Below the pieces are notes generated by a model, which was given only the letters and a program-made list of their open reading frames with translations, was not told the origin of the DNA and searched no databases. Shown here one piece after another: positions 1-64,000 of a stretch of DNA of 64,000 bases. This stretch comes from Limnomonas spitsbergensis (taxonomy: Eukaryota > Chlorophyta > Chlorophyceae > Chlamydomonadales). The stretch lies in contig JAYJMM010000100.1 of assembly GCA_037349105.1 (NCBI GenBank), positions 3,125,001-3,189,000 of the forward strand, written 5' to 3'. Made by a program: the position numbers and the translations under genes. How positions within the stretch are numbered: the stretch's first letter is position 1; every line of letters begins with the position of its first letter.

Positions 1-420
1 CCGTTCCCTGCAACACAGCACGTCTTTGAAATCCAAGGTACTGCCAGGGGGTACCGCATACAAAAAAAACTCAGCCGAGGCTGATTCCATTTCAAACACA
101 GATCATCACACAACCCTCATCCAGCAAATCCGACGAACTAGTAGACGAATCGGTGCTGAGCACTCTTGACACCGGCGAAAAGCTCGCCTACTATAGCTTC
201 TCTAGTCGAAGACACATCTCCTCCACATCTTCGGGTAACCCCCTACATTCGCAAGTCTGACACACTCGATTCATGCCAAGACAACAACAACCAGGCGGCC
301 CTTCTAGTAAGTTGCCGTCCCTGCCTTCGGTTAAGCATTGAGGCCGCTTTTCCAGGCTGACAGCAGCCGTCCAAAACTCCTCCGCCATCCAGGTTGAGAA
401 GCCTCAATGCCTTCCGATCT
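1..420. other. 3' flank of the J-protein gene, no gene seen
   Basis: This stretch lies downstream of the stop codon of the minus-strand J-protein gene. The short open frames on both strands show no domain, no signal peptide and no splice-compatible continuation. It presumably holds the 3' untranslated region, but I found no clear polyadenylation motif. Confidence 0.4.
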
Positions 421-3400
421 TTAGTAAACACGCAGTTTTTTGTTGATGGTATCGTACTCGTCACAGGCCGGCAGCTTCATAGCACGGGCCTGTCAAGATG
501 GGGCATCATATTGGTTGGTTGACAAGAAGCAGTATGGTAGGGAGGGGTTTGTCATAACGTTGGTTGACAGAAGGACTGATCGTCATGGGTAGGCCCCTAA
601 ATAACACAGCCGGGTGAAAGGAGGGCATCATATCACAGTGTCTGTTTAAATGGTTAAGAGAAACAGCATGAAAGAGCAAGGGAGAGGACATGAAAGGGCA
701 TCATCAGAATATGGGGCGTCCAGATCTGACAATCTGATATGGGACGGCAAAGATCCCCCAGCATCCAAATTAATTACTGCTTAAGCCTAAACCCTGAAAA
801 GCCCACCTGTTCCCTTTGGCTCCAAGTGTACATGAGTCGTTGCTTATGCAGCCGCTCCTGGTTACATCGCTGACCCAGCCGTTCATAGTAGTCACTCTCA
901 ACCTGCAGCAGGCGAGATGCACGCTTCGATAAGGAAGTAGGACAGCCACGGCTGTTATCGTTGCATCGCTCGTTCAGGGTGTCCCCCACTCCCTTTTTGA
1001 AACAGGCACAGCTGCTTTTATTTCCGCATTTCACCTACCCAGATGCGTTCTCTAGTGAGGGCTGCACTGTGGGGGGTGATGCCTGCACCTCTAATTTTAC
1101 GTTGCATGATTAGACAAGGTTGGGAATAATCTCAAGCCAGCGTCCTTCAGGACAACGGGACACAGAGAAAGTAACACCCTGCTTGTTTCTAGAGAGAAAG
1201 TTAGAAGGAAAGCTACGCCCGTGGGGGGCGTGAGAGTAAAGTAAACAGCGCGGCATGGGCCGAAGCCACTGCTTGTTCCTGGAGGAACGGCAAGGCAGTG
1301 CGGAGCAGGTGCAATATCAGGGTCACGGTCCGAGGCACATCAGGTGCCATGGCCAGGCACTGCATTTTGTTGGTTCAAATACTATTTTTCTTTTGCTTGG
1401 ACTTAATTAAGTGTGAGGCTGGCCAGCCGCCCAACCCTTGAAACCCTGAGACACCAACACAAAAAACAGCCCGGGTGCGCTTGTTGCCCGCATTGTCAGC
1501 TGAGAAAAGGTGAGCAGGAACAGGAAGGGGACACCACCAACAAGCCCTCACCCTACTACCCTGCTACACTTCAGCTCCAACCCCAACCGCAGTTCACACA
1601 CTCATTCCACACCTGCCGCTCTACTTGCATCCGCGTCGACGACGATTTCGGATACGACTTTTCGAATTCATATCGGTTCTGCACGAAGAAGGGCAGGTCC
1701 AGGCGGCTCGAGCGCATCTGGTCGGCGTAGTAGTTTGTTCTCGAGAGGGAATAGCTGGGCGTGGACGCTGCGGGGAGGCAGCAGCAGCAGCAGGGGCAGA
1801 TTGTTAAGGTGGAGCGTGAGCACAAAATACCCAGCATTGATAAAAGCTGAAGACCATAATTAGAGAGTAGCTGGGCGTGGACGCTGCGGGGAGGCAGCAG
1901 CAGGGGCAGATTGTTGAAGTGAAGGGTGAGCACAAATTCTGAAGCCTTCCTTAAATATTATCCCTTGACCAGGGAACAGCTGGGCGTTGAGGCTGCGTGG
2001 GGGTAGGCAGCAGGGGCAGGCAGACACGATTCATTTGGGGATTAGGTGGTCAGGACCTGCGCATCAACAGCTGCGAGCTTGCCCCTTACCCCCAAACCCT
2101 CGAGCATGTTTCAGATGACGAAATGGCCAGCTGAGAGCTTGAACACTCAACCCCCAACCCTTAAACATTTCCCAGTCTACGACACTCACAGCTATGCGCT
2201 TGAACCTTCCCCCTAGATCCTCACGCACACCCCCAGACGGGGACATGCTTGGCTGAGAGCTATTTCCTTAACCCTCCACCATCGGCAACGCCACGCCAGG
2301 AAAAGTCTCAGCTAAGGACATTTACCCAGCCTAGTCCTGAAGCCGGCATATAGCTCCTTCCAGGGACATTGACCCTACACCATCAACCCTATTCATAAGC
2401 CGGCAAAACCTCTCACAGGGATATCAGGATGCTGAGAATGTCCCTGGTCTAACAGGACACACTTGTGGAGCTCCATACCATAAAGCATAGAGCTCAATAG
2501 TCCATACCATAAAGCATAGAGCTCAATAGTCCATACCATAAAGCATAGAGCTCAATAGTCCATACCATAAAGCATAGAGCTCAATAGTCCATACCATAAA
2601 GCATAGAGCTCAATAGTCCATACCATAAAGCAAAGAGCTCAATAGTCCATACCATAAAGCATAGAGCTCAATAGTCCATACCATAAAGCATAGAGCTCAA
2701 TAGTCCATACCATAAAGCATAGAGCTCGATAGTCCATACCATAAGGCAAAGAGCTCAATAGTCCATACCATAAAGCATAGAGCTCAATAGTCCATACCAT
2801 AAAGCATAGAGCTCCATCCCCAAGACACTGCCTCTGTGATGGCAACATGATCAGGAGGCTTCAACTTCAAATCAAGAGCACCCAGGGATTGTCAGGACAG
2901 GTACACCCTCAGCTCAGCTTGTGAGTGAGGTTCAATCACTCCATACATCTGGCCGTCAATCCTCTGTCTCGATACATGCCGGGAAACATAAATGATATCC
3001 CGTACAAAAATCTGCTGAAGGGTATATGCCCTGACCACCTTAACACTGTGACAGGGGCAGCCTCGGCTTTTAGGGGTTCGCTTGCACCATGCATCTGGCC
3101 GTCACTCTTCTGTCTCAATATACATGCCCGGAAACATAAATGATATCCGTACCAAAACAAAATCTGCTCAAGCTTATATGCCCCTGAACTCCTTCGCACA
3201 GTGACAGGGGCAGCCTCGGCTTAAAGGGGTTTGCTTGCACCACGCATCTGGTCGTCACTCTTCATTCTCGACATATGCTTGTAAACATACATGGCGCCAT
3301 TCCCTCCACCATGGCCAGGATGAAGAGCCGTGTCATCTATCTATCTTTGGTGAAGATCCTGACCAGTGTTGTGCCATTTCACCGTAATTCAGAAATCGTG

Positions 3401-6400
3401 TCTGTAATTACGGTCCATCACTGGTAAAAGGAGCTGAATTTGCCTTGAAATTACTGTGACTGAAAGTCAGCTACGTAATTCAGCCACCGTGAGGCCTTGA
3501 AATCGGCACAGCACTGATCCTGACTAGGGTGTAACACAAACCCTATATCTCTGCTGCATTGACTATCCTCCTCCGCCTCCTCTCCTCCTTCTCAACCTCC
3601 TCAAAATCATCTCCTCCTTCTCAACCTCCTACCCCACTCCTTGTCCACGCCTTCTCAGCACCCACCAAACAAACATCATGCCCCGGCAAAGAAGGCTGAG
3701 AAGAAGCTGAGGAACAGATATGCATCACCGCCTCCTCCCCTTCTCTCATCCTCTCAAGGCCCCCAACATACATCGTGACCCTCACAAACATACCTTAATA
3801 CCCCCCAAACTGACTTAATGACCCCCACACACAAACATGTGGAGAAGCTGAGGAACAGATATGCATCACCGCCTCCTCCTCCCCTGTCTCTTCCTCCTCA
3901 TTCCTCCCCAAACATAACTCCTTATTCCCCTAACGGACCTCAGCCCCCCCCTCCCAACACACACACAAACCTGAGAAGAAGCTGAAGAACAGCAGCAGCA
4001 CCACCGGCAGAAACTGCATGAAGCTCATCATGGCAGCCTGATGGGGGGGGGAGATCAGGGTACAGGGTTTCAGGGTACAGGGTTTCAGGGTACAGGGCTT
4101 CAGGGTACAGGGTTTCAGGGTACAGGGTTTCAGTGTACAGGGTTTCAGGGTGTGGGTGTTGTATATGTAGGTACTCTGTTTGTGGGCTTCGAAAAGGAGG
4201 TGATCAAGGTGGGGGCTTTCAGGGTTCAGGATTTAGGCTTTCAGGTTGTAGATCTCAGGTTCAGGATTTTAAGGCAGCAGGCTTTCAACGAGCACAAGGA
4301 TGGTTTTGAGGATCACAGCGTCACGTCTTACGCCACCGGCAGAAATCGCGCAGAGCTCAACATGGCAGCCTGAGAGGCGAGCAATCAGGGTGAAGGCTTG
4401 CAATAACATGATGTTTCGAGCTTTGTGCAGAATGCTGGCTTCAGGGTTGCAGCTGCGGGGAGTCGACACCCGAAGGTAGGGGATCAGTGAGATGATTACA
4501 AGGCTGAGTCAGACGTTACACAGTGTGACCAGCACGCATTTTCAGATGACCACCAATGTTGGGTTCATTCCAACTACCCCTTTGTTACTACTAATAGTAC
4601 ATATTTTGTGTGAACAGCAGAAACAAGCACAGCTGGTTCAGTGAAAAACCCGGGTTAAACAGACTGAATTGGCTTTCTGCCCCAGAAGTTGCTTATAGTG
4701 TGGATGACTCATTAACTCGGTGTGAACAACAGTCATGTGCACGGCTGGTTCCAAGATATGACCCTGGGTTTTCAACGAGCAACGTAACGTGCAGAACCAT
4801 TGCAAGAGTGGATGCACACATTATCAAATTCAAGTAACCCATGGAACTCATTTACCAGGGTTATGGTTTTCGGGTTCATATTCCGGTGAATCACGATCAA
4901 AGAGACTCTGGAAGATTCCGGAATCACAATCAAAGAGACACTGGAATAATCCTGAATCACAATCAAAGATACACAGGTCTCAGCCAGCAGGGTGTGAAAG
5001 GCTAGCCTAATGAGCCTCACGTTCAGGAGTTTCTGGATGTGTGCAATGTGCAGAGCATCCACACAAAATAAACCTCAGCGTCCACACAACCTACACCTCA
5101 GCATCCACACCATACCTGTGTGGGGGTGCGCTCCTGCTGGGCCTGCTGCTGCTGTGCCTGCTGCTGCTGGCGCCGTGCTGTTGAGCCGCCAGTTCGGAAG
5201 CCGCGCATCTGAGGACTCATGCCCCTACACCACACACACAGGATAGACACGGGATCAAGACATGGGTGCCAAGCAGGGATTATAATCAACTAAGGATTTT
5301 ATCCGCTCACTAAGATACAAATTGATTTCATTTCCTAGCCTACACAACATACACAGGACAGGCACGGGATGAAGACATGGTTGCCAAGCAGGGATTTCCT
5401 TTTGGAATTTTTCAGGTCCGGCGAAGCATCACATTTGAATATTTGATGCATGGGACATATGTCTGGAAACCAATTCCTTGTCGATTTTTATTATTTAACT
5501 ATGGATTTGATCCGCTCACTAGGATACAAATTGTTTTCATTTCCCAGCCTACACACTTCTGTCCTCCCTGGCTCTGTGGGCAGTACGGGCAGTATTCACC
5601 CTTCACACATAAAGCTTCACACTTCCACCCCCCTGACTGTGTCACCACAGTTCACACTTTGTCTCCCACTTCACACACTCCACGTCCACACTCTGCTCAA
5701 CGCTTCACACACTCCTGACTCACCCGAAGAACATGTTGAAGATCTGTTCCGGATCAAAGTCCTCCTGGTAGTACATGCCGGGGCTCGGGCCACTGCGGCC
5801 CACCCCGCGCTGCCCGTTGGCGGCGGCCTGAGCAGCAGCAGTGCTCTCATACCCGGTGCGATCGTAGTAGGCGCGCTGCAGGGAGCAAGGGGTAATGAGG
5901 TTAGGGTTCAGGGTTGGGGTTCGCGTGAAGGGTTTAGGGCTGAAGTTTAGGGTACGGGTTCAAGTTATGGCTTACGGGTTGGGTTCAGGATTCGGGGCTA
6001 AGCAGACAGGGCTCCAACCGCTTTCCATATCCGGCAGATCTATCAAACCGAATCATGAAATCAAAATGTTGCGCTCTTGTAACCCTGCTCTCCTGTCCCC
6101 AAATACTCCTCTACCATTCCTTTCATACGAGCCTCATTAGACGAGTGACAGAGCTGAGAAAGACGAGTGTGTGAGATGAGCGTGAGGACATCACGTTTCT
6201 TTTTTAGTGAGTGGTATACCACTATCAGCTACAGTTCAGCTACACTATGCCCCCCAGCCACAAGCCCCTGGTGCGGCCAGCCCTGCTGCTTGGGCCATTG
6301 GCCGGAGGCCGGTCCAGGTTTGGTGGGAATCGGCCCAGGGGTGGCCGCGGGGCGGCCCAGCAAAGGTGGTCCCTTACCCACTAAAATAAGCACTGGAGGA

Positions 6401-9400
6401 CATAACCCATCACCTTGTTGGTCAGCAGGAGCCAGCTGGTGAACACATGCAACACAATTGAACCATCATGCAATTAATTATATCACATAGCCATGTCATC
6501 CGGCAGTCCAATATCCCACTCTTCAACTGGGCATAGGATTCATGGCTAAGTCCTCTAAGCCATGTCAATATGTCATCATGCGGTCAATACCTTCACTCTT
6601 CAACAGGGCGGCCGGTAGCAATGCCCACACTTTTCACACTTTTCACACAGGATGAAACCCCCCACCCTAACCTTAACCTAATTACAGTGAGGCAAAAGTC
6701 TGACAGACTACGTTTGTGATCCCTCCCACTGGCCCCAACGAACCTTATCCGGGTCGCTGAGACAACTGAATGCCTTGGTGAGAGCTTTGAAAGCGTCTTC
6801 CGCACGAGCCGCTGTGTTTTTATCCGGGTGGAGTTTCAGGGCCAGCTGCGGCAGTGGGGAGGCGGGCAAGATTAAAACACAGCACGTCGGGGATTGGTGA
6901 TTCCTGATGGTCTAACCAGGAACCAGCCATGCCAGTCCTCGCAACCCATGCAGAGTGGGGGAGCCTGGATCCCAGTGGTCAAAGTCAATGACAGAAATAC
7001 ATCAGAACCGAAGCCATAGAGGTTGACAAACCCCAATGATGCATGACGCTCAAGAGGCCAGATACCTCTTTCTGGGTGAGGAGCCTTGCATTGATCCCCC
7101 ACCCCCTACCATCCCTGGACAGCAAGAGTACTCACCCTCCGTCAGGCCCCTCACACACCCGGCCCTCCCCATGATATAGCACCCACCCGGCATTCAGATT
7201 GACCCAGGACAGCGTCGAGATGATGGATCCTACAAAGACCCCCCCTCCCCTAGCATCAACCAACACCAGCACTCGTCCTCGTCATCTTACGCGGTCTTTA
7301 ACACACCCGGGATAGCGTTGAGATGAAATCCCGCCTTCCACTCCCCAAGAGCAGCTCTCACCCTCCGGTATGCCTTCTTAATTTCATCATCCGAAGCCGT
7401 CTTTGAGACGCCCAGGATCGCATACAGGTCCCCTCCTGCCTTCAGTATGTCACGCACCATGCCGCGCTGATCCGGCGTGCCCTGCAGCAGTGAACAGCTT
7501 GAAAATATTTGACAGCGTTCTGAGGCTTGCGAGGGGGTCCTACAATGGCCTTCCAGGTGGCATACAGGTCCCCTCCTGCTTTGAGGATGTCGCACACCAT
7601 TCCGCGCTGATCCGGCGGGTCGTGCATGTAAGTTCAAAAAGTGGCTTGAGGATTGCGAGGAGGTCCACCTTCGGCCTACAAGATATCGCGGACACGCTGA
7701 TCTGGCGTGCCATGCGCGTCACACAAGAGATCCACACCTCCACAGTGATTTAAGTGACATCAAACCCTGCTTCCGTCCAGTGTTTGATAGCGTCTGGGTG
7801 ATGAGGGGAACAGCACAACCCCAGTCAGAGCCTAGGGGGACCACATCCCTGCCAGGGGCTAGGGGGCACATCTGTGGCAAGACCTTCAGGATTTGGGATT
7901 AGGGCACCTCCAGCCTTCAACCCTAAAGAATCACAATCATAGATTTATTTGCAAACTATTGAATTGCAGCTTGCTGCAGTGCGGCATCGAAGTGCATGCC
8001 CCCTCAGTCATGCAGTCTCAGAGCCAAACCCATTAATCCCCTCTCTTCATTAACTATCAGCCATAGAAGCGCATTTCATACAAAGTGCAACTTTTGAGAT
8101 GTAGAATATTATTTTGGACACAAAAGATGAATTTTGATTTCCGGCTGCTCGTTGAGCTGTCTCCCCAGACTCAATCCCAGGGAAAAGAATTCACAGCTTC
8201 CACACATTCGTGTGTCCCTCTTCCTAAGCTGGCGTCACTCAGGAACCTGAACCCTTCACCATCTAACACTAAAGCATTTTCCATCCCGCCATGCTTCCAC
8301 ACATACATCCGTCATGCTTCCTCGGCTGGTACCCCCCTGAACCCTCTTACCGGGGGTTCCTACCGATTGGTATTCTCCATCTCACCATTCTGGCGCCCCT
8401 CCCGACCTGAAACCCTCTCATGCATCAGACATCTGACGCTGTCACCTTACCCACCTCACCCTTCTTCTTCTTCCACACCTCTAGCCTGATGACAACCCAT
8501 GGACCCATGCGCACCGCATTTTCATCAACAGGCTTGTTCTCTGGATGCCTTCTCCGAGTGGTTGAGGCTGCTTCCGCCCGCCTTGACCCCCCCATACCTA
8601 CATTGCACGGGCAGGGAGCAAGGTCAAGACCGCAAAGCAGCAGGTAGCAGGTCCTGGCATCAATATGCTAGAGGCTGCTTCTGACCTCATTGACCCCATA
8701 CCTACATAGCAAAGGCAGGTCCACCAATGCCACATAGCAGCAGGCAACAGATATAGGATTCAACACCCTGAGGGCGGCAACACGCGCGTCATCCGCCAAA
8801 CATGTGACAGCAGGTGCGCTGTGTTCTCAGAAGCTGTCCCATGCTAAGCAAGGTCAAGTCCAGCAATCACAGAGGACAGCGGGCAGCATGTCCAGCAATC
8901 AACACCCTGAGGGCGGCAACACGCGCGTCATCCGCCAAACATGTGACAGCAGGTGCGCTGTGTTCTCAGAAGCTGTCCCATGCTAAGCAAGGTCAAGTCC
9001 AGCAATCACAGAGGACAGCGGGCAGCATGTCCAGCAATCAACACCCTGAGGGCGGCAACACGCACGTCATCCGCCAAACATATGACAGCAGGTGTACGCT
9101 GCTCTCTGCTCTCAAGGTAAGGCTTGATGAGCGGGCACACGGCAGCTGCTGCTCGGCTAGACCCTGTATTCACTCATGCAGCAGGACCGTCCCTAAAAGC
9201 TCGTGAACCTACACATGGCAACTCTTGAAAAGACGGCAGCACCACGGCTCAGCCTCTATTCACTCATCCAGTAAAGCCAGGACTCGAGTACTCTGTTAGG
9301 GAGTCTACACACACACCACCCATTCAAACAGACGGCGCAAGCTGCATCGCGTCCATCAAAGAAGCAACCCCATGCAGAACTCAACTCCAACTCAGGACGC

Positions 9401-11597
9401 TCTCATGCATGCCCATGCTGCAATTCAGTTGAACTTCCTTTGGAGCTGCTCCTGAAACCGGTGTCAAATAACACCATGAATGCTTCCTATTACAAACATC
9501 CTGAAGATGCATCTCCCTTTGCCTGGCGGGCACACAAGGGACACACCTGTGGGTCCCGAGGTGGAAGTCCCGTTGGCCCGCCCCTGCGCTTGCTCCGAGT
9601 TCCGGCCCTCTGCATTGCCGCCTCTGCTGCTAGGTGTCGTCTGCTCCTCAGGAGTGGAGGAGCCGCGAGGGGCCGGAGGCGGGGTGGAGGCGCCGTTGGG
9701 CTGCCGGCTGTCGCCATTACCAGCTGCGCCTGACTTCGCCGACTCAATGCGGGCGGTCACCTCCAGGACCTAAGGATGAGTGGAGGAGTGAAACAAAGAG
9801 GTCCTTGAATATTTGATTTTATTCAGGTCCTCCATTGTTTCATCCAGGTCCTTTATTATTTCATCCAGGTCCTTATTGCGGGTTACCTGTGGGTTATCAT
9901 GTCCTTAAGAGTGTGGACGAGATGCACAAAAAAATCTGTGTGAAAACGATGCAATCATGCCTTCCAGCCAGGCACTCAAATCCTGCTCTGTTTGAAATAA
10001 ATTTTCTTTATCGTAAAAAACTTTTTTAGCGTCCATAAAAAATCTTACGGCTGCTCGACAAATAGCTGGACATCATGAAGCTTCCGTCTGAGAGCGGGCT
10101 TTCCCACCTGCTCCTCCTCTTCGAATCCCCCTACCTGGAAGGCTGGAATGTATGGCCTGCACCCAGGGAGAGTAGGCGATGCGACGCATGGTGGAATAGC
10201 TGGTCACCTCAAATTATAAATACGAAGGCTTTCGCAATATGGGTTTCAGCCTCGGAAGTAAGAATGGAGCGTGTTCACACGTAGGGGAAAAGCGTTTTTG
10301 CCTTTCCTGTCCACACTCGAACGGACATCGCAACCCAAACCCGCTGTAATCATTAAATTTTGGCCTTAAATTATTCCATGCAGGTCATTCATGAGTTTAT
10401 CCAGGTCTATCACTTTGTCTATCTGGGTTCTTCATTATTTGCATCCAGGTCTTCTACTATTCCATCCAGGGTCCTTCCTTATTTCATGTTCCAACTCTTC
10501 CTAGAGAGTCCCAGGTTGGCAGATTTAAGCGAGCCACCATGGACCCAGGACCACAACTAAGCCAACCAAAATCATCATAATTTTGTGAAAGCGCCTTTGC
10601 ATCTAGCCAAAAAAACCTTGTTATGCGGAGGGGCCACCGAATCGCCTGCCTGCGTAATTAAATTGGTGATCACGAGGGGACAGGTAGTACCCAGGCGGAG
10701 ATCTTAGTGGACTCCGCCATAAAGCAGCCCAATTGATTGCACTGTGGCACCATGGAAAAAAAACTCTGGACTGTCATGCGCACATCCGCATCCCCATGCA
10801 GCCGGGCAAGTCTGAAGCAGACCAGTGTGTTCTACGATGCGTTACTGAGCTCCGGCTCCAGCTGAAGCCCAGCCTAACCTTGGCAGGGCTTGAAATCAGC
10901 TTGCTGGGGCCACCAGCCATAGGCCGGTCAAGGTGTGGTCCCAATCGGTCCGGTGGTGGCCCCCCAACGGCCCCCGAACTACTCTGGCGTGCACTAAAAA
11001 AGTTGCACACTGAGTTGTAATATGGAAGAGGGTATGTCTCAACCGGTTGCAGCAGGTTTGAGAACTTGATTAAGGCTACGACTGCAGCATGGCGCAGCAG
11101 AGTCTTTCCATAAGAAGGCCAGCAGCCCCGGTCGCCCCGCAAGCATTGACTTGAACATGATAACTTTCCACTTCCACTGCACCGTGTGACGGCAGGCAGC
11201 CCGATCATGCTTCTATTTGAAGGCTTGGCACAAGGCGCCTGCCTGCCATGACGCCAGTGCCATGATCTACATGGCAGCTACTAAGTGACACTGTGTCCCT
11301 GTGCACCATGATATGCCTGGAGCCCCATCGGATTTCAAACTTGATTGCCTCACCTCTCTACAGCTGAAAAGCTGCCTCGCCTTCGCAGCGAACCTGTCCG
11401 CCTTAGCAAGATCTCCCTCGTCCAATGCTCGACGAGCAATTCCAGCGCACTGCGCAGGAATCATATCATTCCTTAACTCGCATCCGATATTTACAACGCA
11501 TTGGGTCCAATGCCTATTATGAATTCAGCCATTGGTCTGCCCGGACAACAATTGGGGGGCACACCTTGAGTGCGTCGTCTTTGTTGGCCTCAGACAT
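421..11597 (-). CDS. ER-membrane J-domain co-chaperone, DNAJB12/DNAJB14 type (11 exons)
   Basis: Exons, in transcription order: 11597-11565, 11449-11354, 9769-9545, 7481-7362, 6845-6744, 5875-5724, 5224-5116, 4037-3971, 1767-1613, 902-807, 489-421. They join in phase into about 407 aa, the usual length of the family. The N-terminus begins MSEANKDDA and has the helical repeat (residues 1-43) typical of DNAJB12. A disordered Ser/Pro/Gly linker follows. The J domain (about 128-195) has YAILGVSK, the catalytic HPD in KLHPDKN, and [12 protein letters not shown]. Next come [13 protein letters not shown], a Gln-rich stretch, a single membrane helix ([15 protein letters not shown]), and a C-terminal DUF1977-like domain with [14 protein letters not shown]. 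Family members sit in the ER membrane with the J domain in the cytosol and pass misfolded membrane proteins to Hsp70. The donor of exon 3 is uncertain: position 9547 has the better consensus, but only 9545 keeps phase with exon 4. The introns carry decayed copies of exons 4, 8 and 9. Confidence 0.9.
1745..2015 (-). repeat. Three copies of the exon 9 acceptor region of the J-protein gene
   Basis: The true exon 9 acceptor (AG at 1769-1768) is followed upstream by two decayed copies of the same exon start plus polypyrimidine tract, near 1868-1935 and 1978-2020. All three share a Gly/Ala/Cys-rich stretch with GCTGGGCGT on the plus strand, followed by the purine-rich complement of the acceptor tract. 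Only the first copy keeps an open frame that continues into the DUF1977-like domain. Confidence 0.75.
2467..2817. repeat. 29-bp tandem array, about 12 copies
   Basis: The unit contains GAGCTCAATAGTCCATACC and is repeated almost without change inside intron 8 of the J-protein gene. The 29-bp period is not a multiple of three, so the open frame seen across it on the minus strand is a repeat artefact. Confidence 0.95.
2940..3310. repeat. Three direct copies of a ~150-bp intronic repeat
   Basis: The motif CTGGCCGTCA recurs at 2949 and 3095 and, with one change, at 3247. Each copy is followed by an AAACATAAATGATATCC-like stretch and then GTGACAGGGGCAGCCTCGGC in the first two copies. The third copy is truncated. 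The repeat lies in intron 8 of the J-protein gene. Confidence 0.85.
3690..3900 (-). repeat. Decayed copies of the exon 8 end and donor
   Basis: Exon 8 of the J-protein gene ends at 3971 with a membrane-helix segment and a GT donor. Two stretches, near 3696-3745 and 3836-3895, repeat the plus-strand complement GAAGCTGAGGAACAG of that exon end together with flanking sequence. They lie downstream in the intron and have no continued reading frame. Confidence 0.6.
4050..4150. repeat. 15-bp tandem repeat (CAGGGTACAGGGTTT)
   Basis: About six to seven near-perfect copies lie just upstream (transcript sense) of exon 8 of the J-protein gene. The period is a multiple of three, so the plus strand reads as a GTGFQ repeat. 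Nothing suggests this is translated. Confidence 0.9.
4320..4380 (-). repeat. Decayed copy of the exon 8 start
   Basis: The plus-strand stretch with CACCGGCAGAAAT and CATGGCAGCCTGA repeats the 5' half of exon 8 (4037-3971) of the J-protein gene, including its CAG acceptor. It sits about 300 bp upstream in the preceding intron. The frame is lost after about 15 codons. Confidence 0.65.
5225..5560. repeat. Two direct copies of a ~110-130-bp intronic segment
   Basis: The segment with GGCACGGGATGAAGACATGG, CCAAGCAGGGATT and CCGCTCACTAGGATACAAATT occurs twice, starting near 5238 and 5355. The second copy is split by about 100 bp of sequence that belongs to a dispersed family also seen near 13915 and 21125 (ATTTGATGCATGGGACAT). 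Confidence 0.75.
6215..6390. repeat. Dispersed repeat with CAGCTAC / GGCCGGTCCAGG core
   Basis: This stretch has CAGCTACAGTTCAGCTACAC, then a Cys/Ala-rich GCTGCTTGGGCCA block and GGCCGGTCCAGGTTTGG. The same order of motifs recurs near 24560-24700 and in a more decayed form near 10880-10990. It is a short interspersed element of unknown type, here inside intron 5 of the J-protein gene. Confidence 0.6.
7550..7720 (-). repeat. Two decayed copies of exon 4 (J-domain start)
   Basis: Exon 4 of the J-protein gene (7481-7362) begins [20 protein letters not shown]. Two further copies of the same start lie immediately upstream in the intron, near 7625-7555 and 7715-7645. The first still reads [18 protein letters not shown] before losing the frame; the second has a stop after about 12 codons. 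A shorter echo ([14 protein letters not shown], 7340-7287) lies just downstream of the real donor. Confidence 0.8.
8761..9115. repeat. 139-bp tandem repeat, 2.5 copies
   Basis: The motif CAACACCCTGAGGGCGGCAA recurs at 8761, 8900 and 9039, an exact 139-bp period with almost no divergence, which implies a recent duplication. It lies in intron 3 of the J-protein gene. Confidence 0.95.
9815..10510. repeat. Scattered short CATCCAGGTCC repeats
   Basis: Two clusters, 9820-9880 and 10375-10510, repeat a TTATTTCATCCAGGTCC-like unit of about 17-25 bp with substitutions. They lie in intron 2 of the J-protein gene. No coding signal is visible. Confidence 0.55.
10880..10990. repeat. Decayed copy of the GGCCGGTCCAGG dispersed repeat
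   Basis: The stretch shows GCTGGGGCCACCAGCC, then ATAGGCCGGTCAAGGTGTGG and CCCAATCGGTCC. The order and sequence match the dispersed copies near 6215 and 24560. Confidence 0.5.
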
Positions 11598-12399
11598 CTA
11601 AACGACGCCGACAACTTCGCAATCAGGCAGTCACTTCTATTATGCACAGTGATTTGGTGGTATACAGGCTAAACTGGTGGGTTGGGCTTCATAAGTTGCA
11701 GCGTTGCAAGGCGCAAATAATTACTACAGTCATAAGATGAAGAGGATGCGTGAGAATAGCAACGGCAACCGTGATGTAATTGCCGTACAGGGTCAGGGCT
11801 TGGGTCTGGTAAGAGACACAGTCCACAGAAGACTTCAACCTAAGGCCTGTCGAACATTGTCTAATCTGGTGGACTGCTTCACATTTTCTGGTACAGCATA
11901 GTGTTGTCTGTAAATGTCATCAGCCTGGCAGCAGCGGCGTGTGGACGTCAGGAACAAAGCCACCGGGTATTAGTGGGGTATTCGTAGTCTAGTACCGGTA
12001 CCTGTCCATGTCGGAGATATCTGAAAATCTCTGGAACGCTACAAAATCTTGCATGGTCATGAGCATACCATGATTCACGCTGAAATCTCCAGGGATGGGC
12101 TAGACGTGAAACTCTGGTCTGCGGCCTGTGGGTTGAGCAAGTGGGGGCGTCGGGCGGGCCATAGACACACAGGAAGTCGTGCTCTTCAGCGTATAATGAT
12201 TGAGGCACTAATGAGGCAGCCCAATAATAATTTCTCATTTCTTCCAATGCCAGTCACAGATATTTGTATAATGGGTGAGTTGAGAGAACATATTCCTGTT
12301 CTTCGTATTATTTGCATGGACTTACCGGTAACATCACACGCAACGCAGCGCCCAATCTCAAGCAACCCAACAAACGGCTTCCAGATGAGTCCCCAACAC

Positions 12400-12535
12400 C
12401 ATCGTCCGGGGGACCTCGGGAGGCCCCCCGCCTCCGGCACCCCCCCGTGTCGATATTCGCCCCCCCTCCGACCACGCCCACCCCTGGCAGGCCGTTGCGC
12501 GTCCATTCTTATTCGCACCTGAGACTATGTTAGTC
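12400..12535 (-). mobile_element. Fragment related to the retrotransposon 5' region
   Basis: The reverse complement has ACGCGCAACGGCCTGCC, then GGGCGTGG and CGGAGGGGGGCGAATATC-like sequence. The same block occurs at 46980-47030 and 57890-57940, at the left end of each decayed non-LTR retrotransposon copy. This is therefore a separate, inverted fragment of the same repeat family. Confidence 0.55.
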
Positions 12536-13914
12536 CTACTAGTATGCACACTCCAAGTCGCATGTGTGATGGGAATAGGAAAGTAAATGGGCCACTAAAT
12601 GGGCTGCATACCATTATACCAACGTCCAGCTGCACTGGCCAAATCCAGAATCTTTCCGAAGGGGCCGTCCTTCTCAGCTTTCAAAGCCCAGGCCAGAGTG
12701 CTACCCTGGCCCCTGGCCCGACAAGGAGCCGATGCATGGCCAGGAACATGATGGCGGCAACAAGCCAGAAGTGAGCACAGCCAATAAGACTGTACAGCGC
12801 ACCAGCTCGGGTTCATCTCTCCCCAAGTACTTCCTGGCTTGACAAGTTGACATCCCATTTTCCTTCATCGCCCCATGTATTCCCCTCACCATTTAGGATT
12901 CTTACGGATTTGTTTTCCAATATATGAATTTGTTTGCCTGTTTCCCTCAGAAACAAGTTTTCCAGCGTTTTGGTTTGAATTCTAGTGCCCAGCATTGATG
13001 GTCCCCCCTAAAGGGATCAGAGGTGAGTAGCGGAAGCATCGTATCGTAAACGTCTTTCGCCATTGCGTGAGGCAATTAATTTTACTTGTTTTGACCGCAT
13101 GGTCAAAAAGCTGTTTTTATTAAGCTGCTGGGGAAACAAATATTTGTTGTTCATCCTTAAAGCCTCTTAAATGGAAAGCTGGTGCTGTGCCAGCGAGATA
13201 AGGCATAGCAAATGCAGGGATTGGTGGGAACGCATACAGCTTGATGAATACAATACCGTCATCGATGTGGGAATGTGTGGGGGACTTGTATGATACAAAT
13301 ACTCACAAGCAACAGCCTCAGATTTAATTATCCAGATATGCGGCCCTAAAATTATTAATCAATGAACCGCATGTTATTTCGTTCGGGCCAATCAAAATTA
13401 AATGGCAGGCAAAGGACGTTTACGGTAATACTTTTTAGAAAATAGTGGTAGCATGGTTTACCGTCCTTCCCTCGCTGTTTCTGTTAATTAGGGTGCTTAA
13501 GCTGCATGGCAGTTACATCACAGCCTACTGCCGGGCAGGGCGGGTGCAACATGCCCTGCTGCTTGATCCCCCGGTCCAGTTTTGTTCTCAGTCAACACAA
13601 TGGTGGCTGCCTAGTGCCAAGCAGCCTCTCTAAGCCTTAAACAATACTCACAGCTCATGACTGATGATGGACTGCATGAAGGGTGAGGTAGTCAAGAGCC
13701 TTGGGCTATGTGCGTATGGCTGAAGTACAGCTGAATCAACCTAAATGAACACTGGCTGGTCAAAGGCCAGGGCCCTGAGCACGCCCTTGCTTCTGGTGGC
13801 CACTGACCAGCTGAAGTTCCACTGTCTCTCCCTCCAGCCATTACAGGAGGATCAGGCAGCCTGAGTGAGGGGGCATATGACGGGTGAATTTGTGAGTTAT
13901 TGAAGTCCAGCAGA

Positions 13915-14065
13915 GCATCATATTTGATGCATGGGATGTGTGCCCGCAAACCAGTACGAGCACATGAATAAACTAGGACAGTGAGCTGGAAAACAGTGCC
14001 CCCCTGAGCAAGCAACCAACACACAACCACAGACAGGTGGCATAGGAATCAACCCCATAGTGCAG
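13915..14065. repeat. Dispersed repeat with TTTGATGCATGGGA core
   Basis: This stretch and 21125-21300 share the same order of motifs: AGAGCATCA, TTTGATGCATGGGA, a GTGCC-rich part, GAGCAAGCAA-like sequence, and ACACAAAACC. A part also occurs near 5440-5540. It is a dispersed non-coding family of unknown type. Confidence 0.65.
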
Positions 14066-14861
14066 AAGGTAAACTGGTAAACTGAAAAAGGTAACAAAAT
14101 ACTGGAGATGTGGCCTTCAGGGTTGGGAGGGGCCAAGAGGCTTGCAGGCCCTCCTAGCAGTCCAGCTGGTCCTAACCTTTTATGTTTCTTTCCACACGGA
14201 GAGGATGTGGGGAGCAACGTAACAGACTGGGACCAGTTGTACTGCTAGCCATAGAATATTTCCTTGCTGTCATAAAGCCCACTGGCACCATGGAACCACC
14301 CTGAAGGCACCTGTCCCGTGCATGATGTTCCGCTGGACTTCCAAAATACGGTATATGATCACTGCCCCCCTCCACCCCCTTGCCGGCCAGTGAAGGCAGC
14401 ATTGAGTCTGATTTGAATCGCTCAGTTTTTTGGAATAGAATGGCTTAGAAGCGCAGAGAAATTGGTTGTCTGGCTTGGATCAATGAGCTCAGATCATGAG
14501 AGCGACACTACGGTACTGTGACGTGTCCTCTGAAAGTGGTCCGACCAGGTCCGACCTGCCATTTCTGGGCGCGTAAAAAGGAATATTCCCCCGAACCCCC
14601 ACCCCTGCCCACCAACCCCCCACGGAGCACGCCACATTCATTGCATTTGTGTTGCTAACCTGAACTACAGGCCATTAATTTATTACAATTATCGAACTTA
14701 CTAGCGCTGATATCTCGTCATGTCCGATAGACCGGTCAGTCAAGCAGGCCACACTACTTGTTTGCTAGTTCGCCACTGATGTCCAGACCTTGGCCTCTCT
14801 GCTCTGTGCGTCACATTTCGGCAGTAATATATCCCTGACATCCCTCTGCATTTGAACGCAG

Positions 14862-17800
14862 ACAGGGACCGATGGATCGGATCACGTTTACAGGGAGCGG
14901 GTGGAGAAAGGTAAGCTATTCGTCGCTAGACGAGCTTGCTCTGCTCAAGTACCGGTATATGTTCGCCATCTGACGGGTATTGGCCTGAATGGGCTACTCC
15001 GATTGCAGCTTACGCTGCGCTGGCGTCCAGTCGGAAGTGGGGCGGGAGATACCTATTCATCCTGGTAAGCGCAGCATTAGCAGATGATTGCTGTTTGGAT
15101 GCTTCTCGGCATGGCTGGTTAGATGCATGGGCGTGCTGTCTACCGCATGGCAGGTGCACACTGCAATGCCTCGGATTTCACTGCATACCTCGTTTACAAG
15201 CTTGGTGCAGTTCAGATCCCGCATGGCAGCTGTATGGAGATGACAGGGTGGGGCCTGTCATTAGCACGGATTGGGCTTCCCTCCTGTAGGGCAAGGTAGC
15301 ACCTTGAAACAGCAATCCTCCTGGTTGTGATCAATGCCGAGCAGGGAATAGCCGAGTTATGTGAAAGAATGTTCTGGCATAGCAAAGGGTCCATTTAGAC
15401 TTGAGGGCCTTTTGTCTTGCAGTCAAGGGAGACATGGCCTCTGAGTGGTCTTATGCTGGCGTCTGATGCGCTTGGTTGCATGGTGTGGCGTGCCATGCAT
15501 GGTAGCATGGCGAAGTCTGCCATGCATGGGATGTTGAGACGTGCATGGCATTCATGGTTGCATGGCGTGCCATGCGTAATTGTGTCTGGACGGCAGTCTG
15601 CAGCCGAGGCCGTGATTTGTTCCCTGCTGATCTGCTCATCTGCTGTCCACTTTTCACCATGCAGTTCTTCCCCATGTTCATGCGGACGCTTTGGTATACC
15701 ATGGTTGCCTCACTTGTCGGTGAGCCTCATGCATCTCCCATGATTCCTGTACTCCCTGTGCCGCCTGTCTGTACCTCCTGTTCTGACCAGTTATCCTCTA
15801 TCGCCTGATAAAGCCCCACTTCAGTATCGATTCTTGACATCAGGTCAGAAGCACTACGATGTAGGCTGAACCATGCAGGCAGCAGGCAGGCTGCATTTTG
15901 CATGCATGTAAGGTGCAGGCTGCACCATGCACCCAAGTTGCCAACCACTACAGCTTCGTAGGCCGGCGGGGTCTCCTACCAAAGATTGCATTCCTTATTC
16001 CTGATGTGCCATAGGGTACTGGCTGCACCATGCAGGGTGCAGGCCACAGGCAGGCTGCATCATGCAGCAGTAGTCTGCGCCTAAGTGGCCAACCACTATA
16101 GCTTTGATCGCATCGAATTTAGCAGGCTGTCGGGGATCTCCTATCAGGGATGGCATTCCTTTTCCTGATGTGCCATTAGCGTGCGTTCCCAGTTTGGTCT
16201 TGTAGGGTTTAGGGTTTAGGGGGAGTCTGGCTCTTGCAGAACGGCTGTGTAACCGCTGGGCCAGTGCATCTTCTCACCGCACAACATGCACCCACGCAGG
16301 GCTCTCGACAAATTACCCTGCCATGCTCATGGCTGGGCTGCACGTGGCATCTTTGATTACCTTTTACCTCGGTAAGCTGAGAGGGAAAAGGGAAATAGAA
16401 GACGAACTAGACGGGAGCTGGAAAAGAAGCTGACAGCGATACCTCAGTCCTTTATACTTGGCCGATATATGCGTGTATTAGTTGTTGGCCATGCACTCTC
16501 TTCCTTTGTTCCGGCATGCCCCCATTGCAACATACAAATGAACTATTTTGAGCTCCAGCTCGCCGGGCATGTCGCGTCGTAAGATTCGTGCAGCTCACAT
16601 CTGATGGTGCATGAAATTCAAATTCAAGCAGCTTATTTCAAATCTCATATCAGATATGGCCCTATCCAGATATCCTGTGCATTGAAATCTCATACGACCA
16701 TATTCCGTAAACCCAAGAATCCTTTTGTTCTGCGCAGCCAGACCTGGATCTCCGAAAGAGAAGTTCTTCCTGGTCAAGGTCTGCAGCTCCTTGAACATCT
16801 TTGTGCTGGCCATGGTAGGTGACTAGGCGTTGAATCTGTGGCTGCACGTATTTACAGATGTTCCTGTTGTTCTGGACCAGTTAGGTGATGACATTGGCGT
16901 GGGTACCCCTGTCTTGCGGGCTCAGGATGTTGCAGGGCTACACTGTACAGAATACGGTACGGAATGGACAAATGGGCCGGTACGGTACCGTACTGGTGCA
17001 ATTTTGCCGGATCTGTGCACTTTGCTGTACTGTTGAATGTGTCCATACTGTCCATACTAGAGCCTGCAATTATGACCACCTGCTGAGCCTTGTCCGCTAT
17101 GGCTGCCTCCCCTTCATTCCCATTGATTTGGGCCCAAACGGCCTGACCAGGTAACCCTGTGTTCATGGGTTGAAGTGAAGGTTTCAGGCTTTCAAACCAT
17201 GAAACCTAGAACCGTAACCCTAACCCTGGGATGAAGTGCACAGCTTTGACACCTTGTAGTGCTGACCCTTCTGGTGCAGCCTTGTCGTCCTTTCGCAGGC
17301 TTTCTCTATTCAAGCTGAAAGTCTCGTCGACCCGCGTGCCCTCTTGCCCAATCGCGCCCTTGCCAGCCCATTTATCTGAATGCCCTCTTGCCCACTCTGC
17401 CCGTGCCACCTATCTGCTTGCCTCCTGCCCGCTTCCCTTTCCCACCCATGCATGCTCACTTATCTGCCTCCCCTTTTCCCCACTATGCCCTTGCCTGCCC
17501 ACTGACCTGCCTGCCCTTTTCCCCGCTATGCCCTTGCCTGCCCATTTATCTGCCTGCTCTTTTCCCTGCTATGCCCTTCCTTGTTATCTGCCTTTCCTCT
17601 TGCCTGGTCTGCCCTTGCCTTCCCACTGACCTGCCTGCCCCTTTCCCCGCTATGCCCTTGCCTAGATTGCAGTGAACGCATATCGGTACCATGTGCTGTC
17701 CAATGTGGAGGTCCATGTCTCTCACCGCCTATTCATGAAGATGGAGGAGCAGCTGGGGGTGAATGGAGGTGGGGGGGCAGAAGGCATGAAAAGAGGTAGT

Positions 17801-19728
17801 AGGATTGGGTGTGTGTGGGGGGGGGGGCAGACATGGTGAATAGAGTTAGGGGGGCCAGTGGGGAGCAAGCATGAAGGATGGTGCTCTGCGTCCTGTCTGG
17901 CTCACGAACTGCGCAGCAGGCTCTTGAATGCCTGCCTTCTCACAAGCCCCGGAACACCGCCTAGGGGGGAGCATTTGTCTGGATCAGGGCGTATTGCCAA
18001 AATGCTGTTGGCCCTTTTTGCGCTGTATGGTATGCTTCAGTGGCAGCAGCCTCGTAGAAGCTAGGGTGAATGGAACCCTAGCTTTTGCCTGAAGCCTGCC
18101 TGCCTGACTTAAAAGGATATGCGTTTTGACTGACTGGTGTGGACACAGAAAGCCGAATCAGAGATGTCAAGAGGCGGAGAGGTGGCAGCGTATATTTTTT
18201 TAAGTGGCACTAGTTCGTCAAGCTAGGGCAAGGAAACTACAAGGGCTGGCACTCTAGTTCGTCAGGCAAGGGCAAGGAAAACGGCAGAAAGCCCAGAATC
18301 GACAGAGAACACGAGAGAGTTCAATTGCCATGGGAAGATCAACGTTCAAATTCTTACTACCAAAGGAAAGCCTAGTAGACAATAGCCTACCGACTGAATG
18401 GCCGGGAAGGGTGAACACTTACACCGACGCCCCTATGGCCTAAACCGGGCCCCTGGCGCCTCTGGCTTTATTCAGGTTTCAAGCAGCAGATCCATGCCTC
18501 CAGCAAGTGACCAGGTCCTGATGCTCCTCACGCCTAATCCTTACTCCTGGCGCCTAGCGCCGAATCCAGGTCCCAAGCATTTGATCCATGCCCCGAGCAA
18601 GTGACCTAGCCTCTCACCCAGGTTCTTGATGCTCCTAGCGACTAGTCCACGCCTCCAGCGAGGAGCCTGTGTTTGATTTTGCATGTCTGCTGAGACGGCT
18701 TGCTTTCAGGCATTTTTAAATTTTCAGCAGGGTCGCTAGCTGTTGTCGCATACTGTGCGTTCTCTTTGCTGCTGCATCTCCTGCAGAGCTGGCAGAGTTT
18801 CTTGCTGTTGCTTCAGACTTCATCGCCATGGTGCTGGCCAAGGTGGATGTGTGGCTGGACGGCGTATGCTTCTTGTTTGGTTGCCTGGCCATGTCAAACC
18901 TTCATACCTAGTGAGTTCCCTGGGGGGGGGGGGGTGAAAGGCATTAGTTGGGGGTGTGGGGGAAAGTAAGTTATTAAGGGCAAACATTGCTGGCCAGAGC
19001 CGATGTGTGGCTGGACGGCATTTGATCCCTGTTTGGTTGCCTAGTGATATCAAACCTACATATCTAGTGAGTGCCCTGCGGTTGAAGGGCATGGTGGGCA
19101 AATACTGCTGGCCTAGGCGGATGTGTGACTGAGTGGTGGTTGCTTCCTGTTTACTTGCCTGGTAAATTCAAACCTACATATCTGATGAGTGCCTTGAGGG
19201 GTTCAAGGGCATGGAGATTGCTTGGAGTGCAAATGTCATTGGTGCTGAAGTCAAGGGCATGGGGAGTGCAAAACTGCGAGTGCCGATGCGGTGGATATTA
19301 AAGGCATGAGTGCAAATGCCTTCCCTACCGTACTGCAGGATGTGGGTTATCACTTGTCCCATTTTGTTCTAGTACCCTGTATTCAGTGCCACTGTTCAGC
19401 TTGAACTGAACAAGATTTCAGAGGATGTGGATCCGGAATCAGGAAGTCATGTCCACCCTCTGCCCTGTCCCTCGTGTCACTGTCCAGATTGGCTGAACAA
19501 GAATGCAAAGGATGTGGATCGGCACCCCTTGATCAACACTCATGTCTGCCCCTCTTGCCCCACTGCCCCGTTTTTAGTGTCACTGTTCAAATTGGGCTGA
19601 ACCAGAAGTCAGTGGCGCTGGCCAAGGCCGCCGACGATGCCAAGAGGGCACAGGCGGAGAAATCACAGCCGGTTGGCAAGATGAACCTGCCTCAAGGTGC
19701 TGGCAAGCGCAGGTCTGCTCGAGCTTAA
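14862..19728 (+). CDS. Multi-pass membrane protein of unknown family (5' end unresolved)
   Basis: Exons: 14862-14910, 15009-15064, 15665-15719, 16300-16371, 16738-16814, 16858-16879, 17673-17758, 18843-18910, 19578-19728. All junctions are GT-AG and all phases agree, giving at least 211 aa ending at a TAA. The protein starts, as far as resolved, with a charged stretch (HVYRERVEKAYAALASSRK). Four hydrophobic segments follow: FFPMFMRTLWYTMVASLVGL, AMLMAGLHVASLITFYL, VCSSLNIFVLAMMFLLFW and DGVCFLFGCLAMSNL. The tail is Lys/Ala-rich and basic (KRRSARA). The layout somewhat resembles BAP29/BAP31 ER proteins (membrane helices, then a charged helical tail), but I do not recognise the family with confidence. 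The exon 8 acceptor has an alternative (AG at 18817-18818) if exon 7 uses a later donor. The first exon has a strong acceptor, so more exons should lie upstream. Introns carry decayed copies of exons 8 and 9. Confidence 0.65.
15835..16170. repeat. Direct duplication of ~130-150 bp
   Basis: Two copies share GCAGGCAGGCTGCAT, GGCCAACCACTA-AGCTT, GGGGTCTCCTA and CATTCCTTTTCCTGATGTGCC. They lie in the intron between the third and fourth exons of the membrane-protein gene. Confidence 0.75.
16206..16226 (+). repeat. Interstitial TTTAGGG telomere-like motif
   Basis: Three adjoining units read AGGG-TTTAGGG-TTTAGGG. TTTAGGG is the plant-type telomere repeat, also used by many green algae. Three units inside an intron are not a telomere; this may be a repair scar or chance. 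Confidence 0.5.
17440..17670. repeat. Pyrimidine-rich imperfect tandem repeat upstream of an acceptor
   Basis: Units of about 40-60 bp with CTTTTCCCCGCTATGCCCTTGC and CTGCCTGCCC repeat four to five times. The array runs directly into the polypyrimidine tract and acceptor (AG at 17671-17672) of the seventh exon of the membrane-protein gene. The open plus-strand frame here is a repeat artefact. Confidence 0.8.
18980..19205 (+). repeat. Two decayed copies of the preceding exon and its donor
   Basis: The real exon (18843-18910) reads GATGTGTGGCTGGACGGC at its start and ends at CATACCTA/GTGAGT. Copies near 18998-19076 and 19118-19192 keep GATGTGTGGCTGG-like starts, the TTTGGTTGCCT middle, and a CTACATATCTAGTGAGTGCC-like donor end. 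Both have frame-breaking changes. Confidence 0.85.
19375..19535 (+). repeat. Two decayed copies of the last exon start with acceptor
   Basis: The last exon begins at 19578 with TGTCACTGTTCAAATTGGG after a TTTTTAG acceptor. Copies near 19380-19440 (GTGCCACTGTTCAGCTTG) and 19473-19530 (GTGTCACTGTCCAGATTGG) lie upstream in the intron, each followed by AGGATGTGGATC. Neither keeps the frame. Confidence 0.8.
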
Positions 19729-20389
19729 GAAGACGGGTCCATAATTTGAAAAGAGAAAGTATGCTGCAGCCTCTGAGGCGACCTTGGATTATGTGGAGGA
19801 CATTTTGCCATGCCCGGTCATCAATCGATGGGCTTTCATATCGATGACACAAAAGTGTGTCGATTTTGAGGTTGTTTTTCATACCTTGTGGCAATATCTT
19901 GTCAAAATGCTTGACTAGCCATTGAGCCACTCCCTTCAGCAACTTCTCAATGATCACCAGGATGATAACTTTCACTTTGCTGATATCAGAGGGGACGGTA
20001 CTTCCCCCGAGCGATTTTGAATGACTGCTCCCCCTAGCTCCCCCTCCTGGCGACGTCACAGCCATCTCTAGCAGGATGACTGCTCCCATCATTATCCCCC
20101 TGATCTCTAGACCCAAACCCGCTATGATAAATGTGTTGAAATGCCCTCGTGGAATCTTCAACTGATAAAGTAGAAAAATAAAAATTACTTGTATGCCAGG
20201 TATGCTGAAGTAGGTATTCGACAGACAAAATCGCAAACTTGGGCGGGCTCTCCAAAGGTACCAAGTGCGTGTCAAACAGTCAGGCTTCACAGGACTTAAT
20301 TTTTACAAGCAAGCGAGTCCAAAATTACCGACAGCTTCAAAGTTGGGATGCTAGTCGTGCTATCACAAGTGCGCTGCATGTGAATAACG

Positions 20390-21035
20390 TTACACCTCTG
20401 GGCCCGCTCAAAGCTCGGCTGTGGGGGGGCCCAACTGTTCAGAAGGGAGTAAAGAAGGAACTAAAGTAAGAGAGGGGGGAAGGAACAAAAGGAGTGGCCG
20501 GGAAGGCAAAGAAGACCAAGTCCAACACCTGAGTTCCACTAGAGACTAGCCCTCAACAAAGCCTCTAAGAAAAGAAAAGTCCAGAAAAGCAAGCGTATCC
20601 CACCCCTGCTTGGCCACGAGGGCGCCCCACTGATCAGAAGGGAGAAGAGAATAAACTAAAAAGGGGGCAAACAACAACAAAAGTCGTTGGCCTTTCCGGC
20701 CTTCTCTTTTGGTCATTTGTTTATTGTTGTTTTCGTTTGCCCCCATTTTAGTTTCCTCTCTTCTCCCTTCTGATCAGTGGGGCGCCCTCGCGGCCAAGCA
20801 TGGGTGAGATACGCCTGCTTTTATGGACCTTTCTTTGAGAGGCTTTGTTGAGGGCTGCTCTATAGTGGAACTCAGGTGTCGGACTTGGTCTTCTTTGCCT
20901 TCCCTTCTTATCCTTTTGTTCCTTTCCCCCCCTCTTCCTTTTAGTTCTTCTTTTCTCCCTTCTGAACAGTTGAGCGCCCGTGCGGCCGAGCTTTGAGCGG
21001 GCCCAGAGGTGTAACGTTTTTCACTAGTGGCCATG
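20390..21035. repeat. Foldback (inverted-repeat) element, ~640 bp
   Basis: The left arm (about 20390-20640) and right arm (about 20765-21030) are inverted copies. They share GGCGCCCCACTGATCAGAAG, AGGGAGAAGAGA, and a GGGCCCGCTCAAAGCTCGG end whose reverse complement appears at 20990. An inner pair (20640-20690 and 20715-20765) is also inverted. The arms belong to a dispersed family with a GGCGCCCACGCGG..GAGC core and a GGTGTAACGTTATTGAC-like end. Other copies are seen near 25440, 32325, 32635, 51375 and 61350. Confidence 0.8.
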
Positions 21036-21124
21036 AAATAGCTACCAAGATCCAGTACAGGTAACTGAGTATTGCAGTATGTGTTCATAATTTAATACAT
21101 CTGGGGCCTGTGAGTTTACATGAA

Positions 21125-21300
21125 GTTTAACAGCCCAGGAGAGCATCACATTTGATGTATGGGACATGTGCCTGACTACCTGTAAACAAGTACAGGCACT
21201 TCATCGGCTAGAAAGGCGAGCGAAAACCAGTGACCCCCCTGGGCAAGCAAAAACACAAAACCAAAAGACAGTGGTGTGCGTATGAGCCCCATCACGCGAA
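21125..21300. repeat. Dispersed repeat, TTTGATGTATGGGACATGTG copy
   Basis: This is a second full-length copy of the family described near 13915, with the same motif order and about the same length. No coding potential is visible. Confidence 0.65.
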
Positions 21301-21842
21301 AGATGAGCCCCAGTCACAAAAACTGTTCAAAAAGGCAGTACTGCAATCGATATCCTGATGTGCAGGGCTTGAAGTGGTCGGCGGAAACCAGTGCCCTGCA
21401 CCCTGCTAGCGCCCAATCCACGCTATAAATCTGAAGCAACGTCAGTCAATGTTAAAACATTCTGCTAGAAGCAGCTGGGCGGGATTGCAAGCATTTTGAC
21501 CAGGGGGACCGCCCAGATTTAGACACAAGCAACAACCTTGCACACAAATATTCTGTCCTGAATCTGAAAAAAATCTAAATCTGCCAATGACCGAATTAAT
21601 TTGACATTGACATTTGTCACTCAACTTTGACGATGATCTGGGCCAACTGGTTTTAACTAACAGAGACCACAGCGTCCTGATTCCTGAACAGCCTCACCAA
21701 ATGTATAAAGCTTCATAACTAGGCAAGGTTATTCCAGGCGGCTATGTTCACTACTGGCTGACGCCAGGGTGGTCATCCAGCCGGATCATCGTCAAATATG
21801 GATATTGCTCGTCAAGATCTGTGCGTGCTGCAGCTGTTTTCT

Positions 21843-22970
21843 CTAGGGCTGCTGCTCTAGCTTGCCGTCTGCAAGCACATGCACATCCACTTTCTTGACG
21901 ACACCCTCAACAGCTGGCTCAACAGAGTTGGAGCCGTTGGAGTGAGTGACAGACACTGACTTGACGGGAGCTACAGCCTGTGAAAGTAGGTGGGAATATG
22001 TCAATGCTTTATTGGTATCTCCAATTTGAATTATGAAAACCAGGGATACAAATCAGAAGTGATTGCAGGTGATTGGTTAGGATTTGAGGACTCAGAATCT
22101 GGGAGGAGCAGGAGATGCTGGCAAGCCTGGTGGGCCGATGGGCATTCAGCAGCAGGATATGTAGCTCCCTGCATCTAGCACCAGATTAGGGCGACCATGC
22201 CTGACTCATTGACGGCTGCATGGCAGGTCAGGCCAGTGGGGCAACAGGCAGAGACAAGCCGTATTGATCGGAAGTCCAGAGAGGCACCGCTCAGTCAGCG
22301 CTGTCAGCATGCTGCGGCAGGGTTCACCCAGCCAACAAATTCACCTAATTTCCATGTCTACATAAGCCTGACAGTCAGGATCAGACATTCCAATCCGGTG
22401 ATGATAATATACCGGTATCTGGCCCACAGCATATGGCCTAGTGGGTCCCACTGGATTGGCCCATGCAGGAGAAAGGAGCCTAGATTCATGGAGCCTATCT
22501 GAGTAAAAATCCAAAGTGGAAACTTGAAGTCCTCGAGCACGATGCACCGGCTTCGGTCTATGCGGTGCACGGATGCTGCAGTGGTTCGATTTTCGACCTG
22601 CAGCGGCATCACGCACCTGCCAAGATCCCATGTCGAGGCTCTTCTCTTTGAATAAGTAGCTCTCTCCTGCCTGTATCTGGTGTTCCTCCAGAAGTTCGAT
22701 CTTGTCCTTGTGGTTGTCAAAAGCGACAGTCACAGTCACGGGCCCTGACATTTTGTTGTGGACCTCGACGCTGTCCAGCCGCTTTGGTGCAGGTGCCATA
22801 ACGTTATTCTCAATCTTTAATTTGGAAGCAAGGGATCGTGAGAGAACGAGCGAAACGGGGCCCGGAGATGGAGGGAAAAGTTGAGGATGCAGATAAACGG
22901 AGCCCAAACCAAGGAGAGCCAGAAGTACAGCGACGCCCAACAATTTACTGACGCTGGATTTCGGCTCCAT
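21843..22970 (-). CDS. Small type II membrane protein, family unknown (2 exons)
   Basis: Exon 1 (22970-22617) encodes 118 aa and ends GSWQ at a GTGCGT donor. Exon 2 (21977-21843) follows a TTTCACAG acceptor and encodes 44 aa to a TAG, giving 162 aa in phase. Residues 9-28 (KLLGVAVLLALLGLGSVYL) form one membrane anchor or uncleaved signal after a short basic N-terminus (MEPKSS). The rest is a soluble domain rich in beta-type patterns: VEVHNKMSGPVTVTVAFDN, then KIELLEEHQIQAGESYLF, and GSWQAVAPVKSVSVTHSNG across the splice. A hydrophilic tail (LADGKLEQQP) closes the protein. The pattern suggests a small beta-sandwich in the ER lumen or outside the cell. Unspliced reading past GSWQ gives a basic sequence without structure, which supports the intron. 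I recognise no known domain. Confidence 0.75.
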
Positions 22971-23369
22971 TCAGTTTTGGGGTATGGGAAGCCCTCGCAA
23001 GGTTGTCAATTCCGATGAGGTGACAGGCAAGGGGGGCAGGATCACTGGATCTAGATTTCCTCGACTTTTTCGTGCCTTTTTGTGACTCCAAATGTGGCTG
23101 ACACAGGCTCCGACAAGGATTCAGGGACCACTGCATCAGTCCTCAGCTTTGCTTCTCGGCCCCCCCCCCTTAAAGCCTTTGCACAGGCACCAGTTCTTAC
23201 CCACCGAGTCACACAATAGCGTACGGTTCAGTCCTCAGGTCAGCAGCGCTGGCCGCTCTACTAGGTTGTGGCATATCTATCCGGTTCAAGTTCAGTACTC
23301 ACCATCCCTGTGGTGGATGCCCAACGGCCAGCCAAACCTGGCCTGGTGAACAATAAGACCAGCAATGCT

Positions 23370-23495
23370 TCTCATCACCTCATAGATCTGGAACCTCATA
23401 AATTCAGCGCCTCATAGGTCCAGCACCTCATAGATCCAGCATCTCGAAGATCTAGCACCTCATAGATCTAGCACCTCATAGATCCGGCACCTCCG
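23370..23495. repeat. 16-bp imperfect tandem repeat (AGATCTAGCACCTCAT)
   Basis: Six to seven units of an AGATCTAGCACCTCAT-like sequence follow each other with point changes, decaying to the left. No gene overlaps. Confidence 0.85.
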
Positions 23496-24559
23496 AGCCT
23501 TGATCTGACGACAGAGGGGACTCGACCAAAGCCGGATCGAACCACTGTGTTGACAGCCTGCTCAGAGACCCGTTCCCCCCTGCACTGCTAGCAAAGGACC
23601 GAGCACTGACAAAGGAGCTCCAGCTGTGACTGGCCGGCGGGGTGTGCGTCACCAGCGCCTCCTCCTCCTCACGAGCTCCACTGCATGCCTCCTGCTCAAA
23701 CTGATCACGACCACGTGCAGCTGCGAGCACCAGGACCTGCCAGGTGACGTGGAGGACACTATTTTCTGTAAGGTTTCAGCTACCAATCAGCTACCAGCTA
23801 CCATTCAGCTACGACATGGCCTTCGGCCGTGTAGGCCTGGTGCGACGAGACCTGCCGCTTGGGTCAGCGGCTGTCGGCTGGTCAAAGTTTAGTCCCAACT
23901 GGCCATCAGCATATTGAAGGTGGCTTGAAGAGAAAAAAAAGTAAAACATGGGACTCCCATTGGGAGGAGGACAAGGCGTGAGTGGGCCTCCGAGGCTGTG
24001 AGAATCAGTAAATGACAAGTTAGGTGCGATCTATGGGATCAATGCCTGGTACAAGGTGCTGGAAGCACCAGGTAGGGAGCAGCGCAATTGCATGATGCAA
24101 GAGGAAGAGTGACATGTGCATGGGGAAGTCCAGACATGCCGCTGCAGTGCTGACGTTGCCTATGTAGAATACTGCAAGCGTTAATCCCTTTAACCTTAAG
24201 CATTCCAGTCCCGTCACCACACCTCAGCAGCTCATCCACTGAGAGACACTGAGCTGAGGCTAAAACACACACGCAAGACCAAGTTCTTACTTTTGTGAGC
24301 GCACGTCTATCTTTCAAGCAATCAAGTGTACACGTAGAGTTGTTATTTCTGCCGATCAAGTTCAACTTATGTGCGCAGTTGTGCAATATGCACCCCATCA
24401 CGTTTGACAGGCTGACAGGCAGAGCCACCACTGGGTGGACGGGGACTGAATTATGATCGGGCGCACAGCCGGTGGGCCCAAGCAGCAGGGCTTGCTGTAC
24501 CAATCCCTACACCGCCATCGGCTCTGACGTTACATAATCAATCTTTATTTTTCCGTTAC

Positions 24560-24705
24560 TCAGCTACAAGTCAGCTATACTACGTCCTCTGGTTGGAGGG
24601 CTCTGTTGTGGCCAGCCATGCTGCTTTGGCCACCACTAGTAGGCCGGTCCAGGTTTGGACCTCATCGGGCCTTTCGGGGCGGCCTGACAAATGTGGACTT
24701 GTAGC
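24560..24705. repeat. Dispersed repeat with GGCCGGTCCAGG core
   Basis: This copy has CAGCTACAAGTCAGCTATAC, GCTGCTTTGGCCACC and TAGGCCGGTCCAGGTTTGG. It matches the copy near 6215 in order and spacing and abuts the 3' part of the transporter gene. Confidence 0.6.
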
Positions 24706-24770
24706 CGGAAAAAGTAGCACAGTCTGTCACCGAAGCTGAAGCCCCCCCCAGTGAACAGTGTTCTGCTCAC

Positions 24771-27700
24771 CCCTATCACCACCAACGAGCCGCCCAAGAC
24801 GCTGGAGGCTGTTGGCACGTTGCCCAAAACAAAGAAGTCTAGGGTGAAGGCAAACACAACCTGCCAGAGAAGGGGGTTGTGAAGTGTGTCAAGTTTGAGA
24901 GAGGGACAAGTGAGGAGCATACCAGTATTGGGCATTTTTTCGGAAGACAAGGGAGTCCAGGGTGAAGGCAAAGACAACTGGCGATGCGTTTGGATTTTGG
25001 AAAAAACGACCAAATTTGTAAAATATTAGTGCAGAGAATACTCCGTTTGTAAGGAATATTTAATTAAAGCTCGGAAAGGGCGCAGGGAGGGACACATGAG
25101 GGGCAACAACAAGTGTTTCTTTCAGGGATATTTTGAATGAAATGATTGTTACGAGAAGTAAAGATTCTCTGGTGACTGAAGAACTCGCCGCAGGCACCAG
25201 ATTTCACCCGACACTCATTCCTTTCAACAATTTCGAGTACCGCGCTACTGAACCTTGGCTTGGCCGAATGACTTGTCTGGTTACCACTTCCGTTACGACT
25301 CGTTACCAGTAACCACCAAAAGAAACCCTGGCGCCAACAAGCTGACCATGACTCGGTGTGTGACAGTGCGTGACACACCAGAACTTGCAGACAGGGTCTC
25401 TCCTTTGTGTTCTTCTCCTCCTTTCCCTCTTCCCTTTCCTTTATTTTCTTCCAACGGGACAGTTGGGCGCCCACGCAGCCGAGCCTTTAAGAGCAGGGCC
25501 CACAGGTATAATGTCATTGACTTGCAAGCAGGGTCAGGCACACATGAGGGCATGACAGATAAAACAAGCCGTGTTCAGGTCAATAAGGCTTAGGGTTTCA
25601 CAATGGCACCGGATGTCACCAGGGGCATTCCGAGACCCTCAAGTCCTCATGGCTCATGACTTTGGCTCAGAGGGTGACACACTCACACATTATAACATTT
25701 ATAACAATGCAAATTTATAACAATTAAGCGCGTGATTTCAAAGCCCTTCTCACCTCTGTGACGCTCACTTTCCAACATTGTTTTATTTGAGGGAAGTGCG
25801 TGATCCCATGGCGCGTGAGCTTCTTCTCACCACCGTGGCTCACTTACGTTGTAACATGTTTTTGTTTACATACAGCGCGTGATCTCCCACTGGAGTCTTA
25901 GCTCACCTCAGTGACAGGCACATTACGACATTTTTACATTTTCAATTAAGTGCATAATCCCAACGCCTTTTCTCACCTCTGTGACACTAACAAATGAGCC
26001 CCGTGTGGCTGTGGTGACCGAGTAGCCTCGGTTCATGAGGATCAATGCCAAGAGCTGCGCCAGAAGAAACCGAGAAAGTGAAGAAATCTTCAGAGTGCAC
26101 ATGAAGGCTAGGGAGCAGGGCCACCAGGAAGGAAGGCAGAAAATTGCAGGTGGGACGAAGCAGGGCAAAACATCGCACATGGGGCAAAGAAAGGCAGAAA
26201 ATCGCAGGTGAGGCTAAGAAAGGCAGAAATCAAGTCGAAGATGCGGACGAGGCCTCGGCCCACATGCCGCGACTTTCCTTTCCTATTCGTAATAGGGCAT
26301 TTGAACCCTCGCGCCCTTGCCGGCGGCCACAGCTTTTCTCCTCCTGAGCTGAGCAAGATCTGGGTGCAATCACCGTCATGCAATCACAGTCATGATCTGG
26401 GTGTGCATTCAACGTGATGGGATCACCTGAGCGCCGACGATCCCGACCAGCAGCAGCCAGTCATCTCGCCCAGGTACCACGAATGCGGGGGGCAGCGGTA
26501 CGGGCCAGGCGGCTGTGGTCCAGGAGAGAAGCAGCAGCAGGATCTGGGAGGAAGCTGCCACAACCGCCGTCGCGAGAAAATCCCAGAGGGTGAGGCCCAT
26601 CGCTGACATGGCGCCTCCAAGGTAGGCGACTGCAACCATGCTCAGGGAGTTGGCCATGGCCGCAGACACCTGCGCTTGCAATTTGAATTTGAATGAAATT
26701 ACAACTTTGCTTGTGGTCTGAAATTGAATGAATGACGCTGCGCATGTGATTAAGATTTCAATAACGAAGAAAATCTGCGATCGTGATTTGAATTTGTATA
26801 AATCCTAACCTGCGGGTGTGATGTGAATTTGAATGAAAGGAGATCAAGCTGCCAACATTCAAACCTTATGGCGACCACACCATTCGAATAAGAAGATAAT
26901 TAATTGGCTTCATCATCTAGGGTCAATAAGAGGTGCAACAGTTCTAGGAAGCCGATTCGAGGTGCACGCGCGACTCATATTGATTGCGATGGACGAAGGG
27001 GGATCCCCCCTTTGCCTTTCATTCCCTCTCACCCCCAAAGTGTGACATGAATCGTGTTAGTAATAAATCCCTCTCTCAATCAGGCAACAAGGTGGAACAA
27101 GGATGTTCATGCACGCGCACAAGCGCACTGTCAAGGCGCGGCCTAACGGTAAGTGCCACGAGCGCACAGCGAAGGCGCAACCTGAAGGGAAGCGCCCCCT
27201 CCAGTCCAGCTGTCATCCCAGAATGGCACACAAAGATTTGGTCCTGTCGAGTTTGGTAAGTGAACTCCTGGTAATAGCCCCCCCCCCACACACATAAAAC
27301 AATGAGGTTCGTAATGAAGCTTCATTACGCATGTTATTGTTTTATGTGAGGGGGCCGGGGAACTATTGAGAGAGGCCGTAAGGCCTCACTCAATCAAGCA
27401 GTAAGACGAGGGATGCGCAGGTACGCGCACAAGCACACAGTAAAGGCGCAGCCTAAAGGGAATTGCCCCATGGTGCATAAGGCGCGACCTACAGGGAAGC
27501 GCCCCATCCGGCCCAGCTGTCATGCCAGAATGGCACTTGAAGAAGATTAGGTCCTGTGACTCCTGTCTAGTTTGATCCTGTGAAAAGCAGGTACCGGTAA
27601 TCGCCCCCCTCAGGCCCCCTCAGGCCCTGAACACCTGTGCGGGACTCACCACTAGGACTGCAGCCCCTCACAAACTTTGTGCTTCAGGGTTTATCATAAA

Positions 27701-30700
27701 CCCTTGACACTAAACTCAGCACCAGGACTACACCCCCCAACGTCATGATTCAGGCTAGATGTAAACTCGAAACCCTCACATCACCGCCAGGACTAGCCCC
27801 ATCAACTTCGTGGTCAACAGTGGATTTAAACTCTGAACCCTCAGCTCATTGCCAGGACACGCCCCCGCAAACATCATTTATTGGGGTTTATCTTAACTCC
27901 CAGGCCTTTACTCACCACCAAGTTTAGCCCCCACAAGCTTTGTCGTTTAAGCTTGATCTAAACTCTTCACCCTTAACTCACCACCAAGTGTAGCCCATAC
28001 AACCTTCATCGTTAAGGCTGGACCTGCACTCATCACCCGGAACTCACCACCAATACCATAGCCCTACAAACATAATAATTTAGGGTTTATCCAAACTCTT
28101 AACTCACTCTTCACCCTGAACTCACCGCCAGGCCCAGTCCCACAAGCTCCAACGTCGATGCGTCTGCCTGGTAGCCAGCCCACCACGCAGCCACAGGCTG
28201 TTTCGTAAATCCTGCCTCCAGTACGGCCCCACTCCAATCAGCAGCAACCGAGACGTGGTCAACGAATGAGCCATCACCCCTGCCGCTGCCCTCAAATGTA
28301 TCTCTGAGCCCTATAAAGCTGCCTCCTCCACCTCCGGCCTGCCCAGGTAGCCCCTGCTGGTTGAAGAGGCCCCCAAGGGTCCAGACATGGCCCAGCAGGT
28401 GGCTGTAGAGCGACCCGAAGACCTGGGAAGGGAAGCAGCGGGAGGGCAGCCAAGTGAGGGGGTGGAGGAGAGGAGGCAGCGGGAGGGCAGCCAAGTGAGG
28501 GGGTGGAGGAGAGGAGGCAGCGGGAGAGCAGCCAAGTGAGAGGGTGGAGGAGAGGAGGCAGTGGGAGGGCAGCCAAGTGAGGGGGTGGAGGAGATGAGGC
28601 AGCGGGATGGCAGCCAAGTGAGGGGGTGGAGGAGATGAGGCAGCGGGATGGCAGCCAAGTGAGGGGGGGGAGGAGAGGAGGCAGCGGGAGGGCAGCCAAG
28701 TGAGGGGGTGGAGGAGAGGAGGCAGCGGGAGGGCAGCCAAGTGAGGGGGGGGAGGAGAGGAGGCAGCGGGAGGGCAGCCAAGTGAGGGGGGGGAGGAGAG
28801 GAGGCAGCGGGAGGGCAGCCAAGTGAGGGGGTGGAGGAGAGGAGGCAGCGGGAAGGCAGCCAAGTGAGGGGGTGGAGGAGAGGAGGCAGCGGGAGGGCAG
28901 CCAAGTGAGGGGGTGGAGGAGAGGAGGCAGTGGGAGGGCAGCCAAGTGAGGGGGTGGAGGAGAGGAGGCAGCGGGAGGGCAGCCAAGTGAGGGGGTGGAG
29001 GAGATGAGGCAGCGGGAGGGCAGCCAAGTGAGAGGGTGGAGGAGAGGAGGCAGTGGGAGGGCAGGGGCGGGAGTAGGGGTGGGGCGGCCAATTGCCAGGG
29101 TGGAGGAGAGGAAGCAGTAGGAGGGTGTAGGAGAGGAAGCAGTAGGAGGGTGGAGGAGGGGAAGCAGCGGGAGAGCAGCCAAGTGAAGGGGTGGAGGAGA
29201 GGAGGCAGTGGGAGGGCAGGGGCGGGAGTAGGGGTGGGGCGGCCAATTGCCGGGGTGGAGGAGAGGAAGCAGTAGGAGGGTGGAGGAGAGGAAGCAGTAG
29301 GAGGGTGGAGGAGGGGAAGCAGCGGGAGGGCAGCCAAGTGAGGGGGGGGAGGAGAGGAGGCAGCGGGAGGGCAGCCAAGTGAGGGGGGGGAGGAGAGGAG
29401 GCAGCGGGAGGGCAGCCAAGTGAGGGGGTGGAGGAGATGAGGCAGCGGGAGGGCAGCCAAGTGAGGGGGTGGAGGAGAGGAGGCAGTGGGAGGGCAGCCA
29501 AATGAGGGGGTGGAGGAGAGGAGGCAGCGGGAGGGCAGCCAAGTGAGGGGGTGGAGGAGATGAGGCAGCGGGAGGGCAGCCAAGTGAGAGGGTGGAGGAG
29601 AGGAGGCAGTGGGAGGGCAGGGGCGGGAGTAGGGGTGGGGCGGCCAATTGCCAGGGTGGAGGAGAGGAAGCAGTAGGAGGGTGTAGGAGAGGAAGCAGTA
29701 GGAGGGTGGAGGAGGGGAAGCAGCGGGAGAGCAGCCAAGTGAGGGGGTGGAGGAGAGGAGGCAGTGGGAGGGCAGGGGCGGGAGTAGGGGTGGGGCGGCC
29801 AATTGCCGGGGTGGAGGAGAGGAAGCAGTAGGAGGGTGGAGGAGAGGAAGCAGTAGGAGGGTGGAGGAGGAGAAGCAGCGGGAGGGCAGCCAAGTGAGGG
29901 GGTCGAGGAGATGAGGCAGTGGGAGGGCAGGGGCGGGAATAGGGGTAGGGCGGCCAATTGCCGGGTAGGAGGAGAGGGAGCAGTAGGAGGGTGTAGGAGG
30001 GGAAGCAGCGGGAGGGCGACCAATTGAGGGGACGAAGGAGGGTAAAAGCCAGCAAGAGGGCATCAAATAAGGGGGGTGGAGGAGGGGCAATCACAAATCA
30101 CGACCAGCTTCCCCCCCTTTGCGCCAGCCCCTTCCACCCCTCCCCATCTCGCCCAACTTAGACCCACCAACAGAGCCCCCATTATTGTGATTAGAGCGCC
30201 AAACAGCGATCCCCAACTAAGCAACTGGCCAATCAACAGGCACTCCATTCACATCGCTCCATCCCACTCCATCTCGCCCCACCCAGACCCACCAACAGAG
30301 CTCCGATTATCGTAATGAGAGCGCCAAGCAGCGACCCCCGTCCGGGCAACCGGCCATTGAACAGGGACTCCATGAGAAGGGCGAAGGTTGGGCTTGTGAA
30401 GAAGAGAGCAGTTGCATTATGGACACCCGCCAGCTGTGACGTTGAAGGGGAGGGGGGTGGAGGGCATACATTTGTATCCATGGTTTCCTGACGGGCCTTC
30501 ACTAGGGCATCATTTCATTTTCCGAGGGTCAAGGGGTTGGGACAGGTCCCGAACCCCTTGGCTATGAATAGCAAGTATGAGGATGGCAGCCCAGACCAAT
30601 TGGGAGGCTGCAGGATATGATAGTTGGAGAGAGGGCAGCATGAAAAGGAGGGGTAAACAACCAACAAAGACTGACACTGCTGTAGTGCTCATGCGTAAAA

Positions 30701-31355
30701 GGTTGCATGCAAGTCTAGATTAGAAAGGGCAAACTGCCCCGTCTGGCATGGGCCATTCTCGCAAGCAAAGGATATGACAGAGAGTCTGATCATCCCCATG
30801 CTATATGCATCGCAGGCAAGCCTCCCCCAGTGATAAAATAAATGATGGCGACCAGACACTAGTAAGCAGGGCCCATGCAATCATGCATCCCCATGCTTGC
30901 TCTGCTCTGCCAGCATGACATGTTGTGGATTGCGCTTCGGTGCATTGCCAGTGGCACATTTTTTCATAATCTAATCCATTACAACGCCCCACCCTCCCCC
31001 ACTAGGTGTACTGCATAGTGCCTGCATGCCCTCCTCTGCCCTCCTCCTCCCTTGCCAACCCCTGCCCTGCCTGGACGGCAGCTGTGATACACAACAGGGT
31101 GGCTGTGCCGCATATGGCCTTGAGGCCGACCAGGCCCGCTGTCCGGCTGTCTCTGGGAATCAAGCTGTTCAGATTGCCTCCGGCAAGTGATGTCGCTAAG
31201 ATGAGGGTCGCGCAGAGAGCCGGGTAGAAGGTGCACGTCTCGAGCACCGGCAGAGCGGGGCCAGTCAGTCTGACGAGGACGCTTTTGAGGGCGAAGAAAG
31301 ATGTTGCGAGGACGATGCAGGCTTCGCCGCAGTTCCAAATCAGCGTCCGCAACAT
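24771..31355 (-). CDS. EamA/DMT-superfamily transporter, ten membrane helices (last exon unresolved)
   Basis: Exons: 31355-31071, 30433-30293, 28422-28126, 26669-26427, 26054-25977, 24860-24771, all joined in phase 0, giving 378 aa plus an unplaced C-terminus. The start is the first ATG after an in-frame TAA. Helices 1-3 lie in exon 1 (IVLATSFFALKSVLVRLTG; LKAICGTATLLCITAAVQ). Exon 2 has the family signature ATALFFTSPTFALL and helix 5 (LLGALITIIGALL). Exon 3 has a long Gly-rich loop and the start of helix 6. Exon 4 has helices 6-8. Exons 5 and 6 carry TRGSFVSVTE/VVFAFTLDFFVLGNVPT and the last helix. The order fits plant and animal SLC35G/EamA proteins of the drug/metabolite transporter superfamily, which move small metabolites across internal or plasma membranes. 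The substrate cannot be told. Intron 1 uses a rarer GC donor (CCAG/GCAGGG). The other introns are loaded with splice-junction-linked repeats. Confidence 0.85.
24925..24990 (-). repeat. Decayed copy of transporter exon 6 start
   Basis: The plus strand reads GTCCAGGGTGAAGGCAAAGA, close to the complement of the real exon start (GTCTAGGGTGAAGGCAAACA at 24838-24857). It lies about 115 bp upstream in the intron. A second, weaker echo may exist near 24135-24180. Confidence 0.65.
25430..25535 (+). repeat. Dispersed GGCGCCCACGC-GAGC repeat
   Basis: The segment reads GTTGGGCGCCCACGCAGCCG, then GAGCAGGGCCCACAGGT and ends ATTGACTTGCAAG-like. It matches the arms of the foldback element near 20390 and the copies at 32325, 51375 and 61350. 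Confidence 0.65.
25690..25990 (-). repeat. ~76-bp array of the transporter exon 5 end and donor
   Basis: The plus strand repeats a CTTCTCACCTCTGTGACGCTCA-like block at about 25749, 25826, 25903 and 25971. The last position is the real end of exon 5 with its GTGAGA donor. Each unit also carries a GCGTGATCCCA-like stretch and an AT-rich spacer. The array thus starts on the exon junction and runs into the intron. Confidence 0.85.
26990..27075. other. Intronic stretch, no feature seen
   Basis: This part of the intron between transporter exons 3 and 4 shows only short open frames without domains. Confidence 0.4.
27076..27610. repeat. Direct duplication (~230 bp each) flanking a hairpin
   Basis: The segments 27076-27290 and 27383-27610 share CAATCA-GCA, CGCGCACAAGC, AAGGCGC-GCCTAA, GGGAAGCGCCCC, CCAGCTGTCAT, CCAGAATGGCAC and GTAATCGCCCCCC-like ends. 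Between them (27292-27342) is an inverted repeat with CATAAAACAAT / ATTGTTTTATG arms around a perfect 20-bp palindrome centred on GAAGCTTC. Confidence 0.8.
27640..28150 (-). repeat. ~66-bp array of the transporter exon 3 end and donor, about 8 copies
   Basis: On the plus strand a unit starting ACTCACCACCAGGACTAGCCCC recurs at about 27645, 27714, 27777, 27842, 27910, 27979 and 28042. The last member, at 28120, is the real GTGAGT donor and end of exon 3 (GLGLA). Spacings range from 63 to 78 bp. The copies keep the complement of the donor (CTCACC) better than the spacer. Confidence 0.9.
28430..30025 (-). repeat. 1.6-kb minisatellite, 41-bp unit with higher-order repeats
   Basis: The basic plus-strand unit is 41 bp and contains GAGGCAGCGGGAGGGCAGCC, AAGTGAGGGGGTGGAGGAGA and one more base. 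A second unit type with GGGGCGGCCAATTGCC alternates with it. A 556-bp block repeats as a whole (29036 and 29592). Because 41 is not a multiple of three and the units lack stops, all three minus-strand frames stay open for 570-659 codons as the same 41-residue Pro/Leu/Ser repeat. This is an artefact. The array ends 8 bp before the exon 3 acceptor (28424-28423) of the transporter, on its pyrimidine tract. Confidence 0.95.
30060..30240 (-). repeat. Decayed copy of transporter exon 2 (3' half) with donor
   Basis: The minus strand reads GSLFGALITIMGALLVGL, nearly the same as the true exon 2 end (GSLLGALITIIGALL/GTGGGT). It lies about 110 bp downstream in the intron and keeps the donor and flanking AGATGGAG-like sequence. 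It lacks the first half of the exon. Confidence 0.85.
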
Positions 31356-32389
31356 CAAGCGGGACAATGGACCACGTTATGGCCAGCGGACGTGTGCGTA
31401 CTCCGCGCAAACATAAACGTAAAAACCATGGATTGGTGTCGACATTTCTTGAGGTACATTGCAGCACATAAAACGCTACGTGCCCATGCTGATCAAGTGA
31501 TCACAGATGCCGGCGTCACTGCGTCGGAATCTGGGAGTGATCTAAAGCCTTTAACCGACACAACCGATGACGAAGACGGAGTTACGACTTGCGCTTTTTT
31601 TCTGTAGCCAGGTTTTTCAAAACGTGTGCCTCCACTGCCTCATAGCGAGAAGCTCTGCAAATGCTGTATAATTGAATATCGGGAGGATGAGCTTTACATG
31701 ATTTACTGCCCTACTTATCTGCAGACCTTCATTATATCAATTTATCTACCTTCAAACCAGGCTTAAAACCCTAGTTTCCATAATTTCGGTTTCTAGCGGA
31801 CGAGGATGCGGCCCTCAAAGGTACGCAAATGGAGTGTGGGGCAAGCTAAATTATGCATCTGCTTTTTAAAGAAAATGGGTTCCTTCATCTTTCACCGTAT
31901 GATGAAAAGAGATAATCATCTCAAAACTCTCAAGTTTTCCGTTTAGTTTTCTGTCTCCCCTCTAATTTTCTAGGCGGTGCTCGATCAAACTATTTTGCGC
32001 CCACGTCATGTTGTATGGCTGGGGCTTATCTTCTGCACTGTGGGGTTCATTCCCAAGCTACTGTTGATTGTGGCTGTGTGCTAGTTGCTTGCCTGAGTGT
32101 CTCACTGTCCTAGTGTATTAAGTTTGGGTGAAATGCCTTGGCATTTGTGGCAAACGTGGTAGATATGGTTGTGGCGTAGAAGTTTTTCTGCTGCTGAAAC
32201 TTCCTTTGTCCTTATTTTCCAGCTTTCTGTCTGTCCCTTCAATTTATTTCCCACTTCTCTCATTTCCCCCCTGTCCCCTGGTGTTTGTTTTGTTCTTTCC
32301 CCTGGTTCTTTCCTCCCAACCCTTTATTTCGGCGCCCACGCGGCCGAGCCTTTTCGAGCAGGGCCCAAAGGTGTGACGTAATTGACTTT
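31356..32389. other. 5' flank of the transporter gene, no gene seen
   Basis: This holds the likely promoter of the minus-strand transporter. Short open frames lack domains. At 32325-32390 lies a copy of the dispersed GGCGCCCACGCGGCCGAGCC / GGGCCCAAAGGTGTGACGT family, directly at the left boundary of the duplicated region. Confidence 0.45.
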
Positions 32390-32634
32390 CCCCATGTGCG
32401 TGTTTTCGTGGCATCAACTTCATGTTTGGCTGACTGCCTGCCTACAGATCTGAGCTTCAGATCTAGCAGTAGGGTTCACGCTTGCTCAGCAGTTGGTCTC
32501 CTGTGTGCAATGTAAAAACATGAAAACAAGGAAGCCACAACTGGGTGTCTAGGTACCACGAATTTGCCCTCCCTGCAGATCTAACAGAAGGGGTCACGGT
32601 TGCTCGGTGGTCGGTCTCCCGAGTGTCTGGGTCA

Positions 32635-33305
32635 ATGACGTAACACCTCTGGGCTCTGCTCAAAAAGGCTTGGCTGCGTGGGCGCCTAACTAAAAAGAGT
32701 GTATAAGTGTATGAACACCAATAATTTACCCTCCCTCCTGCAGGTTGCCTAAGGAGCAAGGCATGCTGCACTGTGCCCCATGGCAATTGGGCTGGGATGT
32801 AGCTGAATTGTAGCTGAAGCACCCTGGATTTATGTACCAGCGTGCAAGATCAACTTAAGGAGAGGAAGGGAGGCCCCCCATATGGTGTTAGATACTTCCA
32901 CGCCTTGTACGAGGGCAGGCTAGGGTGGAATACTAGGATCCCCTGGTTTGTGTGTAGGATGCCGGAGCTATCGTTAAGGCTTAGCCGTTTCAGAGGCCTG
33001 GGCTTCTTTTCTCCAACATTTTCCTTCCACTCATTCCGATGTCCCTTCACGCTCTTTCCCCTTTTCCTGACGAACTGCCCGGTATGTTTATTTTCCTCCT
33101 GAATGTAGAGGGCCAGGATCTGAACGGGATGGAGATTCTTCTGACTTCCATTCCTTCTTGGGGTGGTCTTTTCCTTCACCTAGCTCTACGGCTATTTATT
33201 TCCCTTGTCCTCTAGCCTTTAGATTCTTTTCCTTCCGACCAGACAGCCGTGTGTCCAGACCGAGCTTTTTGGGCATGGCCCATAGGTGTTTTGACATTGA
33301 CTCTG
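32635..33305. repeat. Repeat-rich spacer shared by all three units
   Basis: The stretch corresponds to 51375-51960 and 61350-61960. It contains AAGGAGCAAGGC-TGCTGCACTG, GGGCTGGGATGTAGCT, a dispersed GGCGCC core and ATGGCCCATAGGTGTTT. The plus- and minus-strand open frames are not conserved between the three units, so no gene is called. Confidence 0.6.
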
Positions 33306-34206
33306 GATTTATGAGATTGTTGTGATTGCTTCAGAAGCATTCATGCATCTTTCTCAGGTCACACAAAAATGCGGGCATGGACACAAATTATTGACAACAG
33401 AGTAGGTCCACCTCTTTTCCCTCCCTACTGATACTAGGACAGCCAACCAAATACAGTTCTGAGTACAGAAGATTCGAATTGCCTTCCTCATAACTAACTT
33501 TGTTTACCGTAGAGGGGCGGGTTAATTGATAATACGAAAACTTGCCATGTCAACGCCAGATTCAGTCAAATAATTGAGATTTGTTGTCCCAATTTGGCCC
33601 GAGGGAAGCATACAATATACAACAAATTGACATCTGAGGCAATTCAAATCTATGGTACGCCAATCAGACTGCTGCATTCATACTGCATGGCGTAGTGTGA
33701 CGCAAGAGTGGCCGAGGGGATGCTGGAGCATTACCGGTTTGCAGTGCATGGACTTAAACGGAACAATGCCCCTACATATCATGCGATCCGTATCCTTTAA
33801 CATGTTACCCGAAAAACCCTGTCATTCACAGTTTGACAGAATTCATGTCAATATCAAGATGTCCACTCAGAAAGGACCAATGAAATGTACGACACATTGA
33901 CCCATTTATGCAAGGAGGCGCACTCGCTCTATTCACATGCATAAAAAAATCGAAAACCTGGACTCCTGGACAATGCCTACAATACTTTTCAGGACTTGTA
34001 CAAAGTCCTCAATGAGGTCAGCCTGATGACATCTCCCTTCACTCCTTAGTACAGGTCATGATGTACAGTCCCCTCTCATACTCCCAGCATCCTCTTAGCC
34101 ACACTTCCATGAGTGCCAGCCACTCCTGCCTCCATGCTGTATACAGCCCACTCAGCACTACAGCCCCTGTCAGCCATGCAAGCCGACTGCCCTAGTGACC
34201 CGCCCG
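33306..34206. other. 3' flank of AP2 gene copy 1
   Basis: The region is shared with units 2 and 3. Each unit has a private deletion here: unit 2 lacks about 95 bp after CAATATACAACAA, and unit 3 lacks about 270 bp after TTTGCAGTGCA. No conserved open frame spans it. Confidence 0.5.
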
Positions 34207-37200
34207 CTACCCGCCATGCATCAGCACCAATATCTCTGTGAGCATCATCAGGGCCTGTGCCTGAGGGACGCTGTCGGACAGCAATCTCATGACCAGATCA
34301 GTGGCGGGTGAGAGGGACTCGAAAGTCATCTGGATCCCCTCATCCTTCAACCGCACGATGGACAAGTCCATACAGGCAATGATGTTGCACATGGCCTCTG
34401 CACTGACAGCTTCCACATCATCGCTGCCTGCAGCTGATTCACAGTCCTGCATTTGAGACACAACAACCGCTGCTTTGAGAACCTCCCATCCATATGCCAG
34501 GCCAGACAGCCTCAGCAACAGCTTGTACAGCCCATCCGGAAGCTGCCTGGGCTGTCCAGAGTTCTGCAGAGACCCTTGGAGGCACTCAGGCTGATCTCTG
34601 AGAGCAGGAGCAATGCAGGCACACACGATCTTCACATGTGCTGCAGTCATAGCACCAGCTGCATGCTGGTCACTGCTGCCGGGCTGGCCTGACAGCTGCA
34701 CCTGCTGCTGGACCTGGCCACACGCAGCCATGATAACTCCTGTCAATCTCTTAGCCAGCACGGCCCTGTCCTCAGCGTTGGGTAGCTCGGATAACTTGGC
34801 CTCATCCAGGATGCTCATCAGGAGCATTTTATACCCAGCGGGCAGGGGTGGAGGTTTATCCGCGCTTGCCAGCACCTCAATAGCCAGTCGCAGAAGCGCT
34901 TGCGGCGTCCCAATGAACGAGGCCTCGCCGCGTGCTGCTAGGAGGGCCCTGCCATCCACATCTGCTACGCGGCAGGCCAGGTCGGGTAACATGGCAATGA
35001 TCTGCGGCCTACCTTGCAGCACCTCCATCAGATTTACACGAGGGTCCAACGCATCCGCCTCCATCACCGACCTCGCAGCGTCCGTTGACATCCAACTGTG
35101 AGGCAGGTTGCAGGACGCAGCAGTGAAGGCCAACAGGACCTTGCTGCGGCCACTTGCGCTGCCGAAGGTGGAGTCAATCAGCTCGAGGACGGGGGCAATG
35201 TGCTGAATCAGCAGAGCCACTGCTGCCCCTCGGCAAGGATTGGGGGCGTCAGCTGCTAGATCCGTCGGCAAAGCAGATCCTTCAGTTGTTGTTGCTGCGG
35301 TCGCTGGCACAACAGACGCATGATGTCCGGTGGCTTCTGCTGTTGCTGCTGCTGTTGTTTCAGATGCATCAAGCCCAGTGGCCACTGCACCTTCTGGCGC
35401 TGCTGACGTATCAAGATGGTTGGAAGCTGGTACCTCTGCTGATGAACTGACAGCTGCAGTTGCTGCTACTGGAGCAGCTAGACCTGATGCTGCTGGCACT
35501 TCATGCTCACAGGTAGCAACCGCTGCTGCTGGCACGACATAAGGATCATGTGTCGTGGCCGCTGCAGCCTTTGCCGCCGATAACGCATCACGACCGGTGG
35601 TAGTTCTGCCCGCTGCTACTGCTGCTGCTGCTGCCTCTGGAGTCGCGATCAGGTGCCTTTTAGGGTTCACACCCTTCTTGCGACGTGAAGGAGGCTGTTG
35701 GGTCTCAGGGGAATCACCGGCTGTGGTCTGTGGGCAAGAAAGGGGAGAGGCAGGGGAGATGCTATTGTTCATGATGACAGATGGGCATAGAAGAATGGCT
35801 AATTGCATCTACGAGGGAAGGAACTAAATAAAAACTAATAACAAATCCAAGGACGAGGAAATCAGCTTTTCTGCCCAGGAGCTGTGATGCAATGGGGTGC
35901 ATGGCAAAAATATCTGTTCAATTAATGGCGCAACAGGGCACATGAGGAAAACATAGCAACTCTGAGGAAAAGGACGAGTCGCAAATTCAAAATAGCTTAT
36001 CAGTAATTGAGGTGCCTGTAGTGGCGCAATCTAGAACCCACCTCCTGATTGCAGCGCTTGCGTGTGCCCACAGCTGCTCCACTGACAGGGGTTGGCGTAA
36101 GCTGCTGCATGAGAGCCACATCTGCAGCTGCGTCATCCCCCCTGCCAGACGCCTGTGCTGGTGACGAGGCAGGCACTGCGGAAGATGGAATGAGCGTGAG
36201 GGGCTGTGAGCCTGTGGCATCAATGTGTCCCTCTCGAGAGCGTGCAGCCAAGCCTGGCTCAAGAGGCCTATCAGGCTCATGATCTCCCGGCTCCTCATCA
36301 GCCGCATCAGGGCCGTTGTGATGGGCTGGCTGCTGACAGGCCTCTACAACGTGCTTGCTCCGTGAGCTGCTGGCCCTCTTGATCCCCGCCTGCTCATCAA
36401 CAATATAATCACGAGTCTCGCATGCAGTTACCATTGGGGGCCGTAGAGACCTTGCACGGTCCTCGCAAGGCCTGCCCCTCTTCCTCAGGTCTGATGCCGC
36501 CACCACTGCCGCCACTGCTGTAGCAACAACAGTAGCAACTGCTGGAGCAGGAGTAAGAGCAGAAGGAGCGGGGGCCGCCGCCGCCGCTGTAGCAGCAGCA
36601 TCAGGAGCAAGAGTCGAAGGAGCAAGAGCCACCACCGCTGCTATAGCAACACCAGGAGCCGCCGCCGCCGCCGCCGCTGTTGCAGCAGCAGTAGCAGCGG
36701 AAACAGAAGCCGACAGCCCAGCAGCATCAGTAGGATCAGGATCAGGATCAGGATCAGGATCAGGATCAGGATCAGGATCAGGATCAGGATCAGGATCAGG
36801 ATCAGGATCAGGATCAGGACGGGCAGGAATTGGAGCAGTAGCTGGATTTGATAGCCTCTTCGCTGGGTTACGAGCTCCCTCCTGACGGATCCCAGGTCCA
36901 CCCAGCGGGCCAATTGGCTGACCATGGCTCGAGGAGGCATCATGCCTACAAGGCCATGTGGACAGGGATCAGATCAACAGGAAGGGCGCTTGCCTAATGA
37001 GGTCTCTATCAGGGCGAAGCAGCGAAGACTGTTGCAAGGAGTTACATTAGGGGGGGGGCCAGAGAAGAACCAGACAGTATAGAATCTTCAAAATCATGTA
37101 AACTACGAAAAATCAACTGGAAGAAATTTAAGATCAGCTGGTGTGATTCAAGAAAGCAGAAGTAAGGCATCGAAAGTCCCAATAGTAAGCTGAATGCCCA

Positions 37201-38802
37201 CCTTGCTCTTGCTCTCTCTATCCTGTCCCGGGTCTGCTCATCCACCGTGATTGTGGCATCTGCATCCTGGTAGTTGGAGAGAGGGAAGTTGAGCCTGGCA
37301 CTCGGTCCCCATAGAAGGATAGCAGCCTTGTCATAGGCCACTGCTGCTGCTCTCTCGCTTGTGAAGGCGCCTAGGTGTGTACTGCGCCCATGACGCTTAA
37401 TACTGGAATGCCACGTGCACTGGGCCTTCCGGACACTCACGCCACGGAAAGCAGACGCAGGCTGCTTGCAAGGTATGGCCCCCACAGGCAGGCTCCTGTT
37501 GTTGGCTCCTGCCACCGAGGAGCTGGGCCCTTTTAGCGCCCCCTGCATGACACCCAGGCCTGAGGAGCTGCCTGGAGCATGGTCCATCCGCCGACCTGTC
37601 CCGGCTGCAACCACAGGTTGCACCTCATCACCGGGATTCCTTAGATTGCGGAGCATGGCAGCCGTCAGCTGACCCCAGGAGTGGGCAGGTCCTGAGCCAG
37701 GAGGCTGGTGCTGCCGGGCATCATCTGGGTGCGCTTGAAAGCTGGCGTCTCTCAGCTTGAGCTCCAGAACCAGGACTGGCAGGGGGCCAGAGGCCTCATC
37801 CAAGCTCCAGTAACTCATCTCATGGCCCTCAATGATGGACAGCCAGGGCTCATAAGCAGTCAGACCAATGGACGTAGCTGCATGCGCGTTCTGTAGTGTG
37901 ACCTAAACATCAAACATGAAGCAGACCACATCATATAAATGAAATGCATCACATTATATTCATCAGGGCACCCTCAGTATATCCAAGGTGTTATGATGGT
38001 ACCGATATCAGGTACTCGATGGAGTGCAGATCAAAGCAGCCATTGATGTACAATGCCAGGTAGGTACAAGTTTCCGACCAAAAGAGGCTGAGGCATTGGC
38101 CAAGGCATCACATCATTACGCCGCACCCCAGCTCCCACTGAGCCGGCACTCACCTGGTGTTCCCTGAGGCCATAAGGACCCACTTGAACAACGCCACACA
38201 CGCTGAGTCGCAACGGCATGCTGTGCGGGAGCTGGAGGTCATTACCCACCAAGCCACGAAGTCCGGCCACTTTGATACTTTTCGACAGCTGAGGCTTAGG
38301 CTGAGGCGGCCACATGTCCAGCACTATCACCGGCAGCTCTTCATCTGAGGGCGTGTCCAAGCTCCAACCCGTGATCCAGTGAGCCTTAATGGTGGAATAC
38401 CAAGGCTCATGCACGCCCATGTGGGCATCACGTCCTTTATTTCGCCGTAGCACGACCTGCAGGAAAAACACAACTTGCAAAAGCGGCGCATGAAGGCAAT
38501 TGTGGGGAAAAAGGACTCCTTCCTCTCTTGTCACTCTTCACCCGCCTTTAGAAGAACATGGATCACTCCCCCACCTTGTGTTCACCACCATGCGTGACAA
38601 TGCCGCACACTCTGACCCGCAGCAGCACCTCCTTGCATCCATGTTCGTTCAATCCAAGAGAATCGAGCAGGGCCTGAGTCTGCAAACGGATGGTATTTAT
38701 ATCAGAAGGAAGTGGCTGTAGATTCGGATCCCCTTTTAACAACAACTCCTCCAGCTTGTAAGCTCGTCCCGCAGGAGCAGTGGCAGGACACGGCCTCTTC
38801 AT
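34207..38802 (-). CDS. AP2-domain protein, copy 1 (5 exons, 1,218 aa)
   Basis: Exons: 38802-38575, 38456-38154, 37902-37202, 36945-36042, 35727-34207; all phases agree. The start is the first ATG (MKRPCPATAPAG); a further 5' exon cannot be excluded. Residues about 58-135 and 152-225 are two copies of one domain (VCGIV..GEHK/VVL..EPWYSTIKAHW..WSLD and VCGVV..REHQ/VTL..EPWLSIIEGHE..WSLD). The AP2 domain lies at about 325-390, with SAFRGVS, THLGAFTSERAAAVAYDKAA and ARLNFP. A (Pro-Asp)n run follows near 453, then Ala/Pro-rich sequence, an AT-hook-like KRGRP, and a basic patch (SRRKKG) at the start of exon 5. The last 380 residues are helical and unrecognised. AP2 proteins bind DNA, so this is probably a nuclear transcription regulator. 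The first DNA-contact strands of AP2 differ sharply from copy 2. Confidence 0.85.
36733..36826. repeat. ATCAGG hexanucleotide microsatellite coding for Pro-Asp
   Basis: About 15-16 perfect GGATCA units lie in exon 4 of AP2 copy 1. They encode an acidic (Asp-Pro) run. In copy 2 the same place (55130-55205) has a shorter perfect run followed by GGAGCA-interrupted units, so length and purity have changed since duplication. The frame is kept in both. Confidence 0.95.
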
Positions 38803-39752
38803 GTCGTAGCCAGAAGCTGCTGACCTGGGCTGGGCCCTGACAGCGTGTAGCAAGACAAGTAAAGATTAGTAATGAGCCCTCCTCAGTTGTAAGAATGCGA
38901 TGCTGCACTGAACTGCTAAAGTTTACACAACTTCACATGCAGCTACAGGCTCTGAGGCACGCACCATCAAGGTTTCATGTTTCAGTATTCGAGGCTCATG
39001 CATGCCCGGTATACCAGGCTCACTGATTCTCTCGTCTATTCCATGCAATGAGGCTGATAAACTATGTGCTCGTTATGTGTACCTGGATCTGCGTGATAAT
39101 CGTGGCCCTTGATTGGTTGAGCTGCTCGGAAGATCGAGTACGCGCTATCTTTATGAGGCAGAGATAGAACAAGACTCTTCAAGCGTGGCTTTCAAAACTT
39201 TGATTCATCGGATACCAATCTATTTCGCAGGGATAACTTCAGTGAGCGTCCTAGGGAGTTGGGGGAATGACAAGTCATCAGAGGTGCTGCTGCGCAGCAC
39301 GAAAAACGGCAGAGCAGTCGGGTACGTGACATTTCAGAGGGCAGGCGCAGCCAGGTGCGGACGGGGTCACCTGGACCCCATGCAAACCCCCTCGCCATGT
39401 TGCAGGATTTCAAAATATTTGTCACAACTCTATCGCTGGCTAAGTGCGTGTTTTTAATGATGCGTATCGAATTGCGCATAGAGAAGCGAAGCCACAGCTG
39501 TCGGCCTGTCGCGTGACACCAGGGGACAGCGTGACGACACCTTACGTCATCCGCTGTGAGATCCAGCCCTGGTAGCTGAGTTTCTCATTTCTGCACCTCG
39601 GCCTTTGAGGTCTGACAGGAATAACCTTCATAAATACAGCCGGTTGATTTGCGCGGTAGCGCATAAAGTTTCCGTGACGTTCCAGAAACATCAGGCGGAC
39701 GGACGGACGGACGGACGGAAACGGGTGGAAACTGGGGGCATCGCCCCCCAGA

Positions 39753-40564
39753 TATCGATCTCCCTTAAAAACGTACTTTTACTCTCCAACGTTTCAGTCA
39801 AATGACATGGCATTATTTGCCAACGTTGGCAAGTGAGTGACGTCATTTTTTCCGAAGTCCGTCATCTTTGAAGAGGAGCGCATGCCATTAAATAATTGCA
39901 TTACTTGTTATTTATCGACCTCGATTCCGATCGTACCAAGTGCCCAGAGGGCCTCCATGGAAGCGGGGGTGTTGCAGGCGAGGGTGGACTAATCGCTGCT
40001 GCAGCCCATCCTGAGGCGCGATTATCTTAAGCTGTAGGTACTACTTTTACAGCTATGAAGCGTGCCTGAACCTCTGCCTGCTACAAGAGCATTCACTGCA
40101 TTTTGGTGTGCAGTTTCGGCCCACATGCACAGCATTGAGCCAGCTAACACAGCATCCCACCCTTTTGGGCAACATCTTGCATGCATGCGCAGCTTTCACC
40201 AGTACTGACAGCCCCCGAATGCATGCACAGCCCCCCGCATGCATGCACGGTACCCCGCCCGCTTGCTCTGATGGACTGTAAAAACTTCACAAAATTTCAC
40301 CGCTTGCATGCACAGCTCCCACCCACATACACTCTGCCTACATGCACACACCCATGCCTACATGCACAGCATCCCGCCTGCTTGCGGAGCACCCCACACG
40401 CCTACGCATTCCTTGCATGCATATGTCCATGCCTGCATTCACATCACGTAGCCGCGCTCGCGACCCTCCACCTGCATTCTCAGCTCCTTCCCACATGCAA
40501 ACACCCCGCCTGCATGCACACTGCCCCCGCTTGCACGCACAGCCGCCTGGCGCCTGCCAATATG
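39753..40564 (+). repeat. Left arm of the long inverted repeat
   Basis: The arm runs from TATCGATCTCCCTTAAAAAC through GCCAACGTTGGCAAGTGAG and TCGATTCCGATCGTACCAAG to GCGCCTGCCAATAT. Its last 400 bp are a ragged CATGCACAGC-type repeat. Each of these motifs recurs in reverse complement in the right arm in the same order. Confidence 0.9.
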
Positions 40565-40599
40565 CTCTGCACCTCGCCCTCATAAACGGTCTTTCAACC

Positions 40600-41310
40600 A
40601 CATGAGCCATCCCCTACCCGTGTACACAGTCCACACCCCCATGCACATTTCCCACACGCACGCACGGCCCCCCAGTCCCCCATCGGCTTTCACTGTTATC
40701 CACCCATAGACACAGCCCGTATGCACAGGCCCCCACTTGTATGTACTGTTACTCCCATCCGCTGGTACTGCCCCCCATCCCCATTCACATTCCGCATTCT
40801 GCAGACCCCCACCTGTATGCAATGTTACCCCCATCTGCCCGCACGGTCCCCCATCCCCCATCTGCATACACTGTTATCCACACATAGGCATTGCCCGTAT
40901 GCACAGTCCCCCATCTGTATGTGCAAGTCCCGCCCAAATGGGCGGCTCTCCGCCCGTATGCGCAGCCCCACGCTTGCACGCACAGCCCCCCATCCGCATT
41001 CCCAACCCGTAAGGTATGTGCCCCGCCAACATGTGCAGACTCCCGTCCACGTGCACATTCCCGCCCGCCCACACAGTCCTCCACCCGCATTAATTGTTAA
41101 CAGCGCCCTGCCGTATGTGTAGCTCTCCATTTGCATTTACTGCCCTACGACCGTATGTTTGTACAGCCTGTCCGGATGTACAGCCCCCATCCGTATGCGC
41201 ACAGCCCGTATACATATTGCATAGACCATGGCCAGCATGCACAGACCCTAGCCTACATGCACATGCATGGGTCACTACATTTGGACGGGGAATGTGCATT
41301 CGGGCGGGAA
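40600..41310. repeat. GC-rich minisatellite-like segment
   Basis: Imperfect units of about 35-60 bp with CCCCCATC-GTATGCACAG motifs fill this stretch. All six frames stay partly open through the repeat, which explains the overlapping open frames on both strands. No domain is visible. Confidence 0.65.
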
Positions 41311-41329
41311 TGTGCATCACAGCAACCTG

Positions 41330-41850
41330 ATCTCACGTGCAGCGCATGCCGGCGTGCTCATGCCCCTGCTCGAAGCTGTTAGCGAGGCAGAAGGTTGTGA
41401 GGCAGACCCTTTAGAAACAGCAAGCCATGTTGTACATTTATTCATTAGCCGAGACCAGTGCAAGCTCCATTGGGAGCTTGCATTTGAATGTGTTACGGAT
41501 ATGCGAGCGGCTAGCGGAGTTCTTGCGGTATGTGGGTTTGCCATTCAGAGAACCAGCTGCTATCATGGCCACCCCTGCTGCCCCTACAGCCCATGTAGCC
41601 CCTGCATCCCCAGCAGCCTTCCTCCCCCAAGTTCATCTGAAGAGAGCATGTCCGCATCAGTCCAGGAGGCAGCTCTTTACATTGGCACTAGCCCAGAAAT
41701 CTTGATAGCTTGTGTGCAGCCTTTGGGCCTAGATGGAAGGAATTTGGCATGGGCCATCTACCAGACTACCCCCTAGGAGTGGAGACGGCCAAGTTCGCAG
41801 TGGGTGTCATTGCGCGCGTCATGATGCGCAACCTGCTCAGTCGGGTCTCA
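41330..41850 (+). CDS. Possible coding segments of the inserted element
   Basis: Overlapping plus-strand frames look coding in stretches. One reads ERLAEFLRYVGLPFREPAAI (41508-41567); another, after 41710, reads FGPRWKEFGMGHLPDYPLG and KFAVGVIARVMMRNLLSR. They are in different frames, so splicing or frameshifts would be needed. I recognise no transposase, helicase or integrase motif. Their position inside the inverted repeats suggests an element-encoded protein or captured gene fragments. Confidence 0.3.
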
Positions 41851-42109
41851 TCCCCACCTTTTAATTTGTATTTTTTAAGCGGATTCACTGTGCAGACTAT
41901 ATTGCCTAGCCATGCCCTTTGTTTCATGATGTTTGAGGCACCTTCATTTTGCTTGATATGCACGAGACATGCCTCTCAAGGCTTTGAGCGGGGCTTCTGA
42001 CTGAAATCTTGGTTTCCTGTTTTCCCCTCGAAAATTGTACAGTTCAGGATTCATGTGACGGTATTACGGCTTCAGATTTATTTCATCACAATTACGCTGC
42101 TTTGCTCCA

Positions 42110-42960
42110 GGTATGCCACTCTAGGAGACCCAAGCAAGGCTGAATACTGAAATTTTAATTATGCTGATGCACCCTAGACATGCCACTCTAGGAGACCCGA
42201 GGAGGTCTCTAAACTGAAATCTTAATTATGCTGATGCGCCCAGGTATGCACCATAGGAGACGTGAGCAAGGCTTTAGACAGAAATCTTAATTATGCTGAT
42301 GCGCCCCAGGCATGCCACTCTAGGAGTCCCAAGCATGACTCCATACTGAACCTTAATTATGCTGATGCGCCCCAGGCATGCCACTCTAGGAGACCCAAGC
42401 ATGACTCCATACTGAACCTTAATTATGCTGATGCGCCCCAGGCATGCCACTCTAGGAGACCCAAACTGGGCTCCATACTGAACCTTAATTATGCGGATGC
42501 GCCCCAGGCATGCCACTCTAGGAGACCCAAACTGGGCTCCATACTGAACCTTAATTATGCTGATGCGCCCCAGACATGCCACTCTAGGAGACACAAGCAT
42601 GGCTCAATACTGAACCTTAAGCATGCTGATGCGCCCTAGACATGCCACTTTAGGAGACCCAAGCAGGGTTTTAGACTGGAATCTTAATTATGCTGATGCG
42701 CCCTAGACATGCCACTCTAGGAGACGTGAGCAATGCTGTAGACTGAAATCTTAAATATGTTGATGAGCCACAAGCATGCCACTCGAGGAATCCCAAGCAC
42801 GGGGTTAAACTGAAATCTAATTTGTGTCGATGCCCCTAGGCTTGCCACTCTATGAGACCCAAGCTGGGCTGTAAACTGGAATCATAAATGCACTGATGCA
42901 CTCCCAGCATGTTACTCTAGAAGACCCAAGCTGGGTTGAAGGTTGAAATCTTGAGTGTGG
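42110..42960. repeat. 66-bp tandem array, about 13 copies
   Basis: The unit contains GGCATGCCACTCTAGGAGAC and CTTAATTATGCTGATGCGCC. The middle copies (42375, 42441, 42507) are nearly identical with an exact 66-bp step; the outer ones are diverged. As 66 is a multiple of three, the plus strand reads as a 22-residue repeat with LNYADAPQACHSRR, most likely without meaning. Confidence 0.95.
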
Positions 42961-43271
42961 ATCCCTGTGATACTGTTATGCCATTGAGGGATACTGTTGC
43001 TAAGCTACTTTCACTGGGTAAGGCTGTTGAGTCAAGTTCAAAACCACTGTATATTACATGACGGAAACCTCAATATTGGCGGAAATACGAGCCAAGCATA
43101 GACTACTGAAGACAGGCTGAAGTTTTTTTGTCACTTCGCAAAGAAGCGCTCCCCTGACTCCTTCTCCCTCTGAACTGTGTTAATGTGGTGCACACAGTAC
43201 CGCACGCACAGAAGGAAAACAATATGAGACATGTATCCGCAGTTGCTCTCCAAACTCCTGATAAGTTTTGG

Positions 43272-43787
43272 TCAATGCCCGGAGCGGTCGCTGCGCATCC
43301 TAGCGAAAGCAGCCCTCAAGTCATCAAGCTTCTCCTCAGAGATACCAGCAGAGTAGCTGCTGTCTTGCACGAGGGCTAGCCGTGATGTACGGTGGCTATG
43401 GTCCTGGACAAAGCATCTGTCCTTGAAGCTTGACCCCAAAACAAGCGGCGCCTCAAGATCTGCCAAACAAGGGGCCGCGATGCAACACCGGTCATGGTGA
43501 AAGCCAACTGTGATACCATCATACTGCTGCATGATGACGTCAAGCGTGGCGCGCCGAAAGAGCGGCGACTCGTTGCTGAGCAAGCGCTGCTTTGCAGTTG
43601 CAACAACGGCCGCAGTGACCTCTATGGAGCCTGTCATAGGCACTATGTGATACCTACGAAGGGAATGAATGGTAGAACTGAGCAAATGGAGCAGGTGCAA
43701 TGTGCCAAACCTTGACCATCCTACGGCCGGTGGCCCGGGCAAAACAGGGCTTGATGCACGTGGATCCCCGGGCCTTAGCTGAATCAC
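43272..43787 (-). CDS. Possible exon of the inserted element
   Basis: A 171-codon frame reads VPMTGSIEVTAAVVATAKQR, LFRRATLDVIMQQYDGITVG and EEKLDDLRAAFARM, which looks like an ordinary globular protein with helices. Further minus-strand segments near 43975-43805 (YSPMCFFSYEVMCDWSAQC) and 44230-44110 could belong to the same gene. I could not join them with confidence and recognise no family. Confidence 0.3.
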   Translation of the reverse strand: MIQLRPGDPRASSPVLPGPPAVGWSRFGTLHLLHLLSSTIHSLRRYHIVPMTGSIEVTAAVVATAKQRLLSNESPLFRRATLDVIMQQYDGITVGFHHDRCCIAAPCLADLEAPLVLGSSFKDRCFVQDHSHRTSRLALVQDSSYSAGISEEKLDDLRAAFARMRSDRSGH

Positions 43788-44478
43788 AGTAGAGGCTCCC
43801 TAAAATAAAAACGTGTAGCATACCCTGGGTTGCACCTTTTTGTTTGCAAGTGGCACTTCAGGATATCTGACAGACCTGAGCAGCAAGTTGCGGTAGAAGT
43901 TCCAACAGCCGATACATTGCGCTGACCAGTCACACATGACCTCATACGAGAAGAAGCACATGGGGCTGTACCTAAGCGGGGTAAGGGAAAGAGAAAGTGA
44001 TACATTACAAAGGCTTGATCCATGGCATGCTCTGTTTAAATCCACTCATGATGTACATTTGCCCCTGTTTATAGAAAAGCTTGGGGTTAGCGAATTTACA
44101 GTCTAGCCCAGGGCAAATTTACCTCTGCAAGGAGAACTCTGATCCATCTGCCTCGAAACGCCCAGGCGGGATTAAAGCACGGTGCATACGGGTATGCAAC
44201 TTGACCTTCAGCAGTCCACCCAACCTGAAGACACCACATGTCATGTCAGGCAGCTTCTGGTCCCCCCACGAGATATGGCCGCATGTCTGGCCACACCTCT
44301 TTGCAGAGCAGCTGTGAGTCGTAAGCCCCTCCTCTGTCATGGATCACGCAGTGAAATCATCGCCAGTATTCTTGCAGATGCGGACCAGATCCCCCCGTGA
44401 ACTGCAGCCAGTGAGAATGTTCATGACTCGTGGATCCTTGACTGGGTTCTCTAGCATACAGTCACGAGAGATGCTGCA

Positions 44479-46724
44479 ATATTGGCAGGCGGGGGGCAGT
44501 GCGTATGCGGTCGGGGTGTTTGCATGTGGGAAGGAGCTAAGAATGCAGGTGGAGGGTCGTGAGCGCGGCTACGTGATGTGAATGCAAGCTAGGACCTGTG
44601 CATGCAAGGAATGCGCATGCGTGTGGGGCGCTCTGCAAGCAGGCAGGATGCTGTGCATGTGGGCAGGGGTGTGTGCATGTAGGCAGTGTGCATGTGGGTG
44701 GGAGCTGTGCATGTAAGCGGTGCGCATGTGGCCGGGGGGTAGTCCGGTAGTGCATGCAAGCGGGCGGGGTAACGTGCATGCATGCGGGGGGCTGGGCATG
44801 CATTCGGGGCTGTCAGTACTGGTGAAAGCTGCGCATGCATGCAAGATGTTGCCCAAAAAGGGTGGGATGCTGTGTTCGCTGGCTCAATGTGCATATGGGC
44901 TGAAACAGCACACCAAAATGAAGTGAATGCTCTTGTAGCAGGCAGAGGTTCAGGCACGCTCCATACCAGTAAAGAGATAGATAATCGCGCCTCAGGATGG
45001 GCTGCAGCAGCGATTAGTCCACCCTCGCCTGCAACACCCCCGCTTCCATGGAGGCCCTCTGGGCACTTGGTACGATCGGAATCGAGGTCGATAAACAACA
45101 AGTAATGCAATTATTTAATGGCATGCGCTCCTCTTCAAAAATGACGGACTTAGGAAAAAATGACGTCACTCACTTGCCAACGTTGGCAAAAAAAAAAATG
45201 GTGAGTGTCGTAAGCGACAGCGTTAGATTCTAACGCGTTAGAGGGTTTCAGGGTTCGGAGGGGCGCGTTGGGCGAGGAAGAGTGACGGACTTCTAAGGAA
45301 TGCGCCTGTATATGTTCCTGAAGGCTAACAAATGACAAGCCTTGCCGGAAACAGGACCATAAGCTAACGTGCTGATTTGAACGCCAACGAGCAGGACGGC
45401 CGCGAGTGGAGGTGGGCACTGTCGTCGCATCCGCCAAGCATGGCGACACTGTTGACGCATCGGTGCCTCGGATGTGACTAGGTGAGGCGCTAAACATGGG
45501 CTACGATGCGCGTGGAGGCGACAGTGTCGAATTAAAAGAAGAGTTACGCTTTGCTCCAGGTTGCCACGTTGATTATGATGTGTTGTGTTACGCAGAAGTT
45601 GGGGAGGCGAGCGAGCCAGAACACGCGAGACTGAAGGGACAAGCAAGGAAGGAAGCAACAGCAATGTCGGCATGAGAGGTGAGTGAATTCCAATCGAATT
45701 CAACTGGGTGGAATCCACTGTTGTGCGCGAGCGCCGAGGCACACGCCATGCTTTTGAATTACGTGCCCTGGTTACTACTTCCCATGATTTCGTGTCCTGG
45801 TTACCTCCCATGATCAAGACCAAATGCCATTGTCATTGACGGCAGGAAACGTCAACAATTGGACACATGGTTACAGTTCATGGCCACGACCAAGCTCGGC
45901 AAGGACGTCCTGACGGTGAGTTCGACCAGGCAGGGGTTCGACCCAGGAATCCACATGAAGTCCATTCGGCATGTTGCCATCTCAGTGATTTCCAGAAATG
46001 CGACACGCACTGCCCCTGAATAATGGTAGCCTGATGCGTTAAAAGTTGACATGATGCTTAGCTCTGTGATGATGCATAGGGAATACTGAAGTGTTGCGGG
46101 AGCGCGAACGTTTGCCATTGGCTTCCTGTTAAAAAAATAGGCCGAACGAAATCACTTGACCTGAGCGATGTCGCAACACCTGTCACAGATGCTCGAGAAG
46201 ATGGAGAGGGCGATTCGAGATCGAGGAGCTCAATCAAGACTGACATGACTGAGCTGGCTGCCGTGGAAAGAGCATGGCAGAGTACATACCGTAGTAGCAT
46301 TGTCTCGTCGCCCCTGTTTTTTGTTATGGCCGCATGGGCCTGAATACCGTATGGACGTTGCTATCACCAAATGATATTTTACTAATTTGCTGGCCATGGA
46401 ATTGGCACGGATGAGTTTTGTGTTCGGTACTTCGGTTTTGTGTGTACTCTCTCCCTTGGTTGCTTCGTTGGCCCAAATTACCTCACAAGGGCGTTGGTAT
46501 CGAAAAAAATGATGTAACTGGAGCTGAACTTAGAAAAATCTGGAATCTAACGTCTAACATCTAACATCTAACGCTCTGACCCATATAAGGTTATATAACC
46601 ATATAAGGTTATATAACCATATAAGGTTATATAACCATTATGAAATGATAGCGTTCTAATGCCATGTCATTTCATTTGACTGAAACGTTGGAGAGTAAAA
46701 GTACGTTTTTAAGGGAGATCGATA
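44479..46724 (-). repeat. Right arm of the long inverted repeat (interrupted)
   Basis: It is the reverse complement of 39753-40564, from ATATTGGCAGG to GTACGTTTTTAAGGGAGATC. Positions 45191-46656 have no counterpart in the left arm and are a later insertion. Confidence 0.9.
45191..46656. mobile_element. 1,466-bp insertion inside the right arm
   Basis: The left arm reads GCCAACGTTGGCAAATAATGCCATG in reverse order without a break, whereas the right arm is split after TTGGCAAA. The insert begins with a run of A and AGCGTTAGATTCTAACG, and near its end has TCTAACGTCTAACATCTAAC followed by three copies of an 18-bp CCATATAAGGTTATATAA unit. The GCGTTAGAT motifs are inverted with respect to each other near both ends. 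No gene was recognised. Confidence 0.7.
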
Positions 46725-46959
46725 CCTCCGCCCCCGCGACCTTCGGCCGCCCGGGGGGGCTCTGCCGAAAACAGACCGGAAGCGGTTGAATAAATTTTGC
46801 GAAACCCTCGCTCGTGGTAGTTGGTACCGTTATCGATGATGGCTTGGGTAAGCTAAAAGCGCAACACGATGCTGAGAGAAAACGGCATTGAAAACAGAAA
46901 TGCTTTCTGCTTGATAGCTATTTAATGAAGTCACAACGCTGTGGACACCCCGGAAAAAG

Positions 46960-49900
46960 CACCTGAGTACATAAGAATCGACGCGCAACGGCCTGCCGGG
47001 AGTGGGCGTGGCCGGAGGGGGGCGAATATCGTGGGTTCCCACACGGTAGAATTTACACTGCATGGCAAGATTGCTCGTCACAGATCAGATGTCACATATG
47101 GCTGTCAGATCGCCTGCCTGATGGCAGATGGATGGCCCGCAGCTTCATCCATTAACCCTAACTGCCCCAGTCCCGTCTGCCATGGAGGGGGTCCGTCCTT
47201 ACAGCTGTCAGCTAGCATGCCACCCCTAACCCAGAGCAGCTAGCTGCCGCTGTGTCACGACGTATGGGTGCACCGCACGCAGGGGTGGCTAGTACATTCT
47301 TTTTGGTTTCGGATCCATTATGTTTTGTGGTACTTCGAGAGAATGCCTGGCTCGTTCCAGGCATCCTTCTCTTCTTACTCAAGTATACACGAAGTTGAAT
47401 CACCCCGCTATTTGTAACCTGTTCTGGGATTAACATCCACTTGTGATATTTCGGCCTCTTATCAAGGCCAGGACACTACACTGATAGGAGATCTCTAGTT
47501 AACTCTACACTGATCCTATCTCTCTAAGACCACATCATTAAGTACTAGGACCTGAAACTACACTGAACGAATATCTCTAGTTAATTCTACACTTATTCGC
47601 GATCTCTAGCAGCAGCACCTCTACTTTCATCTCTCTCAACGCTATCTCTCGGTTATTACCCTACACTGTGAGCTTAAACAGCTCTAGTATCTCTAGGATA
47701 TAACTCGACACTGTGCGCTGCTATCCCGGCCTTTCCTGGCTATCAAGTCGGTCAGCTGCTTCAACAGCCGATCCTCATCATCAAGAGTCGTCTTTTCGCC
47801 TCACAATTTCTCATCACTTCGGTTGGTTCGTCTCTTAAGTTCGTTCCAGACCATCTCCTACTGTCAACAGTCGACTTCAGCACAGCTAGACCCTCTGGGA
47901 TCGAGTTCTCTTCGCAACTTCTGTCAACAGTAAGAGAAGAATCATCAAAGGTTAGTGCAGTGACCCGAGGATTAAGTCGAGGATAATCTGGTGCCAGCCA
48001 GATTATCGCTCCTGCACAGCAGGTTACCCTTGATAAAGGGCTCCTAGCACTCCTTTAAGAAGAGAAGAATGATAATTGCTCCGCCTTCTGAATTTCGGAC
48101 TGGGGGGGGAGTGACTGCTGTGCGCAGTGATACTGCAAGGTCACTGGTACCTCGTGACAGCTGTAGAATCCGAGACATTCACAGCCGATGAGGTCCAACA
48201 TGCAGCCCACCTCACACAAACTGGACTCTGGCAGAGATCCGGGCCCTGATGCCCCCTGCCCCCTGAGCTCATGTGCCGGGGCGGGGACGTGCTGCACCCT
48301 CTGGTTGCGGCAGTCTTCACAGCCATGGGTCATCTAGGAACCATTCCTGAGGAGCTGCTGTCAGGAATTGTCAGCCCCATCTTAGAGGCTGGCGATGTGC
48401 TTCGGTCTGACGCAGCCCGAGGCTTGCCTAGTACCTCAGCTGTCCTTGCCTTCTTCGACTTCAGGAAAGCATTTGACACAGTCAGCCGCACTCTCCTCTT
48501 CGCGGTTAAAAGGCCATGGGGGCCAGAGCCGGGCTTGTCCGCACTGCTGTCCCCCACTCGAGCAGCAGCCATGATCAATGGTCACTTGTCTGGCTCAACA
48601 CGTCCGCTGAGCAGCCGGCGTGCGCCAGATCTGCCCCCTGGCACCTGCTGTCTACCTTAATGTAGCAGCAGCACTGAACTGCTGGCTATGAGCATGTCCC
48701 TCGGTTGGAGTGGACTAAGTGGACGTCACTCAGCAGTATGCAGATAATACTCAGCCCCTTCTCAATACCATCAACATGCCGCTGGTTCAGGCTTTCTTGG
48801 ACCGCATGAAAGTGTCCTAGCAAACCTCTGTCCAGGGTCTCAATCATGCGGAATTGGGCTCCTTGTCGTAGGTCATACCCATGCTGTCCAGCTCTGCAGC
48901 TCAAACATCTGTGGCTCTCGAATAGATGGCGCAACAGGCCGTCTCGCTTGGGATTCTCTTCAGGAACTACGCAGCCTCACTGGGCCTAGAGGCATGGGAG
49001 CAGCCCCTGGCAGGGCTGAACGCCGTCATGAGGGCATGTTGTGCCTAGGCCTGTCCGTTTTAGGTCTTTGCAGGCGCTAGAGTCAGTCGCATCTTGTACC
49101 ATCTGGAGCATCTCAGTATACCAGAAGCGTCGCCGGAGGAGGTGCAACGCCTCACCACCCGCCTGGTGGACAAGGGTCAGGTGCCCAGGTGGCACTACGT
49201 GCTGGGCAGCAGTGCTAGCTGATTCCGGGGATCCCCTCAGCGCTGCTAGTGGGCTGGGTATAAGAGGGTGGTGTTGGTGGTCTAGCCTGGTGCGAGTCCT
49301 ACCTGGACCGCTGTGCCATGCGGATCAGACGCCTTGTCAAGGGCGGGCAGCAGCAGCTCACAGTTTCAGAGGACGCCCTTCCTTCACCTGCCCAGCCCAG
49401 ACGTGTCCCTGCCTGGCTACCATTAGCACGAGACATCATCGCCCAGCTGTCCAAACGGTGTTTTCTATCTTGGCAATGGCCTCACCTGTGACCATAGCGG
49501 GATCCCTACCTCCTCAGTTGGCCAAGGTGCATGCTGACAAGTCCCCCTCTGTCAGCGGTGGATGAGCAAGCCAAGTTGGTGCGCCGTGCTTCCCACCGAG
49601 CTGTAATTCAATTGCTGTATTTTTACAGTTTTAGTCTCTGGTCTCTGTCCCCTCTGGTAGAAGTTGCCCCACTCCCACCCTTGCATCGGCGTCATAGGAG
49701 CAGATGAGCAGGCAGTCTTTCTTTTCACTCAACCTGCAGCCTGGGGTGATGTAGGATTGTGATGAGTGATGGCACCTGGTTTCTTTTGTGTGTGTGGCCG
49801 GCGCCCAACTGTAGCTTCTGAGCAGCTTCCTTCGCTCTGTTAGTCTGTCCCTATTTGGGAGCCATTTCAGGATGCGCCATAGACTCGACGTATCATATTT

Positions 49901-51060
49901 GGAATCTTCTCAAGGTCAGGTTTGCAGGGCTTTGGGTCTGCAAGCCCCAAGGAGTTCTGTTGTACTGGCAGGTCTTCCTTGGGTTGTTTAAATTTATTAT
50001 TTTCTGACAATGATCTGACCTGACCCGACCTACCTCTCTTGCCGACAATTATCTGTCCTAACCTGACCTATCTACCTCTCTTATCAACCAAGATCTGTCC
50101 GGATCATCTTTCACTTTCCCCATGTGCGTGTTTTCGTGGCTTGAACTTCATATTTTGCTGGCTGCCTATCTAAAGATCCGAGCTTCAGATCTAGCAATAG
50201 GGATCACGTTTGCTCGGCAGCTCGTCTCCCGTGTGCTATGTAAAAAACAAAAAAAAGGAAGTCGCAACTGGGTGTATGGGTACCAATCAAAGATTTACCT
50301 TCCTTACAGATCTACCTGCAGCAGCCGCCTTGGGGAGTCCTGAGAGAGCTGCAGCTCCAGCCACTACAGCGAGACTGGTGGACCCATATCCTCCGCTTCT
50401 ACAACGCAGCGGTGGCACCGGCGGCACAGCAATACAGCCCTCTCATGGCTCAAGCCATGGCAGCAGATATGCAGCTTGCAGTCAGCCAGGGCAGTGGTGG
50501 CCGCACCTGGTGCTCTGATCTGCTGGGTGCATTAGAGGAGCTGGAACGGGGGGCAGTCTTGAGCCACCCCCACCTTGCGCGAGGCAGCAGCTGCCCTACA
50601 GCGCCTACCCGTCACAGAGGTGTTGGCACTCCTTGACGCAGCCTACGAGCAGGCACGGCTGGACGCAAGCGGCGGTGGGGCCCCAGGGACTCTACCACCG
50701 AGCACAGATCTGTGGCAACCTACCGCGCCTGGTTCCAGTTCACGGCGGATGCCGTGCTGGCGCAAGCCAAGAGCCGCACTAGCCAGAGGGAGTGTGCTTG
50801 TGTGCGCATAAATTTCCGACTGCGGCTCGGCGCGATCAGCACGGCTGATACCAGAGGATGGTGCAACGGTCAGCGGCGACAGGCACGCTGCTGCCAGCGG
50901 TGTTGGGCATGGGGGAATAGCGAACAGGTGGAGGATGCGCTACATGTGTGCTTCCAGTGCCCTAGTGTCAGGGAGCAGTTACGGGAGCGGGGGTGGGCAG
51001 GTCCTCCGGGCGCTGCCACTAACATCCACCAGCTGTACCAGGCTGAGCAGAGGTAGGATG
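46960..51060 (+). mobile_element. Decayed L1-like non-LTR retrotransposon, copy 1
   Basis: Reverse-transcriptase segments read LHPLVAAVFTAMGHLGTIPE, then LLSGIVSPI and FFDFRKAFDTVSR (48250-48660). The catalytic box at about 48734 reads YADN instead of YADD. A C-terminal segment at 50300-51055 has PWGVLRELQLQPLQRDWW and the zinc-knuckle-like C-x2-C...H-x4-C (CQRCW..EDALHVCFQC). Many frameshifts and stops break the frame, and about 700 bp of unrelated sequence separates the two parts. The element is dead. It spans the border between unit 1 and unit 2, which shows the duplication included it. Confidence 0.8.
47253..48159. mobile_element. Solo LTR, 907 bp
   Basis: The retrotransposon copy in unit 2 reads CTAGCTGCCGCTGTAGAATCC without a break. 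In unit 1 the same point holds 907 bp that begin TGTCACGA and end TCGTGACA, an 8-bp perfect inverted end of TG..CA type, flanked by a direct GCTG on both sides (4-bp target duplication). The interior has no gene but repeats ATCTCTAGTTAACTCTACACT-like units. These are the marks of a solo LTR left by recombination of an LTR retrotransposon. Confidence 0.9.
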
Positions 51061-51074
51061 CACTTGCTTTTGTG

Positions 51075-51440
51075 GACTGTGTTGTGGGATTGTTGAGGGT
51101 TAGTCTCTCGGGATTCTGAGGCGCCAGTGTCGTTTGCCTTTCCGGCCTTCTCTTTGGTCATTTTTTTGCCCCCTTTTTAGTTTCTTCTCTTCTCCCTTCT
51201 GGTCAGTGGGGCGGGATATGCTTGCTTTTGTGGACTTATCTTTTCTTAGAGGCTTTGTTGAGGGCTAGTCCCTAGTGGAACTCAGGTGTTGGACTTGGTC
51301 TTCTTTGCTTTCCCGGCCTTTCCTTTTGTTCCTTTCCCCCCTCTTCCTTTTAGTTTCTTCTTTTCTCCCTTCTGAACAGTTGGGCGCCCACGCGGTCGAG
51401 CTTTGAGCGGGCCCAGAGGTGTCACGTTATTGACAGATCT
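51075..51440 (+). repeat. Dispersed repeat, two partial copies in tandem
   Basis: CGTTTGCCTTTCCGGCCTTC and TAGTTTCTTCTCTTCTCCCTTC occur first at 51130-51205. A fuller copy follows with GGGCGCCCACGCGGTCGAGC and GGGCCCAGAGGTGTCACGTT (51340-51430). The pair matches the right arm of the foldback element at 20390-21035 and the stretch 61090-61410 of unit 3. Confidence 0.75.
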
Positions 51441-52762
51441 AACAGAAGGGATCATGGTTGCTCGGTGGTTGGTCTCCCGTGTGTTGTGCAAAAAAGCAAG
51501 AAAGCCGGGAATGGGTGTGTGGATACCATAAATTGACACTCCCTAGTGCAGGTTGCCAAAGGAGCAAGGCTTGCTGCACTGTGCCCCAATGAAGGTAATA
51601 GGGCTGGGATGTAGCTATGTTGTAGCTGGAGCAGCCTGGATTTATGTCCCAGCGTACAAGATCAACTTCATGAGGAGATGGGAGGCCATCCCAGACGGTG
51701 TTAGATACTTCCAAGCCTTGTCCCTTCACTCCCCCCCCCCCCTTTTATTGACCAACTGCCCGAGGGCTAAGATCTGAACGGGCTGGGGATTCTTTAGACT
51801 TCCATGACTAGTTGGTGTGGTATTTCCCTTCACCTCATGACGGCTGTTACTTTGTCCTTTAGCCTTAAGATTGTTTTCCTACCGACCAGAAAGTCGTGCA
51901 CACAGGCGACCGAGCCTTTTGAGCATGGCCCATAGGTGTTTCGTCATGGACCCTGGATGTATGGGACTCTTGTGACCGCTTCAGACGTATTTATGTATTT
52001 TGTTTCTTTCTCAGGCCACACAAAATGCGGGCATGGACATAAATTATTAAAAACAGAGCAGGTCCACCTCTTTTCCCTCCCTGCTGATACTACTGATACT
52101 TGTACGGCCAACCAAACACAGTTCTGAGTACAGAAGATTCGAATCGCCACATCATAATTAACTTTCTTTATGGGTGAGGTATTATTTAATATACGAATTC
52201 TTGCCATGTCAATGCCAGTTTTATTCAAATCTAGAGTTGTTGTCCCAATTTGGCCTGAGGGAAGCATACAATATACAACAACAGCATTACCGGTTTGCAG
52301 TGCATGGACACAAACGGAACAATGCCCCTACATATCATGCAGCCCGTATCCTTTAACATGTTACCCGAAAAACCCTGTCATTCACAGTTTGACAGAATTC
52401 ATGTCAATATCAAGATGCCCACTCAGAAAGGACCAATGAAATGTACGACACATCGACCCATTTATGCAAGGAGGCGCACTCGGTCTATTCACATGCATAA
52501 AAAAAAACGAAAACCTGGACTCCTGGACAATGCCTACAATACTTTTCAGGACTTGTACAAAGTCCTCAATGCGGTCAGCCAAATGACATCTCCCTTTACT
52601 CCTTAGTACAGGTCATGATGCACAGTCCCCTCTCATACTCCCAGCTTCCTCTTAGCCAAACTTCCATGAGTGCCAGCCACTCCAGTCTCCATGCTGGATA
52701 CAGCCCACTCAGCACTACAGCCCGGTCAGCCATGCAAGCCGACTGCCCTAGTGACCTGCCCG

Positions 52763-55700
52763 CTACCTGCCATGCATCAGCACCAATATCTCGGTGAGCA
52801 TCATCAGGGCTTGTGCCTGAGGGACGCTGCTGGACAGCACTCTCATGATCAGATCAGTGGCGGGTGAGAGGGACTCGAAAGTCATCTGGATCCCCTCATC
52901 CTTCAACCGCACGATGGACAAGTCCATACAGGCAATAATGTCGCACATGGCCTCTGCACAGACAGCTTCCACATCATCGCTGCCTGCAGCTGATTCAGTG
53001 TCCTGCATTTGAGACACAACAACCGCTGCTTTGAGCACTTCCCAACCATATGCCAGGCCAGACAGCCTCAGCAACAGCTTGTACAGCCCATCCGGAGGCT
53101 GCCTGGGCTGTCCAGAGTTCTGAATAGACCCCTGGCGGCACTCAGGCTGATCTCTGAGAGCAGGAGCAATACAGGCACACACGACCTTGACACGTGCCGC
53201 AGTCATAGCGCCAGCTGCATGCTGGTCACTGCTGCCGGGCTGGCCTGACATCTGCACCTGCTGCTGGACCTGGCCACACGCAGCCATGACCACTCCTGTC
53301 AGTCTCTTAGCCAGCACGGCCCTGTGCTCAGCGTTGGGTAGCTCGGATAACTTGGCCTCATCCAAGATGCTCATTAGGAGCATTTTACAGCCAGCAGGCA
53401 GGGGTGGAGGTTTATCCGCACATGCCAGCACCTCAATAGCCAGTCGCAGAAGCGCTTGCGGCGTCCCAATGAACGAGGCCTCGCAGCGTGCTGCTAGGAG
53501 GGCCCTGCCATCCACATCTGCTACGCGGCAGGCCAGGTCGGGACCTTGCTGCGGCCACTTGCGCTGCCGAAGGTGGAGTCAATCAGCTCGAGGACGGGGG
53601 CAATGTGCTGAATCAGCAGAGCCACTGCTGCCCCTCGGCAAGGATTGGGGGCTTCAGCTGCTAGATCCGCCGGCAAAGCAGATCCTTCAGTTGTTGTTGC
53701 TGCGGTCGCTGGAACAACAGACGCATGATGCCTGGTGGCTGCTGTTGCTGCTGTTGTTGCAGATGCATCAAGCCCAGTGGCCACTGCACCTTCTGGCGCT
53801 GGATCAAGATGGTTGGAAGCTGGTACCTCTGCTGATGGACTGACAGCTGCAGTTGCTGCTACTGGAGCAGCTAGACCTGATGCTGCTGGCACTTCATGCT
53901 CACTGGTAGCAACCGCTGCTGCTGGCACGACATAAGGATCATGTGTCGTGGCCGCTGCAGCCTTTGCCGCAGATAACGCATCACGACCGGTGGTAGTTCT
54001 GCCCGCTGCTACTGCTGCTGCTGCTGCCTCTGGAGTCGCGATCAGGTGCCTTTTAGGGTTCACACCCTTCTTGCGACGTGAAGGAGGCTGTTGGGTCTCA
54101 GGGGAATCACCGGCTGTGGTCTGTGGGCAAGAAAGGGGAGAGGCAGGGGAGATGCTATTGTTCATGATGACAGATGGGCATAGAAGAATGGCTTATTGCA
54201 TCTACGAGGGAAGGAACTAAATAAAAACTAATAACAAATCCAAGGACGAGGAAATCAGCTTTTCTGCCCAGGAGCTGTGATGCAATGGGGTGCATGGCAA
54301 AAATATCTGTTCAATTAATGGCGCAACAGGGCACATGAGGAAAACATAGCAACTCTGAGGAAAAGGACGAGTCGCAAATTCAAAATAGCTTATCAGTAAT
54401 TGAGGTGCCTGTGGTGGCGCAATCTAGAACCCACCTCCTGATTGCAGCGCTTGCGTGTGCCCACAGCTGCTCCACTGACAGGGGTGGGCGTAAGCTGCTG
54501 CATGAGAGCCACATCTGCAGCTGCGTCATCCCCCCTGCCAGACGCCTGTGCTGGTGACGAGGCAGGCACTGCGGAAGATGGAATGAGCGTGAGGGGCTGT
54601 GAGCCTGTGGCATCAATGTGTCCCTCTCGAGAGCGTGCAGCCAAGCCTGGCTCAAGAGGCCCATCAGGCTCATGATCTCCCGGCTCCTCATCAGCCGCAT
54701 CAGGGCCGTTGTGATGGGCTGGCTGACAGGCCTCTACAACGTGCTTGCTCCGTGAGCTGCTGGCCCTCTTGATCCCCGCCTGCTCATCAACAATATAATC
54801 ATGAGTCTCGCATGCAGTTACCATTGGGGGCCGTAGAGACCTTGCACGGTCCTTGCAAGGCCTGCCCCTCTTCCTCGGGTCTGATGCCGCCACCACTGCC
54901 GCCACTGCTGTAGCAACAACAGTAGCAACTGCTGGAGCAGGAGTAAGAGCAGAAGGAGCGGGGGCCGCCGCCGCCGCTGTAGCAGCAGCATCAGGAGCAA
55001 GAGTCGAAGGAGCAAGAGCCACCACCGCTGCTATAGCAACACCAGGAGCCGCCGCCGCCGCCGCTGTTGCAGCAGCAGTAGCAGCGGAAACAGAAGCCGA
55101 CAGCCCAGCAGCATCAGTAGGAGCAGGATCAGGATCAGGATCAGGATCAGGATCAGGATCAGGATCAGGATCAGGAGCAGGATCAGGAGCAGGATCAGGA
55201 GCATGAGCATGAGCAGGAGCAGGAGCAGGAGCAGGACGGGCAGGCATTGGAGCAGTAGCTGGATTTGATGGCCTCTTCGCTGGGTTACGAGCTACCTCCT
55301 GACGGATCCCAGGTCCACCCAGCGGGCCAATTGGCTGACCATGGCTCGAGGAGGCATCATGCCTACAAGGCCATGTGGACAGGGATCAGATCAACAGGAA
55401 GGGCGTTTGCCTAATGAGGTCTCTATCAGGGCGAAGCAGCGAAGGCTGTTGCAAGGAGTTACATTAGGGGGCCAGAGAAGAACCAGACAGTATAGAATCT
55501 TCAAAATCATGTTAAACTACTAAAAAAACTGGAAGGAATTTAAGATCAGCTGGTGTGATTCAAGAAAGCAGAAGTGAGGCATCGAAAGTCCCAATAGTAA
55601 GCTGAATGCCCACCTTGCTCTTGCTCTCTCTATCCTGTCCCGGGTCTGCTCATCCACCATGATTGTGGCATCTGCATCCTGGTAGTTGGAGGGAGGGAAG

Positions 55701-57210
55701 TTGAGCCTGGCAATCGGTCCCCATAGAAGGATAGCAGCCTTGTCATAGGCCACTGCTGCTGCTCTCTCGCTTGTGAAGGTGCCTAGGTGTGTACTGCGCC
55801 CATGCCGCTTATTCCTGGAATACCACTTGCCCTTGGCCTTGTGGTAACTCACGCCACGGAAAGCAGACGCAGGCTGCTTGCAAGGTATGGCCCCCACAGG
55901 CAGGCTCCGGTTGTTGGCTCCTGCCACCGAGGAGCTGGGCCCTTCTAGCGCCCCCTGCATGACACCCAGGCCTGAGGAGCTGCCAGGGGCATGGTCCATC
56001 CGCCGACCTGTCCCGGCTGCAACCACAGGCTGCACCTCATCACCTGGATTCCTTAGATTGCGGAGCATGGCGGCTGTCAGAAGACCCCAGGAGTGGGCAG
56101 GTCCTGAGCCAGGAGGCTGGTGCTGCCGGGCATCGTCTGGGTGCGGTTGAAGGCTAGCGTCTCTCGGCTTGAGCTCCAGAACCAGGACTGGCAGGGGGCC
56201 AGAGGACTTATCCAAGCTCCAGTTACTCATCTCATGGCCCTCAATGATGGACAGCCAGGGCTCATAAGCAGTCAGACCAATGGACTTACCTGCATTCGCC
56301 TTCTGCAGTGTGACCTAAACATCAAACATGAAGCAGACCACATCATATATATGAAATGCATCACATTATATTCATCAGGGCACCCTCAGTATATCAAAAG
56401 TATTATGATAGCACCGATATCAGGTACTCGATGGAGTGCAGATCAAAGCAGCCATTAATGTACAATGCCAGGTAGGTACAAGTTTCCAACCAAAAGAGGC
56501 TGAGGCATGGGCAGAGGCATCACATCATTATGCCGCACCCCAGCTCCCACTGAGCCGGCACTCACCTGGTGTTCCCTGAGGCCATAAGGACCCACTTGAA
56601 CAACGCCACACACGCTGACTCGCAACGGGATGCTGTGCGGGAGCTGGATGTCCTTTCCCATCACGCCACGAAGCCCGGCCACCTTGATCCTTTTCGACAG
56701 CTGAGGCTTAGGCTGAGGCGGCCACATGTCCAGCACTATCACCGGCAGCTCTTCATCTGAGGGCGTGTCCAAGCTCCAACCCGTGATCCAGTGGGCCTTA
56801 ATGGTGGAATACCAAGGCTCATGCACGCCCATGTGGGCATCACGTCCTTTATTTCGCTGTAGCACGACCTGCAGGAAAAACACAACTTGCAAAAGCGGCG
56901 CAGGAAGGTAATTGTGGGGGAAAAGGACTCCTTCCTCTCTTGTCACTCTTCACCCGCCAAAGAACATGGATCACTCCCCCACCTTGTGTTCACCACCATG
57001 CGTGACAATGCCGCACACTCTGACCCGCAGCAGCACGTCCTTGCATCCAAGTTCGTTCAATCCAAGAGAATTGAGCAGGGCCCGAGTCAGCAACCGGATG
57101 GTATTTATATCACAAGGAAGTGGCTGCAGATTCGGAGCCCCTTTGGACAACAACTCCTCCAGCTTGTAAGCTCGTCCCGCAGGGGCAGTTGCAGGACACG
57201 GCCTCTTCAT
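52763..57210 (-). pseudogene. AP2-domain protein, copy 2, broken by a 151-bp deletion
   Basis: Exons at the same junctions as copy 1: 57210-56983, 56868-56566, 56314-55614, 55362-54435, and last exon 54120-52763. Exons 1-4 are open, with identical lengths for exons 1-3 and 24 bp more in exon 4. In the last exon the bases matching 34987-35137 of copy 1 are missing: GTCGGG is joined to ACCTTGCTG at about 53542. This shifts the frame and puts a stop at 53521, leaving a protein of about 928 aa that lacks most of the C-terminal helical part. The AP2 domain here has the more standard contact strands (GVSYHKAKGKWYSRNK). A shortened protein that still binds DNA is possible, so calling it dead is an inference. 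Confidence 0.8.
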
Positions 57211-57880
57211 GTCGTAGCCAGAAGCTGCTGACCTGGGCTGGGCCCTGACAGCGTGTAGCAAGACAAGTAAAGATTAGTAATGAGCCCTCCTCAGTTGTAA
57301 AAATGCAATGCTGCACTGAACTGCTAAATTTTACACAACTTCACATGCAGCTACAGGCTCTGAGGCACCATCAAGGTTTCATGTTTCAGTATTCGAGGCT
57401 CATGCATGCCCGGTATACCAGGCTCACTGATGCTCTCGTCTATTCCATGCAATGAGGCTGATAAACTATGTGCTCGTTATGTGTACCTGGATCTGCGTGA
57501 TAATCGTGGCCCTTGATTGGTTGAGCTGCTCGGAAGATCGAGTACGCGCTATCTTTATGAGGCAGAGATAGAACAAGACTCTTCAAGCGTGGCTTTCAAA
57601 ACTTTGATTCATCGGACACTAATCTATTTCGCAGGGATAACTTCAGTGAGCGTCCTAGGGAGTTGGGGGAATGAAAACAGACCGGAAGCGGTTGATTAAA
57701 TTTTGCGAAACCCTCGCTCGTGGTAGTTGGTACCGTTATCGATCATGGCTTGGGTAAGCTAAAAGCGCAACACGATGCTGAGAGAAAACGACGGCCTTGA
57801 AAACAGAGATGCTTTCTGCTTGATAGCTATTTAACGAAGTCACAACGCTGTGGATACCCCGAAAAAACACCCGAGTACAT
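57211..57880. other. 5' flank of AP2 gene copy 2
   Basis: The region holds the likely promoter of copy 2 and matches 38803-39270 of unit 1 closely, then crosses the empty insertion site at about 57673. A plus-strand frame beginning MVELLGRSSTRYLYEAEIEQ is shared by both units up to the insertion site. It ends soon after and shows no domain. Confidence 0.5.
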
Positions 57881-60800
57881 AAGAATCGACGCGCAACGGC
57901 CTGCCGGGAGTGGGCGTGGCCGGAGGGGGGCGTATATCGTGGGTTCCCACACGGCAGAATTTACACTGCATGGCAAGATTGCTCGTCACAGATCAGATGT
58001 CACAGATCGCTGTCAGATGGCCCGCCTGATGGCAGATGGCCCGCAACTTTATCCATTAATCCCAATAACCCTGCCCCAGTCCCGTCTGGCATGGAGGCGG
58101 TCGGTCCTTACAGCTGTCAGCAAGCATGCCAGCCCTAACCCAGAGCAGCTAGCTGCCGCTGTAGAATCCGAGACATTCACAGCCGATGAGGTCCAACATG
58201 CAGCCCACCTCACACAACCTGGACTCTGGCAGAGATCCGGGCCCTGATGCCCCCTGCCCCCTGAGCTCATGTGCCGGGGCGGGGACGTGCTGCACCCTCT
58301 GGTTGCGGCAGTCTTCACAGCCATGGGTCATCTAGGAACCATTCCTGAGGAGCTGCTGTCAGGAATTGTCAGCCCCATCTTAGAGGCTGGCGATGTGCTT
58401 CGGTCTGACGCAGCTCGAGGCATGCCTACCTCGGCTCAGCTGTCCTTGCCTGCTTTGACTTCAGGAAAGCATTTGACACAGTCAGCCGCACTCTCCTCTT
58501 CGCGGTTAAAAAGGCCATGGGGGCCAGAGTCGGGCTTGTCCGCTGGGCCTCAGCCCTGCTGTCCCCCACTCGAGCAGCAGCCATGATCAATGGTCACTTG
58601 TCTCAACTCGTCCGCTGAGCAGCTGGCGTGCGCCAGATCTGCCCCCTGGCACCTGCTGTCTACCTTAATGTAGCAGCAGCACTGAACTGCTGGCTATGAG
58701 CATGTCCCTCGGTTGGAGTGGACGTCACTCAGTATGCAGATGATGCCCAGCCCCCTCTCAATACCATCAACATGCCGCTGGCTCAGGCTTTCTTGGACCG
58801 CATGAAAGTGTCCTAGCAAACCTCTGTCCAGGGTCTCAATCATGTGGAATCGGGCTCCTTGTCGTAGGTCATACCCATGCTGTCCAGCTCTGCAGCCCAA
58901 ACATCTGTGGCATCCAGATAGCGCAGCAGACCGTCTCGCTTGGGATTCTCTTCAGGAACTACGCAGCCTCACTGGGCCTAGCGGCATGGGAGCAGCCCCT
59001 GGCAGGGCTGAACGCCGTCATGAGGGCATGTTGTGCCTAGGCCTGTCCTTCTTAGGTCGTCGCAGGCGCTAGCTTCCTATAGAGTCAGTCGCATCTTGTA
59101 CCATCTGGAGCATCTCAGTATACCAGAAGCGTTGCCGGAGGAGGTGCACCGCCTCACCACCCGCCTGGTGGACAAGGGTCAGGTGCCCAGGTGGCACTAA
59201 GTGCTAAGCAGCAGTGCTAGCTGATTCCGGGGATCCCTTCAGCGCTGCTAGTGGGCTGGGTCTAAGAGGGTGGTGTTGGTGGTCTAGCCTGGTGCGAGTA
59301 CTGCCTGGACCGCTGTGCCATGCGGATCAGACGCCTTGTCAAGGGCGGGCAGCAGCAGCTCACAGTTTCAGAGGACGCCCTTCCTTCACCTGCCCAGCCC
59401 AGACGTGTCCCTGTCTGGCTACCATTAGCACGAGACATCATCGCCCAGCTGTCCAAACGGTGTTTTCTATCTTGGCAATGGCCTCACCTGTGACCATAGC
59501 GGGATCCCTACCTCCTCAGTTAGCCAAGGTACATGCTGACAAGTCCCCCTCTGTCAGCGGTGGATGAGCAAGCCAAGTTGGTGCGCCGTGCTTCCCACCG
59601 AGCTGTAATTCAATTGCTTTATTTTTTGAAGTTTTAATCTCTGGTCTCTGTCCCCTCTGGGTGAAAGTGCCCCCTTCCCACCCTTGCATCGGCGTCATAG
59701 GAGCAGATGAGCAGGCAGTCTTTCTTTTCACTCAACCTGCAGCCTGGGGTGATGTAGGATTGTGATGAGTGATGGCACCTGGTTTCTTTTGTGTGTGTGG
59801 CCGGCGCCCAACTGCAGCTTCTGAGCAGCTTCCTTCGCTCTGTTAGTCTGTCCCTATTTGGTAGCCATTTCAGGATGCGCCATAGACTCGACGTATCATA
59901 TTTGGAATCTTCTCAAGGTCAGGTTTGCAGGGCTTTGGGTCTGCAAGCCCCAAGGAGTTCTGTAGTACTGCCAGGTCTTCCTTGGGTTGTTTAAATTTAT
60001 TATTTTCTGACAATGATCTGACCTGACCCGACCTACCTCTCTTGCCGACAATGATCTGTCCTAACCTGACCTACCTCTCTTGTCAACCAAGATCTGTTCG
60101 GATCATCTTTCACTTTCCCCATGTGCGTGTTTTCGTGGCTTGAACTTCATATTTTGCTGGCTGCCTGTCTAAAGATCCGAGCTTCAGATCTAGCAATAGG
60201 GATCATGTTTGCTCGGCAGCTCGTACTGGGTGTATGGGTACCAAAGATTTACCTTCCTTACAGATCTACCTGCAGCAGCCGCCTTGGGGAGTCCTGAGAG
60301 AGCTGCAGCTCCAGCCACTACAGCGACACTGGTGGAACCTTATCCTCCGCTTCTACAATGCAGCGGTGGCACCGGCGGCACAGCAATACAGCCCTCTCAT
60401 GGCTCAAGCCATGGAAGCAGATATGCAGCTTGCAGTCAGCCAGGGCAGTGGCGGCCGCACCTGGTGCTCTGATCTGCTGGGTGCATTAGAGGAGCTGGAG
60501 CGGGGGGCAGTCTTGAGCCACCCCCACCTTGCGCGCGGCAGCAGCTGCCCTACAGCGCCTACCCGTCACAGAGGTGTTGGCACTCGTTGACGCAGCCTAC
60601 GAGCAGGCATGGCTGGACGCAAGCGGCGGTAGGGGCCCCAGGGACTCTACCACCGAGCACAGATCTGCGGCAACCTACCGCGCCTGGTTCCAGTCCACGG
60701 CGGATGCCATGCTGGCGCAAGCCAAGAGCCGCACTAGCCAGAGGGAGTGTGCTTGTGTGCGCATAAATTTCCGACTGCGGCTCGGCGCGATCAGCACGGC

Positions 60801-60960
60801 TGATACCAGAGGACGGTGCAACGGTCAGCGGCGACTGGCACGCTGCTGCCAGCGGTGTTGGGCACGGGGGAATAGCGAACAGGTGGAGGATGCGCTACAT
60901 GTGTGCTTCCAGTGCCCTAGTGTCAGGGAGAAGTAACGGGAGCGGGGGTGAGCAGGTCCT
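57881..60960 (+). mobile_element. Decayed L1-like non-LTR retrotransposon, copy 2
   Basis: This copy lacks the solo LTR. Segments read ESETFTADEVQHAAHL (58165-58212), LHPLVAAVFTAMGHLGTIPE (58290-58350), and, at 58731-58745, an intact catalytic QYADD box. The 3' part (60260-60950) reads PWGVLRELQLQPLQRHWW, GRTWCSDLLGALEELERG and the CQRCW..EDALHVCFQC knuckle. Stops and frameshifts separate the segments, so it is not active. It straddles the border of units 2 and 3. Confidence 0.8.
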
Positions 60961-63900
60961 CCGGGCGCTGCCACTAACTTCCACCAGCTGTACCAGGCTG
61001 AGCAGGGGTGGGATGCACTTGCTTTTGTGGACTGTGTTGTGGGCATTGTTGAGGGTTAGTCTCTCGGGATTCTGAGGCGCCAGTGTCGTTTGCCTTTCCG
61101 GCCTTCTCTTTGGTCATTTTTTTGCCCCCTTTTTAGTTTCTTCTCTTCTCCCTTCTGATCAGTGGGGCGCCCTCGCGGCCAAGCAGGGGCAGGATACGCT
61201 TGCTTTTGTGGACTTTTCTTTCTTAGAGGCTTTGTTGAGGGCTAGTCTCTAGTGGAACTCAGATGTTGGACTTGGTCTTCTTTGCCTTCCCGGCCTCTCC
61301 TTTTGTTCCTTTCCCCCCTCTTCCTTTTAGTTTCTTCTTTTCTCCCTTCTGAACAGTTGGGCGCCCACGCGGTCGAGCTTTGAGCGTGCCCAAAGGTGTA
61401 ACGTTATTGACAGATCTAACAGAAGGGATCATGGTTGCTCGGTGGTTGGTCTCCCGTGTGTTGTGCAAAAAGCAAGAAAGCCGGGAATGGGTGTGTGGAT
61501 ACCATAAGCTCCCTAGTGCAGGTTGCCAAAGGAGCAAGGCTTGCTGCACTGTGCCCCAAGGTAATTGGGCTGGGATGTAGCTATATTGTAGCTGGAGCAG
61601 CCTGGATTTATGTCCCAGCGTACAAGATCAACTTCAGGAGGAGATGGGAGGCTCCCCCCAGACGGTGTTAGATACTTCCAAGCCTTGTCCCTTCACTCCC
61701 CCCCCCTTTTATTGACCAACTGCCCGGTAGGTTTATTTATATCCTGTATGTACAGGGCTAAGATCTGAACGGGCTGGGGATTCTTCAGACTTCCATGACT
61801 AGTTGGTGTGGTATTTCCCTTCACCTCATTACGGCTGTTACTTTGTCCTTTAGCCTTAAGATTGTTTTCCTACCGACCAGAAAGTCGTGCACACAGGCGA
61901 CCGAGCCTTTTGAGCATGGCCCATAGGTGTTTTGTCATGGACCCTGGATGTATGGGACTCTTGTTATCGCTTCAGACGTATTTATGTATTTTGTTTCTTT
62001 CTCAGGCCACACAAAATGCGGGCATGGACATAAATTATTGAAAACAGAGTAGGTCCACCTCTTTTCCCTCCCTGCTGATACTACTGATACTAGTACGGCC
62101 AACCAAACACAGTTCTGAGTACAGAAGATTAGAATCGCCACATCATAATTAACTTTCTTTATGGGTGAGGTATTATTTAATATACGAATTCTTGCCATGT
62201 CAACGAGATGTCAATGCCAGTTTCATTCAAATCTGTAGTTGTTGTCCCAATTTGGCCTGAGGGAAGCATACAATATACAGCAAATTGACATCTGAGGCAA
62301 TAATTCAAATCTATGGTACGCCAATCAGACTGCTGTATTCAGACTGCATGGTGCAGTGTGACGCAAGAGTGGCCGAGGGGATGCTGGAGCATTACCGGTT
62401 TGCAGTGCAGTATAAAATCCTCAATGTGGTCAGCCAAATGACATCTCCATTCACTCCTTAGTACAGGTCATGATGTACAGTCCCCTCTCATACTCCCAGC
62501 TTCCTCTTAGCCACACTTCCATGAGTGCCAGCCACTCCTGCCTCCATGCTGGATACAGCCCACTCAGCACTACAGCCCTGTCAGCCATGCAAGCCGACTG
62601 CCCTAGTGACCCGCCCGCTACCCGCCATACATCAGCACCAATATCTCTGTGAGCATCATCAGGGCCTGTGCCTGAGGGACGCTGTCGGACAGCACTCTCA
62701 TGACCAGATCAGTGGCGGGTGAGAGGGACTCGAAAGTCATCTGGATCCCCTCATCCCTCAACCGCACGATGGACAAGTCCATACAGGCAATGATGTCGCA
62801 CATGGCCTCAGCACTGACAGCTTCCACATCATGGCTGCCTGCAGCTGATTCAGAGTCCTGCATTTGAGATGCAACAACCGCTGCTTTGAGCACCTCCCAT
62901 CCATATGCCAGGCCAGACAGCCTCAGCAGCTGTTTGTACAGCCCATCCGGAGGCTGCCTGGGCTGTCCAGAGTTCTGAATAGACCCCTGACGGCACTCAC
63001 GCTGATCTCTGAGAGCAGGAGCAATACAGGCACACACGACCTTGACACGTGCCGCAGTCATAGCGCCAGCTGCATGCTGGTCACTGCTGCCGGGCTGGCC
63101 TGACAGCTGCACCTGCTGCTGGACCTGGTCACACGCAGCCATGACCACTCCAGTCAGTCTCTTAGCCAGCACGGTCCTGTCCTCAGCGTTGGGTAGCTCG
63201 GATAACTTGGCCTCATCCAGGATGCTCATCAGGAGCATTTTATACCCAGCAGGCAGGGGTGGAGGTTTATCCGCACATGCCAGCACCTGAATAGCCAGTC
63301 GCAGAAGCGCTTGCGGCGTCCCAATGAACGAGGCCTCGCCGCGTGCTGCCAGAAGGGCCCTGCCATCCACGCCTGCTACGTGGCAGGCCAGGTCAGGTAA
63401 CATGGCAATGATGTGCGGCCGGCCTTGCAGCACCTCCATCAGATTTACACGAGGGTCCAACGCATCCGCCTCCAGCACCGACCTCGCAGCGTCCGTTGAC
63501 ATCCAACTGTGAGGCAGGTTGCATGACGCAGCAGTGAAGGCCAACAGGACCTTGCTGCGGCCACTAGCGCTGCCAAAGGTGGAGTCAATCAGCTCAAGGA
63601 CGGGGGCAATGTGCTGAATCAGCAGAGCCACTGCCGCCCCTCGGCAAGGATTGGGGGCGTCAGCTGCTAGATCCGCCGGCAAAGCAGATCCTTCAGTTGT
63701 TGTTGCTGCGGTCGCTGGCACAACAGACGCATGATGCCTGGTGGCTGCTGTTGCTGCTTCTGTTGTTTCAGATGCATCAATCCCAGTGGCCACTGCACCT
63801 TCTGGCGCTGCTGACGTATCAAGATGGTTGGAAGCTGGTACCCCTGCTGATGGACTGACAGCTGCAGTTGCTGCTACTGGAGCAGCTAGACCTGATGCTG

Positions 63901-64000
63901 CTGGCACTTCATGCTCACAGGTAGCAACCGCTGCTGCTGGCACGACAGAGGGATCATGTATCGTGGCCGCTGCAGCCTTTGCCGCCGTTAACGCATCACG
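60115..64000. repeat. Segmental duplication, unit 3 (cut by the window edge)
   Basis: The unit starts with the same CCCCATGTGCGTGTTTTCGTGG marker. It follows unit 2 closely through the retrotransposon 3' part and spacer into the AP2 gene. It has its own deletion near 62408 and retains a segment (CAAATTGACATCTGAGGCAA) that unit 2 lost but unit 1 kept. Confidence 0.85.
62618..64000 (-). CDS. AP2-domain protein, copy 3 (last exon, partial)
   Basis: The frame matches the last exon of copy 1 from its stop codon upward and stays open to the edge of the window, so the 5' part of this exon and exons 1-4 lie outside. It keeps the 151-bp segment deleted in copy 2 (LLAFTAASCNLPHSW to PDLACHVAGVDG). Only scattered substitutions separate it from copy 1 (for example LADVDG/VAGVDG-type changes). 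The C-terminal helical region is therefore under some constraint or only recently duplicated. Whether this copy has an AP2 domain cannot be seen. Confidence 0.8.
   Translation of the reverse strand, partial: RDALTAAKAAAATIHDPSVVPAAAVATCEHEVPAASGLAAPVAATAAVSPSAGVPASNHLDTSAAPEGAVATGIDASETTEAATAATRHHASVVPATAATTTEGSALPADLAADAPNPCRGAAVALLIQHIAPVLELIDSTFGSASGRSKVLLAFTAASCNLPHSWMSTDAARSVLEADALDPRVNLMEVLQGRPHIIAMLPDLACHVAGVDGRALLAARGEASFIGTPQALLRLAIQVLACADKPPPLPAGYKMLLMSILDEAKLSELPNAEDRTVLAKRLTGVVMAACDQVQQQVQLSGQPGSSDQHAAGAMTAARVKVVCACIAPALRDQRECRQGSIQNSGQPRQPPDGLYKQLLRLSGLAYGWEVLKAAVVASQMQDSESAAGSHDVEAVSAEAMCDIIACMDLSIVRLRDEGIQMTFESLSPATDLVMRVLSDSVPQAQALMMLTEILVLMYGG

What the first reader, a model, noticed from the sequence alone, without database searches (positions are those of the whole stretch)
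37389..37440. Local burst of change in the AP2 DNA-contact strands between gene copies
Copy 1 (37389-37440) and copy 2 (55801-55852) differ at 11 of about 50 bases, 10 of them changing the amino acid (V/Y, R/H, Q/K, C/G, T/K, H/Y, S/R, I/N). Flanking coding sequence is nearly identical. The changed residues lie on the first beta strands of AP2, which contact DNA. Copy 2 keeps the standard pattern; intact copy 1 does not. This may be diversifying selection, gene conversion from a third copy, or a switch in target site.
Basis: partly seen in the sequence, partly recalled or inferred. Interest (0 to 1): 0.8.

Follow-up and report, generated by a model that had tools for sequence, protein, structure and literature searches.

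The report
Fast-evolving DNA-reading face in AP2 genes
In a green alga, a cluster of duplicated gene-regulator genes keeps changing exactly those amino acids expected to touch DNA while the rest stays much more constant, which suggests that the copies are being selected to recognise different DNA sequences.

Summary
Between copies 1 and 2, 11 of 117 differences in 4,106 aligned columns fall in one 52-column stretch; 0 of 5,000 permutations reach that. It is one pair from a larger pattern: the host genome (260 Mb, green lineage) holds seven related loci in one array on this contig and more elsewhere. In 11 AP2 domains with open frames, codons aligned to the DNA-contact residues of solved AP2-DNA complexes have omega 4.3 (LRT against 1: 50.8), other beta-strand codons 1.2, the rest 0.57. 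In six array copies M2a beats M1a by 2dlnL 48.6; the largest of 57 neutral simulations is 6.6. In copies 1-3, beta-strand nonsynonymous divergence is 3.6-4.6 times intron divergence; over all 15 pairs it is 24% against 17%. So this is recurrent diversifying selection on the DNA-reading face, not a one-off change in copy 1. No conversion donor was found. Other exons also carry selected codons, and a second AP2 family here shows a weaker form. Altered DNA targets, and an arms race with mobile DNA, are inferred and untested. Closest analogue: KRAB/FiNZ zinc-finger clusters of animals.

The parts
37202..37902 (-). Copy 1 AP2 exon (second copy of the N-terminal module plus the AP2 domain)
   Evidence: GT-AG borders; AP2 by Pfam, weak, 17.1 bits; matches PDB AP2 domains WRI1 and ERF1
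37393..37434 (-). Copy 1 divergent tract: codons 157-170 of the exon, strands beta1-beta2 of AP2
   Evidence: 11 differences to copy 2, 0 of 5,000 permutations; codon table
55614..56314 (-). Copy 2 AP2 exon
   Evidence: Pfam AP2 31.5 bits; PDB WRI1 3e-17; splice sites
55805..55846 (-). Copy 2 counterpart of the divergent tract
38154..38456 (-). Copy 1 first module exon, related to the start of the AP2 exon
   Evidence: tblastn to AP2 exon 38-44% identity; conserved GT-AG introns; M2a LRT 16.2
56566..56868 (-). Copy 2 first module exon
38575..38766 (-). Copy 1 upstream exon (part; start not determined)
   Evidence: M2a LRT 18.0
56983..57174 (-). Copy 2 upstream exon (part)
36000..36635 (-). Copy 1 Ala-rich ORF with RKRGRP (AT-hook-like, motif recalled) at 36468-36485; exon borders not determined
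54393..55030 (-). Copy 2 Ala-rich ORF with RKRGRP at 54858-54875
34207..35808 (-). Copy 1 C-terminal ORF, 533 aa, open; no Pfam or PDB match
52763..54201 (-). Copy 2 C-terminal exon, lacks 151 nt at about 53541 relative to copy 1, frame broken
62618..64000 (-). Copy 3, C-terminal part; its AP2 exon lies past the window at G000:C100:3190564-3191259

Best explanation
A tandemly amplified family of AP2-domain proteins whose DNA-contact face is under recurrent diversifying selection. SHOWN: the array and dispersed copies; shared exon order in most array copies and conserved GT-AG introns before the AP2 exon in six; excess of amino-acid change at codons aligned with the DNA-contact residues of solved AP2-DNA complexes, above the synonymous rate, and above the intron rate in the closest copies; conservation of core residues (F152, G154, W164, G178, F180 invariant in 11 domains). 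INFERRED: that the copies still bind DNA, that these changes alter the sequence bound, and that duplication followed by selection gives a repertoire of different specificities. MORE SPECULATIVE (about 0.35): the driver is conflict with mobile DNA or viruses, as for KRAB/FiNZ zinc-finger proteins, with the AP2 face doing the recognising and the rest of the protein (repeated N-terminal module, AT-hook-like segment, C-terminal region) supplying a shared effector function.
For: Six array copies, Nei-Gojobori pooled dN/dS: 1.88 in codons 152-180, 0.64 in codons 1-147, 0.78 in 181-233. Site models on codons 1-225 with two topologies: M1a/M2a 2dlnL 48.6 and 52.8; M8a/M8 48.8 and 52.8; about 8-9% of codons with omega 7-8.6. 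Parametric bootstrap under M1a: 0 of 57 reach 48.6, maximum 6.6. Eleven AP2 domains: LRT 50.4; codons with posterior of 0.75 or more are 153, 156, 158, 161, 165, 167, 169, 174, 175, 179; contact set omega 4.33 against 1.18 for other beta codons and 0.57 elsewhere; entropy of contact columns 2.06 against a domain mean of 0.98, permutation p 5e-5, within-beta p 0.009. Four versions of the contact set on two trees all give omega 3.3-6.1, LRT 34-59; the non-contact beta set does not differ from 1. Closest trio: beta N-site divergence 16-27% against intron 4-6%, one-sided Fisher p 0.003, 1.7e-6, 4e-4; N-sites outside beta do not differ from introns. Contact residues from PMC7593309 and PMC12249877 (passages read).
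Against: Selected codons also occur outside AP2: codons 9, 10, 13, 78, 148, 219 of the same exon, in the two upstream exons (LRT 16.2, 18.0) and weakly in the C-terminal exon (10.3), so DNA contact is not the only target. The intron yardstick weakens with distance: over all 15 pairs beta N-site divergence is 24% against 17% in introns, higher in 12 of 15 pairs and not in c1-A5, c3-A7, A6-A7. A second AP2 family in this genome has contact omega 1.67 (LRT 5.1) and M2a LRT 16.6, so the signal is not unique to this family. Several copies are damaged: copy 2 C-terminus, a TAG in A4's module exon and in the C-terminal matches of A4 and A6, a TGA in one of C119a, broken AP2 frames in C15a, C15b, C110, C120a; no C-terminal match was found for A7. 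Some selected codons (157, 175) are not contact positions. Contact mapping is by alignment; no confident model (pLDDT 56). No outgroup species, expression or binding data; exchange between copies can inflate site-model tests.
Confidence: 0.75

Rival explanations
1. Gene conversion: the flanks of old duplicates were homogenised, or the copy-1 tract was pasted in from a diverged paralog, leaving an island of old divergence without selection.
For: Divergence between copies 1 and 2 is mosaic, 0 to 11 mismatches per 150 columns within 33784-39273; gene trees differ by region, though with weak support; copy 1 shares 5 tract nucleotides with A5 against copies 2 and 3.
Against: No better donor found; copy 1 has private states inside the tract; conversion alone does not raise nonsynonymous over synonymous change, nor place it on contact columns.
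Confidence: 0.12
2. Relaxed constraint: the AP2 domains no longer bind DNA and the face decays.
For: Copy 1 scores only 17 bits against Pfam AP2; several family members carry stops or frame breaks.
Against: Relaxation gives omega near 1, not 3-6, and would hit core residues too; five core residues are invariant and, in copies 1-3, rates exceed intron rates.
Confidence: 0.07
3. Selection is real but acts on another property, such as protein partners or general affinity, rather than on target sequence.
For: Selected codons outside AP2 and at non-contact beta positions.
Against: The strongest signal coincides with base-contact columns (strict base set omega about 6.1).
Confidence: 0.15
4. Sequencing or assembly error, or a local mutation hot spot.
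For: None found; reads were not available.
Against: The same columns vary in 11 domains at separate places, their frames are open, and change is mostly nonsynonymous: 20 of 31 codons (150-180) vary in residue, 1 varies silently only. A mutation hot spot would not favour contact columns within the strands.
Confidence: 0.02

Closest known systems
KRAB and FiNZ zinc-finger gene clusters of vertebrates
   Same: Tandem lineage-specific amplification with positive selection on DNA-contacting residues (PMC5363842 and PMC10547256, passages read)
Plant AP2/ERF superfamily (WRI1, TEM1, AtERF1/ERF100, AtERF96)
   Same: AP2 domain by sequence
   Different: In plant ERF/DREB proteins the contact residues are described as conserved (PMC12249877 and PMC7593309, passages read); here the aligned positions are on average far more variable than the domain. 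The N-terminal module and C-terminal region matched nothing in the searches made
CBF/DREB1 tandem genes of Arabidopsis
   Same: Tandem AP2 duplicates studied by population genetics (PMC2588587, seen only in the search listing with the start of its abstract)
   Different: Whether it reports on contact residues was not checked; paper not read

Membership tests
AP2/ERF domain | Pfam PF00847 score at or above the gathering cut-off 33.3 | tested here: inconclusive
   Copy 2: 31.5 bits as an ORF, 34.7 in the genome search; copy 3: 29.6; copy 1: 17.1 and not listed
AP2/ERF domain | Sequence match to solved AP2 domains | tested here: met
   WRI1 7wq5 E 3e-17 (copy 2) and 2e-16 (copy 1); ERF096, ERF1, TEM1 weaker
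AP2/ERF domain | Three strands then a helix | tested here: inconclusive
   Predicted order strand-strand-strand-helix, but pLDDT 56 and no AP2 structure among the 50 VIA-align rows shown
Plant ERF/DREB subfamily | Conserved Arg at R150, R152, R162, R170 and Trp at W172 of AtERF1 | tested here: not met
   Aligned codons 156, 158, 169, 174, 176 hold S/C/Y/H/T, H/R/S/M/V, K/R/H/E/N/Q/S/T, S/D/P/A/M/Q/I, H/Y/S/Q; Arg in 3 of 11 at 158 and 1 of 11 at 169
KRAB/FiNZ-like rapidly evolving DNA-binding family (works like) | Tandem clusters of recent paralogs | tested here: met
   Array on C100, 3.16-3.23 Mb
KRAB/FiNZ-like rapidly evolving DNA-binding family (works like) | Positive selection at DNA-contact residues | tested here: met
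KRAB/FiNZ-like rapidly evolving DNA-binding family (works like) | Binding to and repression of mobile elements | not testable with these tools
   No binding or expression data
KRAB zinc-finger proteins (member of) | C2H2 fingers and KRAB box | tested here: not met
   Pfam scan of ten window ORFs gave only AP2 (two ORFs) and one match far below its cut-off to a repeat-rich family; the upstream exons of the gene were scanned only in part

The most novel reading that the evidence does not exclude
Green algae have evolved, independently of animal zinc-finger proteins, an expanding repertoire of AP2 proteins whose beta-sheet is a hypervariable DNA-reading surface, renewed by duplication and selection to track changing DNA parasites (transposons or viruses).
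Probability: 0.3. Interest if true: 0.92.

Novelty: new variant of a known kind. Interest (0 to 1): 0.74.

Why it matters
DNA-contact residues of transcription factors are normally among the most conserved (general knowledge). Repeated selection on them is known mainly for C2H2 zinc-finger families of animals. Finding it in a beta-sheet AP2 domain of an alga would show that this strategy is not tied to zinc fingers or animals, would give a natural set of closely matched AP2 variants for learning the AP2 recognition code, and would point to a possible genome-defence or regulatory-conflict system in algae.

Tried and rejected

Rows left out of the ML: four broken or frame-disrupted copies (C120a, C15a, C15b, C110) and three distant ones (C71a, C71b, C116); used were 6 array copies or 11 AP2 domains. 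The contact set comes from papers but was applied after I had seen the alignment; hence the sensitivity runs. The M1a bootstrap stopped at 57 of 100 planned simulations because of time. The ML code is my own, not PAML; under simulated neutrality its LRT averaged 1.07. The comparison AP2 family was hoped to be a negative control; it was not clean (10 of 13 loci used, contact omega 1.67, deep tree). The intron comparison was first tested on the closest trio only; all 15 pairs are. Papers: ten searches were answered; six bear on selection in AP2 genes and their listings show no title or abstract start on selection at AP2 contact residues in an alga; the other four were about structures, photosystem I and zinc fingers. 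Four papers were opened, passages only.

Full report
WHAT WAS CHECKED. The window is G000:C100:3125001-3189000 of a 260.2 Mb, 124-contig genome. It is eukaryotic and of the green lineage: the genome has 111 matches to the chlorophyll a/b-binding family, and the one examined matches green-algal LHCII structures (7pi0, 287 bits, which I recall as Dunaliella). Entry 9vfj, listed in a paper on Euglena (PMC12577709, listing only), ranks first by summing several domains, but its best single domain gives 224 bits. The genome also holds an ERF-type AP2 domain with the canonical plant pattern (loci L001, L002). The species was not identified. The window contains a tandem segmental duplication: 35136-39273 matches 53541-57677, 33727-34986 matches 52283-53542, and a third copy begins at the window's end.

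THE TRACT. Copies 1 and 2 align with 117 mismatches in 4,106 columns; 11 fall within 37393-37434, and no permutation of 5,000 gives 11 in 52 columns. Nine codons differ and eight change the residue. Two smaller clusters exist at 38237-38277 and 37874-37894, so this is the sharpest of several.

THE FAMILY. A six-frame search of the genome with the copy-2 AP2 exon gives 42 matches at E up to 0.01, fragments and distant AP2 domains included. On contig C100 they form an array: copies 1, 2, 3 on the minus strand (3162204, 3180616, 3190564), then on the plus strand A4 (two AP2 exons, 3201160-3202606), A5 (3211651), A6 (3222651) and A7 (3233288). Further copies lie on C120 (two AP2 stretches), C119 (two loci), C15 (two), C110 and, more distantly, C71 and C116. 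The order upstream exon, module exon, module plus AP2 exon, Ala-rich stretch with an AT-hook-like RKRGRP (seen in copies 1 and 2), C-terminal exon recurs in the array, except that no C-terminal match was found for A7 and only a partial one for A4. The two introns before the AP2 exon begin GT and end AG in all six aligned copies. The C-terminal ORF is open in copies 1 and 3; copy 2 lacks 151 nt there and is out of frame; single stops occur in the matches of A4, A6 and C119a and in A4's module exon.

THE PATTERN. Across copies 1, 2, 3, A5, A6, A7, 20 of the 31 codons 150-180 vary in residue, 1 varies silently only and 10 are identical; codon 165 has six residues in six copies. Synonymous divergence there is close to that elsewhere (pooled pS 0.14 against 0.11 upstream and 0.16 downstream), while nonsynonymous divergence is higher (pN 0.24 against 0.07 and 0.13); pooled dN/dS is 1.88 in codons 152-180 against 0.64 and 0.78. 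Site models give a class of 8-9% of codons with omega 7-8.6, 2dlnL 48.6 and 52.8 on two topologies; simulations under the nearly neutral model peak at 6.6 in 57 runs. Codons with posterior above 0.8 in AP2 are 156 (one topology only), 157, 163, 165, 167, 169, 174 and 175; outside AP2, codons 9, 10, 13, 78 (one topology only), 148 and 219.

CONTACT RESIDUES. The AtERF96 crystal structure names R16, R19, R21, W23, R31, R39 and W41 as DNA contacts, most shown by mutation to matter (PMC7593309, passages); the OsDREB1A study adds a Glu of strand 2, from an AlphaFold 3 model and a mutant (PMC12249877, passages). Aligned to this family they are codons 153, 156, 158, 161, 169, 174, 176 and 167. In 11 AP2 domains this set has omega 4.33, other beta codons 1.18, the rest of the domain 0.57; the test of omega = 1 for the contact set gives 50.8. 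Using only base hydrogen-bonding positions omega is about 6.1; with another gap placement 3.3-3.4; the non-contact beta set does not differ from 1. Residues F152, G154, W164, G178 and F180 are invariant in these 11.

INTRON YARDSTICK. For the closest trio, introns differ by 4-6%; nonsynonymous sites in codons 152-180 differ by 16-27% (one-sided Fisher p 0.003, 1.7e-6, 4e-4); nonsynonymous sites elsewhere in the exon do not differ from introns. A rate above the intron rate is not expected from relaxed constraint. Over all 15 pairs the contrast shrinks to 24% against 17%; beta exceeds intron in 12 of 15 pairs and not in c1-A5, c3-A7 and A6-A7.

POLARITY AND CONVERSION. Relative to the other five array copies, copy 1 has private nucleotide states in the AP2 part at codons 157, 158, 162 and 179, copy 2 at 161, 167, 168 and 201; copy 1 shares five tract nucleotides with A5 against copies 2 and 3. 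A 71-base probe of the copy-1 tract reported only itself, copy 2 (85%) and A5 (79%) in the genome; that list is not exhaustive, since copy 3 (81% over 104 bases) was not on it. Among the family sequences in hand none is closer than copy 2 at 89% over 108 bases. Trees differ by region, with weak or unmeasured support, so some exchange between copies is likely, but a pasted tract is not the main cause.

RESULTS AGAINST A SIMPLE STORY. The module exon (LRT 16.2), the upstream exon (18.0) and, weakly, the C-terminal exon (10.3) also have selected codons, so selection is not confined to DNA contact. A second AP2 family in this genome (10 domains of 13 loci given) has contact omega 1.67 (LRT 5.1) and M2a LRT 16.6, with overall omega 0.40; it is far more diverged, so its estimate is less reliable, but it means the trait may be wider than this family. 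Contacts are mapped by alignment; the structure prediction was too weak to use.

HOW IT LIKELY WORKS. Shown: amplification, preserved core residues, and diversifying change concentrated on the expected DNA-reading face. Inferred: copies bind different DNA sequences. More speculative: the changing targets are DNA parasites, by analogy with KRAB and FiNZ zinc-finger clusters, where positive selection on DNA-contacting residues in tandem families is documented (PMC5363842, PMC10547256, passages). The six literature searches that bear on AP2 selection listed no such report for algae; the library lacks most subscription papers.

Noticed in passing
G000:C100:3201160-3202606 and G000:C120:1777398-1779159: Two loci of the family carry two AP2-encoding stretches each (one of C120's is frame-disrupted), so the DNA-reading domain itself may be duplicated inside a gene.
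   Followed up: partly
L004-L007, L037, L040, L057-L059, L061 (C84, C124, C82, C117, C64, C11, C103, C35): A second AP2 family in the same genome also shows elevated change at contact codons (omega 1.67, M2a LRT 16.6).
   Followed up: partly
38575-38766 and 38154-38456: Upstream exons have their own clusters of codons with omega above 1, function unknown.
   Followed up: partly
28111-30090: Minus-strand block of 41-nt and 155-nt tandem repeats that stays open in three frames (659, 600 and 570 aa).
   Followed up: no
42085-42978: 66-nt tandem repeats.
   Followed up: no
39813-40528 and 44492-45193: Inverted repeat arms about 4 kb apart between copies 1 and 2, possibly a fold-back or TIR element.
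   Followed up: no
36596-36855 and 54971-55254: 12-nt repeats, read as (PD)n and (AP)n in the gene's strand, that differ in length between copies 1 and 2.
   Followed up: no
G000 whole genome: 111 matches to the chlorophyll a/b-binding family, many nearly equal in score, with groups on C109 and C110 and several with one TAG inside.
   Followed up: no
L001 and L002 (C29, C75): Two ERF-type AP2 domains with equal scores and the same residues in the aligned part, which may be haplotype copies in the assembly.
   Followed up: no
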